Below are positions 1 to 64,000 of a DNA stretch of 64,000 bases, in pieces (position 1 is the first letter of the stretch; each line of letters begins with the position of its first letter). Made by a program: the position numbers and the translations under genes. The notes beneath the pieces are model-generated. The model saw nothing but the letters and a program-made list of their open reading frames with translations. It was not told the origin of the DNA and ran no database searches. Location of the stretch: contig OV277861.1 of the NCBI GenBank assembly GCA_922989275.2, forward strand, positions 13,230,540 through 13,294,539, in the 5' to 3' direction. Source of the DNA: Gari tellinella. Taxonomy: Eukaryota; Mollusca; Bivalvia; Cardiida; Psammobiidae.

Positions 1-72
1 AAAGACATGTACATGTATCAACCCGAGGTGCCAGGCGCTCCAATATAACACCTCCAAACACAAATAAAGAGA

Positions 73-204
73 ATAAAACCATAAAACACCCCTTTCTATA
101 ATCAAACATTGGTATATACTATTTAAAAAAAAAGTTTTCAAAACATGAGCTGCAAGTCAGAATAGGGTGTTTGATCATAGAAAATGGTGTTTTATGGTTT
201 TATA
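73..204. repeat. Imperfect inverted repeat at left edge
   Basis: Arms at about 73-109 and 167-204 are imperfect reverse complements sharing the AT-rich motif ATAAAACCATAAAACACC. They lie just before the LINE open frame and may be a palindromic element truncated or entered by the LINE. Family not recognised. Confidence 0.5.
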
Positions 205-2172
205 ATAATTCTCGGGAAAAAGCGCATTATCAAGAAGCCCTGGGTTACAGCTGATATATTAGATCTGTGTGATAAACGGAGAAGATTAAAGAAGAAAAAG
301 AATGTTGCGCAAGGTGCAATTCAGTATAGGAAGGTGAACAGCGACATCAAGAAAGCAGTGAAAGGTGCAAAGGAAAAGTGGATAGCAGAGCAGTGCCAGG
401 ACATTGAAAACAACCTCAAGAGAAACAACAGCAAGAAAGCATACCAAATAGTAAAAGACATAACAAGCACAAAACAAGTTAAAACTTCTACAATACAAGA
501 TAAAACTGGGAACATTTTAACAGAAGAAGGAGAAATACTGAACAGATGGACTGAATACTGCTCTGAACTGTATAGCTATAGAGCCTCAGGAGATCCAGAA
601 GTTCTGAACGTCCCACCAGCGACCAACACAGACAGTCATCCTATCCTTCGCGAAGAAGTGGAGCTTGCAGTGAAGTCGTTGAAGAAGGGGAAATGAGCAG
701 GAGTAGACAATATCCCAGGTGAACTAGTCCAAGCAGGGGGAGAAGCTATGATAAGTGCACTTCATACAATATGTAATAGAATTTGGCAAACAGGAGAATG
801 GTCTACGACATGGACACAGTCGCTTGTCATAGCTCTTCCAAAGAAAGGCAACCTTCAATTGTGCCAGAATTATCGAACCATCAGCCTCATAAGTCATCCA
901 AGTAAAGTAATGCTGGAAGTCATTCTCAACAGACTTAAACCACAAGCTGAAGAGATAATAGCTGAGGAGCAGGCTGGGTTTCGACCAGAGCGCAGCACTA
1001 CTGAACAGATATTCAACCTCAGAATACTGTGCGAGAAGTACTTGCAACATCAACAAGACTTGTACCATGTCTTTATAGATTTCAAGAAGGCATTCGATAG
1101 GGTATGGCATGAGGCATTGTGGGCCACAATGAGACTGTACAATATTAACGCCAACCTTACAAAAGCGATACAGAATCTGTATGACAGAGCAACAAGTGCA
1201 GTGTACTTCAATAGTAGTGTAGGAGAGTGGTTCAGAACGACAGTGGGTGTACGACAAGGATGTTTACTCTCCCCAACCCTCTTCAACATCTTCCTGGAGA
1301 GAATTATGTCAGACGCTCTGGCAGACCACGAAGGAACCGTCAGCATCGGTGGTAGGATAGTAACCAATCTACGCTTCGCTGATGACATAGACGGCCTAGC
1401 TGGGAAGGAAGAGGAGTTAGTCAAGCTAGTGGAACGCCTAGATGAGTCATCTACCAACTATGGCATGCAAATAAGTGCAGAGAAGACTAAGATCATGACC
1501 AACAATACCAATGGCATCAGCACAGATATACAGGTGAAGGGAGAGAAGCTGGGTTGTGTTGATAGTTTCAAGTACCTGGGTGCCATAGTCAGCGATCAAG
1601 GATCAAAGCCGGAGATACTTGCAAGAGCAGCACAGACCACAGCAGCACTTGCAAAGCTGAAGCCAATATGGGATGACCGAAGCATAAGCCTCAGCTCAAA
1701 AATAAGGTTTATGCGTGCACTGGTGATGTCCATATTTATGTATGCAAGTGAATCTTGGACCTTGAACGCAGATTTGGAACGCAGGATAAGCTCACTTGAG
1801 ATGAGGTGCTTCAGGAAACTATTGTGTATATCATACACTGAGCACATCATACATGAAGAAGTTTGCTGCAGGATAAGGAAAGCCATTGGACCATTTGAGG
1901 ATTTGCTAACAACTGTGAAAAGGCGGAAGCTGAGATGGTACGGTCACGTTACACGATCTTCAGGACTCTCAAAGACCATTCTACAAGACACAGTGAGCGG
2001 AGGGAGAAGAAGAGGTCGACAGAGAAAACTTTGGGAAGACAACATTGCAGATTGGACAGGCATGGGTCTGAAGGAAACAGTGCGGAAAGCCGAAAACAGA
2101 GCGGAATGGAAGGAGCTGGTTGCCAGGTCATCTGCAGTGCCCCTACGGTCCTCCGGACTAAGGGATAGGTGA
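205..2172 (+). pseudogene. LINE reverse transcriptase, 5'-truncated, one in-frame stop
   Basis: This is a non-LTR retrotransposon polyprotein that keeps the linker and reverse transcriptase but has no endonuclease domain in the window. The open frame at 184-696 and the one at 748-2172 share the same frame and are separated by a single TGA at 694-696. The catalytic block FADDI falls at 1375-1389, preceded by the finger/palm motifs GFRPERSTTEQ and FIDFKKAFDRVWH and by GVRQGCLLSPTLFN. The C-terminus has the basic segment GGRRRGRQRKLWEDNI that is typical of animal LINEs often annotated 'endonuclease-reverse transcriptase'. The clade is uncertain. Apart from the stop the frame is clean over about 1.9 kb, so the copy looks fairly young. 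It is not functional as it stands. Confidence 0.85.
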
Positions 2173-2510
2173 AGGTATAATTCCTAAATTAATGTGTTTG
2201 TACTTATCATCATCTCACATTTAAACATAAAATGTTACAACTCTCGATTATGAAATTCTCTTTTAATTCATTCATCCCTGAAACCTCAAATGGAAACTGC
2301 TAATTTCCAAATTTAGTTTAGACTGATTTAGTGATGTTTACAATGCATGGCCAAATTACTAACAGCACATACACATACCTTATTCGGGTTTCCTTCAGAA
2401 GCACTTTGGTGAGGAGGGAGGGATCTATTCTGATTGCAAAGGACAAATGAACCCTTCGCAAATACACTGCATGTATCTATTTGTAATCATCAAAAGAAGT
2501 TCAGCCTTTC
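2173..2510. other. No gene seen; LINE 3' flank and MITE fragment
   Basis: About 60 bp may be LINE 3' sequence. Bases 2266-2360 resemble the right part of family B (CCCTGAAACCTCAAATGGA followed by a TTTAGTTTAGACTGATTT-like stretch). Nothing coding is supported. Confidence 0.4.
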
Positions 2511-2539
2511 GCTGCCAAATGTATCGCGAGGTGTTCACC

Positions 2540-2935
2540 CCTTCACCGCCTTATTGTCTTCAATGTATAGCGCTCCCTCTCTACAACGACACCCAATGGG
2601 AGATAAAATAAGTGTGCGTTGTTCGGAGGGAGTCGTTATAGGGAGGGATATTGGCTTACATTTGCAAACAGCTTGAATCCAGATCAGACGCCGCGTTACG
2701 CGGCGTCTGATCTGGATACAAGCTGTTTGTCACTCGTCATTAGGTTTTTTTCTGTCAACATGACTATTTTAGTACTTGAGGAAAACAGCAAACGACAATT
2801 TCAAGCAGACAATATAGCAGACGTGACAAGGTTGGACATATTTGTTTTGTTTGGGAAACAACGGTAATGGTCGTTGTAAGGAGGGAGTCGTTGTTGGGAG
2901 GGCCGTTGTGGAGAGATATCGCTGTAGTTTCAAAT
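2540..2935. mobile_element. Palindromic MITE with perfect core hairpin
   Basis: A near-perfect hairpin at about 2677-2736 has arms reading ATCCAGATCAGACGCCGCG. It is embedded between flanks that share GGAGGGAGTCGTT (about 2624 and 2882). The pattern suggests one palindromic element inserted into another. The hairpin core resembles that of families C, D and N elsewhere in the window. Confidence 0.55.
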
Positions 2936-3010
2936 TTAGATTTAAGGCCGCATGACTGACGTAATTTCAAAAGGGGTTCGAACAATCCTGGTCAGACCCG
3001 CGTCAGGGTC

Positions 3011-3680
3011 CAGATGATTTGCAACTTGTAGGCGCAATTGACATTAACAAAGAGTTTATAGTTAGATATCTAAATTCTTTATTAACTAAAGATGTGGAAA
3101 ACGTACAAACCGATGTACGTCGCAACAATTAATATCGGAAGTGTCTAAACCGCACTAAGGTGGTTCGGTCTGCTTATCTCGTGTCAAACATTGAAACATT
3201 GATTAAATTGAAAAATAGATCTATACCATATCATGGAGAGTGAAAAATTGTTAAAATAAAAAATATTACAGCACCGTTTTCTCTTACAGGACATTTTTTC
3301 GAGAAACGTTCCATTTTTAATAAACAGGAATATCTTTTTTTTATTATAATAATAAAGATCTAATACATGTATAATAATTTCTATATATTCAAGCAAACTG
3401 TACAGACAATATATAAGAATTGGTCCAAGACAAGAACTGTAATATGTATAAAAGCATTGTAGTCGGTAGTATATTGACATAAGTTGAAACTGTAAATTCC
3501 AGTTAATCAATAATATTCTAAGTCCAAATTAGGTCAAGGTCAAAATCAAGGTTATGTGATATTGGTATATTGGAAATAGTCCAAGATAACAACTGTATAA
3601 GTATCTAATAATTAAGCAAGCCGTCTCGTCAAAAGACCTTGTTTAATTAAGGGTACCCAACCTGACACTTAAACAACTTT
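3011..3680. other. AT-rich stretch, nothing assigned
   Basis: AT-rich sequence without a convincing exon, RNA or repeat boundary. Short open frames on the minus strand here have low-complexity composition. Confidence 0.4.
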
Positions 3681-3686
3681 CGACCA

Positions 3687-3942
3687 CAGGGCTGCCATTT
3701 CTCCGGATGTTTCCTAAGTCTTCAGATTTTTATCCTAGCAGATGGTAGCTTAAAACAGTCTGAAAGTAAAGCAGAATGTGCCTTAAGGCGCATTCTGCTT
3801 TACTTTCAACCTGATTTAAGCAGTCATGTGTCTTCAAAACAAGAAACAGACTATGGGGTAAAGGTACGATTAGTAAAATTGCGTCTGAAAAATAGAAAAT
3901 TTGAAATCTTAGGATTTTTATGATTAACTTATGGCAGCCCTG
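3687..3942 (-). mobile_element. Composite MITE K copy 1 (CAGGGCTGCCAT ends)
   Basis: The outer ends are CAGGGCTGCCAT and ATGGCAGCCCTG. The centre is the family A hairpin (AAAGTAAAGCAGAATGTGCC and its complement) with one family A end (CTATGGGGTAAAG). The same outer/inner junction (ATCGTACCTTTACCCCATAG in one orientation) recurs in the copy at 7271-7524, so the two parts have moved together. Confidence 0.75.
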
Positions 3943-4053
3943 AATCCAAGTTGAAAGGTTAAAGAAAATATTCTCCTCCAGACCTCTCCACAACATGAGC
4001 TGCGATTTAAGAAGGAAACTATACCTACGTGTGACCTCTCTAGTTTAACATCC

Positions 4054-4082
4054 GCTGATGGATGGATGGATGGATAGATATA
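4054..4082. repeat. GATG/GATA microsatellite
   Basis: Tandem GATG repeats changing to GATA. Confidence 0.8.
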
Positions 4083-4166
4083 TAGATTGATGTTACTATT
4101 TCAAGTTCAAGACACATTTAAACGCGAATACACATCGCTGGTTTTGTCATTATGCCAAAGTATGTA

Positions 4167-4554
4167 CAGTGAAATCCCTCTAAACCGGAACCTCTAAATA
4201 CCGGAATTCTCTCTAAACCGGACAAAACCATTGGTCCCGTTTCCAATCCCTTCTTGTTTTTAACCCATTACACCATAAATATGCCTTTTACGCCTTTGGT
4301 TTATTCATACACTGAAGAATGTATCATCAGAAATATTTTTCTATATTCTAGCAGATGATAGCTTAAAGCAGGCTGAAAGTAAAGCAGAATGTGCCTTAAG
4401 GTGCATTCTGCTTTACTTTCAACCTGCTTTAAGTGATCAGCTAGCTTCCATACTAGAAACAAGATATGGGATAAAACTCCTTGTAACCGGAACCCCCTCT
4501 AAACCTGACATATATGGTGTCACCACACATGTCCGGTTTAGAGGGGTTTCACTG
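4167..4554. mobile_element. MITE H, TA-flanked, split by nested family A
   Basis: The ends are CAGTGAAATCCCTCTAAACC and its near complement GGTTTAGAGGGGTTTCACTG, flanked by TA on both sides (mariner-like target). The motif 'CTCTAAACCGG' repeats inside. A family A copy (4263-4471) interrupts it. Confidence 0.8.
4263..4471 (-). mobile_element. MITE family A, nested inside H
   Basis: Reverse-oriented family A element with the central palindrome AAAGCAGAATGTGCCTTAAGG. It sits within the TA-flanked element H and is therefore younger than it. Confidence 0.8.
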
Positions 4555-4796
4555 TATATGTGGACAAACTACAACAAAATTTCTTGTTCCAGTTTTTTCC
4601 ACACAATCAAGAAGAATTGTTTATTAAAGTCGACTTCATCGCAAAGGGTCAAGTGACTACACAAACAACAAAACTGTACTTTTCAATTATTTCTTCACTA
4701 AATCAGGAATAAGGTGAATGACATCCACTTTCTAAAGCTGAGAATTCTACTAATAGAGATATGTACAGTAAACCCTGTGTTAAACAGTCATTCAAA

Positions 4797-5214
4797 TTAA
4801 TTCTTTGCATGTTGGGTAATTTTATGGTCTGCAGTAATTGTCGTCTGCTACAGGGTTCCAAATAAGAGGGAGTAAACTGAACAATTCCAACATTTTCTCA
4901 CTCATTTTAGCACCCAATCCTATATTGTAACTACTCATTAGAATAGTCTCTTTGAGAGACGATTCTAATGAGAAGTGACACAATAGGGTTTAGAGCAGAA
5001 AAAAAATTTTAGTTTTTGAAATACTCCCCTTATCTGGAACCCTGCTGCTACTGTTCTAAAATTAATAGAATATTTCAAAAAATATTTTCAAAACAGGGTC
5101 AGAGTGTCTAAAAAATTGGATCCTGAAGAGGCTTCGCATTATGCTACCTCTCATAAGGATCGAAACTGTTTGCAAAGGCTATGATGGTTTCAACGTTTGC
5201 ATGCCAAGAGTTAA
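4797..5214. mobile_element. MITE family C, split by nested family E
   Basis: TTAA-flanked family C element (TTAATTCTTTGCATG at the left, GCATGCCAAGAGTTAA at the right). Its centre is interrupted by a family E copy with a perfect 6-bp duplication, CTGCTA. The core hairpin is degraded. Confidence 0.75.
4851..5044. mobile_element. MITE family E with 6-bp duplication CTGCTA
   Basis: Ends CAGGGTTCCAAATAAG and CTTATCTGGAACCCTG; the centre is a hairpin around AGAATAGTCTCTTTGAGAGAC. CTGCTA occurs at 4845-4850 and again at 5045-5050. The CAGGG start looks hAT-like, but the duplication is 6 bp rather than the 8 bp usual for hAT. Confidence 0.8.
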
Positions 5215-5235
5215 GCAGTGTAGATATCACTAATA

Positions 5236-5326
5236 ACAGGTGACTGCTTCATAAGGGCAAAAGTAATGCAGAAAGCCCATTTAGTAGCTTTCTGCATAAC
5301 TTTTGTCCTGCATTAAGCTTCCATCA
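5236..5326. mobile_element. MITE family I fragment
   Basis: Palindrome of the type AAAAGTAATGCAGAAAGC … GCTTTCTGCATAACTTTTG, also seen at 9345-9430, 44325-44650 and 54350-54422. Confidence 0.55.
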
Positions 5327-5576
5327 TTAACCCATTACCGCATAGCTTGTTTCTAGCTTTGAAGACAGGTGACCACTTAAAGCAGTCTGAAAGTAAAGCA
5401 GAATGTGCCTTAAGGCACATTCTGCTTTACTTTCACCTTGTTTTAAAGCTATAAGCTCGACTAAGGGAAAGATTTCTTATGATACATATCCATGACTGTA
5501 TAAAATTGAACTATTTTCTTCAATGGAGGAATAAATCAAAGGTGTTAAAATGTGTATTTATGAGGTAGTGGGTTAA
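5327..5576 (+). mobile_element. MITE family A, full length
   Basis: About 250 bp flanked by TTAA on both sides, with ends CCCATTACCGCATAG and GGTAGTGGG and the central near-perfect hairpin. The TTAA duplication and CCC start suggest piggyBac-type mobilisation. Confidence 0.85.
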
Positions 5577-6073
5577 GTAACATTGTCAATTCTCCTTATT
5601 TTGAGTAGTAGTTTAACACAGGTTTTACTGTTTACTGTTTTCAAATGATGGTTTGATTTGACTTCACATATAATATATACTTCTTAATGCATGCACATGT
5701 ATTCACACTGAGCAATCAACAGAACAATCAATATTTTATTAATAATAATGTTATATAATATATTATATTTTATATTATATTTATTGTCAACATGATTGGC
5801 CTGAATTATCGACTGCATTAAATTTCGACTATCAACTAAGCTATGCCAAGAGATAAGGGACCTTCAACTCTTTGCAAGCGAGCAGCAGTAGAATCCTGAT
5901 CTTTGCAAACACTAACACTTTCGATACAGACAAGACTCCGAATACTGAGTTGTCTCGTCAGAATCTAATCTGTTTTAAACCCTGATCCTGTTTGAAAAAG
6001 TAATTTTGAAAATTCCATTTTAAGATTAGTAACAGACAACAAAAAGTACCCAGCAAGCAAAGAGCAGTGTTTA
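5577..6073. other. AT-rich stretch, nothing assigned
   Basis: AT-rich sequence with TATAT/ATTTATT tracts around 5730-5790. No coding or repeat signal that I can delimit. Confidence 0.4.
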
Positions 6074-6363
6074 CAGTACTGAACCTCAGTAAATTAAATT
6101 GATAATCGCAAGTGAATTGCCATCGAATCGGGCGATTCAAAAAACAAATCCTACTTTTGAATATTTTTACGCGAATTTTCCGAAGCAGTTGTGACAAAAA
6201 TGGAATCGAAAAAATTAACGAAGGCATATTTGCGAACATTTGTGAGATACACCATTCAAGAAATATTATCTGAGGGTATAGTTACTATTTTGAATCGCAA
6301 GCGAATTGCCATCGAATTGCAAGCGAATCGCAAAAATTGTTAATTTAATAAGGTTCAGTACTG
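6074..6363. mobile_element. TA-flanked MITE (CAGTACTGAACC ends)
   Basis: The terminal inverted repeats begin CAGTACTGAACCTCAGTAAA and end AATAAGGTTCAGTACTG, with TA outside each. Inside, GCGAATTGCCATCGAAT-like motifs occur in both orientations. Confidence 0.7.
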
Positions 6364-6875
6364 TAACAGAGGCCAAAGTCTGTCTCTAAAAAGCAGCATC
6401 TACAGGGTCTACATAATGTCTCAACTGCCAGTGGGCAGTAATTTGTTCAACTTACAGCATTCTCTTGATCTTTTTTCATACAAACGGAATATTACTATAC
6501 TTTGCATATCTTATGCACCGGATCACTCTCGTTGTGTGTGTAAAGGCTATATCCAACGAGACCTAGTAATGTTCCTTTTATTATATACCTCATATAATAA
6601 TAATAAAATAAAAAAAGATAGAAATGTTTCGAGCTATTTTCTATGCCCCTGTAGTGTGTAAAGTAGTTCCGAACTTCCGACTACACAGTAAACGTTCTTT
6701 TCCCATTACACAAGGTACATGGGTAATACGGAATTTTCAATCCGTCAAGGTGTATTTGTTCGATAAAATACGGAAATATTTCGGGCAGGACATTGGTAGG
6801 TATATAATAAATGACATTATGATCTCAGTCAGTAGTTTCGGCCGTGGTAATATTTTATTTTTTTCTCTCTTTATA
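6364..6875. other. No gene seen
   Basis: AT-rich sequence with short open frames of no recognisable family; no repeat boundary found. Confidence 0.35.
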
Positions 6876-7129
6876 CAGTGGAGAATCTGTTATTCTTTCC
6901 CGTTTAAACGCAAACGTACGCAAACGCAAAACACTAAAACGTAGAAAAAGTACAACTTTTGGACAATTCTGATAATTCATGATTATCTCGATGGCAAACA
7001 GTTTGGAGCCTGATCAGACGCCGGGTAACCCGGCGTCTGATCTGGCTCCAAACAGTTTGCAATGGAAATAAAAGTTTAAGCGTAAACGCGTTTAAACTCG
7101 TTTATTGGGAAAGAATGTTTTCTCCACTG
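6876..7129. mobile_element. MITE family D copy 1, TA-flanked
   Basis: Ends CAGTGGAGAATCTGTTATTC and TTTTCTCCACTG with TA on both sides. The core hairpin GATCAGACGCCGGGTAACC lies within AAACAGTTTGGAGCC. The core is nearly that of TTAA-flanked family C, although the termini are unrelated. Confidence 0.8.
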
Positions 7130-7270
7130 TATCAGCTTTGACAGTTAAAGAGAGTATATTAAATACTAAAATCCTTACATCATTATCTACACTAACCTTT
7201 ACGCTGTGACAACTGTAACGTTGAATTCATTACAATTATCTTGAAAAGACTATTCCAATATGGTAAGAAG

Positions 7271-7524
7271 CAGGGCTTCCATAAGTTGACATGAAAAATC
7301 CTAAGATTTCCAAATTGCATTTTTCAAGTGCGATTTTACGAATCGTACCTTTACCCCATAGCCTTTTTCTTGTTTTGTTGACATGCGACTACTTAAAGCA
7401 GGCTGTAAGTAAAGCAGAATGCGCCTTAGGGCGCATTCTGCTTTACTTTCAGCCTGCTTTAAGCTATCATGAACTTGGAAAAAATCCGGAGATTTAGGAA
7501 AAATCCGGAGAAATGGCAGCCCTG
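7271..7524 (+). mobile_element. Composite MITE K copy 2, 6-bp duplication AAGAAG
   Basis: Outer ends CAGGGCTTCCAT and ATGGCAGCCCTG; AAGAAG occurs directly before (7265-7270) and after (7525-7530). The inside carries the family A hairpin core and one family A terminus. It is in the opposite orientation to the copy at 3687-3942. Confidence 0.8.
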
Positions 7525-7592
7525 AAGAAGTCAAAACAAACAGTTTGGTGAAAAATTCAAGGAGAAAACGTTGAAAATCTCAATTATAATTA

Positions 7593-7785
7593 CAGCTGAA
7601 ACTCGATACATGTACTAAGAACTCGAGTTAGTTAGAACATACCCATATTTCAATGTTAAAACATGGCTTAGCCATGTTTTAACTTTGAAATACTGGTATG
7701 TTCAACTTAAATGAGATCGATTTATCTATATAAAACATGCCGGTAAGGTCATTTTAACCCGGTTCGAAGTATCGAGTTACGACTG
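7593..7785. mobile_element. MITE family G, TA-flanked
   Basis: Ends CAGCTGAAACTCGATAC and GTATCGAGTTACGACTG flanked by TA, with a central palindrome TTAAAACATGGCTTAGCCAT. Best sister copy at 61601-61785. Confidence 0.7.
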
Positions 7786-8122
7786 TATTTATATGACATA
7801 ATTCACACAAGGTACCTTAATAATAACATGAAAGTATAGCAACATTTCGCTTGCAAAATTCAACAAAATACATTACAATGATTTAACACATATATGTCTA
7901 TATACAAGTTTGGTAAATGCCAAAATAGCTGCAGCAGTACTTATTATAAAGTCATTTTTATACAGGAAAAAAATCAAACAAATAATGAACAATGAAATGA
8001 CAACCTTGCACATATAAATGGATACTGATAGAGATCTGCCATAGAATACTATGATCTGAACATCATACGCACTCAATCTCTGGGCTTATGCCTGTGCCTC
8101 ATAAGTACATGTATTTTTATTA

Positions 8123-8252
8123 ACCCGATACCCAATAGCCCAATAGCATAGTTCTACTTTTTAAGACAGTTGACCACTTAAAGCAGGTTGAAATTAAAGC
8201 AGAATGGGCCTTTAGGCATATTCCCCTTTTCTTTCATCCTGCTTTAGGCTAC
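8123..8252 (+). mobile_element. MITE family A, partial
   Basis: Left end and diverged core hairpin of family A; the right half is missing. Confidence 0.6.
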
Positions 8253-8442
8253 CATCTGTGTGTGTATATGTTAATGATTTTTCTTACAGTGCATATTCAT
8301 TACTATAAAGGGGAACAGTAAGCAGTAGCCCAGTTATCATTGAAACACCATCACCAAATTTCTAAACATTTTGTAACACACAGATAGATACACTGCTTCC
8401 CTTAATGCCAACAACCACTTCATAGTTGAGCATAAAAATATT

Positions 8443-8683
8443 TTAACCCATTACCCCATAGCCTGTTTCTAGTTTTGAAGACATGTAACCACTTAAAGCA
8501 GGTTGAAAGTAAAGCAGAATGTGCCTTTAGGCACATTCTGCTTTACTTTCAGCCTGCTATAAGCTATCATCTGCTAGGATATGGGAACTATTTATTCTGA
8601 TAGATATTCATGAACAATTGAATGGGACTATCTTCTTCAGTGGAGGAATAAATTAAAGGCATATTTATGGGGTAATGGGTTAA
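8443..8683 (+). mobile_element. MITE family A, full length
   Basis: TTAA at both ends, CCCATTACCCCATAG and its complement, and an intact central hairpin. One of the best-preserved copies. Confidence 0.88.
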
Positions 8684-8899
8684 ATATTATTCTAACAATG
8701 GTTTTACATGTTCATGCAGCCCTATACATATTAATGGTATGAAATAATGGCACATTTATTTCACAAAATCACATAATGTGTCACATGAATAAATAGTTAT
8801 GCTGTCATACATTGCTAATAGTGTTGACCCAGATCAGCCAAAGCAGTAGACATATACCGTATTGCAAGTTGTGCAGAGATATCTCTGAAAACCAAACCA

Positions 8900-9050
8900 G
8901 GCTCCAAGGTTATAAAGTATTTTAGTTGAGTCTGAGGTCTTTCTCAAGCATTTGATTGGTCAGATTTGAGCATTTGCTCAAATCTGACCATTCATAATTA
9001 TGCTTGAGAACGATCTCAGACTCATCTCAAACTCTTTATAACCTTGGGGC
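8900..9050. mobile_element. MITE family F
   Basis: Palindromic element with ends GGCTCCAAGGTTATAAAG and CTTTATAACCTTGGGG and an inner hairpin around TCAGATTTGAGCATTTGCTC. It abuts a family E copy on its right. Confidence 0.7.
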
Positions 9051-9052
9051 TG

Positions 9053-9235
9053 GCTCAAGATAAGAGGGAGTAAATTGAACAAATCCATTGTTTACTCATT
9101 CATGTCAGCATCAAATGCTATGGTGTTACTATCCATTAGAATAGTCTTGAAGAGAAATGAGTAGTAACAACATAGGGTTTAATGTAGAAATAAAAGAATC
9201 TAGTTTTTGAAATACTGCGATAATCTGGAGCCCTG
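9053..9235. mobile_element. MITE family E
   Basis: Right end ATAATCTGGAGCCCTG and the family E interior; the left end is fused to family F. Confidence 0.65.
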
Positions 9236-9344
9236 CGAAGCGCTTTTAAACTGAATAATGATTTTGGTTCAGACAGCTTGCAAAATTAGGGTGGATTATC
9301 AGCCATCTCAAAAGATTTTCAGCCAATCAAGACAGGTGATAGCT

Positions 9345-9430
9345 TAATGCAGAACAGTAATGCAGAGAGCTCCTTTAGGACTAAGTAATAAGGAGCTTTC
9401 TGTATTACTGTTGTCCTGCATTAAGCAGCC
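9345..9430. mobile_element. MITE family I
   Basis: Palindrome with AATGCAGAACAGTAATGCAG at the left and TGTATTACTGTTGTCCTGC at the right. Confidence 0.5.
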
Positions 9431-9873
9431 ACCAGTCCAATAAGCCATGTATATCTCTTCCTAAAAAAAACATTGAGCAAGTAGCATAGGTGTTTGGGGT
9501 CAAGAAAAAAGTCTGGTTTCAAAGTCTTCTAGTTTTCAGAGGAACACTGTACATAGTTTGTCCCTTATCAGATTCAACATTCATTTATCTGCTACTGCTA
9601 GAAACAATATACTGATAAGCATCCACCTCTCCAAAGCAAAGGCTGATCTGGGTGTACACAGTAATCTCAGAATGCCTTTTTAAGGTCAATCTTGTATTAA
9701 GCGACCACTTATTGAAGTAACATGTCATATGGGTTCTGCATGGTGTAGCATGGAAACAAGTTATTGCTGAATGCAGGATAGAAATAATGCAGAAACCTCC
9801 TATTAAGCATCATCTTGTACTTTAGATTCCCAAAGGACAATTATTTTAGAGGCTGCTTAATACAATATTGACT

Positions 9874-10223
9874 AGGGGTGTAACAATAATTATGGCAATA
9901 TATTATTATATTGCAATAAGCCTCATAGCAATACGTATTGAAATACTGTTTTTCCATATTGCAATATTCTATATATATTATTTCAGCAGATACGAGAGGG
10001 GATGTCCTGTGACATATAACATTCACAGCAAATGTCTATGTTAATTTGGACCCTCCCTCGTATTTAAAGCACTCCTTTTATCCTTTGCTATAAACAAGTT
10101 TTTAAGGCTAATTTCTATCCAATTTTTGGACTTACAAGTTCCCACAATATATTGCAAAACAGTACCTCTGTATTGCAATATACATGTATTGCAATTCAGC
10201 TTTCACCATAATGCTACAACCCT
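9874..10223. mobile_element. hAT-like element, just 3' of the torsin stop
   Basis: The inverted ends AGGGGTGTAACAATAATTATGG and CCATAATGCTACAACCCT are flanked by AATATTGACT at 9864-9873 and 10224-10233. A duplication of 8-10 bp fits hAT. The interior is rich in ATTGCAATA palindromes. It ends 27 bp beyond the torsin stop codon, so it may form part of the 3' untranslated region. Confidence 0.7.
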
Positions 10224-10249
10224 AATATTGACTGTCTTTAACAACCATC

Positions 10250-10530
10250 TTAAAGCTCAGTGTGCATATCCTCCATGATCAAGTTCACTTTCTCATCCAC
10301 ACGCTTACAACCAGTAGTTGAAAACACGTCTATTCCCTTTGGGTAAAACGCTAATTCATCAGCTATTTCTTGCACCTTGGCCTCTGAGATCTCATCTTTA
10401 TGCCTGTAGTAACCCTTGGCAACCAGTGAGTCTCTGATACACTGTTTGATATGTCCTCGCTCCAATGGTAAGAATGGTATGTAGGCTGTGATCAGATTCT
10501 TGGCAACAATCTCGCTCTTGAACAATCCAG
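10250..10530 (-). CDS. Torsin exon 5 (C-terminal domain)
   Basis: The acceptor reads TATATTTCAG/CTGGA in the minus sense; the frame continues from exon 4 with two bases completing Thr252, and the stop TAA is at 10252-10250. It encodes residues 253-344, the small AAA+ subdomain, with the torsin signature NLITAYIPFLPLE, the conserved Cys282 and GCK (325-327). The acidic pair D309-E310 aligns with the glutamate pair affected in human DYT1 dystonia (an alignment by eye). Confidence 0.92.
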
Positions 10531-13500
10531 CTGAAATATAATCATGGGGGGTCTAGGTTGCAGATAAAAATGTGTAAACCACTAATTTCCACCTTTTTCT
10601 CCCTTAACCCTTTCCTCCCTGAAACCTCAAATGGACAATTCTAGTTTCAATGTAGTCTAGTCCATTTTGACTTTTAAGGGTTGATTTTTATAATATTTGT
10701 CAAAATGACAAACAGTGTAGACCCTGATCAGAGGGCTCCTTAAAGAGCCCTCTGATCAGGGTCTACACTGTTTGCATAGGACAAGTGAACACCTCAAAGG
10801 TATGCTATTTGCAAATGACGCATATATGCGAGACTAGGGTTCAAAGAGTTAAGCCTCCATCAAACCCTATGTTGTGACTACACAGTGATTCTAAAGAGTA
10901 GTCCCATCATAGAGTTTGGTGAAGTCATAATGATTTTATTTTGAAATACTCCCCTTATCAGCAGACACTGAATAAAGAAACATGATAATCTCTAGTGGTA
11001 GATTACTGCTTAATACATGATGAAAGTACCAGTAATGCAGAAAGTATTTCAAGAGGCTCTTTCTATAATTTTGACCTGCAATCAGTTTCCAACTTCCTAA
11101 AAAACTGTGAATTGTTTTTCGTTTGAGTAGTCTTTGAACACGGGTTATAGCCTTTTTCTAAGTTTAAAAGACAGGTGACCACTTAAAGCAGGTTGAAAGT
11201 AAAGCAGAATGCCCCTTAGGGCACATTCTGATTTACTTTCAGCCTGCTTGAAGCTACCATCTGCTAGGATTTAGAATATATTTCTTATTGGGCATATTTG
11301 TAACTGTTTAAATTTGAACTGTTTTCTTCAGTGGAGGAATAAATTAACTCATTATCCCCTGAATGTTCCAATGGACAATTCCAGTTTGCAATTAAGCCTG
11401 GTCCATTTCAGACTCTTTAGGGTTGTTTTTTGTAATAAATTGCAAAATGACAGACAGTGAAGTCTTCACTGTTTGCATAAGACAAGTGTACTCTTCACAG
11501 GTACTCATTTGGTAAAGGATGCATATATGTGCCAATAGGGCTCAATGAGTTAAAGGGGTATAAAAGCGTATTTATGGGGTGAAAACTAGAATCAGGCTAT
11601 GGGGTGAATGCAGGGCTCCAGATAAGAGGTAGTTTTTTTTCAACAAATCCCACATTTTCTCACTATTTTTAGCACCAAATCCTATGGTGTTACTACTCAT
11701 TAGAATCGTCTCGAAGAGACGATTCTAATGAGTAGTGACACCATAGGGTTTAATTCAGAAATAAAGATTTTAGTTTTTGAAAAACTACCCTTATCTGGAG
11801 CACTGTAAATGGGTTAACTCACTGTCAGTGTTGTAGGCTGGTAGGCGTATTATCTCCTCCATCTCTTTCAGCGGTATCGACTCTCGTTGTTTCCCGTCCT
11901 TCCATTGACTGATAATTTTATCAGCGATGTCATGACCAGCGATGTTACTGAAACCAACACAACTACAATAAGGAAACAATTTACGTATTAACTCATTGCA
12001 TGCTAGCCGCGAAATTGTGATTATCTTGGCAAACAGTTTGGATCCTGATGAGACGCCGCATAATGCGGCGTCTCATCAGGATCCAAACTGTTTGACACTC
12101 TGACCCTGTTTTTGAAAAGAAAATTATGAAAATTCTATTTTTAGAACAGTAGCAGATGACAATTATTGCAGACAACAATAATTTTCCAGCATGCAAGGAG
12201 TTAACTCATTGCACACTAGTGGCAAAGTTTTGTTTACCTTGGCAAACAGTTTGGATCCTGATGGGACGCCGCATTTGGACGCCACATAATGCGGCGTCTC
12301 ATCAGGATCCAAACTGTTTGACACTATGACTCTATCTGAGCAGAAATTATTTAAAATTTTATTTTTTGAACAGAAGCAGATGAAAATTTTGCAGATGATA
12401 AATTAATATTACCCAGCATGCAAAGAGTTAAACAGTGATGTCTCTATAACACAAATTGATTGAAATCAAACTTTCCCAGGTTTTAACTTGAATTTGATCG
12501 AGTAAAGTTCAGTAAACATATCCATATGTTATAGTTAGAACATATTAAGTGAAATCTTAATGGTTAAGAAGGGGCGGAACGAGCGTTAGCGAGTGACCCC
12601 CTTCTTAGCCATTAAGGTTTCACTTAATATGTTCTCACTCACTCAGAGTATAACCTATATTTTGATTGGCCTAGGATAGAATATTCCCAAGTTTATCGTA
12701 AACAAACCTCGCTTATTCTAGATCGCCAAATATGGCAGTATTTACAACTAGTTGCTATGAGGCAGAGTTATCTATACCCCGTAGAGACACCACGCAGCGA
12801 CGATGAAAAACAACAAATTTCTTAATGATTAAGTGCTGTAGTTATTGGGGTGCAAAAGGCAGTTTGATTGGTTAAAAATGTAGGTTATATTCTAAATTAA
12901 AATTAAGCCATATTGTAACCTTGAAATACTGGTTATGTTTTTATTTAAACCAGTAAGAGGTATATAATGAAATATGGGAATACTCAAATCAAACAAGCCC
13001 CAAACTGTGTTTGTTAAAGAATTACAAAGAATGATGTTTAAAATCTTTCATGTTACAGAATTCAAAAGTTTATCATAAAACCGAGGGGAAATATAGGAGC
13101 CCTCTGATTCGGGTCAACACTGTTTGCATATGACAAGTATACTCTTCACAGGTACAATGCTAATAAAGGGTGTGGGTAAAAGCAAGTCAAAACGATTCAA
13201 TGAATTCAAAGATGAAACAGGCTATGGGGTAAATAGATTAACCCTTTCCTCCATAGAAGCGCCTTCTAGCCCATTTAATTTATTACTCCACGGAAGAAAA
13301 TAGTTCAAATTTATAACGTCATGCATATGAATAAAAAAATATATATTCTATATTCAAGTAGATGGTAGCTTAGAGCAGGCTGAAAGTAAAGCAGAGCGCC
13401 TGAAGGCACATTCTGCTTTACTTTCAACCTGCTTTATTAAGTTGTAACATATCTTCAAAACTAGAAACAGGCTATGGGGTAATGGGTTAAACACTGAACA

Positions 13501-16500
13501 CTGTATTCAAGAAGTTGACGGTCCTGTTACATCTCATGCTGCAAGCACTGCATGCAGGTTGACTACCGATACCTTAGGAAGAAGTAAGTAGCCTTCCTGT
13601 AATCTACGCCATCCAGATGTTCATGATAGTCCAAATAAGGCTTGATAGTGTCAATAAGACCAGGAGGCATCTTGTCCATTTCATCAAAGATAAACACAGA
13701 TTTGGCACACTCTTTCACTGCTTTCTCTATTGTCTGTCTTAGCTTGTCCTGATAATTGAAATGAAATACATGTAAAACAAGAGCAATTAACCCATTATGA
13801 TTACTGCATAGTCTGTTTCTAATTTTGAAGATAGGTGACCTCTTTTGAAGCAGGTTGAAAGTATTCATGACTATCAAGTGGAACTATTTTCTTAAATGAG
13901 AAATAAATAAATAAAAGTTTCGTGTGAAAAGGTATTTTATATACCTGTTCTAAAAACAAACGAATACAGGCCAAACAATCTTTTTCCGTATCAGATGGTC
14001 CGTATCAGATGGCATACCGGTATATGCTACACAATGTTGACGTCACTGCTTTTATGCACACAAGTTGTACAGGATTTATTTATATAAAGAAGCATTGCGC
14101 GTGACGTTTCGGAATTCCAGGTTCGATGCTATTTTAAGAAAAAAATTGAAACTAAGCGTTGATCAACTTTGAATAGTTAATTTCCATTTTAAGCGTAAAT
14201 AACCCACAACGTCCATTTTTACTAATGTTTTCCTCCAAAGGATAAAGCTTAAAACAGTTCAACTCATTCTCTAAAACGCTTAAATGGCTGTTATTTGCAA
14301 AGCGCGACTTCTAAAATAACGGATTCAATGGAGAACAATGTAATATGTCATAACAAGGGCCACTATGGCCCTAAATCGCTCACCTGGTAACCATGTAACC
14401 ATGTACACCGTGTGACCTAGTTTTTGACCGGGCATGACCCTCATTCTAACTTGACCTCGATTTCAATGAGACAAACATTTTGTTCAAGTTTCATGAAGAT
14501 TCAATGAATTTTGTAGTCTCTAGAGTGTTAACGAGGTTTTTGGATGATTTGACCTAGTGACCTAGTTTTTGACCAGACATGACCCACATTCAAACTTGGC
14601 CTAGATTTCATTGAGGCAATCATATTGATGAAGTTTTATGAAGATCCAATGAAATTTGTAGCCTCTAGAGTGTTAACAATGTTTTTCGATAATTTGACCT
14701 AGTGACCTAGTTTTTGACCGGACATGACCCACATTCGAACTTGACCTAGATTTCATTGAGGCAAACATTTTGATGAAGTTTCATGAAGATCCAATGAAAT
14801 TTGTAGTCTCTAGAGTGTTAACAAGGTTTTTCGAAGATTTGACCTAGTGACCTAGTTTTTGACCAGACATGACCCACATTCGAACTTGGCCTAGATTTCA
14901 TTGAGGCAATCATATTGATGAAGTTTCATGAGGATCCAATGAAATTTGTAGCCTCTAGAGTGTTAACAAGGTTTTTCGACAATTTGACCTAGTGACCTAG
15001 TTTTTGACCGGACATGACCCACATTCAAACTTGACCTAGATTTCATTGAGGAAATCACATTGATGAAGTTTCATGAAGATCCAATGAAATTTGTAGTCTC
15101 TAGAGTGTTAACAAGGTTTTTCGAAGATTTGACCTAGTGACCTAGTTTTTGACCGGACATGACCCACATTCAAACTTGACCTAGATTTCATTGAGGCAAT
15201 CATATTGATGAAGTTTCATGAAGATCCAATGAAATTTGTAGCCTCTAGAGTGTTAACAAGGTTTTTCGATAATTTGACCTAGTGACCTAGTTTTTGACCG
15301 GATATGACCGACATTCGAACTTGACCTAGATTTCATTTAGGCAAACATTGTGACCAAGTTTCATCAAGATCCAATGAGATTTGAACCTGCTAGAGTGTTA
15401 ACGAACAATTGTGAACGGACGGACAGACAGACGACGGACGACGGACATCCAGTGATCCTAAAAGCTCACCTTGGCACTACGTGCCAGGTGAGCTAAAAAA
15501 TAATGACGTAATGTATTGGTAGTCACATGACTTCCATAAATAGTTTAAGATTGCATATAAACGTAGAATCTTCAACATACCGGTATAGGGTTCTACATGT
15601 ATGCGTATATTTGATTATTCGATTGAACAACATAATTATAGAACTAGATCTAGTCCCAAATAGTTTAGGTATATAATACAAGGGCCACTATGGCCCTAAA
15701 TCGCTCACCTGGTACACCATGGCAAACTTGACCTATAGTGACCTAGATTATGACTGGCCATGACCCACAATCAACCTCCCATTTTCCTATGATTTGACCT
15801 AGTTTTTGAAAGGACACAATCCATATTTTATTTTGACCTAGATTTGATGTAGGCAAAAATTCTGACAATATTTCATGCAGATCTAGTGAGATTTGTAACT
15901 TCGAAAAGGTTAACACTGTTTTTCTTTGATTTGACATAGTGACCTAGTTTTCAACCAGACATCATTCAAAATTAACTGAGCTAGATATCAATGAGGCAAA
16001 CATGTTGAGCAAAATTCATTAAAATCCAATGAGAGTTGTAGCATCTAGAGTGTTAACAAGTTTTCCCTATGATTTGACCTAGTGACCTAGTTTTTAACTG
16101 ACAATGACCCATATTCGAACTTGACCTAGGTATCAATTAAGCAAACATTCTGACCAAGTTGCATAAAGATCAGATGAAATTTAAAGCCTCAAGAGTGCTA
16201 ACAAGGGTTTTCTATGATTTGACCTAGTGACCTAGTTTTTGACCGGACATGACCCATATTCAAACTTGACCTAGATATCAATAAGACAAACATGCTGACC
16301 AAGTGTCATCAAGATCCAATGAGATTTGTAGCCTCTAGAGTGTTAACAAGCTTTTTCTATGATTTGACCTAGTGACCTAGTTTTTGACCAAACATAACCC
16401 ATATTCGAACTTGACCTAGATATCAATGAGACAAACATTCTGACCAAGTTTCATCAAGATCCAATGAGATTTGTAGCCTCTAGAGTGTTAAAATGGATTT

Positions 16501-19500
16501 TCTATGATTTGACCTAGTGACCTAGTTTTTGACCGGACATGCCCCATATTCGAACTTGACTTAGATATCAATGAGACAAACATTCTGACCAAGTTTCATC
16601 AAGATCCAATGAGATTTGTAGCCTCTAGAGTGTTAACAAGGCTTTTCAATGATTTGACCTAGTGACCTAGTTTTTGACCCAACATGACCCACATTCAAAC
16701 TTGACCTAGATTTCTACTAGACCAACATTGTGATCAAGTTTCATGAAGATTGGATGATATTTGTAGCTGCTAGAGTGTTAACGAACCAATTGTGGACGGA
16801 CGGACGACGGACATCCAGCGATCCTAAAAGCTCACCTTGGCACTTCGTGCCAGGTGAGCTAAAAAGGAATATCACTACAGTGTGTGATCCGGGATCTTGT
16901 ATCAGTTCTCGTCGCTTGTGTAATCCAGATCACACTCGAGGCGTAGATCTGGACAACACAACCGACTCGAACTGATACAAGACCCCGGATCACACACTGT
17001 GGTGATATTCCGTTTGTATCTATGGGGGTTAGTGTGTTTTTATACCTTGTACTGTGACAGGAATTCCTCATGTGGATACTCTTTAGTTGCAGAGATCAAG
17101 TGAACATACTTGCTCTTCATTCCCTCCGTAAACATTTTTTCCACCACAAGTTTGCTGACGTAATTCTTGCCAGTCCCTGTCCACCCATGGAAGGAGAGAA
17201 CCAAGGCCTTACTGGGGTTACTTTTAGCATGACCTTTAAGGTGTTTGATAACTGGACCAACAACAAGATGCTGACCATATACCTTTTCTTGAAGTGTTAT
17301 GCTGAGATCTGTAAAATTAAAGAAGCCAAACTGTACTTGGAGTTCTAGGTAGTTTGATAAATACTGGTCTAGTTAGTAAACATTGTAGACCAAAATCAGA
17401 GGGAGCCCTCTGATCTGGGTCTACACTGTTTGCAAATGTAATGATTAAATCTTTTAAAAACAGGTTTCAAACTGTCTATCCTTGCATGAGCACACACAGC
17501 CGGTAGGAATGAATCCTACCCTAATGACACTAGGTATTGGAAAAGACATGCCTGAACCAATAGTGTAGACCCTGATCAGACTGTTACGGCCCTTAGGTAC
17601 AGTATGATCAGGATCTACACTGTTTGCCATTCACTTTACACCTTTTGGAAAAACTACTGTGTGATAAAAGCAATTAGTTCAAAGTTTGGGATAATTACAT
17701 GTCTGGATCGGACAAACCACATTCCATCCCCCCTTGTATTTTTACATAAGACCAAGTTTCGTAAAATTTTGTCAGTTGATGCAGTCTTCTAACAAAATTA
17801 TACTTAACAACCTTACCAAATTCATCAAACTTGCTCTTAATAGACGACTTCGTTAGTCGGAAATACAGATTAAACTCATTTCAAACCTTCTACTTATTTG
17901 GAAATAAATAAAACAAATTTTTGTATCGTGTCAACGTATTTGTTAAAGAAATAATGATAAAGATTATCTTTAAAAAATATAGTCAATGTATTGCTTGTTT
18001 AAGCTACTTAATTATCTTTTCATTGTATGATATTTGCTCTGTTCGGATAAATGTGAATTTTTTAATGTTAGGTGACCGTTATTCAAGTGTATAGAATGCA
18101 GGGCTCTTGCTAGGCCAAAATTTTAGGGAGAAGTGACTTCTCTCTGAGCTGAAAATAGGGAGAAGTGCAGAGACTTAAGGGAGACGTTGCATTATCAGCC
18201 AAATGAATGGGATCACACCCTACTTACAATATTATCTAGAGTGAACCAGGGATAACAGTACTTAAAGCAGCAGGTCTTTCAGTCAGCAATGACTTCATAC
18301 TTATGCTTTAATTACTAAAAATCAAAGCAATATTGAGATTAAGTTAAAAGAAAACATCTATAGACAGTCACATTTGTTCAGATTTAATGCAAACAACTCA
18401 TATAAAAACACATAAATTCAAAGTACTGTAGTACATAGTGTTGAGGACAGTGTTGAACTAGATGGCTCATGCTGCATAGTCACTTCTTTAAGCTATGTAG
18501 TTGCATGGTGTCTGTAACAAATTCAGAGCAAGCCTAGTCCCTTACTCATCTTTCCCTCAAACTCCAGATGTTGATCTGAAAAATATAATTGTATCTATAA
18601 AATCCCAGTGAGTTTAGAAACATCTGAACGTTAAATAAATCATGACATCAACGTATTTCTTCTTTTTTTTTTAATTTTAAAAGCCAATAAACAGGTGTAG
18701 ATCCGTATTCAACTGTCTCTTAATTCAAATCAAGCTGCAATTTTTCTCTCTCTCTCTCTCTCTTTTAAATAACTTTAGTTCTGATCTTGTATTCGATAAC
18801 TACAAGCTGCTTGTCTTTTTTGCAGTAACTTTGAAACCAGTTACGTAAGCATTGTTTTAATTTCACAAGTGTGACAATTATTGCTTTGTAACCAACGGTT
18901 GTTTATATAGTAATTAATGCTGCATACCTTCTCAATCATCGAGCCGACTAGATAAGGGTGTGATCCCTTCGCTGTTTGCCTCCACAGGTTTATTAAGTGC
19001 CAGTCATTATCACTTCGAAAGCCTCTATAGCTTATCAAAACAATGCCGCCATATGCATCAGTGATTGTATCCTTGTTGTAAACTTCGCCCTGATTGGCTG
19101 GTTGATGTTTTAAGCGCTTTCATTGGTTAAGAGGTAACCTCCTTCAGCTGACATACATAATGGTGTGTATCGAAGCGTGTTTATCCCACCCTGCTGTGTA
19201 AACAAACGCTGACAGCGATAGGGATACAGATTTATTGATTTATTAGTTAGGCTAGCCGCTAACTGGCCCTGTTTATTCGGCGATGTGAATTTCGCCCTGC
19301 ATCTTCGAGAAGGCGAAATAACAACAATTAAGGCGACTTAATCGCCCTAGTCGCTCCCTAGCGAGAGCCCTGATAGAATGTATGTATCAACGAGGTACGC
19401 TTATGTACAAGTTGAAATAAAATTCTGTTCTGTTCTGTTCTATATAGAATAGAATATACACCCCTTGTATATAGAATAGAATATACAATCTGAGCAAGTT

Positions 19501-20728
19501 TGAGAAAGATTGGATAAAACTTGTGGCTAAATATGGCATTTTCAACTGTCAACAATTCAAAGGAAGATAAATATTGACCTATTGATCTGATTTCAACCAT
19601 AATCAATGTTTTGTTTGTTAACGTCCATTTCTGCAATCTATGGGCTAATTGGACACCCCAATGAGAGGGGATCGAGCGGATACAGACAACCCGGGCGTGA
19701 TGCCCAGAGAGAGGGGATCGAGAAGATACAGAGAACCTGGGCGTGATGCCCTACTCTTACTATTGAAAGTGTTCTTATGTTCCTTTAAATGCCAAGTGTA
19801 AAGCACTCATACATAGGGCCTTGGTATATAAAGTCTCATCCAAAGGACATGGTCTGGCCGGGGATCGAACTCACAACCCCTGACGTCATAAGCGGGTGGT
19901 TTACCCTTCGAACTCATCTAATGGTCATAGTGTAGTGAAATATAGGCAGTGTTAGGCCCTCGAGCCTAACGTCAGGACTTTTGAGTCATTGGTTTCAATG
20001 GTCTTCTTCCAAGCGGAAGGCCCCGGGTTCGAGTACCAGGTCCGTCACTATAATGGCGCTGTCAGCAAATGGATTTTTCCGCCTCATCTGGTGATGACTG
20101 TCTAGGCCCTCGAGCCTATGCTGCCTAATTCCGGACTTTTGGCTCAATGGGTACAACGCTGGTCTTCCAAGCGGGAGGTCCCGAGTTCGATTCCCGGGTC
20201 CGGTCAATGTAATATACAATCTGAGCAAGTTTAAGAAAGATTGGATACATAAATCCTCTTGAGTGAAATAGTTAAATTGTTGACGGCGAAGGAAGGACAT
20301 TCAAGGAATACAAAAGCTCACCCTGAGCAAGATCAGGTGAGTGTTGAGCTGATAAAAAAAAGTCCAACAAATGAAAATAACCAGGGAAGCGAATGTAAAA
20401 GGACCCTCTTTGTGGTTATGAAAATTCCTATTAAGTTTAAAGTCTTTTATGCACATAACATTTTTAACAACCCTTTTCCTCACAGCGCCTGCCAGTTAAA
20501 ATCGTGAATGATTGTTCAGCGAAACAAGTTGAAGTTACCTGTAAAATTTGATGGCATCCATCTTTCATGGCCACAGCATTCCCCGAGATAGCAAGAGATG
20601 GATCTGAAACTTGCGAACAGACCCGCGAAAGCCGAAGACACGCCAACGGCAAACCCGGCAGAGAAAAGTTCAGCTCTTACAGAGCTAGCGGCAATAAATA
20701 TGAGGAAGATAACCCTGTAAGGTGACAT
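10250..20728 (-). CDS. Torsin-family AAA+ ATPase (whole gene, 5 coding exons)
   Basis: Joining 20728-20539, 17308-17046, 13748-13573, 11947-11823 and 10530-10250 gives 1035 bp, 344 residues plus stop, with every junction in phase. The product has a signal peptide (about 1-19, cut after VRA) and a hydrophobic stretch at 21-40. It has the torsin cysteine cluster CYLGECC, a Walker A box GWTGTGKN (105-112) with the torsin-specific Asn, and Walker B IFIFDE with E174. A cysteine follows HIKQ (C282), and the sensor-II-like Gly-Cys-Lys is at 325-327. Family knowledge: torsins act in the ER and perinuclear lumen and need LAP1/LULL1-type cofactors; no cofactor gene is visible here. Length and all motifs match animal torsins, so this looks functional. 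Which vertebrate paralogue is closest cannot be told by eye. Confidence 0.93.
10604..10852 (-). mobile_element. MITE family B, full length
   Basis: TTAA-flanked element of about 250 bp with ends CCCTTTCCTCCCTGAAAC and GACTAGGGTTCAAAGAG and a central hairpin on GATCAGAGGGCTCC. In torsin intron 4. Confidence 0.85.
10853..10965. mobile_element. MITE family E, degraded
   Basis: Carries ATCAAACCCTATGTTGTGAC and GAAATACTCCCCTTATC from family E, without clear ends. Confidence 0.45.
11140..11590 (+). mobile_element. MITE family A, interrupted by family B
   Basis: The family A copy runs to AGGAATAAATTAA, then a family B copy intervenes (11344-11553), and it resumes at AAAGGGGTATAAAAGCG with TTAA duplicated. 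This proves insertion at TTAA and dates B after A here. Confidence 0.8.
11344..11553 (-). mobile_element. MITE family B nested in family A
   Basis: TTAA at both ends; diverged B termini CTCATTATCCCCTGAATG and GGCTCAATGAG. The core hairpin is deleted, leaving AGTGAAGTCTTCACT. Confidence 0.75.
11611..11805. mobile_element. MITE family E, full length
   Basis: Ends CAGGGCTCCAGATAAG and TTATCTGGAGCACTG with a perfect central hairpin AGAATCGTCTCGAAGAGACG. The flanks TGAATG and TAAATG differ by one base, in keeping with a 6-bp duplication. It ends 18 bp before torsin exon 4's boundary at 11823. Confidence 0.8.
11823..11947 (-). CDS. Torsin exon 4
   Basis: The acceptor GTTTCAG/TAACATC and donor GACA/GTGAGT in the minus sense give 125 bp. 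The first base completes Ser210; 41 codons follow (NIAGHDIADKII… ending YNTD) and the last base opens Thr252. The segment matches the torsin SNAG…GKQRE region of the AAA+ core. Confidence 0.93.
11988..12204. mobile_element. MITE family C copy, tandem left
   Basis: TTAA-flanked with ends CTCATTGCATGCTAG and CAGCATGCAAGGAG. The central perfect hairpin ATCCTGATGAGACGCCGCAT lies within AAACAGTTTGG. It starts 41 bp from the acceptor of torsin exon 4. Confidence 0.85.
12201..12431. mobile_element. MITE family C copy, tandem right
   Basis: Second C copy sharing the TTAA at 12201-12204 with its neighbour, which suggests that one landed in the other's duplicated target. The left hairpin arm carries a small extra duplication (GACGCCGCATTTGGACGCC). 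Confidence 0.82.
12537..12634. repeat. Long hairpin with about 37-bp arms
   Basis: Arms at about 12537-12573 and 12597-12633 are reverse complements with few mismatches (GAACATATTAAGTGAAATC … GTTTCACTTAATATGTTC). The loop is CG-bearing, GGAACGAGCGTTAGCGAG. Probably the centre of another palindromic element in torsin intron 3; its ends are not found. Confidence 0.65.
12640..13090. other. Intronic stretch, nothing assigned
   Basis: Torsin intron 3 sequence without exon or repeat signal that I can delimit. Weak palindromes like family G (ATATTGTAACCTTGAAATAC) occur around 12900-12960. Confidence 0.35.
13095..13170 (+). mobile_element. MITE family B fragment
   Basis: Carries GGAGCCCTCTGATTCGGGTC and GACAAGTATACTCTTCACAG, the right half of family B. 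Confidence 0.5.
13238..13490 (-). mobile_element. MITE family A, full length
   Basis: TTAA at both ends, reverse orientation, central hairpin with a small deletion in one arm. Ends 72 bp below torsin exon 3. Confidence 0.85.
13573..13748 (-). CDS. Torsin exon 3 (Walker B)
   Basis: The acceptor AATTATCAG/GAC and donor CTAAG/GTATCG give 176 bp: residues 152-209 plus two bases of Ser210. It contains the Walker B strand FIFDE (E174 catalytic by family) followed by MDKMPPGLIDTIKPYLDY, a very strong torsin match. An open frame extends upstream only by reading into the intron. Confidence 0.94.
13786..13920 (+). mobile_element. MITE family A, deletion derivative
   Basis: Has the A left end and the AACTATTTTCTT right interior, but the whole central hairpin and one arm are missing. 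Confidence 0.65.
14356..15496 (+). mobile_element. Tandem-repeat element ('pearl'/HINE-like), copy 1
   Basis: Starts AAGGGCCACTATGGCCC TAAATCGCTCACC and ends with the hairpin GCTCACCTTGGCACTACGTGCCAGGTGAGC then AAAAAA. In between lie about six direct repeats of 145 bp (GACCTAGTGACCTAG recurs at 14551, 14696, 14841, 14986, 15131 and 15276). Elements with termini plus central arrays are known in bivalves as pearl-type and Helitron-like non-autonomous elements; that placement is from memory. Confidence 0.75.
15680..16865 (+). mobile_element. Tandem-repeat element, copy 2
   Basis: Same terminal sequences as the element at 14356, and the same 145-bp unit (GACCTAGTGACCTAG at 16076, 16221, 16366, 16511 and 16656). 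The first units are more diverged. It lies in the same orientation only about 180 bp after copy 1, within torsin intron 2. Confidence 0.75.
16867..17011. mobile_element. Palindromic MITE next to torsin exon 2
   Basis: Outer arms GGAATATCACTACAGTGTGT and its complement, together with inner TTGTATCAGTTC / GAACTGATACAA, form a 45-bp stem. It ends 35 bp from the donor boundary of torsin exon 2. Confidence 0.75.
17046..17308 (-). CDS. Torsin exon 2 (Walker A)
   Basis: The acceptor TTTTACAG/ATCTCAGC and donor TACAAG/GTATAA give 263 bp: two bases completing Asp64, then residues 65-151. It encodes VYGQHLLVGPVIKHLKG, LVLSFHGWTGTGKN (Walker A, 105-112) and KYVHLISATKEYPHEEF. The torsin-type Asn in place of Thr/Ser at the end of Walker A is present. 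A plus-strand open frame over the same bases is a shadow. Confidence 0.94.
17385..17630. mobile_element. Family B-like hairpin fragments
   Basis: Two degraded pieces: GGAGCCCTCTGATCTGGGTC at about 17402 and GTGTAGACCCTGATCAGACT … GATCAGGATCTACACTG at about 17560-17622. Confidence 0.45.
18099..19372. mobile_element. hAT element, 1.27 kb, perfect 8-bp duplication
   Basis: Terminal inverted repeats CAGGGCTCTTGCTAGG (left) and CCTAGCGAGAGCCCTG (right) differ at one base. ATAGAATG occurs immediately outside both ends (18091-18098 and 19373-19380). An 8-bp duplication and CAGGG ends are classic hAT. There is no transposase frame inside, so it is non-autonomous. A CT microsatellite is at about 18746-18762. 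It sits in torsin intron 1. Confidence 0.88.
19480..19620 (+). repeat. Interspersed repeat piece, repeated at 20213
   Basis: ATATACAATCTGAGCAAGTT and AAAGATTGGAT recur at 20213-20247. The repeat is possibly one tandem-repeat element split by the SINE insertions between. Confidence 0.5.
19775..19925 (-). mobile_element. tRNA-derived SINE, minus strand
   Basis: In the minus sense it has a B-box-like GAGTTCGATCCCCGGCC, followed by GTCCTTTGGATGAGACTT and GCTTTACACTTGGCATTT. These body motifs recur on the plus strand at 52405-52550, so they form one family. Confidence 0.65.
19945..20212 (+). mobile_element. Two tandem tRNA-Gly-like SINE heads
   Basis: Each unit starts TAGGCCCTCGAGCCTA and ends in a tRNA-like body. 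The second reads GGCTCAATGGGTACAACGC, the loop CTTCCAA (anticodon-like TCC) and the B box GAGTTCGATTCCCGG. The first (19951-20050) has the same plan with more changes. Neither folds cleanly enough to call a working tRNA gene. Confidence 0.65.
20295..20358 (+). repeat. Terminal hairpin of a tandem-repeat element
   Basis: AAAAGCTCACCCTGAGCAAG followed by ATCAGGTGAG and a run of A resembles the 3' ends at 15460 and 16828. Confidence 0.5.
20539..20728 (-). CDS. Torsin exon 1 (signal peptide)
   Basis: The first coding exon starts at ATG 20728-20726 and ends with donor TTTTACAG/GTAACT. It encodes residues 1-63 plus the first base of Asp64. A hydrophobic core (VIFLIFIAASSV) and A-R-A|E cut site make a good signal peptide. 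A second hydrophobic stretch and the CYLGECCGHERW cluster then follow, as in other torsins. A possible acceptor (TTTACAG) lies two bases before the ATG, so a non-coding 5' exon is possible. Confidence 0.9.
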
Positions 20729-20849
20729 TTCTGTAAACTTATGATACCATTTATCTGGTAAATATGTATGGCAAGTCCTCTAATTAGAATGTTTGAAAAA
20801 CAATCATCTGAAAACGAAACCGGAAATGGAATTAAAGGTGACTGGTCGA

Positions 20850-20915
20850 AACCGGCCCACATCCAAAACGGCATAATCCAAAACGGCCCACATTGCGGCC
20901 GCATACTCAACGTCT
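20850..20915 (+). repeat. Short repeat with AAAACGGC motifs
   Basis: Three spaced units related to GGCCCACATCCAAAACGGC lie about 130-180 bp upstream of the torsin start codon. A similar motif (GATCAAAACGGCCCACCTAT) appears at about 59547. Could be regulatory or repeat-derived; I cannot decide. Confidence 0.35.
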
Positions 20916-21344
20916 CACTGTAAATACTGTCCCGCTGCTTATCTTATCGTAGCGAATAAAAAATGTGTTTGTTATTCATTCAGATTAAACGACACATGTA
21001 TTATAACTAATATAAATTACTTAAAGCTCGTTTTTGAAGGTCTAGTGTGATTTTATTTTCCTTAGGATAAAGTTCTAGCTGCTAAATATCTAGATCTAAC
21101 CTTGTTTGTCTTCTATTGAAAACATTTCTAAGCAAAATTGCTGTTTGTAGGGAAAATAGTTAAATTCTATAGACCTTTCAATACAACGTTCCAGTTATTT
21201 AGGCTAGCCACAATGATTTCATGTCGTCTGCCACTATCTTTTATCTAATCAAATCACGGAGTAAAAACAGAACTCCGTGATTAAATACAGTATATGTTTG
21301 AGACGCTGATAATTCAGAATACAAAAGCGAGACCGTCTTGATTT

Positions 21345-21725
21345 CTTAAATAATTTTTGCTATCATATAAAATATGGCCTTTAGTGGAAGAGCAAATAGA
21401 TATATAATATCGCTACAGTGAAAAGTTAACAAAACAATCTTCTTGTCAGAAACAAGTGATCCATTGGCGAACCTTTTGCCAGATTTCTTAAAACAAAACA
21501 AAATTCCTATCTTAAAACATATGTCCGCCAGTGAATGGTACACGTTTACCTATGGTGGCTATATACCTTAACATGCACATATTATTTTTTCCAAATAATG
21601 CTTTTGCCAACAGCTAGCGATTCTAAAGTTTTCATACTATGCTTACTAACCCTCTTTTCTGAAACAACTTCTCGATTTTAATGTCACCATGGCCGTAATC
21701 ATGGGCTACAAGGTGGGCGATTCGA
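21345..21725 (-). mobile_element. Tandem-repeat element fragment
   Basis: Bases around 21478-21570 share AGATTTCTTAAAA and CCGCCAGTGAATGG with the array unit at 38330-39290. The end (CATGGCCGTAATCATGGG) matches that element's right part near 39320-39340. Confidence 0.6.
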
Positions 21726-21737
21726 GGCCATGATCAT

Positions 21738-21978
21738 TGACCCCTTCACTGCCTTACCCCGAGTACACTAGTAATTTGAAAACAGTTTAGATCCTGATCT
21801 GACGCCGCGAAACGCGACGTCTGATCAGGATACAAACTGTTTTACACTAATTTCAATACAAACTGTTTAACACTCATTTCAATATTTTAAAAGTCAAAAT
21901 AACTAGATATTTAATTTTAGAAATAAAAGCAGACGACAATTGTTTAAAATTGATGACGTCATAGCAGTGAAAGGGATA
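21738..21978. mobile_element. MITE family N
   Basis: Ends CCCCTTCACTGCC and GCAGTGAAAGGG; central hairpin GATCTGACGCCGCGAAACGC within AAACAGTTTAGATCC. Core shared with families C and D. Confidence 0.7.
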
Positions 21979-22503
21979 AATAAAAACCATGAAATAAAAA
22001 ACGTCATTTCTATCGGTTTCATATATATAGCTTTAGTCGACTTATCAATTACATTGTAGTTTGGATAAAAAAAATGATGCAGGCGATTAATTTAAGCAGA
22101 CAATATTTTGTCTGCAAAAGAGTGGGAAGATAATATTAAAGGTAATCACTTCAGTGGGCACTGGGTCACCATGACGTCATCAATTTTAAACAACTACCGT
22201 CTGATTTCACTTCTCAAATTTAAATTTTAGAATGCAATATAAAAGATAATAATATTGCAAATAGGACAGTACAATAGTAGATATTTTAATACATAGAAAT
22301 TATCTTTTCTAATATTTCGACCTCTATGGGACTTAGTCAAAGCACCAGAGACCTTCCTACCTTGTCGTGGTCCTGGGGCTTAATTGTCATAGGGAATGTT
22401 TCTGTTTAATCATTAGACCGAGACCCTCTGCCAAGAACTAAAAGGAAGGCAGGTCGTTGGTTTTGATCCCATGCGCTGCTTTGCAACGAATGAGATAAAC
22501 CGA

Positions 22504-22782
22504 TTTGATTTGATTTGTTTTGATTTTACGTCGCTTTCAACATTATTTCAGTCATATCACGACGTCCATCTAATTATAGGTGGAGGAAGACCCAGAAGTC
22601 CTTTATGCACTGTTTCAGGCACAAATCGGCAACTGGATAGAACCACAGACCTTCCGCAAGCCAGCTGGAAGGCTTCCCCACATGAAAAATCCGAACGACC
22701 CTACTGGGATTCGAACTCACAGCGGTGAGGAGTTTAGTGATGTAAGTCACTGTGACTATACCACTAGGCCACGGAGGACCCC
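22504..22782 (-). mobile_element. SINE with 12-bp target duplication (minus)
   Basis: GAGATAAACCGA flanks both ends (22492-22503 and 22783-22794). In the minus sense it has a tRNA-like head (GGCCTAGTGGTATAGTCAC and GAGTTCGAATCCCAGTAG), a body with CTTCCAGCTGGCTTGCGGAAGG-type sequence, and an AAATCAAATC tail. Homologous to 60499-60778. Confidence 0.88.
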
Positions 22783-22862
22783 GAGATAAACCGAAAACAT
22801 CTCCCTGAAATCACCATCTCATCTCCTCATCTCTCATCATTCATCGGCGCTATATGACCTAT

Positions 22863-23068
22863 TTTGACCCTCAATGACGCCATAAAGCGCGTTTGCAGAC
22901 AGTTTGGGTCCTGATCAGAAGCCGCGTAACGCGGTCTCTGATCACGACCCAAATTTTTTGACACTCTTATCGATATTTTTTAAGTCACAAACCTTAAATC
23001 TAACTTCGAGACGTGTCTTGAAGACAACAATACTGAAACAGACGACAATAAAGCGGTGAAGGGGTGAA
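22863..23068. mobile_element. MITE family N, diverged
   Basis: GCAGACAGTTTGGGTCC with the hairpin GATCAGAAGCCGCGTAACGC and the right end GCGGTGAAGGGGTG. Confidence 0.65.
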
Positions 23069-23239
23069 AATATCCCGATTTATTTGATCATGAAAGGCTT
23101 AAGAAAATCCACTGCTAGGATGGCAACATGAATGGGTGTTCGCTCAACTTCGTTGCGTTCAAACAAGGCATTTTTACTTGTGATTTGCTAAAACACATAG
23201 ATCGTTTTACAACCCATCATGACTTAGTCGGTGCCTATT

Positions 23240-23300
23240 TGCCTTTGTTCTGTCTGTCTATTTGTCTGTTTGTTTGTTTGTTCGTCTGACTGTCTGCGTG
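23240..23300. repeat. CTGT/TTGT-rich simple repeat
   Basis: Runs of TCTGTCTGTC and TTTGTTTGTT. Further GT-rich simple sequence lies at about 23775-23865. Confidence 0.7.
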
Positions 23301-23939
23301 TCTGTCCACAACGATAACATTGGCCATGACTTTGGAAGATCTACGTGCATATGGTTGACGTCATATTTGGCATTTGTACTCAATTCAAGAAGCTCTTGAG
23401 TTCACTACAACTTTGGTCATGTCCGGCTAACATCAAAGCCATGTAGATCTCGATCAAATAGGCGTAAGTTAGCCTTAGCTAACTTCATGCGATAGAAGTA
23501 TAGTCTCTAGAAGCTCTTGAACTCAATACAAGTTTGGTAATGCCAGGCAAAGGTCAAGGTCATATAGGTCATGGCCACGCAAGGGACATAGAGTGTTTCA
23601 AAACACATCTTATTTCATTTCCATTTACAAGTGTCTATGTACATGTCATGATGATAATCTTGCATATTTGTGATCCTGTTCAATTTTGTTTCTTTCTTTC
23701 TTTTACAGCCTTTTTACTAGACGTGTTTATATTTTACTTGTGTTTGTCGGAAAACAGCTGTAACAGCTATGCTGTGTTGTTGTTGTTGTTTTGTTTGTGG
23801 GGTTGGGGGGTTCTTTATTTTTTTGGTGGGTTTGTTTGTTTGTTGTTTGTTTGTTGTTGTTGGCTCGGTTTTTATGAAGCATCGCACTATATATGATATC
23901 ACATTTGAAAATATTGTATAAAGTCACAAAAGATAAAGA

Positions 23940-24113
23940 TCTGGGGCTCGTTTTACTAAACTACTTACGCAAAATATTTGCGTAAGTCAAAATTTTAATT
24001 TTCATGATCTGGCTTTTTGCTGTTTGCAAACGTTTATGATCGAAAAATAAGAGTAAAACGATTTTGACTTACGCAAAAATTTTGCGTAAGTAGTTTTGTA
24101 AAATGGGGGCCTG
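23940..24113. mobile_element. MITE with about 50-bp inverted ends
   Basis: Left end GGGGCTCGTTTTACTAAACT and right end GTTTTGTAAAATGGGGGCC, each enclosing the smaller palindrome ACTTACGCAAAATATTTGCG. Flanking duplication not determined. Confidence 0.7.
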
Positions 24114-24446
24114 GCTGTTTCTAAAGTATGTCCGCAATCAATTTCGGTGTATGGCTATGTCGATGATCACATAGCAAATAAACGGTTCAGACCCACATCG
24201 ATGGAGCAGGAGGAGTAAGCAACTCATGAACTAGAAACTGGTGCAGTTGTGATTGATAACTGGATGAAACGCAACAAATTAAAAATGAACACGCAAAAAA
24301 CAGAGTTTATATCATTTGGTAGCAGACAGCAACTTGATACATGCTCGGGGAAAATATAGATATTTCTGGTGATAAAATCCAATTTGTTAATTATATTAGG
24401 TACTTAGGTGCATTTTTATATCAAAACCTTAATTTCAAATACCATA

Positions 24447-24696
24447 TTAACCCTTTGAACCCTAGTCCCGCATATAGGCGTCTTTTCAAAAAGTGTACAT
24501 GTGAATAGTACACTTGCCCTGTGCAAACAGTGAAGGCCCAGATCAGAGGGCTCCGAAAGGAGCCCTCTGATCAGGGTCTTCACTGTTTGTCATAATGTCA
24601 AACATTGACAAAAACAACCCTTAAAAGTCATAAATGGACTAGACTAAGATGGAAACTGGAATTGTCCATTTGAAGTTTCAGGGAGGAAAGAGTTAA
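24447..24696 (+). mobile_element. MITE family B in LINE remnant
   Basis: TTAA at both ends, CCCTTTGAACCCTAGTCCC and GGGAGGAAAGAG termini, and a perfect GATCAGAGGGCTCC hairpin. Confidence 0.88.
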
Positions 24697-24717
24697 AAGG
24701 AAGCGTCAAACAACTAT

Positions 24718-24960
24718 GTTTAACCCTTGCACTCTAATTGACGCTTGAAAGCGCGTTTGCAAATAGTTTGGACGCGGTGTCTGATCAGGATCCAAACTGC
24801 TTGACACTCGTATTGTTATGTTTTAAGTCATACTACATTGAATCTGAATTTGAAACGATCTTGCAAACATTATAATTGAAGTAGACGACAATGAAACGGT
24901 GAAGGGGTAAAAAAAAATCACGGATATTTGGCAGTGAAAGGGTTAACTGGTTAACTACCT
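24718..24960. mobile_element. MITE family N relative
   Basis: TTAACCCTTGCACTCTAATT at the left and GGCAGTGAAAGGGTTAA at the right; one hairpin arm is partly deleted. Confidence 0.65.
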
Positions 24961-25826
24961 TAGAACAAAAAATATTAGAAAATATATTTCAAAGGATGAT
25001 ACTGAGAGTCTTGTTCTATCACTAGTCATTTCACATTTGGATTATTGTAATGCAATCTTTTACGGAATCTCTCAGTGTGATCGGCAAAAAATGAAAAGAA
25101 TATAAAACATGTGCTTCAAGCTTGTTTTGAAATTATCAAGTGCGATAGTTTAAGGCAAGCTTTGTACCAACTGCACTAGCTTCCCATTAAGGCCATAATT
25201 GAATTTAAGTTGTTAACGGTGGTGTTCAACTGTTCAGTTGGAGCATGTAACAATGTGTAGTTTCAGATCTTCAAAGCTACAATGCTCAATTTAATAGACG
25301 TAAAATGTTTGCTGACATAGTTTTAAAACTGTCAGACAAAAGCTATTGGGCACTTTACCATCACCTGTGCGAAATTCTGATTCAGTTGTTTTTTTCTTTT
25401 TCAAAAACAAATCTCAAAACACTATTTGTCAGAAATGTTGACTAGTGGTTTAAGTAAATGTGTGAACAAGAATACTTTTCAGTATTCTTTATAAGTTTAT
25501 ATATGTAAACATATTTCTGCTATGTGTACTTTGGTTGTATTGATTAATTGTTCGTTTGTATTTATAGTATTCTTCAGAAATGAACTGACTTTTTTCGGAG
25601 TTTAAGCGAAATAAACGACAGATCTAAAATGATCGGCAAATTTCATGAAACACGCCGAAATATTCAGTTCATGTCTTACATTTACAATATATTTGCTGTA
25701 ATGTCTAATATAAAATGAACATTTTATTAGTATGCATGTATGTTTAATCCGTATTATAGGTGGTTAACACGAATAATGTGTACCCTGAAAGGAACAGCTA
25801 TAACCGCATTACTGAAGCAACGCAAC

Positions 25827-25873
25827 ATAATGATTCGCGGAGATCAGATTCATAAGTCTCTGCGAATCATAAT
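25827..25873. repeat. Hairpin ATGATTCGC…GCGAATCAT
   Basis: Palindrome with arms ATGATTCGCGGAGA and TCTCTGCGAATCAT, one unpaired base apart. Element ends not found. Confidence 0.6.
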
Positions 25874-26224
25874 CACAAGTCCCGCCCTCTCTAACAATGG
25901 GGTCTATACGAATTAAACGTGTGTAAAATAGGCGTTTAATCAAATTAACCCGTTTCAGTTTCAGAGATAGAATCATGTACGTGTATGTGTAATTGTGTAT
26001 AAGAAAATTAAATACAATGGAGAAATCTCAGGCAAGATGACGTCTATGGTACAAGCATAAAGTTTACATAGACGTCTAATAAGACACCGGTCATTATGAT
26101 ATTACAATTATGTAGATATATAGCATACCCTAGATGGTGTGAGGCAGAAAGGATGCATGGATGGGTGGATGGATAGATGTAGTTATTTGTCTTTTCTCAC
26201 TTTGTAAGTACACTTCTATAACTT

Positions 26225-26615
26225 ACGCTCGTAAACTAAAGAAACTGCAGCGTAACGACGAAGCAATGCTCAGATGGACCTGCCTGTTTGGTGAAGCATG
26301 AGCAAAGCATCCCCTTTGAATCCATCCACGCTGAAGTCAATTTGGAAAGCCTCGCGGTCATCATGCAGAAGAGCAGACTGTGTTGGCTGGGGTACGTTGA
26401 GCGTAGCACAGGCTGCCTGCTAAAGTTCGTCAGTTGAACGTACCAGCAGAGTGGACCACTGGCAGACCCAAACTGTCATGGGACGACGTTGTTATACGTG
26501 ACAGAAAAAACCTGGGTATGGATCCCGTCAACCCTCATCACAGACAAGAATGGAGAGGAAGACTCAGATCTAGACTGGACAGTCAGGCCCCACCCTCAGC
26601 AGATGATTAATTGTG
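26225..26615 (+). pseudogene. LINE C-terminal fragment
   Basis: Broken frames translate to RTxxLxxGRP-type LINE C-terminal sequence: TTGRPKLSWDDVVIRDRKNL and HHRQEWRGRLRSRLD. Different from the two neighbouring reverse transcriptase remnants. Confidence 0.6.
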
Positions 26616-26721
26616 GCTGATCAACAAATACACCGGATAGTGAGTGAGTGTGAATGTAAAGCGCTTTTGAACGCACAACTCTTCTCCTGTGTGAAAAGAG
26701 CGCCACATAAATCTGGTATAA

Positions 26722-26770
26722 TAATAATAATAATAATAACAATAATAATACATGTAATAATGATAATAGT
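26722..26770. repeat. TAA microsatellite
   Basis: Run of ATA/ATAA trinucleotide repeats with a few interruptions. Confidence 0.8.
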
Positions 26771-26829
26771 AATTTCTTTCATAACCTTGTACAATCAAAC
26801 GACTCCAACATACAAACAGACGTCATCAT

Positions 26830-27950
26830 CATGAACTTTGTCAAAGCTTTCGATAAAGTATCACATAAACACCTTATCTACAAACTACAGCACTATGGAC
26901 CATGGAATACATGGAAATACTCTTAAATGGATTACTGACTTTCTGACTGACCGGACCCAGACTGTTGTCTTGGAAGGAGAAAACTCTGATAAAATACCCG
27001 TAACATCTGGGGTACCCCAAGGCACAGTCTTGGGTCCGATACTCTTTCTTATTTATATAAACGACCTTCCCAACTATCTAAAACACAATACCCTTAGACT
27101 TTTTGCAGACGACGGGATCATATACAAAGAAATCAGAACACCTAACGATTGTCAACAACTACAGACAGAACTTGATGCTCGGCACGATGGGAACAAGACC
27201 GGCTCATGCACTTTCACTCAGACAAATGCACTGTACTTTCTGTCACGCAAAAACGCAAATCACACAAATTTACTTATACTCTCCATTCACAAGCTCTTGA
27301 AAAAGTTGATCATGCTAAATATTAAATTTAGGCCTCACCTTACAAAACAATCTTAAATGGGACAAACATATAAACAACATTACAAATAAAGCTAACCAAA
27401 CTCTTGGATTTCTAAAACGAAACTTGAAAATAAATTCGGTGAAATCAAATGATCATGCTTATAAAGCTCTCATAAGACCAAAATTGGAATACTCTGCATC
27501 TGTCTCCAGGGACCCACATACAAACTCTAACAAAAACCAATTTGAAAAAGTGCAAAGGCGTGCAGCCAGGTTTGTTTCCAACCGTTAACACGACACTAGC
27601 TCAGTATCACATATGTTTCACAGTCTCAACTGGCCCACTTTAGAATTAAGGAGAACTAGATGTAGATTAGTAATGTTTTATAAAAAGTATCCATAATGTA
27701 GACTTAGCTATCTGCCCACCATATCAACTTCTCCAGGCATCAGATATCATAACCAGACAATGCAACACATACTCTTTCAAACATATCGCAACATCAAAAG
27801 ACACCTACAAATATCCATTCTATCCAAGAACAGTAGCCAAGTGGAACCCTTTGCCTGTCTCTATACAATCAGCAGTCACAGTAGACACATTCAGGACTCT
27901 TGTTCAGGACTGTGACTGTCCTAACACCAATTTTCAGTAGCTAAATCTAT
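26830..27950 (+). pseudogene. Jockey/CR1-like reverse transcriptase fragment
   Basis: Begins in FVKAFDKVSHKHLIYKLQHYG. It continues through the palm motifs TSGVPQGTVLGPILFLIYINDLP and LFADDGIIY (about 27096-27122), then in shifted frames FLKRNLKINS, KALIRPKLEYSASV, FEKVQRRAARFVSNR and YPFYPRTVAKWNPLP. There are several frameshifts and stops; it is 5'-truncated and not functional. Confidence 0.8.
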
Positions 27951-28534
27951 AAGCTTGTATATAGTAACCCTTTAGCATCCATGCTGTTCTTTTAAAAATG
28001 TTTTCTATTAGTTTTGGCTCCAACACATAATTCTCAAAGTTGAGAGAGTGTTGTATACAGGAAGAAGACATGGAGAAGAAGATAATAATGTAAAAATGAA
28101 ACTAAATATTAGAAAAAATTACACGAAGTCCTGTTTACTTTGAAAATATATGTAAGAGCATATAGGTTGCACATTTAAGAAACAAAGTAAAATAAGACAC
28201 AATGAAACTTAATTTTAAAATCAGTTTAGGCCAAATACTTGTAGCAACTACGGTCCGAATATATAGTGGGGCGACGTGTCCCGGAAACGAATTTGTTAAG
28301 TTGGGATATAACAAAAAAACAGATATTAAGTTAACGAAATATTTACTACTTTAAGTAATTGTTAAAAATCACTTTCGGGGCAGTAATACGAAAAAAATCT
28401 TATGAAATCATTTATATATTTTTTAAAATATATATTTATTATAAAATCGTGTTGGTTTTGATATTATGAATTATTAATTTTAATGCGATTCTTATTTTAG
28501 ATTTAACCAGAACGTAGCTTCTCGACGGTGAAAC

Positions 28535-28671
28535 ATGTCGTCAAATTGGACAGGTCACACTCATTCTGCTGAGCCTGTTCTGCTCATAGAACCAGGAACA
28601 GACAATAAAGCTCCTGATGGCGGACCCGAGTTGTCGAAATCGCATCCTATATTCGAGAGCATCAAATCAGG
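28535..28671 (+). CDS. Palmitoyltransferase exon 1
   Basis: The ATG at 28535 is preceded in frame by TGA (28529-28531), which supports this start. It encodes 45 residues and two bases of Gly46. The Ser/Glu/Pro-rich start ([17 protein letters not shown]) has no domain. The donor TCAGG/GTAGGT joins in phase to exon 2. An acceptor-like TTATTTTAG ends at 28500, so the 5' untranslated part may begin there. Confidence 0.8.
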
Positions 28672-31600
28672 GTAGGTCAACAAACGAAGCCGTTACCAGC
28701 CAACGTCTCTGTTTACACACGAGAAATGCTTATCATGTTTCAACACGAGAAACCAACGCTCCAGACAAATCCAACATTTTCTCACTTATTTCAGCACCAA
28801 ATGCAATGGTGTAACTACTCGTTAGAATCATCTCGAAGAGACGATTTTAATGAGTAGTGATACAGTACCGTTGGATTTAATGCAGAAATAAAGATTTTAT
28901 TTTTTGAAATACTCCCCATACCTAGAAATAAATAGAAATCGAAACACCTAGATCTCTGGTCTGGCAATGCTTATGTGTTTTAACATGTGTAGTATCTCTG
29001 TTTAAGATCTTCTATGACATAGTGCGTTGACCATAGGGACCGTTGATCATAGCTCGGTGATATAGCGTCCGCTTGAAGTGTGGGAGGTTGCGGGTTCAAT
29101 CCTCGGCCGGGTCAAACCAAAGACTTAAAAATTGGTAGTAATGGCTTCCCTCCTTAGTGCTCAGGATCTCGGGTTAGCATTACGAATGGTTCGTCGGCGT
29201 CCGGATAAAGTGACCGGCCTGGTAGTCCCAATGGTGCACCTAAAAAGTGCCCCGTCTCATAATCATCAGTTAGGCCTTCATAGAAAGTCGTTGCATATGC
29301 TAATATCAACATTTCCCATCATTTTTTGTGATATTTAACAGTTTTCAGTTTCTGGCATATGCAACGTCTTTCACTTTTTCAATGAAAACTCGGCGCATCG
29401 TTCCCACGGAAAACTACGGAGGAACGGTTCAATAGACATATAGAGCAAATTAGGCGTGTTTGGGCTCGTAATTCACTTCAGTCCTGTAGAATGACTGTTT
29501 TTCAAACATATTTTGCCATAAAATAGTTTATGGTACTCACATTTTGTGTTTATTTATCTGATTTGAATCACTCCTTCACATATCATCAGCAACCCATGTC
29601 TATTGTTAGGGAATTCCCTTCATTTGCATATGAGGTAAACCGGAAGTTGGTTCACAAACTAATTATTTAAACGAAATCCACCATTACAATTACCCCTCCA
29701 TTCTTAAGCTATTTCGTTCAAATGAATTTGTATATTGTCATAGCCGGGGGAAGCCATATGACGTCATCACAAGCATGGCAGACTTTTTGATGACTGTTGG
29801 ACTGGGAATATTACTGTAAGTGTTATTGACCTATAGATAGGTGAGTGACATGGTAGAAAATGCGTTAGGGAATTAGCCAATAACTTTTAGACGTTGAAGC
29901 TTACAAAAAAGGAATGATGAAAAAGAGCAAGCGAAACGTCTAAATAATTTGGACTAAATCATCAGTAGGGTTTCATAATCGGCTGATTTTCATAATCGAT
30001 CATCGGATATAATCGGACAGACCACTTCGATCAATCATCGATTATACAATCGAAATGAGAAATTTAAATTTTGAGTATAAATTTAGTGACTAAAATCTTA
30101 AAGTTGACAATGAAAAAAATCAGATTATATTTTTTTGATTTTAATTACACATCTGAAGATTTCTACATACATTATTAATGTAATCAAGTGTTTTTATACA
30201 TTTTATATTAGAAAAAAATAGTTATTTTACTTAGAATAAAATAAAAAACATTATTTTGATTAATCAATTATTTGATTTTATAATCGATTATCTATCGAAT
30301 GATTACTTTCGATCAATCATCGGAAATAATCGATCATCGTTTAACCACTAATCGTCAGTATTGATGGCGTAGAAGTAATAAATAGAATATAGATTCATCG
30401 TCCTTCTGGCGTTTATAAACGGAAGGCTGACGAGACATTTAAGGAAGAACAGCCGAAAACAGGCTGAAAGCTTGCCCAAACCAAGTTACGAAACTCACAA
30501 AGTAATTAGGTTTTTATTGCTTTGTTCGAAAATGGGACGAACTACGGCATCGCTAAAATCTGTCCTAAAATGGTAGAAAGAAATACATATCTTTCTCGAA
30601 CTTAATATTATTACGATAGTGAAAGCGTTTATGAAATACAGTGTACTGTCTGCCAACTGTCTTCAAGTTCACCAAAGATAAAAAAATCATCCATAAACAT
30701 CAAACTCTGAAAACATAACACGGCCCTTTCGCCCCCTTGACAAAACAACCTAGTTACAAATTTTCAGCTATAGTCTGTGTTTAATTAATCTGCGAACCTT
30801 GCTGTTTTGAATGAAAATTGACTATATGGGATGGACTGCAAATAAAGACTTATTTAGAGTAACTGTATTTATGTAGTATATACACAAAAAGACACACACT
30901 AGTTATTATTTTTGAAACTTTATTTACATGAGTAATCTAGCACAAAACGAGATACAGAATGAAAGTTCAACAAAGTAATGTTTATCTTATAATGATCAAA
31001 ATGATGTGAAACTTCAATTTGTAGATAATCGTGACGTATTGAAAAAGCCAGTTGGAACCTGGTTTTGAAAGTAGAAAATATGGGCACTTGCAAAAAAATG
31101 CCAGTTGGGAAAAATCTAAAGTGCACTGCAAGCCCTGCTAACTGCACCCCACTGTGAGCAAATTTTCGCGTAATCACAGGCCAGGTTTATGACCCTGCTT
31201 TCCTTATAGAATACTTTAATGTTTTTACGCTTACTATGTACAGAATTAAAATAGTAATTTGACCTTTCCTCCACTTAAACACTAAAGGTTAACCACTATT
31301 AGGCACGGTAGAGCCACACACAAAAAAACCCCAAAAGACCACCTGCATAGCTCAGTGCTTGCATATTAATGGACTTTCAAAGAGACAATTCTAATGAGTA
31401 TTGACACCATATGATTTGGTGTTGAAATAAGTGAGAAAATATTGGATATGTTCAGTATACCCCCCACTTACAGTGGTAAATACTCTATTCCTACCCATTT
31501 ACGCGCTAATCTTTGAGTAAGAAACGCATAGTGAACGGTTAACGCCTAACGAGTTTTACGCGTTAATAAACGATAATACCAATGCAGTCTGGGCTAAGGG

Positions 31601-34600
31601 GTCCGTCGGCTAAGTGATGACCCTTTCATCCGACCTCTTTTAAACGCATAAAGAAAAGCGCAAAGAAACGTATAGGAAATGCGTTTAACAAAACGGATAA
31701 TAAACGCTTAAGAAACGCGTAAATTGGGTAGGAATAGCGTATTTATCACTGTATTTAGAGTCCTGAATTACAGTATTGTAGTTTGTAACTTTGTAGAACT
31801 TTACCTTGATTTGGTTATTTTACAGAATGCTCATTCCTGTTCAGACAGTGGTGGAGAAGATGGGCCTGGACGTGCTCTCCATGAGGGATGAGAAAGGCCA
31901 CACCCCCGCCCACTGGGCGTGTCTCGGAGGACACACAACCATACTGAGATATCTCCTCGAACACAAGGCACCAATAAATGAATCTAGTAACAATGACTTG
32001 GGGGCACGCCCAGTGCACTGGGCTTGTGTAAATGGGCATATAGCAGTAGTGGATATACTGGTGCAGGCGGGTGTAGGACTAGATTGTACTGACAATAAGG
32101 GTTGCACTCCTTTAATAGTGGCAGCACAGTATGGACAAACTATGTTAGCAGGGTATTTAATGGGGAAAGGAGCACGGCTACAAATGGTGGACAAAGACGG
32201 TGATAACGCTCTTCACTGGGCTGCATTTAAAGGTTTGTTCTCATTCTAGTTATATCAACCCATTACTCCCATAAATACAGCTTTTTAAGCCTTTAATTTA
32301 TTCCTCCACTGAAGAAAATACTTCCAATCTAAACAGTCATGAATGTGTATCATAAGAAATATTTTCTTTATTCTTGCAGATGGTAGCTTAAAGCAGCCTT
32401 AAGGCACATTCTGCTTTACTTTCAACCTGCTTTAAGTGGTCACCTGTTTTCAAAACTGGAAACAGGCTATATGAGCTAAAGGGTTAAGTAGTAATCTGCC
32501 TTTAAAGATAACCAAGTCTTTTTATTAAATATCTACTTTTCCAATGATTTACTCTATGATTTACTCTGTTGCAGGCAAGTCTGAATTAATGAGATTACTG
32601 ATCTATTCTGGGTTCAACCCTCGCCAAAAGGACAACTACGGACAGACCCCGCTACATCTGGCCTGTATAAACGGAGATTTGACAAGTGTTAAAGAACTAT
32701 GTGAACAGGTATGACCTATATACAGTGTAACCTCTAGAACTGAACTATCCCAAACAAAATCCTAATGAAAATTGAACAAATTTCTTGTACAAACACATGC
32801 TACTTGCTTAACCCTCTCCCCCATAAATACCCCTCTTAACGTCTTTAATTTAATCATCTACTGAAGAAAATAGTTCCAATTTATACAGTCATGATTTATT
32901 AATTATCGACCATATGAAATATTTTCTATATATAAACACACATTCATACCTTACCTCACTCGTTAGATATAGTAAGTCTTTATATGGTATCAATGAGGCC
33001 GGGAAAGGTATTAATGTCGTAATGTGTGAAATACATTGTGATGTTTGTCTATTGATTTAAAGAAATGGAGAGGTGACTGGATTAAATAAATCGACAAGCC
33101 GAATATGGATTTTGCACAAATTTGATACATTTGAATTTCTTTCTTTTAACACATCTTTTATGGATATTAAACTTGTTTCCAGGATGGTGTAGACGTAGCT
33201 CTAGCAGATAAGAACGGGAAGACACCAATGATGTTGGCCACAGGCCGAAAACACCAGGAGGTGATAGACTATCTGAAGGCCGAAATAAAAAATAAAAATA
33301 GCCTGCTGCCAAAAATAGATTTCTGGTTAGTATGTTGGAAATTTGATTCTCTGTCTATAAAGTGTGCACATGTATTGTAATAAAACCATATATGATTTAT
33401 TAGGAAATCTTGCTCTGTCATCGTATTCCTTAATTCTTTGCATGGTGACAGTGAATTTTAACATTTTTAATAACTTTGGCAACGGGTTAAGACAGGTGAC
33501 TGCTTAAACCTTTGAACCCTAGCCCCGCATATAGGCGTCCTTTTCAAACAGTATACATGTGAAAAGACCACTTGTCCTATGCAAACAGTGAATACCCAGA
33601 TCAGAGGGCTCCTTACGGAGCCCTCTGATCTGGGTCTTCACTGTTTGTCATAATCATTAATGCAAAACGTTGACAAAAACAATCCTTAAAAGTCAGAAAT
33701 GGACTAGACTAAATGGAAACTGGGATTATCCATTTTAAGTTTCAGGGATAAAAGAGTTTAAGCTGCCATCTATTTTCAACATTATAGTTGAATACATGTA
33801 CTTATTTTGGGCACTTGTGTGGAAGAGTAGGTAGGAGCACTAAAAGGTCGCTTCTCAGTTCTGTGGAGCAAAGGGTTAAACAATATTTCATTAATTAATA
33901 CACTACCCCATAAAATACACCTTTTTACGCCTTTAATTAATTCCTCTTCTGAAGAAAATAATTCCAATTTATACTGTCACAAATAAAAATCATAAGAAAT
34001 ATATTCTATATTCTAGCAGATAATAGCTTAAAGCAGGCTGAAAGTAAAGCAGATTGTGCCTCAGGTACATTCTGCTTTACTTTCAACCTGCTTTAAGTGG
34101 TCAGATATCTTCAAAACTAGAAACAGGCTATGGGGTAATGGGTTAAAGAAATGTGGATATCCCTAAAGATAAGTTGCTGCTTGATGCAGGGTGGAAATAA
34201 TGCAGAACCCTTGTGTTTAAAAGTTTCTTGCATTCTTTTTACCCAACATCATAGCAAAGGCCTTTGTTCAAGACTGCCAAAATGTTTCCTATTGAATGAT
34301 ACCCCTTTAATACACCTTTGTATGCCTTAACTTGTTCCTTCACTGAAGAAAATAGTTAACTCTTTTTACATTCATGAATATGTTGTACTATAAGAAATAT
34401 TTTCTATATACTAGTAGATGGTAGGTTAAAGCAGGCTGAAAGTAAAGCAGAATGTGCCTTAAGGCACATTTTGCTTTACTTTCAACCTGCTTTATGTAGT
34501 CACCTATCTTCAGAACTAGAAACAGGCTATGGGTTAATGTAAGTTTGACTTAAGCATGCTATTAGTGTTAAATAGCTTACTATAATATTGCATATAATCT

Positions 34601-37600
34601 TTCTTTTCTATTTTTAGGTCTATCGTGTTCGGTCCACCAGGCAACAGTAAAGGTCCTTTGCTATTCTTCTTTGTTAATCTCATGTGTTGGGGATATCCCA
34701 TGTATGTTTTTAAGGTAAGTATTCACAATGACATTTGAGTGCATATTTTTCAATATATATGTATAGTTAAACCTCTGTAAAGCCATGGTGTTATCAAAAA
34801 TACAAGAGATGTTGAATTGCTAATAATTAAAACAGATGACAATTATATATGTGTAGGCTCTTTCTGCATCTCTTTCCTTGAATGAATCAGCTACTTGTTT
34901 TTAGAAGTCTTTATGCAACTTCACTTTATGAACAATTTTTTATTACCCCATTTCCTTTTTCTAGTTTTGAAAACAGGTTACCACTTATGGGCGGTTGAAA
35001 GTAAAGCAGAATGTGCCTTGAGGCACACATTCTGCTTTACTTTCAGCCTGCTTTAAGCTACCATCTGCTAGAATATAGAATGTATTTCTAATCTTTAATA
35101 TTTTTAATTGTATAAATTGAAACTATCTTCTTCAGAGAAGGAATAAATTAGAAGCGTAAAAAGATGTATTTATAGGGTAAAGGGTTAAGAGTCACAAAAT
35201 CTGTCATTTTTTCTGTAACACATAGTTTTAAGGAGTTTCGTTTTCAGATTTACTTTATACTCAAAGCTGTGTTTATGCACAATAAATGAAGATTTATAGA
35301 GTTATCATAGTAACATACAGTAAACCCTCTCTATTATGACCACTATTTGAGATAAAATTTGCAATGTTTCATGCACATGGCTTCTTAAACTAAAGCAAGA
35401 TGAATGTAAAGCAGAAAGCTCTTTTCATCTTGCTTTAAGCTGCCACCTGTCTTAAATATCATCATTTAGTCTTAACAAAATTAGTGGTCCTAATACTAAT
35501 AGAGAGATTGTACCATATATATTTAGTATAGTTTTAAAAATGGGTTTAGTTGATAGATTGTTGAAGATCAGGTTGTGTGACTACAAACAAGCTCCACTAC
35601 AGTGTTACAGTTGTTATGTTAACCCATTACCCCATAGCTTGATTCTAGTTTTGAAAATAGGTGACTACATGTACTTAAAGCAGGTTGAAAGTAAAGCAGA
35701 ATGTGCCATAAGGCACATTCTGCTTTACTTTCAGCCTGTTTTAAGAGCTCTACCATCTGCTTGAATATTGAAAATAGTTCTTAATGTACGTTTTCATTAA
35801 CTATTTTCCTCAGTGTAAAAACAAATTTGAGGCGTTAAAAGGTGTATGTATGGGGTAATGGGTTAACCCTTTGAACCCTAGTCCCGCATATTGGCGTCCT
35901 TTGCAAACAGTGAACATGTGAATAGTACACTTGTCCTTTGCAAACAGTGAAGACCCAGATCAGAGGGCTCCTGAAGGAGCCCTCTGATCAGGGTCTTCAC
36001 TGTTTGTCATAATGCCAAACATTGACAAAAACAACCCTTAAAAGTCAGAAATGGACTAGACTAAAATGGAAACTGGAATTGTCCATTTAAAGTTTCAGGG
36101 AGGAAAGAGTTATCATGCTCTTTATTTTATTTCCAGTGCCTCCCGTATACCTGGTTTGATCTTCAAATGGTCCATATTGTCTTCTTTATGATGAATGTGT
36201 TCATGTGGTTCTGTCTGTTCCACGCCAGCACCACAGACCCCGGCTATCTGCCGCGAAACATCCCAGAGTATGACATGGCTATAAAACAGGTAGATTATGA
36301 TAAGGTACTGTTACACTAACTCGCACACAGTGGAGACCAGAGCTTACTCGCATAGCAGCACTGCTTAGTACTATCTGTGTGAATCTCTGTACAGACCTCG
36401 CAATGTTGGGTGATAATAAGATATACTTTCAGAGATCTATGTCATGATTGAAGTGAATTAAGTCAAACTTACCCATGTTTTAAAGTTAAAACATGGCATA
36501 GCCAAGTTTTAATTTGGAAAATGATTAAATTTGACTTGAGCTAGCTTGAGTTATATCCTAATTCAACTGAGGATAAAAAAAATACATGTATGTTTGACTT
36601 AAAAAAGTTTGTTTGATTTAACCAAGTTTGAGTTATGAAGGTATGACTGTACAACAAAAAGCTAGTTATACAGTAAAGTGTTACCAGGGCCCCAGATAAG
36701 CGTGAGTTAACTGAACAAATCAACATTTTCTCACTTACTTCTGCACCAAATCCTATGGTGTTACTACTCATTAGAATCGTCTCAAAGAGACGATTCTAAT
36801 GAGTAGTGACACTATAGGGTTTAATGCAGAAATGAAGAATTTATTTTTTCCCTTTATCTGGAGCTCTGGGTTAACAAAAGTTACTGTTCTGATAGTCATG
36901 GACCAGAGATACCCAACATTGCCATATCTTTGCTATAGCTGACAGGGCCACAGATAAGGGAAGTAGTTCTAAAGCTGAAATCCCTATAGCTGCACCAAAA
37001 TGTATGTTGTTACTTCTTGTTAGAATCATTTCTACAAGGATATTGTGTTGAAAAATGTAAGTGTACGCCCTCTTATCTCAAGCCTGTGGCACATGCTTAT
37101 AAATTGTTTCAGTTAGTATGAGTTCGTTCTCAGGCTTTTGAGTGGTCAGATTTGAGCATCTGCTCAAATCTGACCAATCAAAAGACTGAGAATCAACTCA
37201 AATGTAACTCAAACGCTTTATAAGCATGATTTATAGTTTCTTCTTTTATGTTACATGCAGGATAGGTTGGCTCACTTTGTCCTTACTATTCTGCAGGGTG
37301 ACACATGTTTGTCAGTATCTCCTGTGTTTTGTTTTTATTTTCAAGCTTCAGCCTAACCACTGACTCCACTATAGGATTACATTAAAACCCTTCTATTACG
37401 ACCACTCAATTGTGTTAATTAATCAGGTGCTTAAGGCAAGTATCTGCTTAACTCTTTGAACCCTAGTCCCGCATAAAGGCGTCCTTTTCAAACAGTGTGC
37501 ATTTGGATAGTACACTTGTCCTGTGCAAATAGTGAAGACCCTGATCAGGGTCTTCACTGTATGTCATATTGCAAAACATTAACAAAAACAACCCTTAAAA

Positions 37601-40600
37601 GTCAGAAATGGACTAGACTAAAATGGAAATTGGAATTGTCCATTTAAAGTTTCAGGGAGGAAAGAGTTAAAGCAAGGTGCAAGTAAAGGAGCTTTCTGTT
37701 TTACTTTCAATCTTGCTTGAAGCTGTGACCCGTCTTTTATACAATCAAATAGTCCTCTTTTTAGTGGTCGTAATAGAGAGGTTTTACTGTATTTATTTAT
37801 GTGTATCGTTACCATTGTGTGTACCGGTATTTTAGATTCTTTGAAATGTTGTAACCTCACACTTAACCCTTTTGAACCCTAGTGACACCTTCATCCCAAA
37901 ATGTGTACCAGTGAAGAGTACACTTGTCCTATACAAATCTGTATAGACTCAAATCAGAGGACTTCTACAGGTCTAAATCAGATTAGGATCTACACTTTGT
38001 GAAATTTTGCCATGTATTGTTAAAAAAGAGTTCTCTTAATAGACAAAATTAGACCTTACTTACTTTGAAACAGGAATATTCCATGTGAATTTGCAGGAGT
38101 CGATTGTTTAAGTATTACATTCAAACTGAGAAATGATGAGGATTATTGGTAATCTTGTTTTCCACCCCCTTTTCTAGAGCTCAGGGGCCCGTTCCATAAA
38201 ACTTTTTTGTGGTAAGTAATATTATAAAAGTCCTGTCTTGTGACATCTTTTTAGCTCACCTGGCACGAAGTGCCAAGGTGAGCTATTGTGATCGCCCTGT
38301 GTCCGTCGTCGTGTGTCGTCAACTTTTTCTTTAAAGATCTTCTTCTTGGAAACTACTGGGTCAATTTCATTAAAACTTCATAGGATTGTTCCTTGTTGGG
38401 TACTCTCTCAGATTTCTTGAAATATAGGTCATCCAATTGAAATTGTGGTTGCCATGGCAACCAATTGAAAAAACTTTAAAAATCTTCTAGTCAAAAACCA
38501 CAGGTCTGAATTGAAAATAATTTTACCCAAATGTGCCAATGGTGACCCTCTATCAGATTTCTTAAAATAAAGTTCCTATCTTAAAAAACATGGCCGCCAG
38601 TGGGTGGGGCACATTTTCTTTATATGGCTATATAGTGAAAACTTTAAAATTCTTCTTGTCTGAAACTGCTGATCCAATTTGAAAATAATTTCACAGAAAT
38701 GATCCATTGGTGACCCTCTACCAGATTTCTTAATATAATTTTGATATCTTTAAAAACATGGCCGCCAGTGGGTGGGGCACGTTTTCCTTATGATACTGTA
38801 TAGTAAAAACTTTAAAAATCTTCTTCTGTGAAACTGCTGGTCCAAATTGAAAATAATTGTACACAAATGATCCATGGGTGACTCTCTACCAGATTTCTTA
38901 AAATGATTTTGATATCTTAAAAAACATGGCCGCCAGTGGGTGGGGCACGTTTTCCTTACGATACTTTAAAAATCTTCTTCTGTGAAACTACTGGTCCAAA
39001 TTGCAAATAATTTCACACAAATGATCCATGGGTGACCCTCTACCAGATTTCTTAAAATAATTTTGATATCTTAAAAATCATGGCCGCCAGTGGGTGGGGC
39101 AAGTTTTCCTTATATTTCTGTATAGACATTTTTCAAAAATCTTTTTCTCTGAAACTATTGGTCTGATTTAAGAATATTTTTAAAAAAGTAATGATGGGTG
39201 ACCCTTTGCCAGTTTTCTTCAAAGAATCTTCCTAGCTCAAACAACATGGCTGCCTGTGGGTGGGGGTTAATTTACCGGTGATGGCTTATAGTGGAATTTT
39301 ATCATTACTGGTCCATTACCATGACCGTAAACATGGGTAACAGGTGAGCGATTTAGGGCCGCATGCGGCTCTTGTTGAAATCGTCTTGAAAAGACGATTC
39401 CAAAGAGATGTCACAAGACAGGATTTTATAGTGAAATCAGAAATTAAATGTATTCTATAGTTTTGACTTACCACAGTTTATGTTGTACAAAGTTCTATGA
39501 AACAGGCCCCTGTTGTTTTGTCTGCAGTCTACTGTATATTTCATTGTATTTTTGTAGCCTAAGAGACAGGTAATCTCAAGTGGGTCTCTGGGTATATGTC
39601 TGGGGTACAACCTGCTTCAGTTGGGATAGTTTTGGTTCACCATAAACACCAATATACTTTGTACCACAGTATACTTTTCAGTTGGTTTTAAGTTTGAGGG
39701 TTGGTGATTTTAGTCAATTTGAAGGTGGAAATGTTTTAAATCCAGGAATTAAATGTAATCTAGGTGTTCTACTGTGTTGTGTGATCATGCAGTAGAAAGT
39801 GTCAATTGAATTTTAGTTGTGGCAAATAATCATCTGTGTCAGTTTTGCCTTGACATTACAAAATACCAACAGTGAGAATAAGGCGTTGTGCTTCTGTTTG
39901 TAACCGTATCACAACTTTTTCATGTAAAGGCTATTTCATTGCTTTACTTTCAAACTGTGTTAACTCTTTCCTCCCTAAAACTTTAAATGGACAATTCCAG
40001 TTTCCATTATAGTCTAGTCCATTTCTGACTTTTAAGGGTTGTTTTTGTCAATGTTTGGCATTATGACAAACAGTGAAGACCCTGATCAGAGGGCTCCTTT
40101 CGGAGCCCTCTGATCTGGGTCTTCACTTTTTGCATAGGACAAGTGTACAATTCACATGTACACTGTTTAAAAAGGACGCCTATATGCGGGACTAGGGTTC
40201 AAAGGGTTAAGTGGTCATCTGTCTTTTAAACTAGAAGCAGGCTATGGGGTTAAGGGTTAACATGTTAAATATAGACATATTTCTTTCCTTGAAATTCCAT
40301 AACTGAAGCTCCCATAAGTTGAATATACCTGTTTTTCAAAGTTTAAAAGTTGGTGAGTCATACTTTAACTTTGAAAAATTCAGGAAGTTTGACTTAATAA
40401 AAGTTCAAAGTTACTGAGGTTTGACAGTATGTTGGCCAGTTGATCAGTCAACAGAATTGTTAAATTTGGGAAGTTGACAAACACACCACTTTGCAAACTT
40501 CCACCATTTACAGTGGAGAATCTGTTATTCTTTCCCAATAAACGCGTTTACGCTAAAACTATTATTTGCAGTGCAAACAGTTTGGAGCCAGATCAGACGC

Positions 40601-43600
40601 CGGGTAACCCGGCGTCTGATCAGGCTCCAAACTGTTTGCCACCAAGATAAACATGAATTATCAGAATTGTCCAAAAGTTGTATTTTTCTACGTTTTAGTG
40701 ATTTGCGTTTGCGTACGTTTGCATTTAAACGGGAAAGAATAACAGATTCTCCACTGTATATCCTGCCTGATTTGTATACCTTAAGTTGAACCTTGTATAT
40801 TTCCTAAGGACATGATTAGTATAGTGTGGTTGTTCTGTATACTGGGATACTGTGGGAAATCATGTGATTTAATCAAATGTAGCCTTTGTTCAGTCCTCAT
40901 TGAATGGAGAAAAACAAATGAAACACTCCATTACTCCATAGATACACATTTTTGTGCCTTTAATTCATTCCCCCACTGAAGAAAATGGTTCCAATTTAGA
41001 CATTTATGACTAATGAAAACGTATCATAAGAAATTTTTTGTATATACTAACAGATGTTTGCTTAAAGCAGGCTGAAAGTAAAGCAGATTGCACCTAAAGG
41101 CACATTCTGCTTTACTTTCAACCTGCTTTTAAAGGTTGCATATCCTCATTACTAGAAACAGGCTATGGGCTAATGGGTTTAGTCTGTCAAACCTGTGTTA
41201 TGCAACAACTCTGTGAAGTAACATTGAAGTCTTAAAAAAAGCAAGTGAAAGCTTGGAGAAGGACAAACGTTTCTTTTTACTATGATTTCTTTAAATAAAC
41301 ATAGCTTTAATTTTGCTTCTTGACATATTTTCAGTTTAAAGCTTGGTTGCAGCCCTTTGAAGTTTTTTTATTATTATTATATACATGTAGAAGCTAAGCT
41401 GGAAACTAAAAGACTTTAAAGTTTTAACCCTTTCCTCAATAGTCATCAGTTCAGACCAGCTGGATCGAATATAGCATATACATGTAACTGTTTTCTCACA
41501 TAACTTCCCATTTTCAATAGCGACTAACCATTACGAATATCCTTGTCTTGAACATGTTGATCACTTTGATGACGGCACTCAATTCCAAGAATAGACTATT
41601 GCTTAAAATACCATAAATTTGTTGGTTATGTGAGAAAAAGAATCTGTCACTGGTTGATCTTTTAGACAATCTGATCTCAACCTCGTCTTGAATAGAAAAG
41701 TTTCTAAACTTGCCAAGGCTTGCTTAATAACACATCGGCTGAATGGGACGTAAAACATCATTCATTCATTCATTTATTCATTCTTAATAACATTTCAATT
41801 CTAGACTTGGTTGAGATCAGTTTGTCTCAAAGATTGGCTCATGACAGATCCTATAATTATGTTGTACTGTGATAAGGCAGATGGCTGCCTATGGCAAGAT
41901 TAATGTAAAACAGAAAACTCCTACATGTAAGGCAGCTTTCTGCTTGATTTTCATCTTGCTTTTAGCCCATAGCCTGTTTCTAGTATTGAAAATAGGTTGC
42001 CACTTAAAGCAGGTTGAAAGTAAAGCAGAATGAGCCTTAAGGTGCATTCTACTTTACTTTTAACCTGCTTTAAGCTACCATTTTCTAGAATATTGAAAAA
42101 AGTTAATATCATACGTTTTCAAAACTGTATACATGTAAACTGTTTTCCTCAGTCAAGAAATAAATTAAATGTGTAAAAAAGTGTATTTATGGGGTAATGG
42201 GTTAAGCTGCCACTAGAATTTACCACTGTCATTGATTTTTCATTTGATTGCATACCAGTATACCAAGACGGGGTTGCTGCATTCTAAAGCTCTTTAGTGG
42301 ATATGTTAACCTTTAAAGTACAAGAACAGGTTATATACATTATTTGCAAACATGTAGACCCAGTTTTGCTGACTCATGAAGGAGTCCACTGATCAGGTCT
42401 GCAATTTTTGTGAAACTTAAAAATATTCTGTGACCAAACCCCTCAAGAACCAATGTTTACTGGTCATTTATTAGAAAGCAGATTGGTCTATGTAATTTTG
42501 AGGGATTGGTTAATGGGAATATTGTGGCATATTTTGCATGGCTTTTTAAAATGACGGATAAAGATTGGATAATCCGCAAAAGTTCAGTGGCATTTAAGGC
42601 TTGTTCAGGTACCCTTTGTCTGTCCACTAACACCTAACACTAGGTAACTCTTATGGGTTATTACGTTCCCTTGTGAATCATTTTAGTGACTTAAACATGA
42701 AGTGGTATACTTGGAATTCTGGGTAGTTCAATAAATGCTTGTCTAAACTAGCAAACAGTGCATGGGTTAAGGTGTGTTGATATGTCAATATGTATAATTC
42801 AGATGACAGATGTTCATAGCGGCAGTGATAATTTTAGAAAGGAGATGAATAAGTCCTCGGGATGCACATTCTGTTAAACAATGAGTCCTTGAGACAAACA
42901 TTAAGTCCTTGAGGTGTAAAATTAACCCAATATCCTATAACTTATTTCTAGTTTTGAAGACGGGTGACAACTTAAAGCAGGTTTAAAGTAAAGCAGAATG
43001 TGCCTTAAGGCACATTCTGCATTACTTTCAACCTGCTTTAAGCTACTATTTGCTTATGAGTAATAGGTTAATAAAAGCCAGAAAAGCCTTTGGCCCGTGG
43101 GACTCGCAACTTTTTAGATAATGAGCTCCTGGCAAATTAACCCATTAAGCCATACTGACTCATTTTGACTCATTGCGCAATAGCCTCATACTAACTCATT
43201 TTGACGCACTTTAATCAACTACCCTCTATTGAGACAAGCATTGATAATTGTTTATCACTTATGAGTTAATGGGTTAAATGAGTATAGGACTCGGGATGCA
43301 CTGGTAAAATTATCACTGTAGTGGGCAGAGTTATATATGAATATTCAGTGATATTAAGGGTAAGATACTTTAGGAATCATACTGAAACAGGTTTTGCTTC
43401 AGCAGTTTGCTGTAATCATCAGAGTATTGCATTATAACCCATTACCCCATAGCTTGTTTCTAGTTTTGAAGATAGGTGACTACTTAAAACAGGTTGAAAG
43501 TAAAGCAGAATGCACCTTAAGGCACATTCTGCTTTACTTTCAGCCTGTTTTAAGCTACCATCTACTAGGATATAAAAATAAAATTATGCTAAATAGTCAT

Positions 43601-46600
43601 GACTGTGTAATTTTGAACGGTTTTTGTCGGTGGAGGAATAAATTAGAGGAGTAAAAAGGCATATTTATGGGGGAATGGGTTAAAGCTCAACAGTTAACTT
43701 GTGTAACTACAATAACATAATACAAACATTAAACTTAAATTGTTGTGTTCATGAATCCTAATATTAGTATGATTATTTTCTATACCAGGTTGCCCATTTT
43801 GATGAGTGGAAGCAAGGTGATAACCCGCTCAGTCGACTGTGTCATACGTGTCGGACAGTTAAACCTATACGCTCCAAACACTGTAAGATCTGCAACCGCT
43901 GTGTGAAAGTGTTCGATCATCATTGTCCCTACATCTATAACTGTGTCGGTGTTAATAACAGGTAAGGAAGAATTTAACACATTTATCTGTTCATACTGCA
44001 ACACCCTCATATGAGTATTACGTGCTCTTGTATACAGCAAAGTCTGTATTAGCCCATTTTATGCGGGATACACTTTTAGGTGTACCTCTAGGCAAACAGT
44101 TTTGATCTCAGATCAGGCCCCACATTGTGGGGCCTGATCTGAGATCAAAACTGTTTGCAGCTAAGTCAATATTATATCAGAAACTTCTAAAATCTTTAGT
44201 AAATATTTGAGTTATATCCGCTGCAGACGACATTTTAAAATGGCTGCCAAATATTACCCAGCATACAATGGGTTAAGCGACCATTCTATGGAGAAGAGTG
44301 CAATTCTATAAAGACTGGTAGTTGCATAATGAAGGACAAAAGTAATGCAGAAAGCTGTTAACCCATTACCCCATAAAAAGGTTTTTGTAAGCCTTTAACT
44401 TACTCTTCTATCAGAAGAAAATAGTTCCAGTTTATGTTGTTATAAATATGCACCATTAGAAGTTTTTTCTATAACCTAATACATAATAGCTGAAAGCAGG
44501 CTGAAAATAAAGCAGAATGTGCCTCAAGGCACATTCTGCTTTATTTTCAACCGGCTTTAGGTAATCAATAATTTAGGTCTTCAAAACTAGAAGCAGGCTA
44601 TCGGTAAAAGGGTTTTTCTGCATTATTTGTGTCCTTCATTTAGGAGCCAGTTGTCTTGAAGAGTGTCCATTGATCTTTTAATTGGTTGCTTAATAGAGGT
44701 TTTATTACAAGCATTTTTAAAACAAGAACAAAAAAGGAATTTGATCAATAAGCCAAGCCTTGAGGTGAACATTAGATTTTGTGACATTCTTTGAATATTA
44801 GGTGACCTGCAAACCTTGTCGACCTAACTAACAACTTATTTAAATGTGAAAGTATTGGTGTTAGTATCTGAAGACAACCAAAGTAGTGTTTATATCTGAT
44901 TCCTGCACAATAAGTCTCAATATATTTTGTTTTACGTCTCTATTCTCACTTGAAGGTTTAAGTTTCTATAACCTCTTTCTTCCTACAGTTTTAAGTTGTG
45001 TTTTAGGTGTTGGTGCATGAAATTAGAATGTTGCCTTGTTTTTCTTCATTTTGGAGTTTTTTTGTTGTTTGTTTAGACAGATAGCTAAAAAAAATATAAA
45101 GGAGTTAAGATATGAAAATTCTGTTTTAATCTCATATTTGCAGGACTCTAGTAGATATAGCTTGAAAATTCCAATCTATGTAAAATAGTTTGCAATGAAT
45201 TTAGGTCAATATAGTTGTCTGTTTTCGTTATTTACATCTAGTACCTGTCATTTGTGCATTTGCTAAAAGTGGCATATACTATGCCAGTTTGGCACTCTTG
45301 AAATTAGCTGCTTTAAGAAAAGATTCCTATATATAGCTCTTATTCAAATTCAATGCAGGATAGCATTATGAAAACAGCATTTCTTTAAGGAATAGATACA
45401 GGCATGAAAAAGGGTATTTCTTAGAAGGAAAGAGCTATTGTGCCTGTAATTGTTAGAAATGTGTATTTTGTGACAACCTAGCACTCTTGTGTATATGCAA
45501 CCCACCTATACCTGCTACTATATATATACATTTGTATAAATGAAGAAGGAACTCGATGCTGGAAATAAATATCGGAAAAAGACGTTATGAAAAATCAGCC
45601 GCCGCGGCCGGGAATCGAACCACGGGTCTATGGATTGCCGGTCCAGCATGCTAACCACTACACCACAGCGTCATTAACGTCATGAGAAGTCAGCTGGCCG
45701 CTGTGGTGTAGTGGTTAGCATGCTGGACCGGCAATCCAGAGACCCGTGGTTTGATTCCCGGCCGCGGCGGCTGATTTTTCATAACGTCTTTTTCCGATAT
45801 ACATTTGTATATATGTCAAATCTCGGGAAACCAATTTGTAACCTTAGAAAACTCCTCTGTGCTTTGGAGAAAGATGCATGCCATGTGCTAGCTGTTTGGT
45901 GGATGGGTTAAAACTATATTGATGTCTCCCTCTCGTCTTGGCTTGTAAACACCAGGGAGTTGAGTCTGAGATCTTTCTCAAGCATTTGATTGGTCAGATT
46001 TGAGCCTAGGCTCAAATCTGACCAATCAAATGCTTGAGAATGACTTCGGACTCAACTCAAAAGCTTTACCTTGGAGCCTGAACTCCTCAAAGTTTCTTGG
46101 TCTCCATTTAGGTTATATTTATGGAATAATATTATATTGGATGAAACTATTTCTAGGAGTGAGTTAACCAAAGATTTTATATTTTCTGGCAACAGTAAAC
46201 CCTGTGTAGTAACTGCTTATTAGACATTTCTTTCAGATGGTTCTAATGAGAAATCACACCATAGGGTTTAATGAAGACATTAAGATTTATATATTTGAAA
46301 TACATGTATTCACCATATCCGGTTCTAAATTTAGGAAACAAAAAATTGTAATATTTCATGTTTTTTATTTGTACTTTGAAAACAACTCTGTCAACTCCTG
46401 CACATATATGCCATAAATAACTATATGCCATAAATAACTACGCATTGATGGTTTTGAATACAGATTAAAGCTGCATGCAATATGGAAGTAAAGCAGAAAA
46501 CTGGTAGAGGAACTTTCTACATTACCTACTTAGGCTACATATTGCTTTAGCAGTCACTGCCTTAAAACTAATTGGATATAGGTGATTCAAATAATCAGAT

Positions 46601-49600
46601 CACTGGACTTTGTCAAAATCTGAATTTCTTTCGCATCATATCAACAATAAGATTTCTGCAATTTGAAAAAAACATGAAGTGAGTAGAATTTCTAAACAGT
46701 TCCCTTGCCTTGGTAAATTTCTCAAAATGGGACCATGGAGTTTGAAGGAATGAAGTATACTGCCACATGTAAACTGGATACACATATATATAATAACAGT
46801 CAAATTGGTGCTTAACCCTTTCCCACATAGAAGTGTCTTTTAGCGCATTCAGTTTATTCCTCCACTGAAGGAAATAGTTCCATTTTATACATTCATGAAA
46901 ATGTATTGTAAGAAATATATTCGTTATTCTAGCAGGTGGTAGCTTAAAGCAGGCTGAAAGTATAGCAGAATGCGCCTTAAGGCGCATTCTGCTTTACTTT
47001 CAACCTGCTTTAAGTAGTCGCCAAATTTCAAAACTAGAAACAGGCTATGGGGTAAAGGGTTAAGTAACCAGGCCCCATGCTGAGTCAGAGCACATTCTAA
47101 AGCTTTTGATTGGTCCGATTTAGGCGTGGTGCTTAAATCTGACCAATCTGAATTAAAAGCTTGAGAATTGTATCAGACTCAATTCAATGCATAAAGACAA
47201 CTCAAAAAGTCATCTTGACGTTAAGGAGTAACCCGATAAAGGCTGTTTTATCATCTTTTAATTGGCTGCATAGCACAAATTTTGTTGTTTAGCGGCAGTG
47301 AACTGTAGACATCCATCAGTTGTATATACAATAGAATTATGAGTTTTATATTAAAAAAATGCAAAGAAGCATCATGCCTTGCCTACTTGACATAATATTA
47401 TTAATGCACAGATTCTATGAAGAATATAAAAGTGTAGTTCTGTAATAACTAATTGCTTTGACAGCCTTGCCTAATTATCTTTTGGGTAATTTTCAAATGT
47501 TCCTCCATGGCCAAATTTTTTACAACCTATTTCCAATTGTATTTAACCCATTACTCCATAGATACACATTTTAAGACCATTAGTTTACTCCTCCACTGAA
47601 GAAAATAGTTCCACTTATTAAAGTCATGAATATTTACCATAAGAAGTAGTTTCTATATCCTAGTAGATAGTTACTTAAAGCAGGCTGAAAGTAAAGCAGG
47701 ATACACCTTAAGGTGTATTCTGCTTTACTTTCAGCCTGCTTTAAGTGGTCACCATTCTTCAAAACTAGAAACAGGCTATGGAGTAACAGGTTAAAGGCGT
47801 AAGGCAGGTGGTTGCTTATAGCAATATGAAAGTAAAGCAGAAAGCTACAACCTGTGTTGTGGAACCATCAATGAATATTCTTTTGTGGTACTTATGCAGG
47901 GCTCCAGATAAGGGGAGTATTTCAAAAACTAAAATATTTATTTCTGCTTTAAACCCTATGGTGTCACTACTCATTAGAATTGTCTCGAAGAGATGATTCT
48001 AATGAGTAGTAACACCATAGGATTTGGTGCTAAAATGAGTGAGAAAATGTTGAATTTGTTCAATTTACTCCCTCTTATCTAGAGCCCTGCTTATGTTGTA
48101 GTGAAGGTAAGTGATGTTCTAAGGCACTCTTGTGGAGGAACAGGTGATTGAATTGTTTTAGATATAAACTTCTTATTGATGGGGTATCTGTTAAATTTGA
48201 CAGTCAGATTGACAAGTTAGGATCCCAGCCATACTCTTTTAAAACCTTCACTTGTATAGACCTGAATTCACGATCATATACTTGAGCATGAGTCGCAAGA
48301 GTAATATCCAAGAATAACTTCTTAGCCATTGGTTTGGCTCTTAGCCTCTCCCAGAATGACATTCTCAAAGGCCTATATCTTAAGAATAATCTCTAATCTG
48401 TTTGTTTGGCTGCCAGCTTCTGCTATTCTGGTAGAAGCTGGGATCCAGACCAAAGGGTTAGAGATTACTCTTGAAAATTAAGCCCTAATTCTTTTGGAAC
48501 AGCTGCTAGAATCACACATTCATAGGCATTTATCTCAGGAATAAACTCTTATCCTTTGATCTGCATACCAGCTTCTGCAAGAGTTGCAAAAGCTTGTGAC
48601 CAGACCAAAAGGTTTAGAGATTTCTTTTTAAACTTAGACCTAAGAATGGGGTTGTGAAATCAAGTCCAGGCTCCAAGGTTATACAGCCTTTGAGTTGAGT
48701 CTGTGTTTGTTCTCAAGCATTTGATTGGTCAGATTTGAGCCTAGGCTAAGTCTGACCAATCATATGCTTGAGAAGGACTTCAGACTCGACTCAAAAGCTT
48801 TATAACCTTGAACCCTGATGTTGTTTGCTTTCTTGGACTATTACATTTTCCATCTTTGTCATTTTTGTCAAACAATGAATGAGTGTTGTCTTCTCATGAT
48901 GTAATCTTCTAAAATTTGAAGAATAATTCTTCCCTCTGATTGCAGTAATATGAACTGTGTAGTCTTTCTCATTCTAGCTGCTCTACTTTCAGCCTGATAT
49001 TTGTCCAAATTGTTTGCCAAGCTTTCAAAAACTTATTTCTCTCATGTTTCCTCCCTAGTTTGTTTCTAGTTTTGAAGACAGGTGAACAACTTAAAGCAGG
49101 TTGAAAGTAAATCACATTCTGCTTTAAGCTGCCATCTGCTTGGGTATACAAAACAATCTTTTGTTGCATAGTGATGACTAAATGGAGAATTACTAATTAA
49201 GGGAGGTGTAAAAAGGCATATTTATGGGGTAATGGGTTAAACAGTATGATGGATGGAGAGTTGGAGACCTAATGAATTTAGTTATTGAAATTCTCCCTGT
49301 ATTTTGAGCTATGACTGACTGCTTGAAGACAAGATCATTCTATGTATTGTATATTTCCTGCTTCACATGAATGTTAACGCAATGTTTGTGATGTCATTGT
49401 TTGCTACACTTCCTCCCCTCCCACATTAAAGAACATGAAAGAAATAAATGAAACATATTGATGAATGACTCTTAAGAGAAGTATAAGATGTCAAGATTGC
49501 AAGTGACTGCTTAAATCCAGATAAAAGTAATGCAGACAATTTTGAGGGAACTGTTTGCATTAATGTTAATCAGCATTAAATAATAACCCAAAATATATTT

Positions 49601-52600
49601 ATTCCTTCCCTGAAGACATTTTGACACACATTTAGTTCCACTTTATATAGTCTTGAAACTACATGATTAGAAATATTTCCTTTATATCCTTGCATATCTT
49701 AACTAAAGCAGGCTGAAATTTAAGCAGAATGCTCTGTTAGTAACATAATGCTTTACTGTCAGCCTGCTTAAAGGAACCATTACTCTTCAATACTGAAGGC
49801 AAGCTAATGGGGGTTGGGTCGGGGTTAAGTGGTCACTAGTTTTAAAGTATCTCCAAGCTTCTTTAACAAGTTATTGCTGTTAGCTCCCATATACAGCAAG
49901 CATTTCTGTAAAATCATGCTAAGAAACTAGCTTTACATTATTAATATACACACAACTTTAAAGTTATCCTGTAGGATGTCTTATTAGCCCTTTCCCCAAT
50001 AGAAGCGACTTTTAGCACATTAAGTTTATTCCTTTGCTGAATGAAACAGTTCCAATATATAGTCATGAATATGTATCATAAGCCATTAAGGAATACTTTC
50101 TTTATTCTAGCAGGTGGTAGCTTAACCGGTTACCCCATAGCCTGATTCTAGTTTTGAAAATAGGTGACTGCTTAAAGCAGGTTGAAAGTAAAGCAGAATG
50201 TGCCTTATGGCACATTCTGCTTTACTTTCAGCCTGCTTTAAGATAATTATCTTCTAAAGTATAAAAAATATTTTCTATGGAACATATTTATGACTGTATA
50301 AATTATTTCTATTTTCTTCAGCTGAGAAATAAATTGATGGCGTAAAAAGGCGTATTTATGGGGTAATGGGTTAAAGCAGACTGAAAGTAAAGCAGAATGC
50401 GCCCTTAGGCGCATTCTGCTTTACTTTCAACCTGCTTTAAGAAGTCGCCTATTTTCAAAACTAGAGACATGCTATGGTGTAAAGGGTTAACATGGGGTTA
50501 TATGGCTGCATGCATGACTTGCTTGTAGTACTAAATGCTATGGTGTAAAGGGTTAACATGGGGTTATATGGCTGCATGCATGACTTGCTTGTAGTACTAA
50601 ATGCTATGGTGTAAAGGGTTAACATGGGGTTATATGGCTGCATGCATGACTTGCTTGTAGTACTAAATGCTATGGTGTAAAGGGTTAACATGGGGTTATA
50701 TGGCTGCATGCATGACTTGCTTGTAGTACTAAATGCTATGGTGTAAAGGGTTAACATGGGGTTATATGGCTGCATGCATGACTTGCTTGTAGTACTAAAT
50801 GCTATGGTGTAAAGGGTTAACATGGGGTTATATGGCTGCATGCATGACTTGCTTGTAGTACTAAATGCTATGGTGTAAAGGGTTAACATGGGGTTATATG
50901 GCTGCATGCATGACTTGCTTGTAGTACTAAATGCTATGGTGTAAAGGGTTAACATGGGGTTATATGGCTGCATGCATGACTTGCTTGTAGTACTAAATGC
51001 ATGCAGGAAATGTTCAAGCATGAAGCGTTATTGATGTGGGTAAAGTCTTGTGGAAATTACAATGTTACATCTCTGATACAGTGATAATTTTAGAAATCAG
51101 ATGAATGAGTCCTTGGGTGCACATTCTGTAAAACAATGAGTCCTTGAGACAAACATTGAGTCCTTGAGGTGAAAACTTAACACAATATCTTATAATAACT
51201 TATTTCTAGTTTTTAAGACAGGTGGCTACTTAAAGCAGGTTGAAAGTAAAGTAGAATGTGCCTTAAGGCACATTCTGCTTAACTTTCAACCTTCTTTAAG
51301 CTTCTATTTGCTTATGACTAATAGGTTAATAAAGGCCAGAAAAGCTATGGGTCCATGGGACTCGCACCTTTTTAAATAATGAGTCCCTGGCAATTTTAAT
51401 GAATATATGACTCGGGATGCGCAGGTAAAATTATCACTGCTGATAATTGTTGAATCTTTGTAAATGTTTCATCAGTTCAATATTCTGTCATCTAGCACAT
51501 GGTGGTTTATTTCTATTTCAATGCCTATTAGCTATATATACCTGATATGTTAATGTGAACAATTCTGGAAAAGTCTGTTTTTCAGAGACAATATGGCTAT
51601 AACTATAGATATTCAAAAGTCTCTGTCAAGTAATAAAAGGCTAACAATCTAAATTTTTATCATATTCTGGACAATTATGACCTTTAACCCATTACCCCAT
51701 ATCCTGTTTCTAGTATTGATAAGGGATGATCACTTAAAGCAGGTTGAAAGTAAAGCAGAATACACCTTAATTCTGTTTCTGCTTTACTTTCAGTCTGCTT
51801 CAAGCTCCAGTCTGCTAAGATATAAAAAATAGTTCTTATGATACATATTCATGACTATAAATTGGCAATATTTTCTTTAGTGGTAGGAATTATATCCGAA
51901 TAAATAAAAGGCTTAAAAAAGGTGTATTTATTGGTTAAAGGGTGACTGGTGTATGGTATTAATGTCTGGTGGTTGCTTGAAAAAGAAAGCTCATTAAGGA
52001 GCTTTATAATCAATTTTTGCAAAATCAACATTGCTTGTCTAGATCAAAATGTAAATTAAAAAATTATTGAATTTTGTTATCATTATGAGCAGAAATCGAA
52101 AAAATGCAATACTTTCTGAAGAACAATATCACTGCTTTTGTTGTGTCAAACAGTATATATTCTGTTCAGACATTCAGTTGTTTAGCATTAAATTAATCTG
52201 GATCTTGCGACACCTTATCTGTGGCTAGCATGCAAAGAGTTAAGCATCAAATTGTCCTAAACATCTGACCATTTAAATTCTTTGGAACAGCTGCAAAACC
52301 TTCCTAATCGGAAAGCCCTCTTGCCAAATATAACTTTAGTCGGGCAAATAACCTCTGATTCTGAAGGCACACCTTTTGCCATGTAGTAATTGTTTAATAC
52401 CCTTGGCAGATGTGGTCCAGTGGTAATGCTGTCGACTATGGGTTGTGAGTTGGATCCCCTTGCCGGACCAAGTCCTTCGGATGAGACTTTTTAAACCAAG
52501 GTCTGATGTATCATAGCTTTACACTGGGCATCTGAAAGAACCAAAGATTTCTGTTGATAATAAGATTGAGAATAGGGCATCACGTCCAGGTTTTCTGTAT

Positions 52601-55600
52601 CCGCCCTACTCTCTCTGGTACATCAAAATTAACCCATAGATGGCAGAAACAGATGTTAACAAACAAATTCAATCTCTGTATAATACTCTGTTACTGCACA
52701 ATAAGGTTTAATATCTGTCTATTAACACTGTTTGACTGTCTGAAGATTCATACCTGCTTTAAATCATTAACAGAACCTGCTTGACATCAAGAACTAGGCT
52801 TGCTTGATTCCAATTGCTAAAGTTTTGCTTGCTAACCAGAACAATACCTATGCTAGACAGCAAGAACTGTACCTGCTTGATACCAAGAGCTAAATCTATG
52901 CTTGTCATCAAACACTTTCTCTGTTTTTGGCAGGGTCCAAGATAACAAGGTTCCAACACTTTCTTTATGTCTGCACTAAACCCTGAGAAGTAGCTACTAG
53001 TGGTGGACCGATTATCCCTTAACCCTTTACCTCATAGCCTGTTTCTAGTTTTGAAGACAGGTGACCACTTAAAGCAGGTTGAAAGTAAAGCAGAATGTGC
53101 CTTAAGGCACATTCTGCTTTACTTTCAGCCTGCTTTAAGCTAAAATATGTTAGGTAATATAAAATATTTGTAATGGTAATTGTTCATGAGGGTATAAACT
53201 GGAACTATTTTCTTCAGCGGAGGAATAAATTAAATACGCTAAAAGTCGCTTCTATGGGGGAAAGGGTTAACCAATTACCCCATAGCCTGTTTCTAGTTTT
53301 GAAAAAAAGTGACCACTTAAACAGGTTGAATCTAAATCAGAATGCGCCTAAGGGGCATTCTACTTCAATTTCAACCAGCTTTCAGCTACCGGTCATCTGG
53401 ATCTATTTTCATCAGAAGGGGAATATAAATTAAAAGGTATAAAAATGTGTATTTATAGGGTAATTGGTTAAGGTTGCCCACAGTCAGTTTTTTACGTCCA
53501 AGTCTGCAATAATCAATTGACCTTTTCCGCTTTATGCAATGTCACAAATCTATTTTAGACAAATTATTCAAAGTTATGGAAATATGGGAAATAGAGCTTT
53601 TAGTTCAGTAGAGCAAATGCTCCACTTTCTGTTATATTCTGAAACATCCGGTATTTAAAGGCACATTGAGGCTGAGTGTATGTTGCCACCACTTCTAAAC
53701 AGATTGAAATTTAGAACACATGTTCGAATTCCAGGCGAGTGAAATTAAACAATATCAATAATAAAAATATGTTATCCAAGGAATGCATGGAGTAATGACC
53801 ATAATAAAATGATCAAAATAAAATAATAGTCACATCATAGAGTTTGATGCAAGCATAAAGATTCTAGCCTTTGGAGAAAACCTCTTTATCTGGAGAACTG
53901 TTTTGGTTGTACTATGGTTAGGACGTTTACTGACGTAATACTGTTCTGTTGTCTCGTTGTAGGCATTGGTTTTACGGGTTCGTAGTGAGTGTCCTGGTAA
54001 ACATATACTTGACTGATTACTTTTGCTACTACCTTCTAAATCTGTATGGCTGGGACTGGGCAGTTGTCATAGGCAGTGTAGAGGCTGGAATCTTCTCATT
54101 AGCAGTAACGGGGTTGACATTTATGATGGTAAGGCCAGATGATCCAGTCTGAACATCATCACACACTCTCCATGCCTTGCCTGTCTCGGGGGTTGGAGTC
54201 TCAGATGCTTATATTGTTCTAAACTTTAGAATACATTTCCTAGTTTGATACTTTAACACACTTACCTTTATAACTTAATATGTTAGGATACTGTAAAATC
54301 TGTATGAAGTGGCAATTTCAAAGTCTGTGAATTTACTGTTCCTTACACCAGTAGCTGCATTGTGAAGGTAAAAGTAATTGAGCAGGGAGCTTGCTGCATT
54401 ACTTTTGTCCTGCATTAAGCAAGAATTTGTGTTTTTAGATTTTATCAAATTCTTAACTCAATGGTAGAAATTCTTAACTCAATGGTAGCTTCATACAGGT
54501 TTTACTGTTAATATTCATCATATGACATTTGTAAAAAAAATAAAAAAAATAAAATCTGATATACCAATTACTGACAGTGAAGGCATGTGTGTGTGGGTCG
54601 TGTAACACGCTTCATACAGTGTCACAGAGTCTCTAAAACATACAGAACATGCAGAACAACCGACACGCTGATTCCTGTTATATAAATGTGATGAATACCC
54701 CCTACATGGGTGTTACAATTCTGTTGAAAAAGCAGTTGTTAAAGCAAATTGCTATGGCAGAACTTGAAATTGAGGTCAGTATTTTGAAACAAAAACCAAT
54801 AGCAGAAATTAACTTCCAGGATTAATGAACGGGTTACTGGTTTATTATTTGACAAGGCTCATGGCACTGTATGAGGCTTAACACATAGTTTAAGTTGGGT
54901 TCCATCTTACGTCAGGGTCTCGTACCCAGAGGTAAGGGATACAGAAATAGACATATCAGCTGTTATGAATGTTCTTCCAGCTGGGTTGGTTGATATGGTT
55001 TGTTGCCATGGTGACAGTAGCTTGTTTGCATAAATTAATTTATACGGTAGGTCATTAAGAGGATCTACTTGATAGTCTAATACTCAGAAAATGTACCTAG
55101 GCAGATGGATGCTTATAACCCTTGACTCCATAGTCTGTATTGAAAATCGCCTTCATTCAACTCCTTTCAAGAAAGGATACTGTTTAAGGCAAGATGAAAG
55201 TAAAGAAGGAAGCTTGTTTCAGGAGCTTTCTATTTTTCTTGCATTCTGCTTTACCCTATTACCACATAAATATGTCTTTTTACGCCTTTAATTTATTTCT
55301 CCACTGAGGAAAATAGTTCCAATTTATACCGTTATTAATATGTATGATTTACTATATATTCTAGCAGATTGTAGCTTAAAGCAGGCTGAAAGTAAAGAAG
55401 AATGTGCCTTAAGGCATATTCTGCTTTTCTTTCAACCTGCTTTAAGTGGTCAACTATTTTGCAGATGGTAGCTTAATGCAGGCTGAAAGTAAAGCAGAAT
55501 GTGCCTTAAGGCACATTCTGCTTTTCTTTCAACCTGCTTTAAGTGGTCACCGATTTTCAAAACTAGAAACAGGCTATGGGGTAATGGGTTAAGCTGAAAC

Positions 55601-58600
55601 CTGACGCTAGCACAGAACCTGAAACAGCAAAGCTATACGCCATACCCTGCCAGAGGAACTGTCATATTACAGTGATGTCTATTTCTGTTTCTGTTATGTT
55701 AGTTAGAATTATTTTCAATGTTCACATTAATGTTAGCCATGTTCGGTTATGGTTTGTTTCAGAGTTTCGTTTGTAGGTTTCGCAGGATCAGTGATGGTCA
55801 ACGGGTTCTTATGCATCGGCTTGAGCTTGTACACACTGCGGGTGCTGGATGAGAATTGGAACCCCGTCTACATCTTCTACATGTTCCTCGGGCTCTTCTT
55901 CCAGGGCGTGTCCACATACATTTCGGGCTTTATGGTAAGTTACAGCCTTTGGCATGCAGAAGAATCTCTTTATTACGACCACTACTTGAGCTCAAATTGT
56001 CAGTGTTTAACTCATTACCCCATAGTATGTTTCTAGTTTTGAAAATAGGTGACCACTTAAAGCAGGTTGAATGTTAGTGGTGTAACGAATCATCAATGCA
56101 TTGTGATGTACTTAGACGCCGATGTCTGTATCAGCTTGTAATTTATGAATCTTGCAATATATTGCGATGGCAATACATTCATCAGCCCTGCGATGCATAG
56201 ATACGAGTGTTAAATATCGTGGATCACAATTTACACCTAATATGACACTTGATAACAAACTGTCTAATAAGAATCAAAACTGTTTGCCTTGTAACGAGAG
56301 AGAAAAATGGATTTGAATGTTTTGCAGACATCCATTTTAAAGTAACTGACATGGCGGTATAATGATATTCTACCTCTTCCAACATCATACTTTTTAGCTC
56401 GCCTGTATGAAGTACATGACGAGCTATTGCAATACCCCCGGTGTAGTCATCGTCGGCGTCGTCGTGAACGGCGTAAACAATTTTAAGAAAATGTCTGTAA
56501 CTTCTATGTCCCTTGAGGTATTGCTTTCATAGTTGGTATGTGTGTGTATATGGACAAGACCTTTCCATGCACAGAAAAATTTGGACCCCTTGACCTTGAA
56601 CTTAGGGCCCGCGTTTAGGTTTCGAAATCTGTGTTTAGGTTTGGAAAAATGTCTATAACTTCTACGTCCCTTGAGGTATTGCTTTCATAGTTGGTATATG
56701 TGTGTATATGGACAAGACCTTTCCATACACAGAAAAATTTGGACCCCTGTGACCTTGAACTTAGGGCCCGCGTTTAGGTTTCCAAATCTGTGTTTAGGTT
56801 TTGAAAAATGCCTATAACTTCTATGTCCCTTGTGGTACTGCTTTCATAGTTGGTATGTGTGTGTATATGGACAAGACCTTTCCATGCACAGAAAAATTTG
56901 GACACCTCGAACTTAAGGCCCGCGTTTAGGTTTCGAAATCTGTGTTTAAGTTTCGAAAAATGTCTATAACTTCTATGTCCCTTGAGGTATTGCTTTCATA
57001 GTTGGTAAATGTGTGTATATGGACAAGACCTTTCCATGCACAGAAAAATTTGGACCCCTGTGACCTTGAACTTAGGGCCCGCGTTTAGGTTTCCAAATCT
57101 GCGTTTAGGTTTTGAAAAATGCCTATAACTTCTATGTCCCTTGAGGTACTGCTTTCATAGTTGGTATGTGTGTGTATATGGACAAGACCTTTCCATGCAC
57201 AGAAAAATTTGGACACCTTGAACTTAAGGCCCGCGTTTAGGTTTCGAAATCTGTGTTTAAGTTTCGAAAAATGTCTATAACTTCTATGTCCCTTGAGGTA
57301 TTGCTTTCATAGTTGGTATATGTGTGTATATGGACCTTTCCATGCACAGAAAATTTTTGACCCCTGTGACCTTCACCTTGATCTAAGGGCGTTTAGGTTT
57401 CGAAATCTGTGTTTATGTTTCGAAAAATGCCTATAACTTCTATGTCCCTTGAGGTATTGCTTTCATAGTTGGTATGTGTGTGTATATGGACAAGACTTTT
57501 CCATGCACAGAGAAATTTGGACACCTCTGACCTTGACCTTGATCTAAGGGCCCGTGTTTAGGTTTCGAAATCTGTGTTTAGGTTTCGAAAAATGCCTATA
57601 ACTTCTATGTCCCTTGAGGTATTGCTTTCATAGTTGGTATATGTGTGTATATGGACCTTTCCATGCACAGAAAATTTTTGATCCCTGTGACCTTCACCTT
57701 GATCTAAGGGCGTTTAGGTTTCGAAATCTGTGTTTATGTTTCGAAAAATGCCTATAACTTCTATGTCCCTTGAGGTATTGCTTTCATAGTTGGTATGTGT
57801 GTGTATATGGACAAGACTTTTCCATGCACAGAGAAATTTGGACACCTCTGACCTTGACCTTGATCTAAGGGCCCGTGTTTAGGTTTCGAAATCTGTGTTT
57901 AGGTTTCGAAAAATGCCTATAACTTCTATGTCCCTTGAGGTACTGCTTTCATAGTTGGTATGTGTGTGTATATGGACAATACCTTTCCATGCACGGAAAA
58001 ATTTGGACCCCTGTGACCTTGACCTTGAACTTAAGGCCCACGTTTAGGTTTCGAAATCTGTGTTTAGGTTTCGAAAAATGCCTTTAACTTCTATGTCCCT
58101 TGAGGTATTGCTTTCATAGTTGGTATATGTGTGTATATGGACCTTTCCATGCACAGAAAAATGTTGACCCCTGTGACCTTGACCTTGATCTTAGGGCCCG
58201 CGTTTAGGTTTCCAAATCTGTGTTTAGGTTTCGAAAAATGCCTATAACTTCTATGTCCCTTGAGGTATTGCTTTCATAGTTGGTATGTGTGTGTATATGG
58301 ACAAGACTTTTCCATGCAAAGAAAAATTTGGACACCTCTGACCTTGACCTTGCTCTTAGGGCCCGTGTTTAGGTTTCGAAATCTGTGTTTAGGTTTGGAA
58401 AATGCCTATAACTTCTATGTCCCTTGAGGGTTGCTTTCATAGTTGGTATGTGTGTGTATATGGACAAGACCTTTCCATGCACAGAAAAATTTGGACCCCT
58501 GTGACCTTGACCTTGAACTTAGATCCAGGGTTAAGGTTTCGAAATCTGTGTTTAGGTTTCAAAAAATGCTTATTTCCTATGTCCCCTGAGGTGTAACTTC

Positions 58601-61496
58601 ATACGTGTATTAAATTTTGATTTTCATGTGTATATGGACAAGACCTTTCCATGCAGCAGGCCTCGATCTAACCGGTAGCCCGGTAGCCTGAGGCTACTTG
58701 AAATTGCCAGGGGCTACTTGAAATTACTGGTTGGGTAGTCCGATAGGCTACCTATTTTTCTGACTTGAAATGTCCCTTTTTAATGTTAAAATACGATTTA
58801 ATGATAAAAACTACGATCTGTTGGTACTATTCTGAAAGCTAGGGAAATACGCATACACCGATTTGTTTCCGGAAGTTATATGTTTGATAAAACAAATAAA
58901 CCGCTCCAAATAAACCGCACATGGATAATGATTAGCGAATTAGACCGCGGGATTCCGAATGTATAAGATAAAATTTATCCGCGTCTCGGTAGAGAATAAA
59001 ACGTGAGCGAGATTGCACCCATGAATTGACAATTGCAGACAGGTAATATAATTTCTTTTTCACATTTTTTGAGAAGGTAACAGGCCCGTGATCTTTCCGC
59101 AGATCCGCGGATTGTATTGCCGCCGAAACCATTTCTGAGATTCGTCCAGATTCGTTGAGAAAATCTGACGACTATAAGGGGGGTGAGGTCTGAAAGTCGG
59201 TCGCGTCCACGGACGTGTTTTAGTCTGACCCGGAAATCGTTGTACATTAACATTAACGGTAACGGAAAAGTCCGAGTGTTCCACATCAATTTAACTGGTT
59301 ACCGCATTTGAAAACTCGGAAACCAGTCTTCGCGACAACACCGCTTTTCGAGACCAAAATATTTTTGTGTTTTGATGTTTGAACGATGTTTATAGATTGT
59401 CAATAATATGACAGCTTCCTAAAATAACAAGGTTAGCAAATTTAAAAGGGGTTTGATTATGATATTGTTTTTTTTCGTTAAGACCAACGGCAAGCGAGTC
59501 GAGAAGTCGGTACCATCGTAACGCCCTCGGGTGAAAACGACCCCGGATCAAAACGGCCCACCTATATCTTTTATTACAAATAGCCTAATTGAAAGTAAAA
59601 ATACACGAATGTCTGAAATGTATTCAACATTGAATAACCATGGTAGTGGCGAGATCAATCTACATGATCTAAACAATGCAAAATTTTGGAGAAGACCCCA
59701 ACCCCCAGGCAAAATAATCAGTCTGTTGATTTTGGTCAGCAATAGGAAGAACTTTTCATGGGTTTCATAAAAATATATAGATCTAGTTAGAACTAATTTA
59801 TCAAGAACTCATGTATAATTAATGACACAGACTTGCACAGAGGTGAATTTGTTATGTTTTTCGAAACCTTTATATCGAAAAGTTGAGGGGCTACCAGGGC
59901 TTGTTTTGGTCAAAATATCTGGTGATATTCGGTAGTTTTCCCCCCTCTGAAAAGTATGTTTGTTCCCCCAAATTATGAAGAAAAAAAAACCTCGTCTGAA
60001 TTTTCGTCCTCCGAGTAGGCGCCGTAATTTAAACTATGCGGCCCGTCATACAGTTTATAAATTTTATATGGACAAGTTACCAAAAAAAGACTGGCAAATT
60101 CCTTTGGGACAGGGAGAGGTTTAAAGGCTGATCTATGAATATCCAGGCTAATTTAGATAAAAAATATTCAGAAAAAATTACCTAAAATAATCCCAGAAAT
60201 GCCTCAGAAGCCACCTCCTGCAATGTAGATTTTAAAATTTTCCAGGGGAGGCCCCCCGTACCCCCACCAATGAGAGGGGGATACCCCCTCTCATACTCTC
60301 CCCCCTCGTGCCTTCGGCACTCGGTGAGCGCCACAGGCGCTCAATATTTTCCCCTTGCCCTGGCTACCAATATTTGCTGGGGGCTACCAGATTTTCTAAG
60401 CAGGTAGCCCCATGGGCTACTGACAGAAATTGATTAAGGACAAGGCCTGTGCAGGCTAAAAGGGTGACCTTGAGTGTGCTTTTAAGTTTCTAAATGTGAA
60501 GGGGCCTCCGTGGCCTAGTGGTATAGTCACTGTGACTTAAATCACTAAGCTCCTCACCGCTGTGAGTTCGAATCCCAGTAGGGTCGTTCGGATTTTTCAT
60601 GTGGGGAAGCCTTCCAGCTGGCTTGCGGAAGGACGGTGGTTCTACACAGTTGCCGATTTGTGCCTAAAACAGTGCATAAATGACTTCTTGGGTCTTCCTC
60701 CACCTGTAATTAGCTGGACGTCGCGATATGACTGAAATACTGTTGAAAGCGACGTAACATCAAAACAAATCAAATCAATCTAAATGTGCCGATGGCTAGC
60801 TTTGTTGTCTCTCTGACAACTCTTGTTACATTACGTATAGTTGTTAATGTATACATATTTGATTTAAAACAATCTGAGTGGCTGCAAACTAACAACTGAT
60901 GTGTTCTTATTTAAAAGTCTGTATCTTGATACGTATTGCATCACGACTTAGATATTGCAATAAACCTTTTATTCTCACAGGCAATACGTATCATGATAAG
61001 TATCATTGTTAAAATGAAATATCAGGATACAAATCGTGAAGGAAATAACTGCCAATGCACAGCCCTATTGAATGTACATTACCCTATAGCCTTTAAAAGA
61101 GACGGTGACCAATGCAGGTTGAAAGTAAAGCAAAATGTACCTAAAAATGAAATTGCTCGTTTCCAATAAACTGAAAACTCTGTATAACACAAACCATTCA
61201 GGAGTCCTCTGGGCTGTGTCTACACTGTTTGCCAAGGATGAGTATAGATCTCGCCCATCACTATAAGCGGCTAATATCATACTCTTGCTTTATTTCCACA
61301 GTTCTACCTGGCCGTGGTGAACCTGACCACCAACGAGACCATCAACTACAAGCGCTACGACCACCTACATAACAAGGAGGGCAAGCTAGACAATCCGTTC
61401 AACAGAGGCTGGAAGATCAACCTACTAGAGTTTCTGTTAATTATCCCCCTCCCAGAGGAGTTTCTAGAGCCTGATGACATGAATGAAACCTTGTAA
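28535..61496 (+). CDS. Ankyrin-repeat DHHC palmitoyltransferase (whole gene)
   Basis: Joining 28535-28671, 31826-32232, 32575-32708, 33183-33325, 34618-34714, 36137-36289, 43789-43961, one of 53963-54128 or 55763-55934, and 61302-61496 gives 534 or 536 residues with every junction in phase. Residues 1-46 look unstructured, and about 55-260 are five ankyrin repeats. TM1 and TM2 lie at about 285-340, followed by DPG. The zinc-binding cysteine-rich domain and DHHC (400-403) come next, then TM3-TM4 from the alternative exon and TTNE (479-482). Family knowledge: such proteins attach palmitate to cysteines of membrane-associated proteins, and in HIP14/AKR1 types the ankyrin domain recruits substrates. 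The membrane domain here seems to have four spans rather than the six of HIP14. The exact orthologue is uncertain. Confidence 0.92.
28764..28925. mobile_element. MITE family E, partial
   Basis: Interior and central hairpin (CATCTCGAAGAGACGATTTT) of family E; both ends are lost. In intron 1, 92 bp after exon 1. Confidence 0.6.
29045..29265 (+). mobile_element. tRNA-derived SINE
   Basis: A-box-like TAGCTCGGTGATATAGCG and B-box-like GGGTTCAATCCTCGGCC are spaced as in tRNA. They are followed by a body (AAACCAAAGACTTAAAAATT, then CTTAGTGCTCAGGATCTCG) of a type I recognise from mollusc genomes. Confidence 0.7.
29960..30355. mobile_element. AT-rich palindromic element with ATCGATTAT motifs
   Basis: Many direct and inverted copies of TCGATCAATCATCG and AATCGATTAT; ends near TAGGGTTTCATAATCGG and CGATCATCGTTTAACCACTA. 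Probably a non-autonomous hAT-type element; the duplication was not resolved. Confidence 0.5.
30400..31360. other. Intron 1 stretch, no gene seen
   Basis: No exon with splice sites, RNA gene or delimited repeat found; a minus-strand open frame at 30920-31177 has no recognisable family. Confidence 0.35.
31376..31480. mobile_element. MITE family E, half
   Basis: Carries AGAGACAATTCTAATGAGTA and AAATAAGTGAGAAAATATTG from the right half of family E. Confidence 0.55.
31491..31751. mobile_element. TA-flanked MITE just before exon 2
   Basis: Terminal inverted repeats CAGTGGTAAATACTCTATTC and GAATAGCGTATTTATCACTG extend inward to CCTACCCATTTACGCG, about 36 bp, with TA outside. The interior is rich in AAACGCGT-type motifs. 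It ends 74 bp before the exon 2 acceptor. Confidence 0.8.
31826..32232 (+). CDS. Palmitoyltransferase exon 2 (ankyrin repeats)
   Basis: The acceptor ATTTTACAG/AATG and donor TTTAAAG/GTTTGT give 407 bp. It encodes residues 47-181 plus part of Gly182, with consecutive ankyrin units marked by [37 protein letters not shown] and [10 protein letters not shown]. Confidence 0.93.
32255..32487 (-). mobile_element. MITE family A
   Basis: Reverse orientation; one arm of the central hairpin is deleted (AAAGCAGCCTTAAGGCACAT). In intron 2. Confidence 0.75.
32575..32708 (+). CDS. Palmitoyltransferase exon 3
   Basis: The acceptor TGTTGCAG/GC and donor GAACAG/GTATGA give 134 bp, residues 183-226. It continues the ankyrin domain with [15 protein letters not shown]. 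Confidence 0.93.
32809..32935 (-). mobile_element. MITE family A, left half
   Basis: TTAACCCTCTCCCCCATAAA to the start of the arm; the central hairpin and the rest are missing. Confidence 0.6.
33183..33325 (+). CDS. Palmitoyltransferase exon 4
   Basis: The acceptor TTTCCAG/GATG and donor TTTCTG/GTTAGT give 143 bp, residues 227-273 plus two bases of Trp274. It holds the last ankyrin unit ([16 protein letters not shown]) and a basic linker toward the membrane. Confidence 0.92.
33505..33759 (+). mobile_element. MITE family B, full length
   Basis: AAACCTTTGAACCCTAGCCC to GGGATAAAAGAGTTTAA with a perfect GATCAGAGGGCTCC hairpin; the flanking TTAA is slightly eroded. Confidence 0.8.
33895..34146 (-). 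mobile_element. MITE family A, full length
   Basis: Reverse orientation with right end GGGGTAATGGGTTAA and a nearly intact central hairpin. Confidence 0.82.
34296..34540 (-). mobile_element. MITE family A
   Basis: Reverse orientation, intact central hairpin, right end TATGGGTTAATG; 78 bp before exon 5. Confidence 0.78.
34618..34714 (+). CDS. Palmitoyltransferase exon 5 (TM1)
   Basis: The acceptor CTATTTTTAG/GTC and donor TTTAAG/GTAAGT give 97 bp, completing Trp274 and encoding residues 275-306. [20 protein letters not shown] is the first membrane span. Confidence 0.92.
34939..35188 (+). mobile_element. MITE family A, full length
   Basis: ATTACCCCATTTCC to GGTAAAGGGTTAA, with a central hairpin slightly extended by an extra CACA. 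Confidence 0.8.
35619..35866 (+). mobile_element. MITE family A, joined to B
   Basis: TTAA at both ends; its right TTAA (35863-35866) is also the left TTAA of the following family B copy. Confidence 0.88.
35863..36112 (+). mobile_element. MITE family B, 24 bp before exon 6
   Basis: TTAACCCTTTGAACCC to GGGAGGAAAGAGTT with a perfect hairpin; it shares its left TTAA with family A and ends next to the exon 6 acceptor tract. Confidence 0.85.
36137..36289 (+). CDS. Palmitoyltransferase exon 6 (TM2, DPG)
   Basis: The acceptor TTATTTCCAG/TGC and donor AAACAG/GTAGAT give 153 bp, residues 307-357. The second span is [17 protein letters not shown], followed by STTDPGYLP, the DPG motif that follows TM2 in DHHC enzymes. 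Confidence 0.93.
36452..36651. mobile_element. MITE family G, diverged
   Basis: Carries GTCAAACTTACCCATGTTTT and the palindrome TTAAAACATGGCATAGCCA, ending TATGACTGTA. Confidence 0.55.
36685..36868. mobile_element. MITE family E
   Basis: CAGGGCCCCAGATAAG to TTATCTGGAGCTCTG with a perfect central hairpin AGAATCGTCTCAAAGAGACG. Confidence 0.78.
36948..37088. mobile_element. MITE family E, diverged
   Basis: CAGGGCCACAGATAAGGG at the left; the right side reads CCCTCTTATCTCAAGCCTG. The hairpin is degraded. Confidence 0.55.
37090..37228. mobile_element. MITE family F
   Basis: Perfect inner hairpin TCAGATTTGAGCATCTGCTC and outer CTTATAAA / TTTATAAG arms. Confidence 0.65.
37448..37670 (+). mobile_element. 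MITE family B, core shortened
   Basis: TTAA at both ends; the central hairpin is reduced to GTGAAGACCCTGATCAGGGTC. Confidence 0.82.
37864..38111 (+). mobile_element. MITE family B, old copy
   Basis: TTAACCCTTTTGAACCCTAG at the left; many differences in the core and right end. Confidence 0.6.
38182..39512. mobile_element. MITE with CAGGGGCCCG ends, split by a tandem-repeat element
   Basis: Ends CAGGGGCCCGTTCCATAAAA and TTCTATGAAACAGGCCCCTG, about 24 bp of inverted repeat. GTCTTGTGACATC and GATGTCACAAGAC extend the stem further in. The insert at 38249-39377 splits it. Confidence 0.75.
38249..39377 (-). mobile_element. Tandem-repeat element, copy 3 (reverse)
   Basis: Begins with the hairpin AGCTCACCTGGCACGAAGTG CC and ends GAGCGATTTAGGGCC, so it has the same termini as 14356-15496 in reverse. 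The internal array is unrelated: units of about 153-169 bp marked by TGGCCGCCAGTGGGTGGGGC at 38591, 38760, 38928 and 39081. Confidence 0.75.
39520..39955. other. Intron 6 stretch, nothing assigned
   Basis: No exon, RNA or delimited repeat recognised. Confidence 0.35.
39960..40210 (-). mobile_element. MITE family B, full length
   Basis: TTAA at both ends with CTCTTTCCTCCCTAAAAC and GACTAGGGTTCAAAGGG; perfect GATCAGAGGGCTCC hairpin. A family A right end follows directly (40235-40259). Confidence 0.87.
40511..40756. mobile_element. MITE family D copy 2, TA-flanked
   Basis: CAGTGGAGAATCTGTTATTC and its complement at the ends, TA outside, core GATCAGACGCCGGGTAACC. Very close to copies 1 and 3, so recently active. 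Confidence 0.88.
40921..41180 (-). mobile_element. MITE family A
   Basis: CCATTACTCCATAGATAC to GGCTATGGGCTAATGGG; hairpin slightly diverged. Confidence 0.75.
41180..41960. other. Intron 6 stretch, mostly unassigned
   Basis: No exon seen. A family I-like AGATTAATGTAAAACAGAAA piece occurs at about 41895-41955. Confidence 0.35.
41964..42205 (+). mobile_element. MITE family A
   Basis: CCCATAGCCTGTTTCTAG to GGGGTAATGGGTTAA; left TTAA eroded to TTTAG. Confidence 0.8.
42823..43318. mobile_element. Composite element L copy 1
   Basis: Outer inverted repeat CAGTGATAATTTTA, perfect at both ends; flanks TAGCGG and TAGTGG fit a 6-bp duplication with one change. Inside are short units (GAGTCCTTGAG), a family A core (about 42922-43072) and an extra TTAA element (43137-43277) that is missing from copy 2. 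Confidence 0.82.
43137..43277. mobile_element. TTAA element M, nested, with empty site in copy 2 of L
   Basis: TTAACCCATTAAGCC to GAGTTAATGGGTTAA, 137 bp plus duplicated TTAA. The matching place in L copy 2 (about 51394) has a single TTAA, so this is a clean insertion. Confidence 0.85.
43435..43683 (+). mobile_element. MITE family A, full length
   Basis: AACCCATTACCCCATAGC to GGGAATGGGTTAA with a nearly perfect central hairpin; 105 bp before exon 7. Confidence 0.85.
43789..43961 (+). CDS. Palmitoyltransferase exon 7 (DHHC catalytic core)
   Basis: The acceptor CTATACCAG/GTT and donor AATAACAG/GTAAGG give 173 bp, residues 358-414 plus two bases of Arg415. All zinc ligands of the cysteine-rich domain are present: C375, C378, H388, C389, C392, C395, H402 and C409. 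Catalytic C403 is in DHHC (400-403). The following [11 protein letters not shown] differs from the common PWVxNCVG form at the Trp. The donor phase leaves AG, to be completed by either alternative exon. Confidence 0.95.
44050..44277. mobile_element. MITE family C
   Basis: TTAGCCCATTTTATGC to CCCAGCATACAATGGGTTAA; long perfect hairpin AAACAGTTTTGATCTCAGAT with CAGGCCCCACA. Intron 7. Confidence 0.75.
44325..44655. mobile_element. MITE family I split by family A
   Basis: GAAGGACAAAAGTAATGCAG on the left and TTTCTGCATTATTTGTGTCC on the right are complementary halves of family I; a family A copy (44358 to about 44613) lies between. Confidence 0.7.
44358..44613 (-). mobile_element. MITE family A nested in I
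   Basis: TTAACCCATTACCCCATAAA at the left, intact hairpin with AAAATAAAGCAGAATGTGCC, right end TATCGGTAAAAGGG. Confidence 0.78.
44660..45500. other. Intron 7 stretch, nothing assigned
   Basis: AT-rich sequence without recognisable exon, RNA gene or repeat boundary. Confidence 0.35.
45541..45796. mobile_element. Inverted pair of tRNA-like SINE units
   Basis: A tRNA-like sequence (GTGGTGTAGTGGTTAGCATG, stem CTGGA/TCCAG around CCGGCAA, B-box GTTTGATTCCCGG) is present at 45695-45770 on plus. It recurs at 45597-45672 on minus, with outer arms ATCGGAAAAAGACGTTATG extending the palindrome. TATACATTTGTATA flanks both sides (about 45526 and 45798), compatible with a target duplication. Confidence 0.75.
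45950..46081. mobile_element. MITE family F
   Basis: Perfect 46-bp inner stem on AAGCATTTGATTGGTCAGAT; ends in CTTGGAGCCTG; left end eroded. Confidence 0.7.
46195..46325. mobile_element. MITE family E, diverged
   Basis: Carries CACACCATAGGGTTTAATGA and AATACATGTATTCACCATATC from family E. Confidence 0.5.
46812..47063 (-). mobile_element. MITE family A, full length
   Basis: TTAACCCTTTCCCACATAG to GGGGTAAAGGGTTAA; central hairpin with GCGCCTTAAGGCGC loop. Confidence 0.85.
47069..47200. mobile_element. MITE family F, diverged
   Basis: CAGGCCCCATGCTGAG with inner stem CTTTTGATTGGTCCGATTTA and its imperfect complement. Confidence 0.55.
47543..47794 (-). mobile_element. MITE family A, full length
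   Basis: TTAA at both ends; hairpin variant with ATACACCTTAAGGTGTAT at the tip. Confidence 0.86.
47897..48089. mobile_element. MITE family E with 6-bp duplication CTTATG
   Basis: CAGGGCTCCAGATAAGGGGA to CTTATCTAGAGCCCTG; CTTATG at 47891-47896 and 48090-48095. The best-preserved family E copy. Confidence 0.87.
48667..48819. mobile_element. MITE family F, full length
   Basis: CAGGCTCCAAGGTTATA to TATAACCTTGAACCCTG with inner stem TCAGATTTGAGCCTAGGC. Confidence 0.75.
49048..49240 (+). mobile_element. MITE family A, hairpin deletion
   Basis: A left and right ends present, but the centre is reduced to AAAGTAAATCACATTCTGC. Confidence 0.72.
49581..49828 (-). mobile_element. MITE family A, diverged
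   Basis: AACCCAAAATATATTTATTCC to the right end GGTCGGGGTTAA; hairpin worn. Confidence 0.6.
49984..50490 (-). mobile_element. MITE family A, split by another A
   Basis: TTAGCCCTTTCCCCAATAG to GGTGTAAAGGGTTAA; a second A copy (50122-50374) sits at its internal TTAA (GTAGCTTAA/AGCAGA). Confidence 0.85.
50122..50374 (+). mobile_element. MITE family A nested in family A
   Basis: TTAACCGGTTACCCCATAGCC to GGGGTAATGGGTTAA. Opposite orientation to its host; TTAA duplicated at the junctions. Confidence 0.88.
50469..50996. repeat. Minisatellite: 8 perfect 66-bp units
   Basis: Units start at 50469, 50535, 50601, 50667, 50733, 50799, 50865 and 50931; I see no differences among them. Each starts with the last 22 bp of the adjacent family A element (ATGCTATGGTGTAAAGGGTT) and adds 44 bp of neighbouring DNA. 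Because 66 is divisible by 3, the minus strand stays open as a 22-residue repeat. This is almost certainly not a protein: no splice or coding context. Confidence 0.95.
51079..51439. mobile_element. Composite element L copy 2, 6-bp duplication CTGATA
   Basis: CAGTGATAATTTTA and its exact complement at the ends; CTGATA at 51073-51078 and 51440-51445. Contains GAGTCCTTGAGACAAACATT units and a family A core (about 51179-51330), co-linear with L copy 1. Confidence 0.88.
51684..51943 (+). mobile_element. MITE family A
   Basis: TTAACCCATTACCCCATATCC at the left; right end TTGGTTAAAGGG; hairpin tip altered. Confidence 0.75.
52192..52243. mobile_element. MITE family C fragment
   Basis: Ends GGCTAGCATGCAAAGAGTTAA; only the right end remains. 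Confidence 0.5.
52405..52550 (+). mobile_element. tRNA-derived SINE, plus strand
   Basis: A-box-like GTGGTCCAGTGGTAATGC, B-box-like GAGTTGGATCCCC, then GTCCTTCGGATGAGACTTTT and AGCTTTACACTGGGCATCTG. Same family as 19775-19925. Confidence 0.7.
53019..53270 (+). mobile_element. MITE family A, upstream of exon 8a
   Basis: TTAACCCTTTACCTCATAGCC to GGGGGAAAGGGTTAA with a perfect AAAGCAGAATGTGCCTTAAG hairpin. Its right TTAA is shared with the next copy. Confidence 0.88.
53267..53471 (+). mobile_element. MITE family A, tandem second copy
   Basis: TTAACCAATTACCCCATAGCC to GGGTAATTGGTTAA; hairpin diverged and part of the right side deleted. Ends about 490 bp before exon 8a. Confidence 0.8.
53963..54128 (+). 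CDS. Palmitoyltransferase exon 8a (TM3-TM4, alternative)
   Basis: The acceptor CTCGTTGTAG/GCAT and donor TTTATGATG/GTAAGG give 166 bp. The first base completes Arg415 and 55 codons follow, giving two hydrophobic spans: [13 protein letters not shown]… and …[18 protein letters not shown], split by a short NLYGWDW loop. The codon phases in and out equal those of exon 8b. The N-R-H-W-F-Y-G-F start is the more ordinary form after a DHHC domain. Probably mutually exclusive with 55763-55934, since using both causes a stop. Confidence 0.9.
54350..54422. mobile_element. MITE family I
   Basis: AAGGTAAAAGTAATTGAGCA and GCATTACTTTTGTCCTGC arms; short form. Confidence 0.45.
54425..55090. other. Intron between exons 8a and 8b, unassigned part
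   Basis: No further exon seen. A search by eye for an in-between coding segment that would restore frame if both 8a and 8b were used found none. Confidence 0.4.
55251..55592 (-). mobile_element. MITE family A, double hairpin, between 8a and 8b
   Basis: Reverse-oriented A with a partial internal duplication: two full palindromes at about 55377-55446 and 55476-55545. Right end GGGGTAATGGGTTAA. Opposite orientation to the copies upstream of 8a and downstream of 8b. Confidence 0.85.
55763..55934 (+). CDS. Palmitoyltransferase exon 8b (TM3-TM4, alternative)
   Basis: The acceptor GGTTTGTTTCAG/AGTT and donor GGCTTTATG/GTAAGT give 172 bp. The first base completes Arg415 and 57 codons follow: [20 protein letters not shown], then a loop VLDENWNP, then [19 protein letters not shown]. 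It aligns by eye with exon 8a through F-x-G-F-x-x-S-V-x-V-N and ends, like 8a, in a Met codon followed by GTAAG. Frame rules allow either 8a or 8b, never both or neither. Confidence 0.9.
56008..56074 (+). mobile_element. MITE family A, cut by hAT insertion
   Basis: TTAACTCATTACCCCATAG to AAAGCAGGTTGAATGT; the rest is lost or displaced by the element starting at 56075. Confidence 0.7.
58657..60449. mobile_element. 1.8-kb transposon with CAGGCCT ends
   Basis: Inverted ends CAGGCCT and AGGCCTG, flanked by TGCAG on both sides. Repeated GGCTAC / GTAGCC motifs lie in the subterminal 100-150 bp of each side (pointing inward and outward). No transposase frame. Superfamily not determined. Confidence 0.65.
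60499..60778 (+). mobile_element. SINE with 10-bp target duplication
   Basis: TCTAAATGTG at 60489-60498 and 60779-60788. Head GGCCTCCGTGGCCTAGTGGT and GAGTTCGAATCCCAGTAGGG, body, and tail AAATCAAATCAA. Close relative of the minus copy at 22504-22782. Confidence 0.9.
61077..61150 (+). mobile_element. MITE family A fragment
   Basis: CATTACCCTATAGCC to AAAGTAAAGCAAAATGTACC; may be the separated continuation of the copy cut at 56074 or an independent one. Confidence 0.5.
61302..61496 (+). CDS. Palmitoyltransferase exon 9 (TTxE and C-terminus)
   Basis: The acceptor TATTTCCACAG/TTC gives phase 0 entry; 64 codons and stop TAA at 61494-61496. It holds the end of TM4 (FYLAVVNL), the TTxE motif TTNE (479-482), then [15 protein letters not shown], the region that forms the PaCCT-like tail of DHHC enzymes, and an acidic end. 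The GC content is clearly higher than the surrounding introns. No strong poly(A) signal is obvious just after the stop. Confidence 0.93.
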   Translation, partial: FYLAVVNLTTNETINYKRYDHLHNKEGKLDNPFNRGWKINLLEFLLIIPLPEEFLEPDDMNETL

Positions 61497-61600
61497 TGGC
61501 CTCATGCTGTAGCATATATAACTAGCTGCCTAGTTTTATAATAGAAGTTTTAATGTTGTTGTGTAATTTCTACAAGCAATAACAAGCTGATATTGAAGTA

Positions 61601-61785
61601 CAGGCGAATTTCGATATCTGGAACTCGGTTAAATCGAACATACCCATATTTCAAAGTGGCTTAGCCATGTTTTAACTTTGAAATATGGGTATGTTCGACC
61701 TAACCGAGCATGAAATAATGCAGTTCATGTGTAGAACTATCAGATAGTTTGAGTTAAGCGAGTTCTAGATATCGAAGTTCGACTG
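61601..61785. mobile_element. MITE family G, full length
   Basis: CAGGCGAATTTCGATATCTG to TAGATATCGAAGTTCGACTG with TA outside and palindrome CATACCCATATTTCAAAG inside. Probably in the 3' untranslated region or just beyond. Confidence 0.78.
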
Positions 61786-61851
61786 TATTTACAACAGTCA
61801 TATTCTTGCCAACTCTCCAACTGTTGTCTAGAAATGTAGTCAAACTTTTGT

Positions 61852-62066
61852 TAACTCATTGCATGCTGGATAGTTTTCTTGTCTGCAACTTAATTGTCGA
61901 CTTCTACTTTTCTAAAAAGAGATTTGTCAGAATTTTTTTTCAAATCAGGGTCATAATGTCAAACAGCTTGGATTCTGATGAGAAGCCGCATTATGCGGCA
62001 TCTCATCAGGATCCAAACTGTTTGCAAAGGTTATTATTGTTTCACGGCTAGCATACTAAAAACTAA
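61852..62066. mobile_element. MITE family C
   Basis: TTAACTCATTGCATGCTGG at the left; hairpin GATGAGAAGCCGCATTATGC; right end worn (GGCTAGCATACTAAAAAC). Confidence 0.75.
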
Positions 62067-62111
62067 GCTGCAACTTAAAACTGACCTATGATTTAACAGT
62101 AACTGTTGACA

Positions 62112-62322
62112 CATTCAATCTTAGGGATGAGTATACTTTTCATTAACAAACAGAGTATAATTTGAAGGGTATACTGTCTTATACTATGCAAACAGTGTAG
62201 ATCCTGATCAGAGGGCTCCCGCAGGAGCCCTCTGATCAGGGTCTGCACTGTTTGTCATTATGCAATATATTGTTAAGATCAAACCCTTGACAGTATATTT
62301 TAAATATGGAGTAGACTTAACC
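62112..62322 (+). mobile_element. MITE family B, diverged
   Basis: Perfect core GATCAGAGGGCTCCCGCAGG and CACTGTTTGTCATTATGC; right end merges into the next family A copy. Confidence 0.68.
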
Positions 62323-62562
62323 CATTAACCCATGGCGCTTTCTAGTTTTGAAGACAGGTGACTGCTTAAAGTAGGTTGAAAGTAAAGCAGAATGCACTTT
62401 TAGGTGCAATCTGCTTTACTTTTAGTCTACTTTAAGCTACAGCTTCTAGAATATAGAAATAATATTTCTTATGAGGCATTTTCATGACTGTATAAATTGG
62501 AACTTTTTTCTTCAGTGGAGGAATAAATGAAAGGCTTAAAAATGTGCATCTATGGAGTAATG
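62319..62562 (+). mobile_element. MITE family A
   Basis: TTAACCCATTAACCCATGGC to TATGGAGTAATGG; hairpin variant with GCACTTTTAGGTGC. Confidence 0.75.
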
Positions 62563-62564
62563 GA

Positions 62565-62768
62565 ACCCAATACGCCTTTGATTTATTTCTCCACTGAAGC
62601 AAATATTCCCAATTTTTACAGTCATGAATATGTATCATAAGAAATAGTTTCCATATCCTAGCAGATTGTAGCTTAAAGCAGGCTGGAAGTAAGGCAGAAT
62701 ACGCCTGAACCTGCTTTAAGTAATCAACTATCTTCAATACTAGAAATAGGCTATGGGGTAACGGGATA
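62565..62768 (-). mobile_element. MITE family A, hairpin arm deleted
   Basis: AACCCAATACGCCTTTG to GGGGTAACGGGATAA; only one arm of the core remains (AAGGCAGAATACGCCTG). Confidence 0.68.
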
Positions 62769-62967
62769 AGGTATAATGTATAATGCTGGTGAATTAGTCT
62801 GAGTTAAGTAAAGATATTCAACATGTTTTCAAGCAGTTCATATTCACAGAAAGCATTTACCTGGTATGTTTGAAGCCAGTCAAGTTGGTAAAGAATGGTC
62901 ACTACCAGTTGGCATGATATTACTGTTATTCTTTAATCTAAAACTTTTATTTCAGGAATTGAGGCAG

Positions 62968-63222
62968 TTAACCCATTACCCCATACAAATGCCTTTTTTA
63001 TGTCTTTTATATTTCCTCCAGTGAAGAAAAAAGCATCTTTTTGTACATTCATAAATATGAATCATAAGAAGTATTTTCTATATCCTATCAGATAATTGCT
63101 TAAGGCAAGTTGAAAGAAAAGCAGAATGTGCCTTAAGGCACATTCTGCTTTACTTTCAACCTGCTTTATGTGGTCAAATATTTTCAGTACTAGAAACAGG
63201 CTATGGGGGTAATGGGATAACT
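62968..63222 (-). mobile_element. MITE family A
   Basis: TTAACCCATTACCCCATAC to GGGGGTAATGGGATAA; perfect AAAGCAGAATGTGCCTTAAG hairpin. Confidence 0.82.
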
Positions 63223-63385
63223 GTGAGGTAGTTAACTGTTACCTCTCAGGTTAAAGGTTTACCTTTTACCATGGGAAACAATTATTGAAGATATTTGCCA
63301 ACATATTGCATCCAGATTAGGTCCCTGAAATAAGGGGCCTGATCTGGATCAATACTGTTTGTTTAACAATACTGAAAAAGATTAA

Positions 63386-63635
63386 TTAACACATTCAAGC
63401 CTAACAACTAATATACTTGTCATTTACAAACAGTGTACCTGTGAGGATTTCACTTGTCCTATGCAAATAGTGTAGACCCTGATCAGAGGGCTCCTTAAGG
63501 AGCCCTCTGATCAAGGTCAACACTGTTTGTCATTTTGAAATATACTGTTAAAATCAACCCTAAATAGTCAAACATGGACTAGACTTATTTTGAAATTGGA
63601 ATTGTCCATTAAAAGTTTCAGGGGTGAATGAGTTG
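63386..63635 (+). mobile_element. MITE family B
   Basis: TTAACACATTCAAGCCTAAC to GGGGTGAATGAGTT; perfect core GATCAGAGGGCTCCTTAAGG. Confidence 0.78.
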
Positions 63636-63701
63636 ATCATGAATGAATAGAAAAAAATTGATGAATAAATTAAAGGCGTAGAAAAGCGTATTTATAGGGT
63701 A

Positions 63702-63941
63702 CAGTGGAGAATCTGTTATTCTTTCCCGTTTAAACGCAAACGTACGCAAAGCGCTAAAACGTAGAAAAGAACAAGTTTTGGACAATTCTGATAATTCATG
63801 TTTATCTTGGTGGCAAACAGTTTGGAGCCTGATCAGACGCCGGGTTACCCGGCGTCTGATCTGGCTCCAAACTGTTTGCTATGGAAATAATAGTTTTAGC
63901 GTGAACGCGTTTATTGGGAAAGAATAACAGATTCTCCACTG
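63702..63941. mobile_element. MITE family D copy 3, TA-flanked
   Basis: CAGTGGAGAATCTGTTATTC and GAATAACAGATTCTCCACTG with TA outside; core GATCAGACGCCGGGTTACCC. It interrupts a family A right end (GCGTATTTATAGGGTA). Confidence 0.88.
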
Positions 63942-64000
63942 TAACAGGTAAATAGAAACATCATATTCATTTATGCTGTCGAATACATGTGGCAGCTTAA

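What the first reader, a model, noticed from the sequence alone, without database searches (positions are those of the whole stretch)
53963..55934. Frame-locked mutually exclusive exons swap the TM3-TM4 half of a DHHC palmitoyltransferase
Exons 53963-54128 (166 bp) and 55763-55934 (172 bp) each take in one base to finish Arg415, and each ends in phase 0 with ATG/GTAAG. They encode similar but clearly different pairs of membrane spans (shared pattern F-x-G-F-x-x-S-V-x-V-N). Reading 8a then 8b hits TGA inside 8b at GCTGGATGA. Skipping both hits TGA in exon 9 after six codons. Other AG acceptors in the first 30 bases of 8b do not rescue the frame. Only one-of-two gives a full protein (534 or 536 residues), with an unchanged ankyrin domain and DHHC centre. 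Since TM3-TM4 help form the acyl-chain cavity in DHHC enzymes (known from structures of the family), a swap could change lipid chain preference or partner use. That last step is inference. I know of no described case for this gene class.
Basis: partly seen in the sequence, partly recalled or inferred. Interest (0 to 1): 0.92.

Follow-up and report, generated by a model that had tools for sequence, protein, structure and literature searches.

The report
Splice-swapped enzyme ends with dual-frame exon
In clams, a gene for an enzyme that attaches fatty acids to proteins can swap its last two membrane spans for an ancient alternative pair, and the same choice appears to decide in which of two reading frames the gene's final exon is read, which may change the enzyme's lipid pocket and tail.

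Summary
The two exons are real and at the stated places. They are homologous alternatives (8a, 8b) for TM3-TM4 of a Patsas-type ankyrin-DHHC acyltransferase. The pair is old: 8b-type exons form one supported group across bivalves, gastropods, an annelid and a flatworm. Mya arenaria already has database isoforms X1 (8b) and X2 (8a), identical over 397 residues. In relatives 8a goes with another last exon, which I found 698 bp beyond the window; exon 61302 (9b) goes with 8b. In Mya and Ruditapes, 9b is followed by a tail that matches this same last exon in another frame. Inferred modules: 7-8a-10 (frame A, 534 aa) and 7-8b-9b-10 (frame B, 572 aa). Own against Mya, 25 of 27 degenerate frame-A third sites are identical; 0 of 50,000 random synonymous codings come as close. 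At a position aligned to a DHHC20 pocket-ceiling residue, bivalve 8b has Tyr/Phe (6 of 6) and bivalve 8a Gly (7 of 7), so a lipid-length switch is plausible but untested. No RNA reads were available; isoform use rests on conservation and database models.

The parts
28535..43961 (+). Constant part: coding exons 1-7 (28535-28671, 31826-32232, 32575-32708, 33183-33325, 34618-34714, 36137-36289, 43789-43961): ankyrin repeats, TM1-TM2, DHHC domain
   Evidence: Spliced by hand with AG/GT borders and matching phases, one open frame; Ank and DHHC domains over Pfam cut-offs
53963..54128 (+). Alternative exon 8a (166 bp, 55 further codons): TM3-TM4, module A. Its inferred partner, exon 10, lies OUTSIDE the window: L016:838-1032 = G000:C6:13295237-13295431, beginning 698 bp past window base 64000 on the same strand
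   Evidence: 46-75% identical to Mya, Dreissena and Mercenaria; exon 10:
55763..55934 (+). Alternative exon 8b (172 bp, 57 further codons): TM3-TM4, module B
   Evidence: 69% identical to Mya; groups with 17 other 8b-type segments
61302..61492 (+). Exon 9b (191 bp), partner of 8b in bivalves, with TTNE motif; donor TT|GTAATG, non-consensus; if not spliced, TAA at 61494-61496 ends the protein after NETL. Spliced, it continues into exon 10 (outside the window) in frame B (36 aa, ends TTEV), where 8a reads exon 10 in frame A (64 aa, ends NIKIV)
   Evidence: 68% identical to Mya X1 and Ruditapes X2

Best explanation
This is a Patsas-type ankyrin-repeat DHHC S-acyltransferase gene with two alternative 3' modules. 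Module A joins exon 7 to 8a and then to exon 10 in frame A (534 aa). Module B joins exon 7 to 8b, 9b and exon 10 one base later, frame B (572 aa), or ends at a stop that overlaps the 9b donor (536 aa). 8a plus 8b, or skipping 8 into 9b, breaks the frame, so one TM3-TM4 pair reaches a full protein. Exon 10 is thus dual-coding, its frame set by the upstream choice. The 8a/8b split is ancient in spiralians; 9b looks like a bivalve addition; frame B is seen in this species, Mya and Ruditapes. Inferred effect: the swap reshapes the acyl pocket (aromatic for Gly at one ceiling position in bivalve 8b) and frame B adds a C-terminal helix for partner or location control. Shown: sequence, frames, conservation. 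Inferred: splicing in this animal, its regulation, and function.
For: Clean splice sites and phases. Mya X1/X2 share 397/397 residues and then use 8b-9b-frame B or 8a-frame A. Mixed gene models in Mya (P0006) and two Elysia species carry 8a-like before 8b-like pieces in one protein. 8b-type segments form one group, 96/92 with 57 rows and 100/94 in a stricter set of 51. Frame B: 26/36 identical to Mya X1, 29/36 to Ruditapes X2; random synonymous coding of Mya's frame A gives mean 12.4, maximum 24 in 100,000; 25 of 27 degenerate third bases identical; 6 third-base differences against 20.8 +/- 2.7 expected, 0 of 50,000 as low. Both Mya forms give confident two-helix exon-8 models.
Against: No transcript reads for this or any species were seen. 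Database isoforms are mostly predictions. The 9b donor GTAATG is non-consensus. If 70% of codons at shared residues were simply inherited unchanged, frame-B identity of 26/36 would arise in 5% of draws, and at 90% in 44%; no Mya DNA elsewhere in the gene was available to calibrate this. Frame B was found in only 2 entries among 215 candidates, and Pecten and Mytilus 8b proteins end without it. Entries are representatives of 90% clusters, so an 8a-9b form could hide inside one.
Confidence: 0.78

Rival explanations
1. One reading: a simple mutually exclusive pair, both spliced to the shared exon 61302, which ends the gene.
For: 8a-61302 is open in frame. In gastropods an 8b-type exon is followed by the conserved last exon in Lottia, Haliotis, Lymnaea and one Biomphalaria entry, so sharing of a last exon does occur in the family.
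Against: 6 of 6 bivalve 8a proteins and 5 of 5 complete bivalve 8b proteins have different last exons; the matching exon exists 698 bp past the window.
Confidence: 0.1
2. Conservation of exon 10 bases reflects an RNA element (splicing enhancer, structure) and not a frame-B protein.
For: Conserved third bases alone cannot tell the two apart; frame B has 10 of 36 residues changed against Mya.
Against: Frame B is open over all 36 codons here and in the Mya and Ruditapes tails, while the third frame has several stops in the same stretch; random coding keeps frame B open in 1.9%.
Confidence: 0.15
3. The swap changes partner binding, location or stability and not lipid choice.
For: Tyr181-equivalent is Asn in both own forms; module B also changes the cytosolic end and adds a predicted helix; 8b rows outside bivalves mostly keep Gly at the L213 position (7 of 11 rows of gastropods, annelid, flatworm and one unnamed).
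Against: Four of five named ceiling residues of DHHC20 fall in the swapped exon and one differs Gly to aromatic between all bivalve 8a and 8b rows.
Confidence: 0.5
4. One of the two exons is a relic or never used.
For: No reads were seen; 8b differs much between mollusc classes.
Against: Both are open with good splice sites and have relatives in several classes and phyla; Mya has both as isoforms of one gene.
Confidence: 0.04

Closest known systems
Patsas (Drosophila ankyrin DHHC enzyme, called the fly ortholog of HIP14L in PMC12795455; passages) and database relatives named 'probable protein S-acyltransferase 23'
   Same: Ankyrin repeats, DHHC core, mostly about 525-540 residues; insect Patsas proteins are among the hits
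   Different: The insect rows I aligned (Aricia, Drosophila willistoni) have the 55-residue exon-8 type; no 8b-type insect row was noticed in the listing
Mutually exclusive tandem duplicated exons (PMC9741552, passages)
   Same: Homologous neighbouring exons, one used, mostly ancient, many in membrane transport proteins
   Different: Here the choice also decides the next exons and the reading frame of the last one
Dual-coding isoforms by non-triplet splicing (PMC13247117, passages)
   Same: One exon read in two frames by splice choice, over 60 nt recoded
   Different: In that C. elegans survey mutually exclusive exons were all frame-preserving; here a swap module sets the frame, and one frame carries the enzyme's own conserved C-terminal core
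HIP14/ZDHHC17 (PDB 3eu9, 5w7i ankyrin domain)
   Same: Ankyrin domain plus DHHC
   Different: Models here show four long membrane-type helices; HIP14 is recalled to have six

Membership tests
DHHC S-acyltransferase (PF01529) | DHHC cysteine-rich domain over the family cut-off | tested here: met
   77.5 bits (8a form) and 90.7 bits (8b form) against cut-off 28.7
DHHC S-acyltransferase (PF01529) | TTxE motif after TM4 | tested here: inconclusive
   TTNE in 9b; TVNE in exon 10 frame A, so met for module B, second Thr lost in module A
DHHC S-acyltransferase (PF01529) | Acyltransferase activity | not testable with these tools
   Needs protein
Patsas-type ankyrin DHHC | Ankyrin repeats plus DHHC, with Patsas/S-acyltransferase 23 proteins among the close matches | tested here: met
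   no tree of the whole DHHC family was made
Mutually exclusive tandem duplicated exons | Homologous adjacent exons with same phases | tested here: met
   same order in Mya and Elysia models
Mutually exclusive tandem duplicated exons | One and only one used in mature transcripts | not testable with these tools
   No reads; a full-length frame only with one of two; Mya isoforms agree
Dual-coding exon | Two open overlapping frames, each joined in phase to upstream exons | tested here: met
Dual-coding exon | Both frames under selection | tested here: inconclusive
   Strong against a saturated model, but only one species pair with both frames and no calibration from the rest of the gene
Dual-coding exon | Both proteins made | not testable with these tools
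   Needs proteomics

The most novel reading that the evidence does not exclude
A splice-set enzyme switch: one choice swaps the two helices that hold most of the acyl-pocket ceiling (Gly to Tyr in bivalves), so one gene yields two lipid-length specificities, and the same choice re-reads the last exon in a second, selected frame to add a targeting or partner-binding helix.
Probability: 0.3. Interest if true: 0.88.

Novelty: new variant of a known kind. Interest (0 to 1): 0.72.

Why it matters
My searches brought up no splice-made lipid-specificity switch in a DHHC enzyme (listings), and what sets chain length in this family is an active question. If the reading is right, molluscs have carried a natural TM3-TM4 domain swap in one enzyme for more than 500 million years (divergence time recalled), ready to be assayed. 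The coupled dual-coding exon shows how an exon swap can recruit a second frame in an exon that also carries the enzyme's conserved motifs.

Tried and rejected
8b as part of a second locus: rejected. The 8b query matched the own genome only at 8b and 9b. The 8a query matched 8a closely at one place; its other matches were exon 7, 9b and two more distant DHHC exons on C4 and C7, 39-43% identical. Mixed models in Mya and Elysia carry both in order.

The partner exon of 8a was first sought inside the window and not found, then found downstream.

Whether other species' frame-A peptides permit frame B did not discriminate: many gastropods permit it too, and for some species (for example Octopus, Haliotis, Drosophila) no coding leaves it open. 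The second-look structure comparison listed ankyrin-domain matches only, so it says nothing about the DHHC part. No RNA-pairing rule for exclusion was worked out; strong hairpins lie before 8b and before exon 10, but the same motif is seen repeatedly through the DNA I read. AATAAA or ATTAAA was not found in about 1 kb after the 9b stop nor after the exon 10 stop; this speaks against neither model but is no support.

The molluscan 8a rows are not one group against the rest (2 changes; one group in 30% of bootstrap trees), so which type is older is not settled by the tree. L213/S217 were placed by ungapped counting from the NxTxxE motif, Y181/V185 from the DHHC end; phmmer puts a one-residue gap in TM3 against DHHC20, so the TM3 positions are less sure. 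The 52 relatives of the exon-8 tree were picked by hand from 163 returned proteins; P0006, P0034, P0047 and most arthropod rows, among others, were left out. One search dropped six further rows (three Macrostomum, Watersipora, Acropora, Branchiostoma).
Full report
What is there. The gene is an ankyrin-DHHC acyltransferase on the + strand. Both joined, or both skipped into 61302, give early stops. Because 166 and 172 are both 3n+1, this lock is automatic once the exon is duplicated.

Relatives. Searches with the C-terminal half of the 8b form (566 proteins, best 120 listed) and of the 8a form (527, best 120 listed) returned animal proteins, and lower down plant and other eukaryote ones, many with source names. 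The best are Mya LOC128228063 isoform X1 (79%) and Ruditapes isoform X2 (78%) for the 8b form, and Mercenaria isoform X2 (76%), Tegillarca (72%) and Dreissena isoform X2 (71%) for the 8a form. Mya X1 and X2 are 397/397 identical through DHHC and 43/123 after it; two Biomphalaria entries are 386/386 and 55/116, so each pair very likely comes from one gene. The Nucella and Mytilus pairs are only 70% and 64% alike in the constant part, so they are more likely paralogs. Elysia crispata and E. chlorotica models contain an 8a-like and then an 8b-like segment in one protein, and a partial Mya model carries a piece of 8a before 8b: same locus, same order as here.

Age. Exon-8 segments of 52 hand-picked relatives, three Elysia/Plakobranchus pieces and the two own exons were aligned. 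The 18 rows with 56-58 residues (6 bivalve, 9 gastropod, the annelid Owenia, one Macrostomum, one unnamed) fall on one side of a branch, 96/92. Without the five gappy columns and without six long or doubtful rows, 17 of 17 do so at 100/94. Length class and residues agree. The split predates the mollusc-annelid separation unless Owenia and Macrostomum are misplaced; Macrostomum is a long branch. The tree does not settle which type is older; outgroup rows have the 55-residue length.

The 3' end. Six of six bivalve 8a proteins (Mya X2, Mercenaria X2, Dreissena X2, Tegillarca, Solemya, Sinanodonta) end in a conserved exon unlike 61302; five of five complete bivalve 8b proteins (Mya X1, Ruditapes X2, Pecten X1, two Mytilus) end in a 61302-like exon. 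The 61302-like exons form one group, 94/87, just under the tool's own mark. In gastropods an 8b-type exon can be followed by the conserved last exon (Lottia, Haliotis, Lymnaea, one Biomphalaria), while others have divergent ends. The other last exon was not in the window but lies at L016:838-1032, 698 bp beyond it, behind a pyrimidine-rich stretch and CAG. The extra tails of Mya X1 and Ruditapes X2 match the same bases one frame later. Splicing 61302 at TT|GTAATG (61492/61493) gives a 572-residue protein that ends like theirs. Unspliced, the stop TAA (61494-61496) lies inside the donor (536 residues). That donor is non-consensus.

Is frame B selected? The second base of each frame-B codon is the third base of a frame-A codon, so frame B should decay if only frame A mattered. 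Mya's two peptides can come from one DNA (384 possible strings), while 0 of 2,000 shuffled tails can. At frame-A residues shared by Mya and this species, 25 of 27 degenerate third bases are identical. Differences by frame-A codon position are 6, 3 and 6 of 36 (one Mya codon is ambiguous at its first base); random synonymous coding gives 20.8 +/- 2.7 at the third position, never 6 or fewer in 50,000. Frame-B identity is 26/36 with Mya and 29/36 with Ruditapes; random coding gives 12.4, maximum 24 in 100,000, and stays open in 1.9%. If half of the codons at shared residues were inherited unchanged, 26/36 would arise in 0.3% of draws; if 70%, in 5%; if 90%, in 44%. So the case rests on the two species being far apart. 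That is likely, as own 8a and Mya 8a are only 46% identical, but no Mya DNA elsewhere in the gene was available to calibrate it. A dedicated search found the frame-B tail in only those two entries among 215 candidates.

Structure and function. AlphaFold2 models of Mya X1 and X2 (mean pLDDT 83.7 and 83.8) make exon 8 two long helices after the DHHC domain in both forms, with two long helices before it, and the frame-B tail a helix 530-558 at low to middling confidence (blocks of 53 to 75). In DHHC20 the end of the acyl pocket is closed by S29, Y181, V185 and L213 (PMC9006032, passages), with S217 also named (PMC9105814, passages); by my register all but S29 fall in exon 8. Y181 aligns to Asn in both own forms. 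The L213 position is Gly in 7 of 7 bivalve 8a rows (own included), 9 of 10 gastropod/cephalopod-type 8a rows and 16 of 17 outgroup rows, and Tyr or Phe in 6 of 6 bivalve 8b rows (own included); gastropod/annelid/flatworm 8b rows, with one unnamed, have Gly in 7 of 11. A bulkier ceiling should favour shorter chains, by analogy with S29F in DHHC20. This is inference. A second asymmetry: frame A of exon 10 has TVNE in own, Mya, Mercenaria, Dreissena and Sinanodonta, where 9b keeps TTNE in 6 of 6.

Novelty. Mutually exclusive tandem exons and dual-coding exons are both known kinds (PMC9741552 and PMC13247117, passages). In the C. elegans survey mutually exclusive exons were all frame-preserving. 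A swap module that sets the frame of a shared last exon in an acyltransferase did not turn up in my searches, which cover open-licence papers only and of which I saw listings, with passages of five papers in all. Database isoforms for Mya and Ruditapes show that the pieces are already predicted.

Limits. No transcript reads; no DNA of relatives; the pairing of 8a with exon 10 is read from cluster representatives; whether the own genome holds another exon 10 did not complete.

Noticed in passing
window 181-2169 and about 24219-27937: Long open stretches that look like reverse-transcriptase-type retroelement proteins (impression from the listing, not tested).
   Followed up: no
window 56488-58592 and 50469-51000: Tandem arrays inside the gene's introns: period 321 x 6.6 copies (91% matches) between 8b and 9b, and period 66 x 8.1 copies (100% matches) before 8a.
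   Followed up: no
window 55364-55557 and L016:680-770: Near-perfect palindromes about 200 bp before the 8b acceptor (two copies) and about 60 bp before the exon 10 acceptor fold far better than shuffles (z -6.1, -7.8, -13.3). The motif recurs in the window; they could influence splice choice or be ordinary mobile repeats.
   Followed up: partly
exon 10 frame A, L016:838-1032: The second Thr of TTxE is Val here and in four other bivalves, Ala in Tegillarca, Thr in Solemya. It may be a cost of keeping Ser in frame B, but Sinanodonta and Dreissena have it too and their frame B is unknown.
   Followed up: partly
P0022 and P0028 (Nucella), P0004 and P0036 (Mytilus): Nucella has separate 8a-type and 8b-type genes, 70% alike in the constant part: perhaps a gene duplication that split the two exon forms between copies. 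Mytilus has two 8b-type genes.
   Followed up: partly
P0013 and P0025 (Biomphalaria): Two entries with an identical constant part (386/386) carry two different 8b-type exons and different ends, so some snails may have three or more versions.
   Followed up: partly
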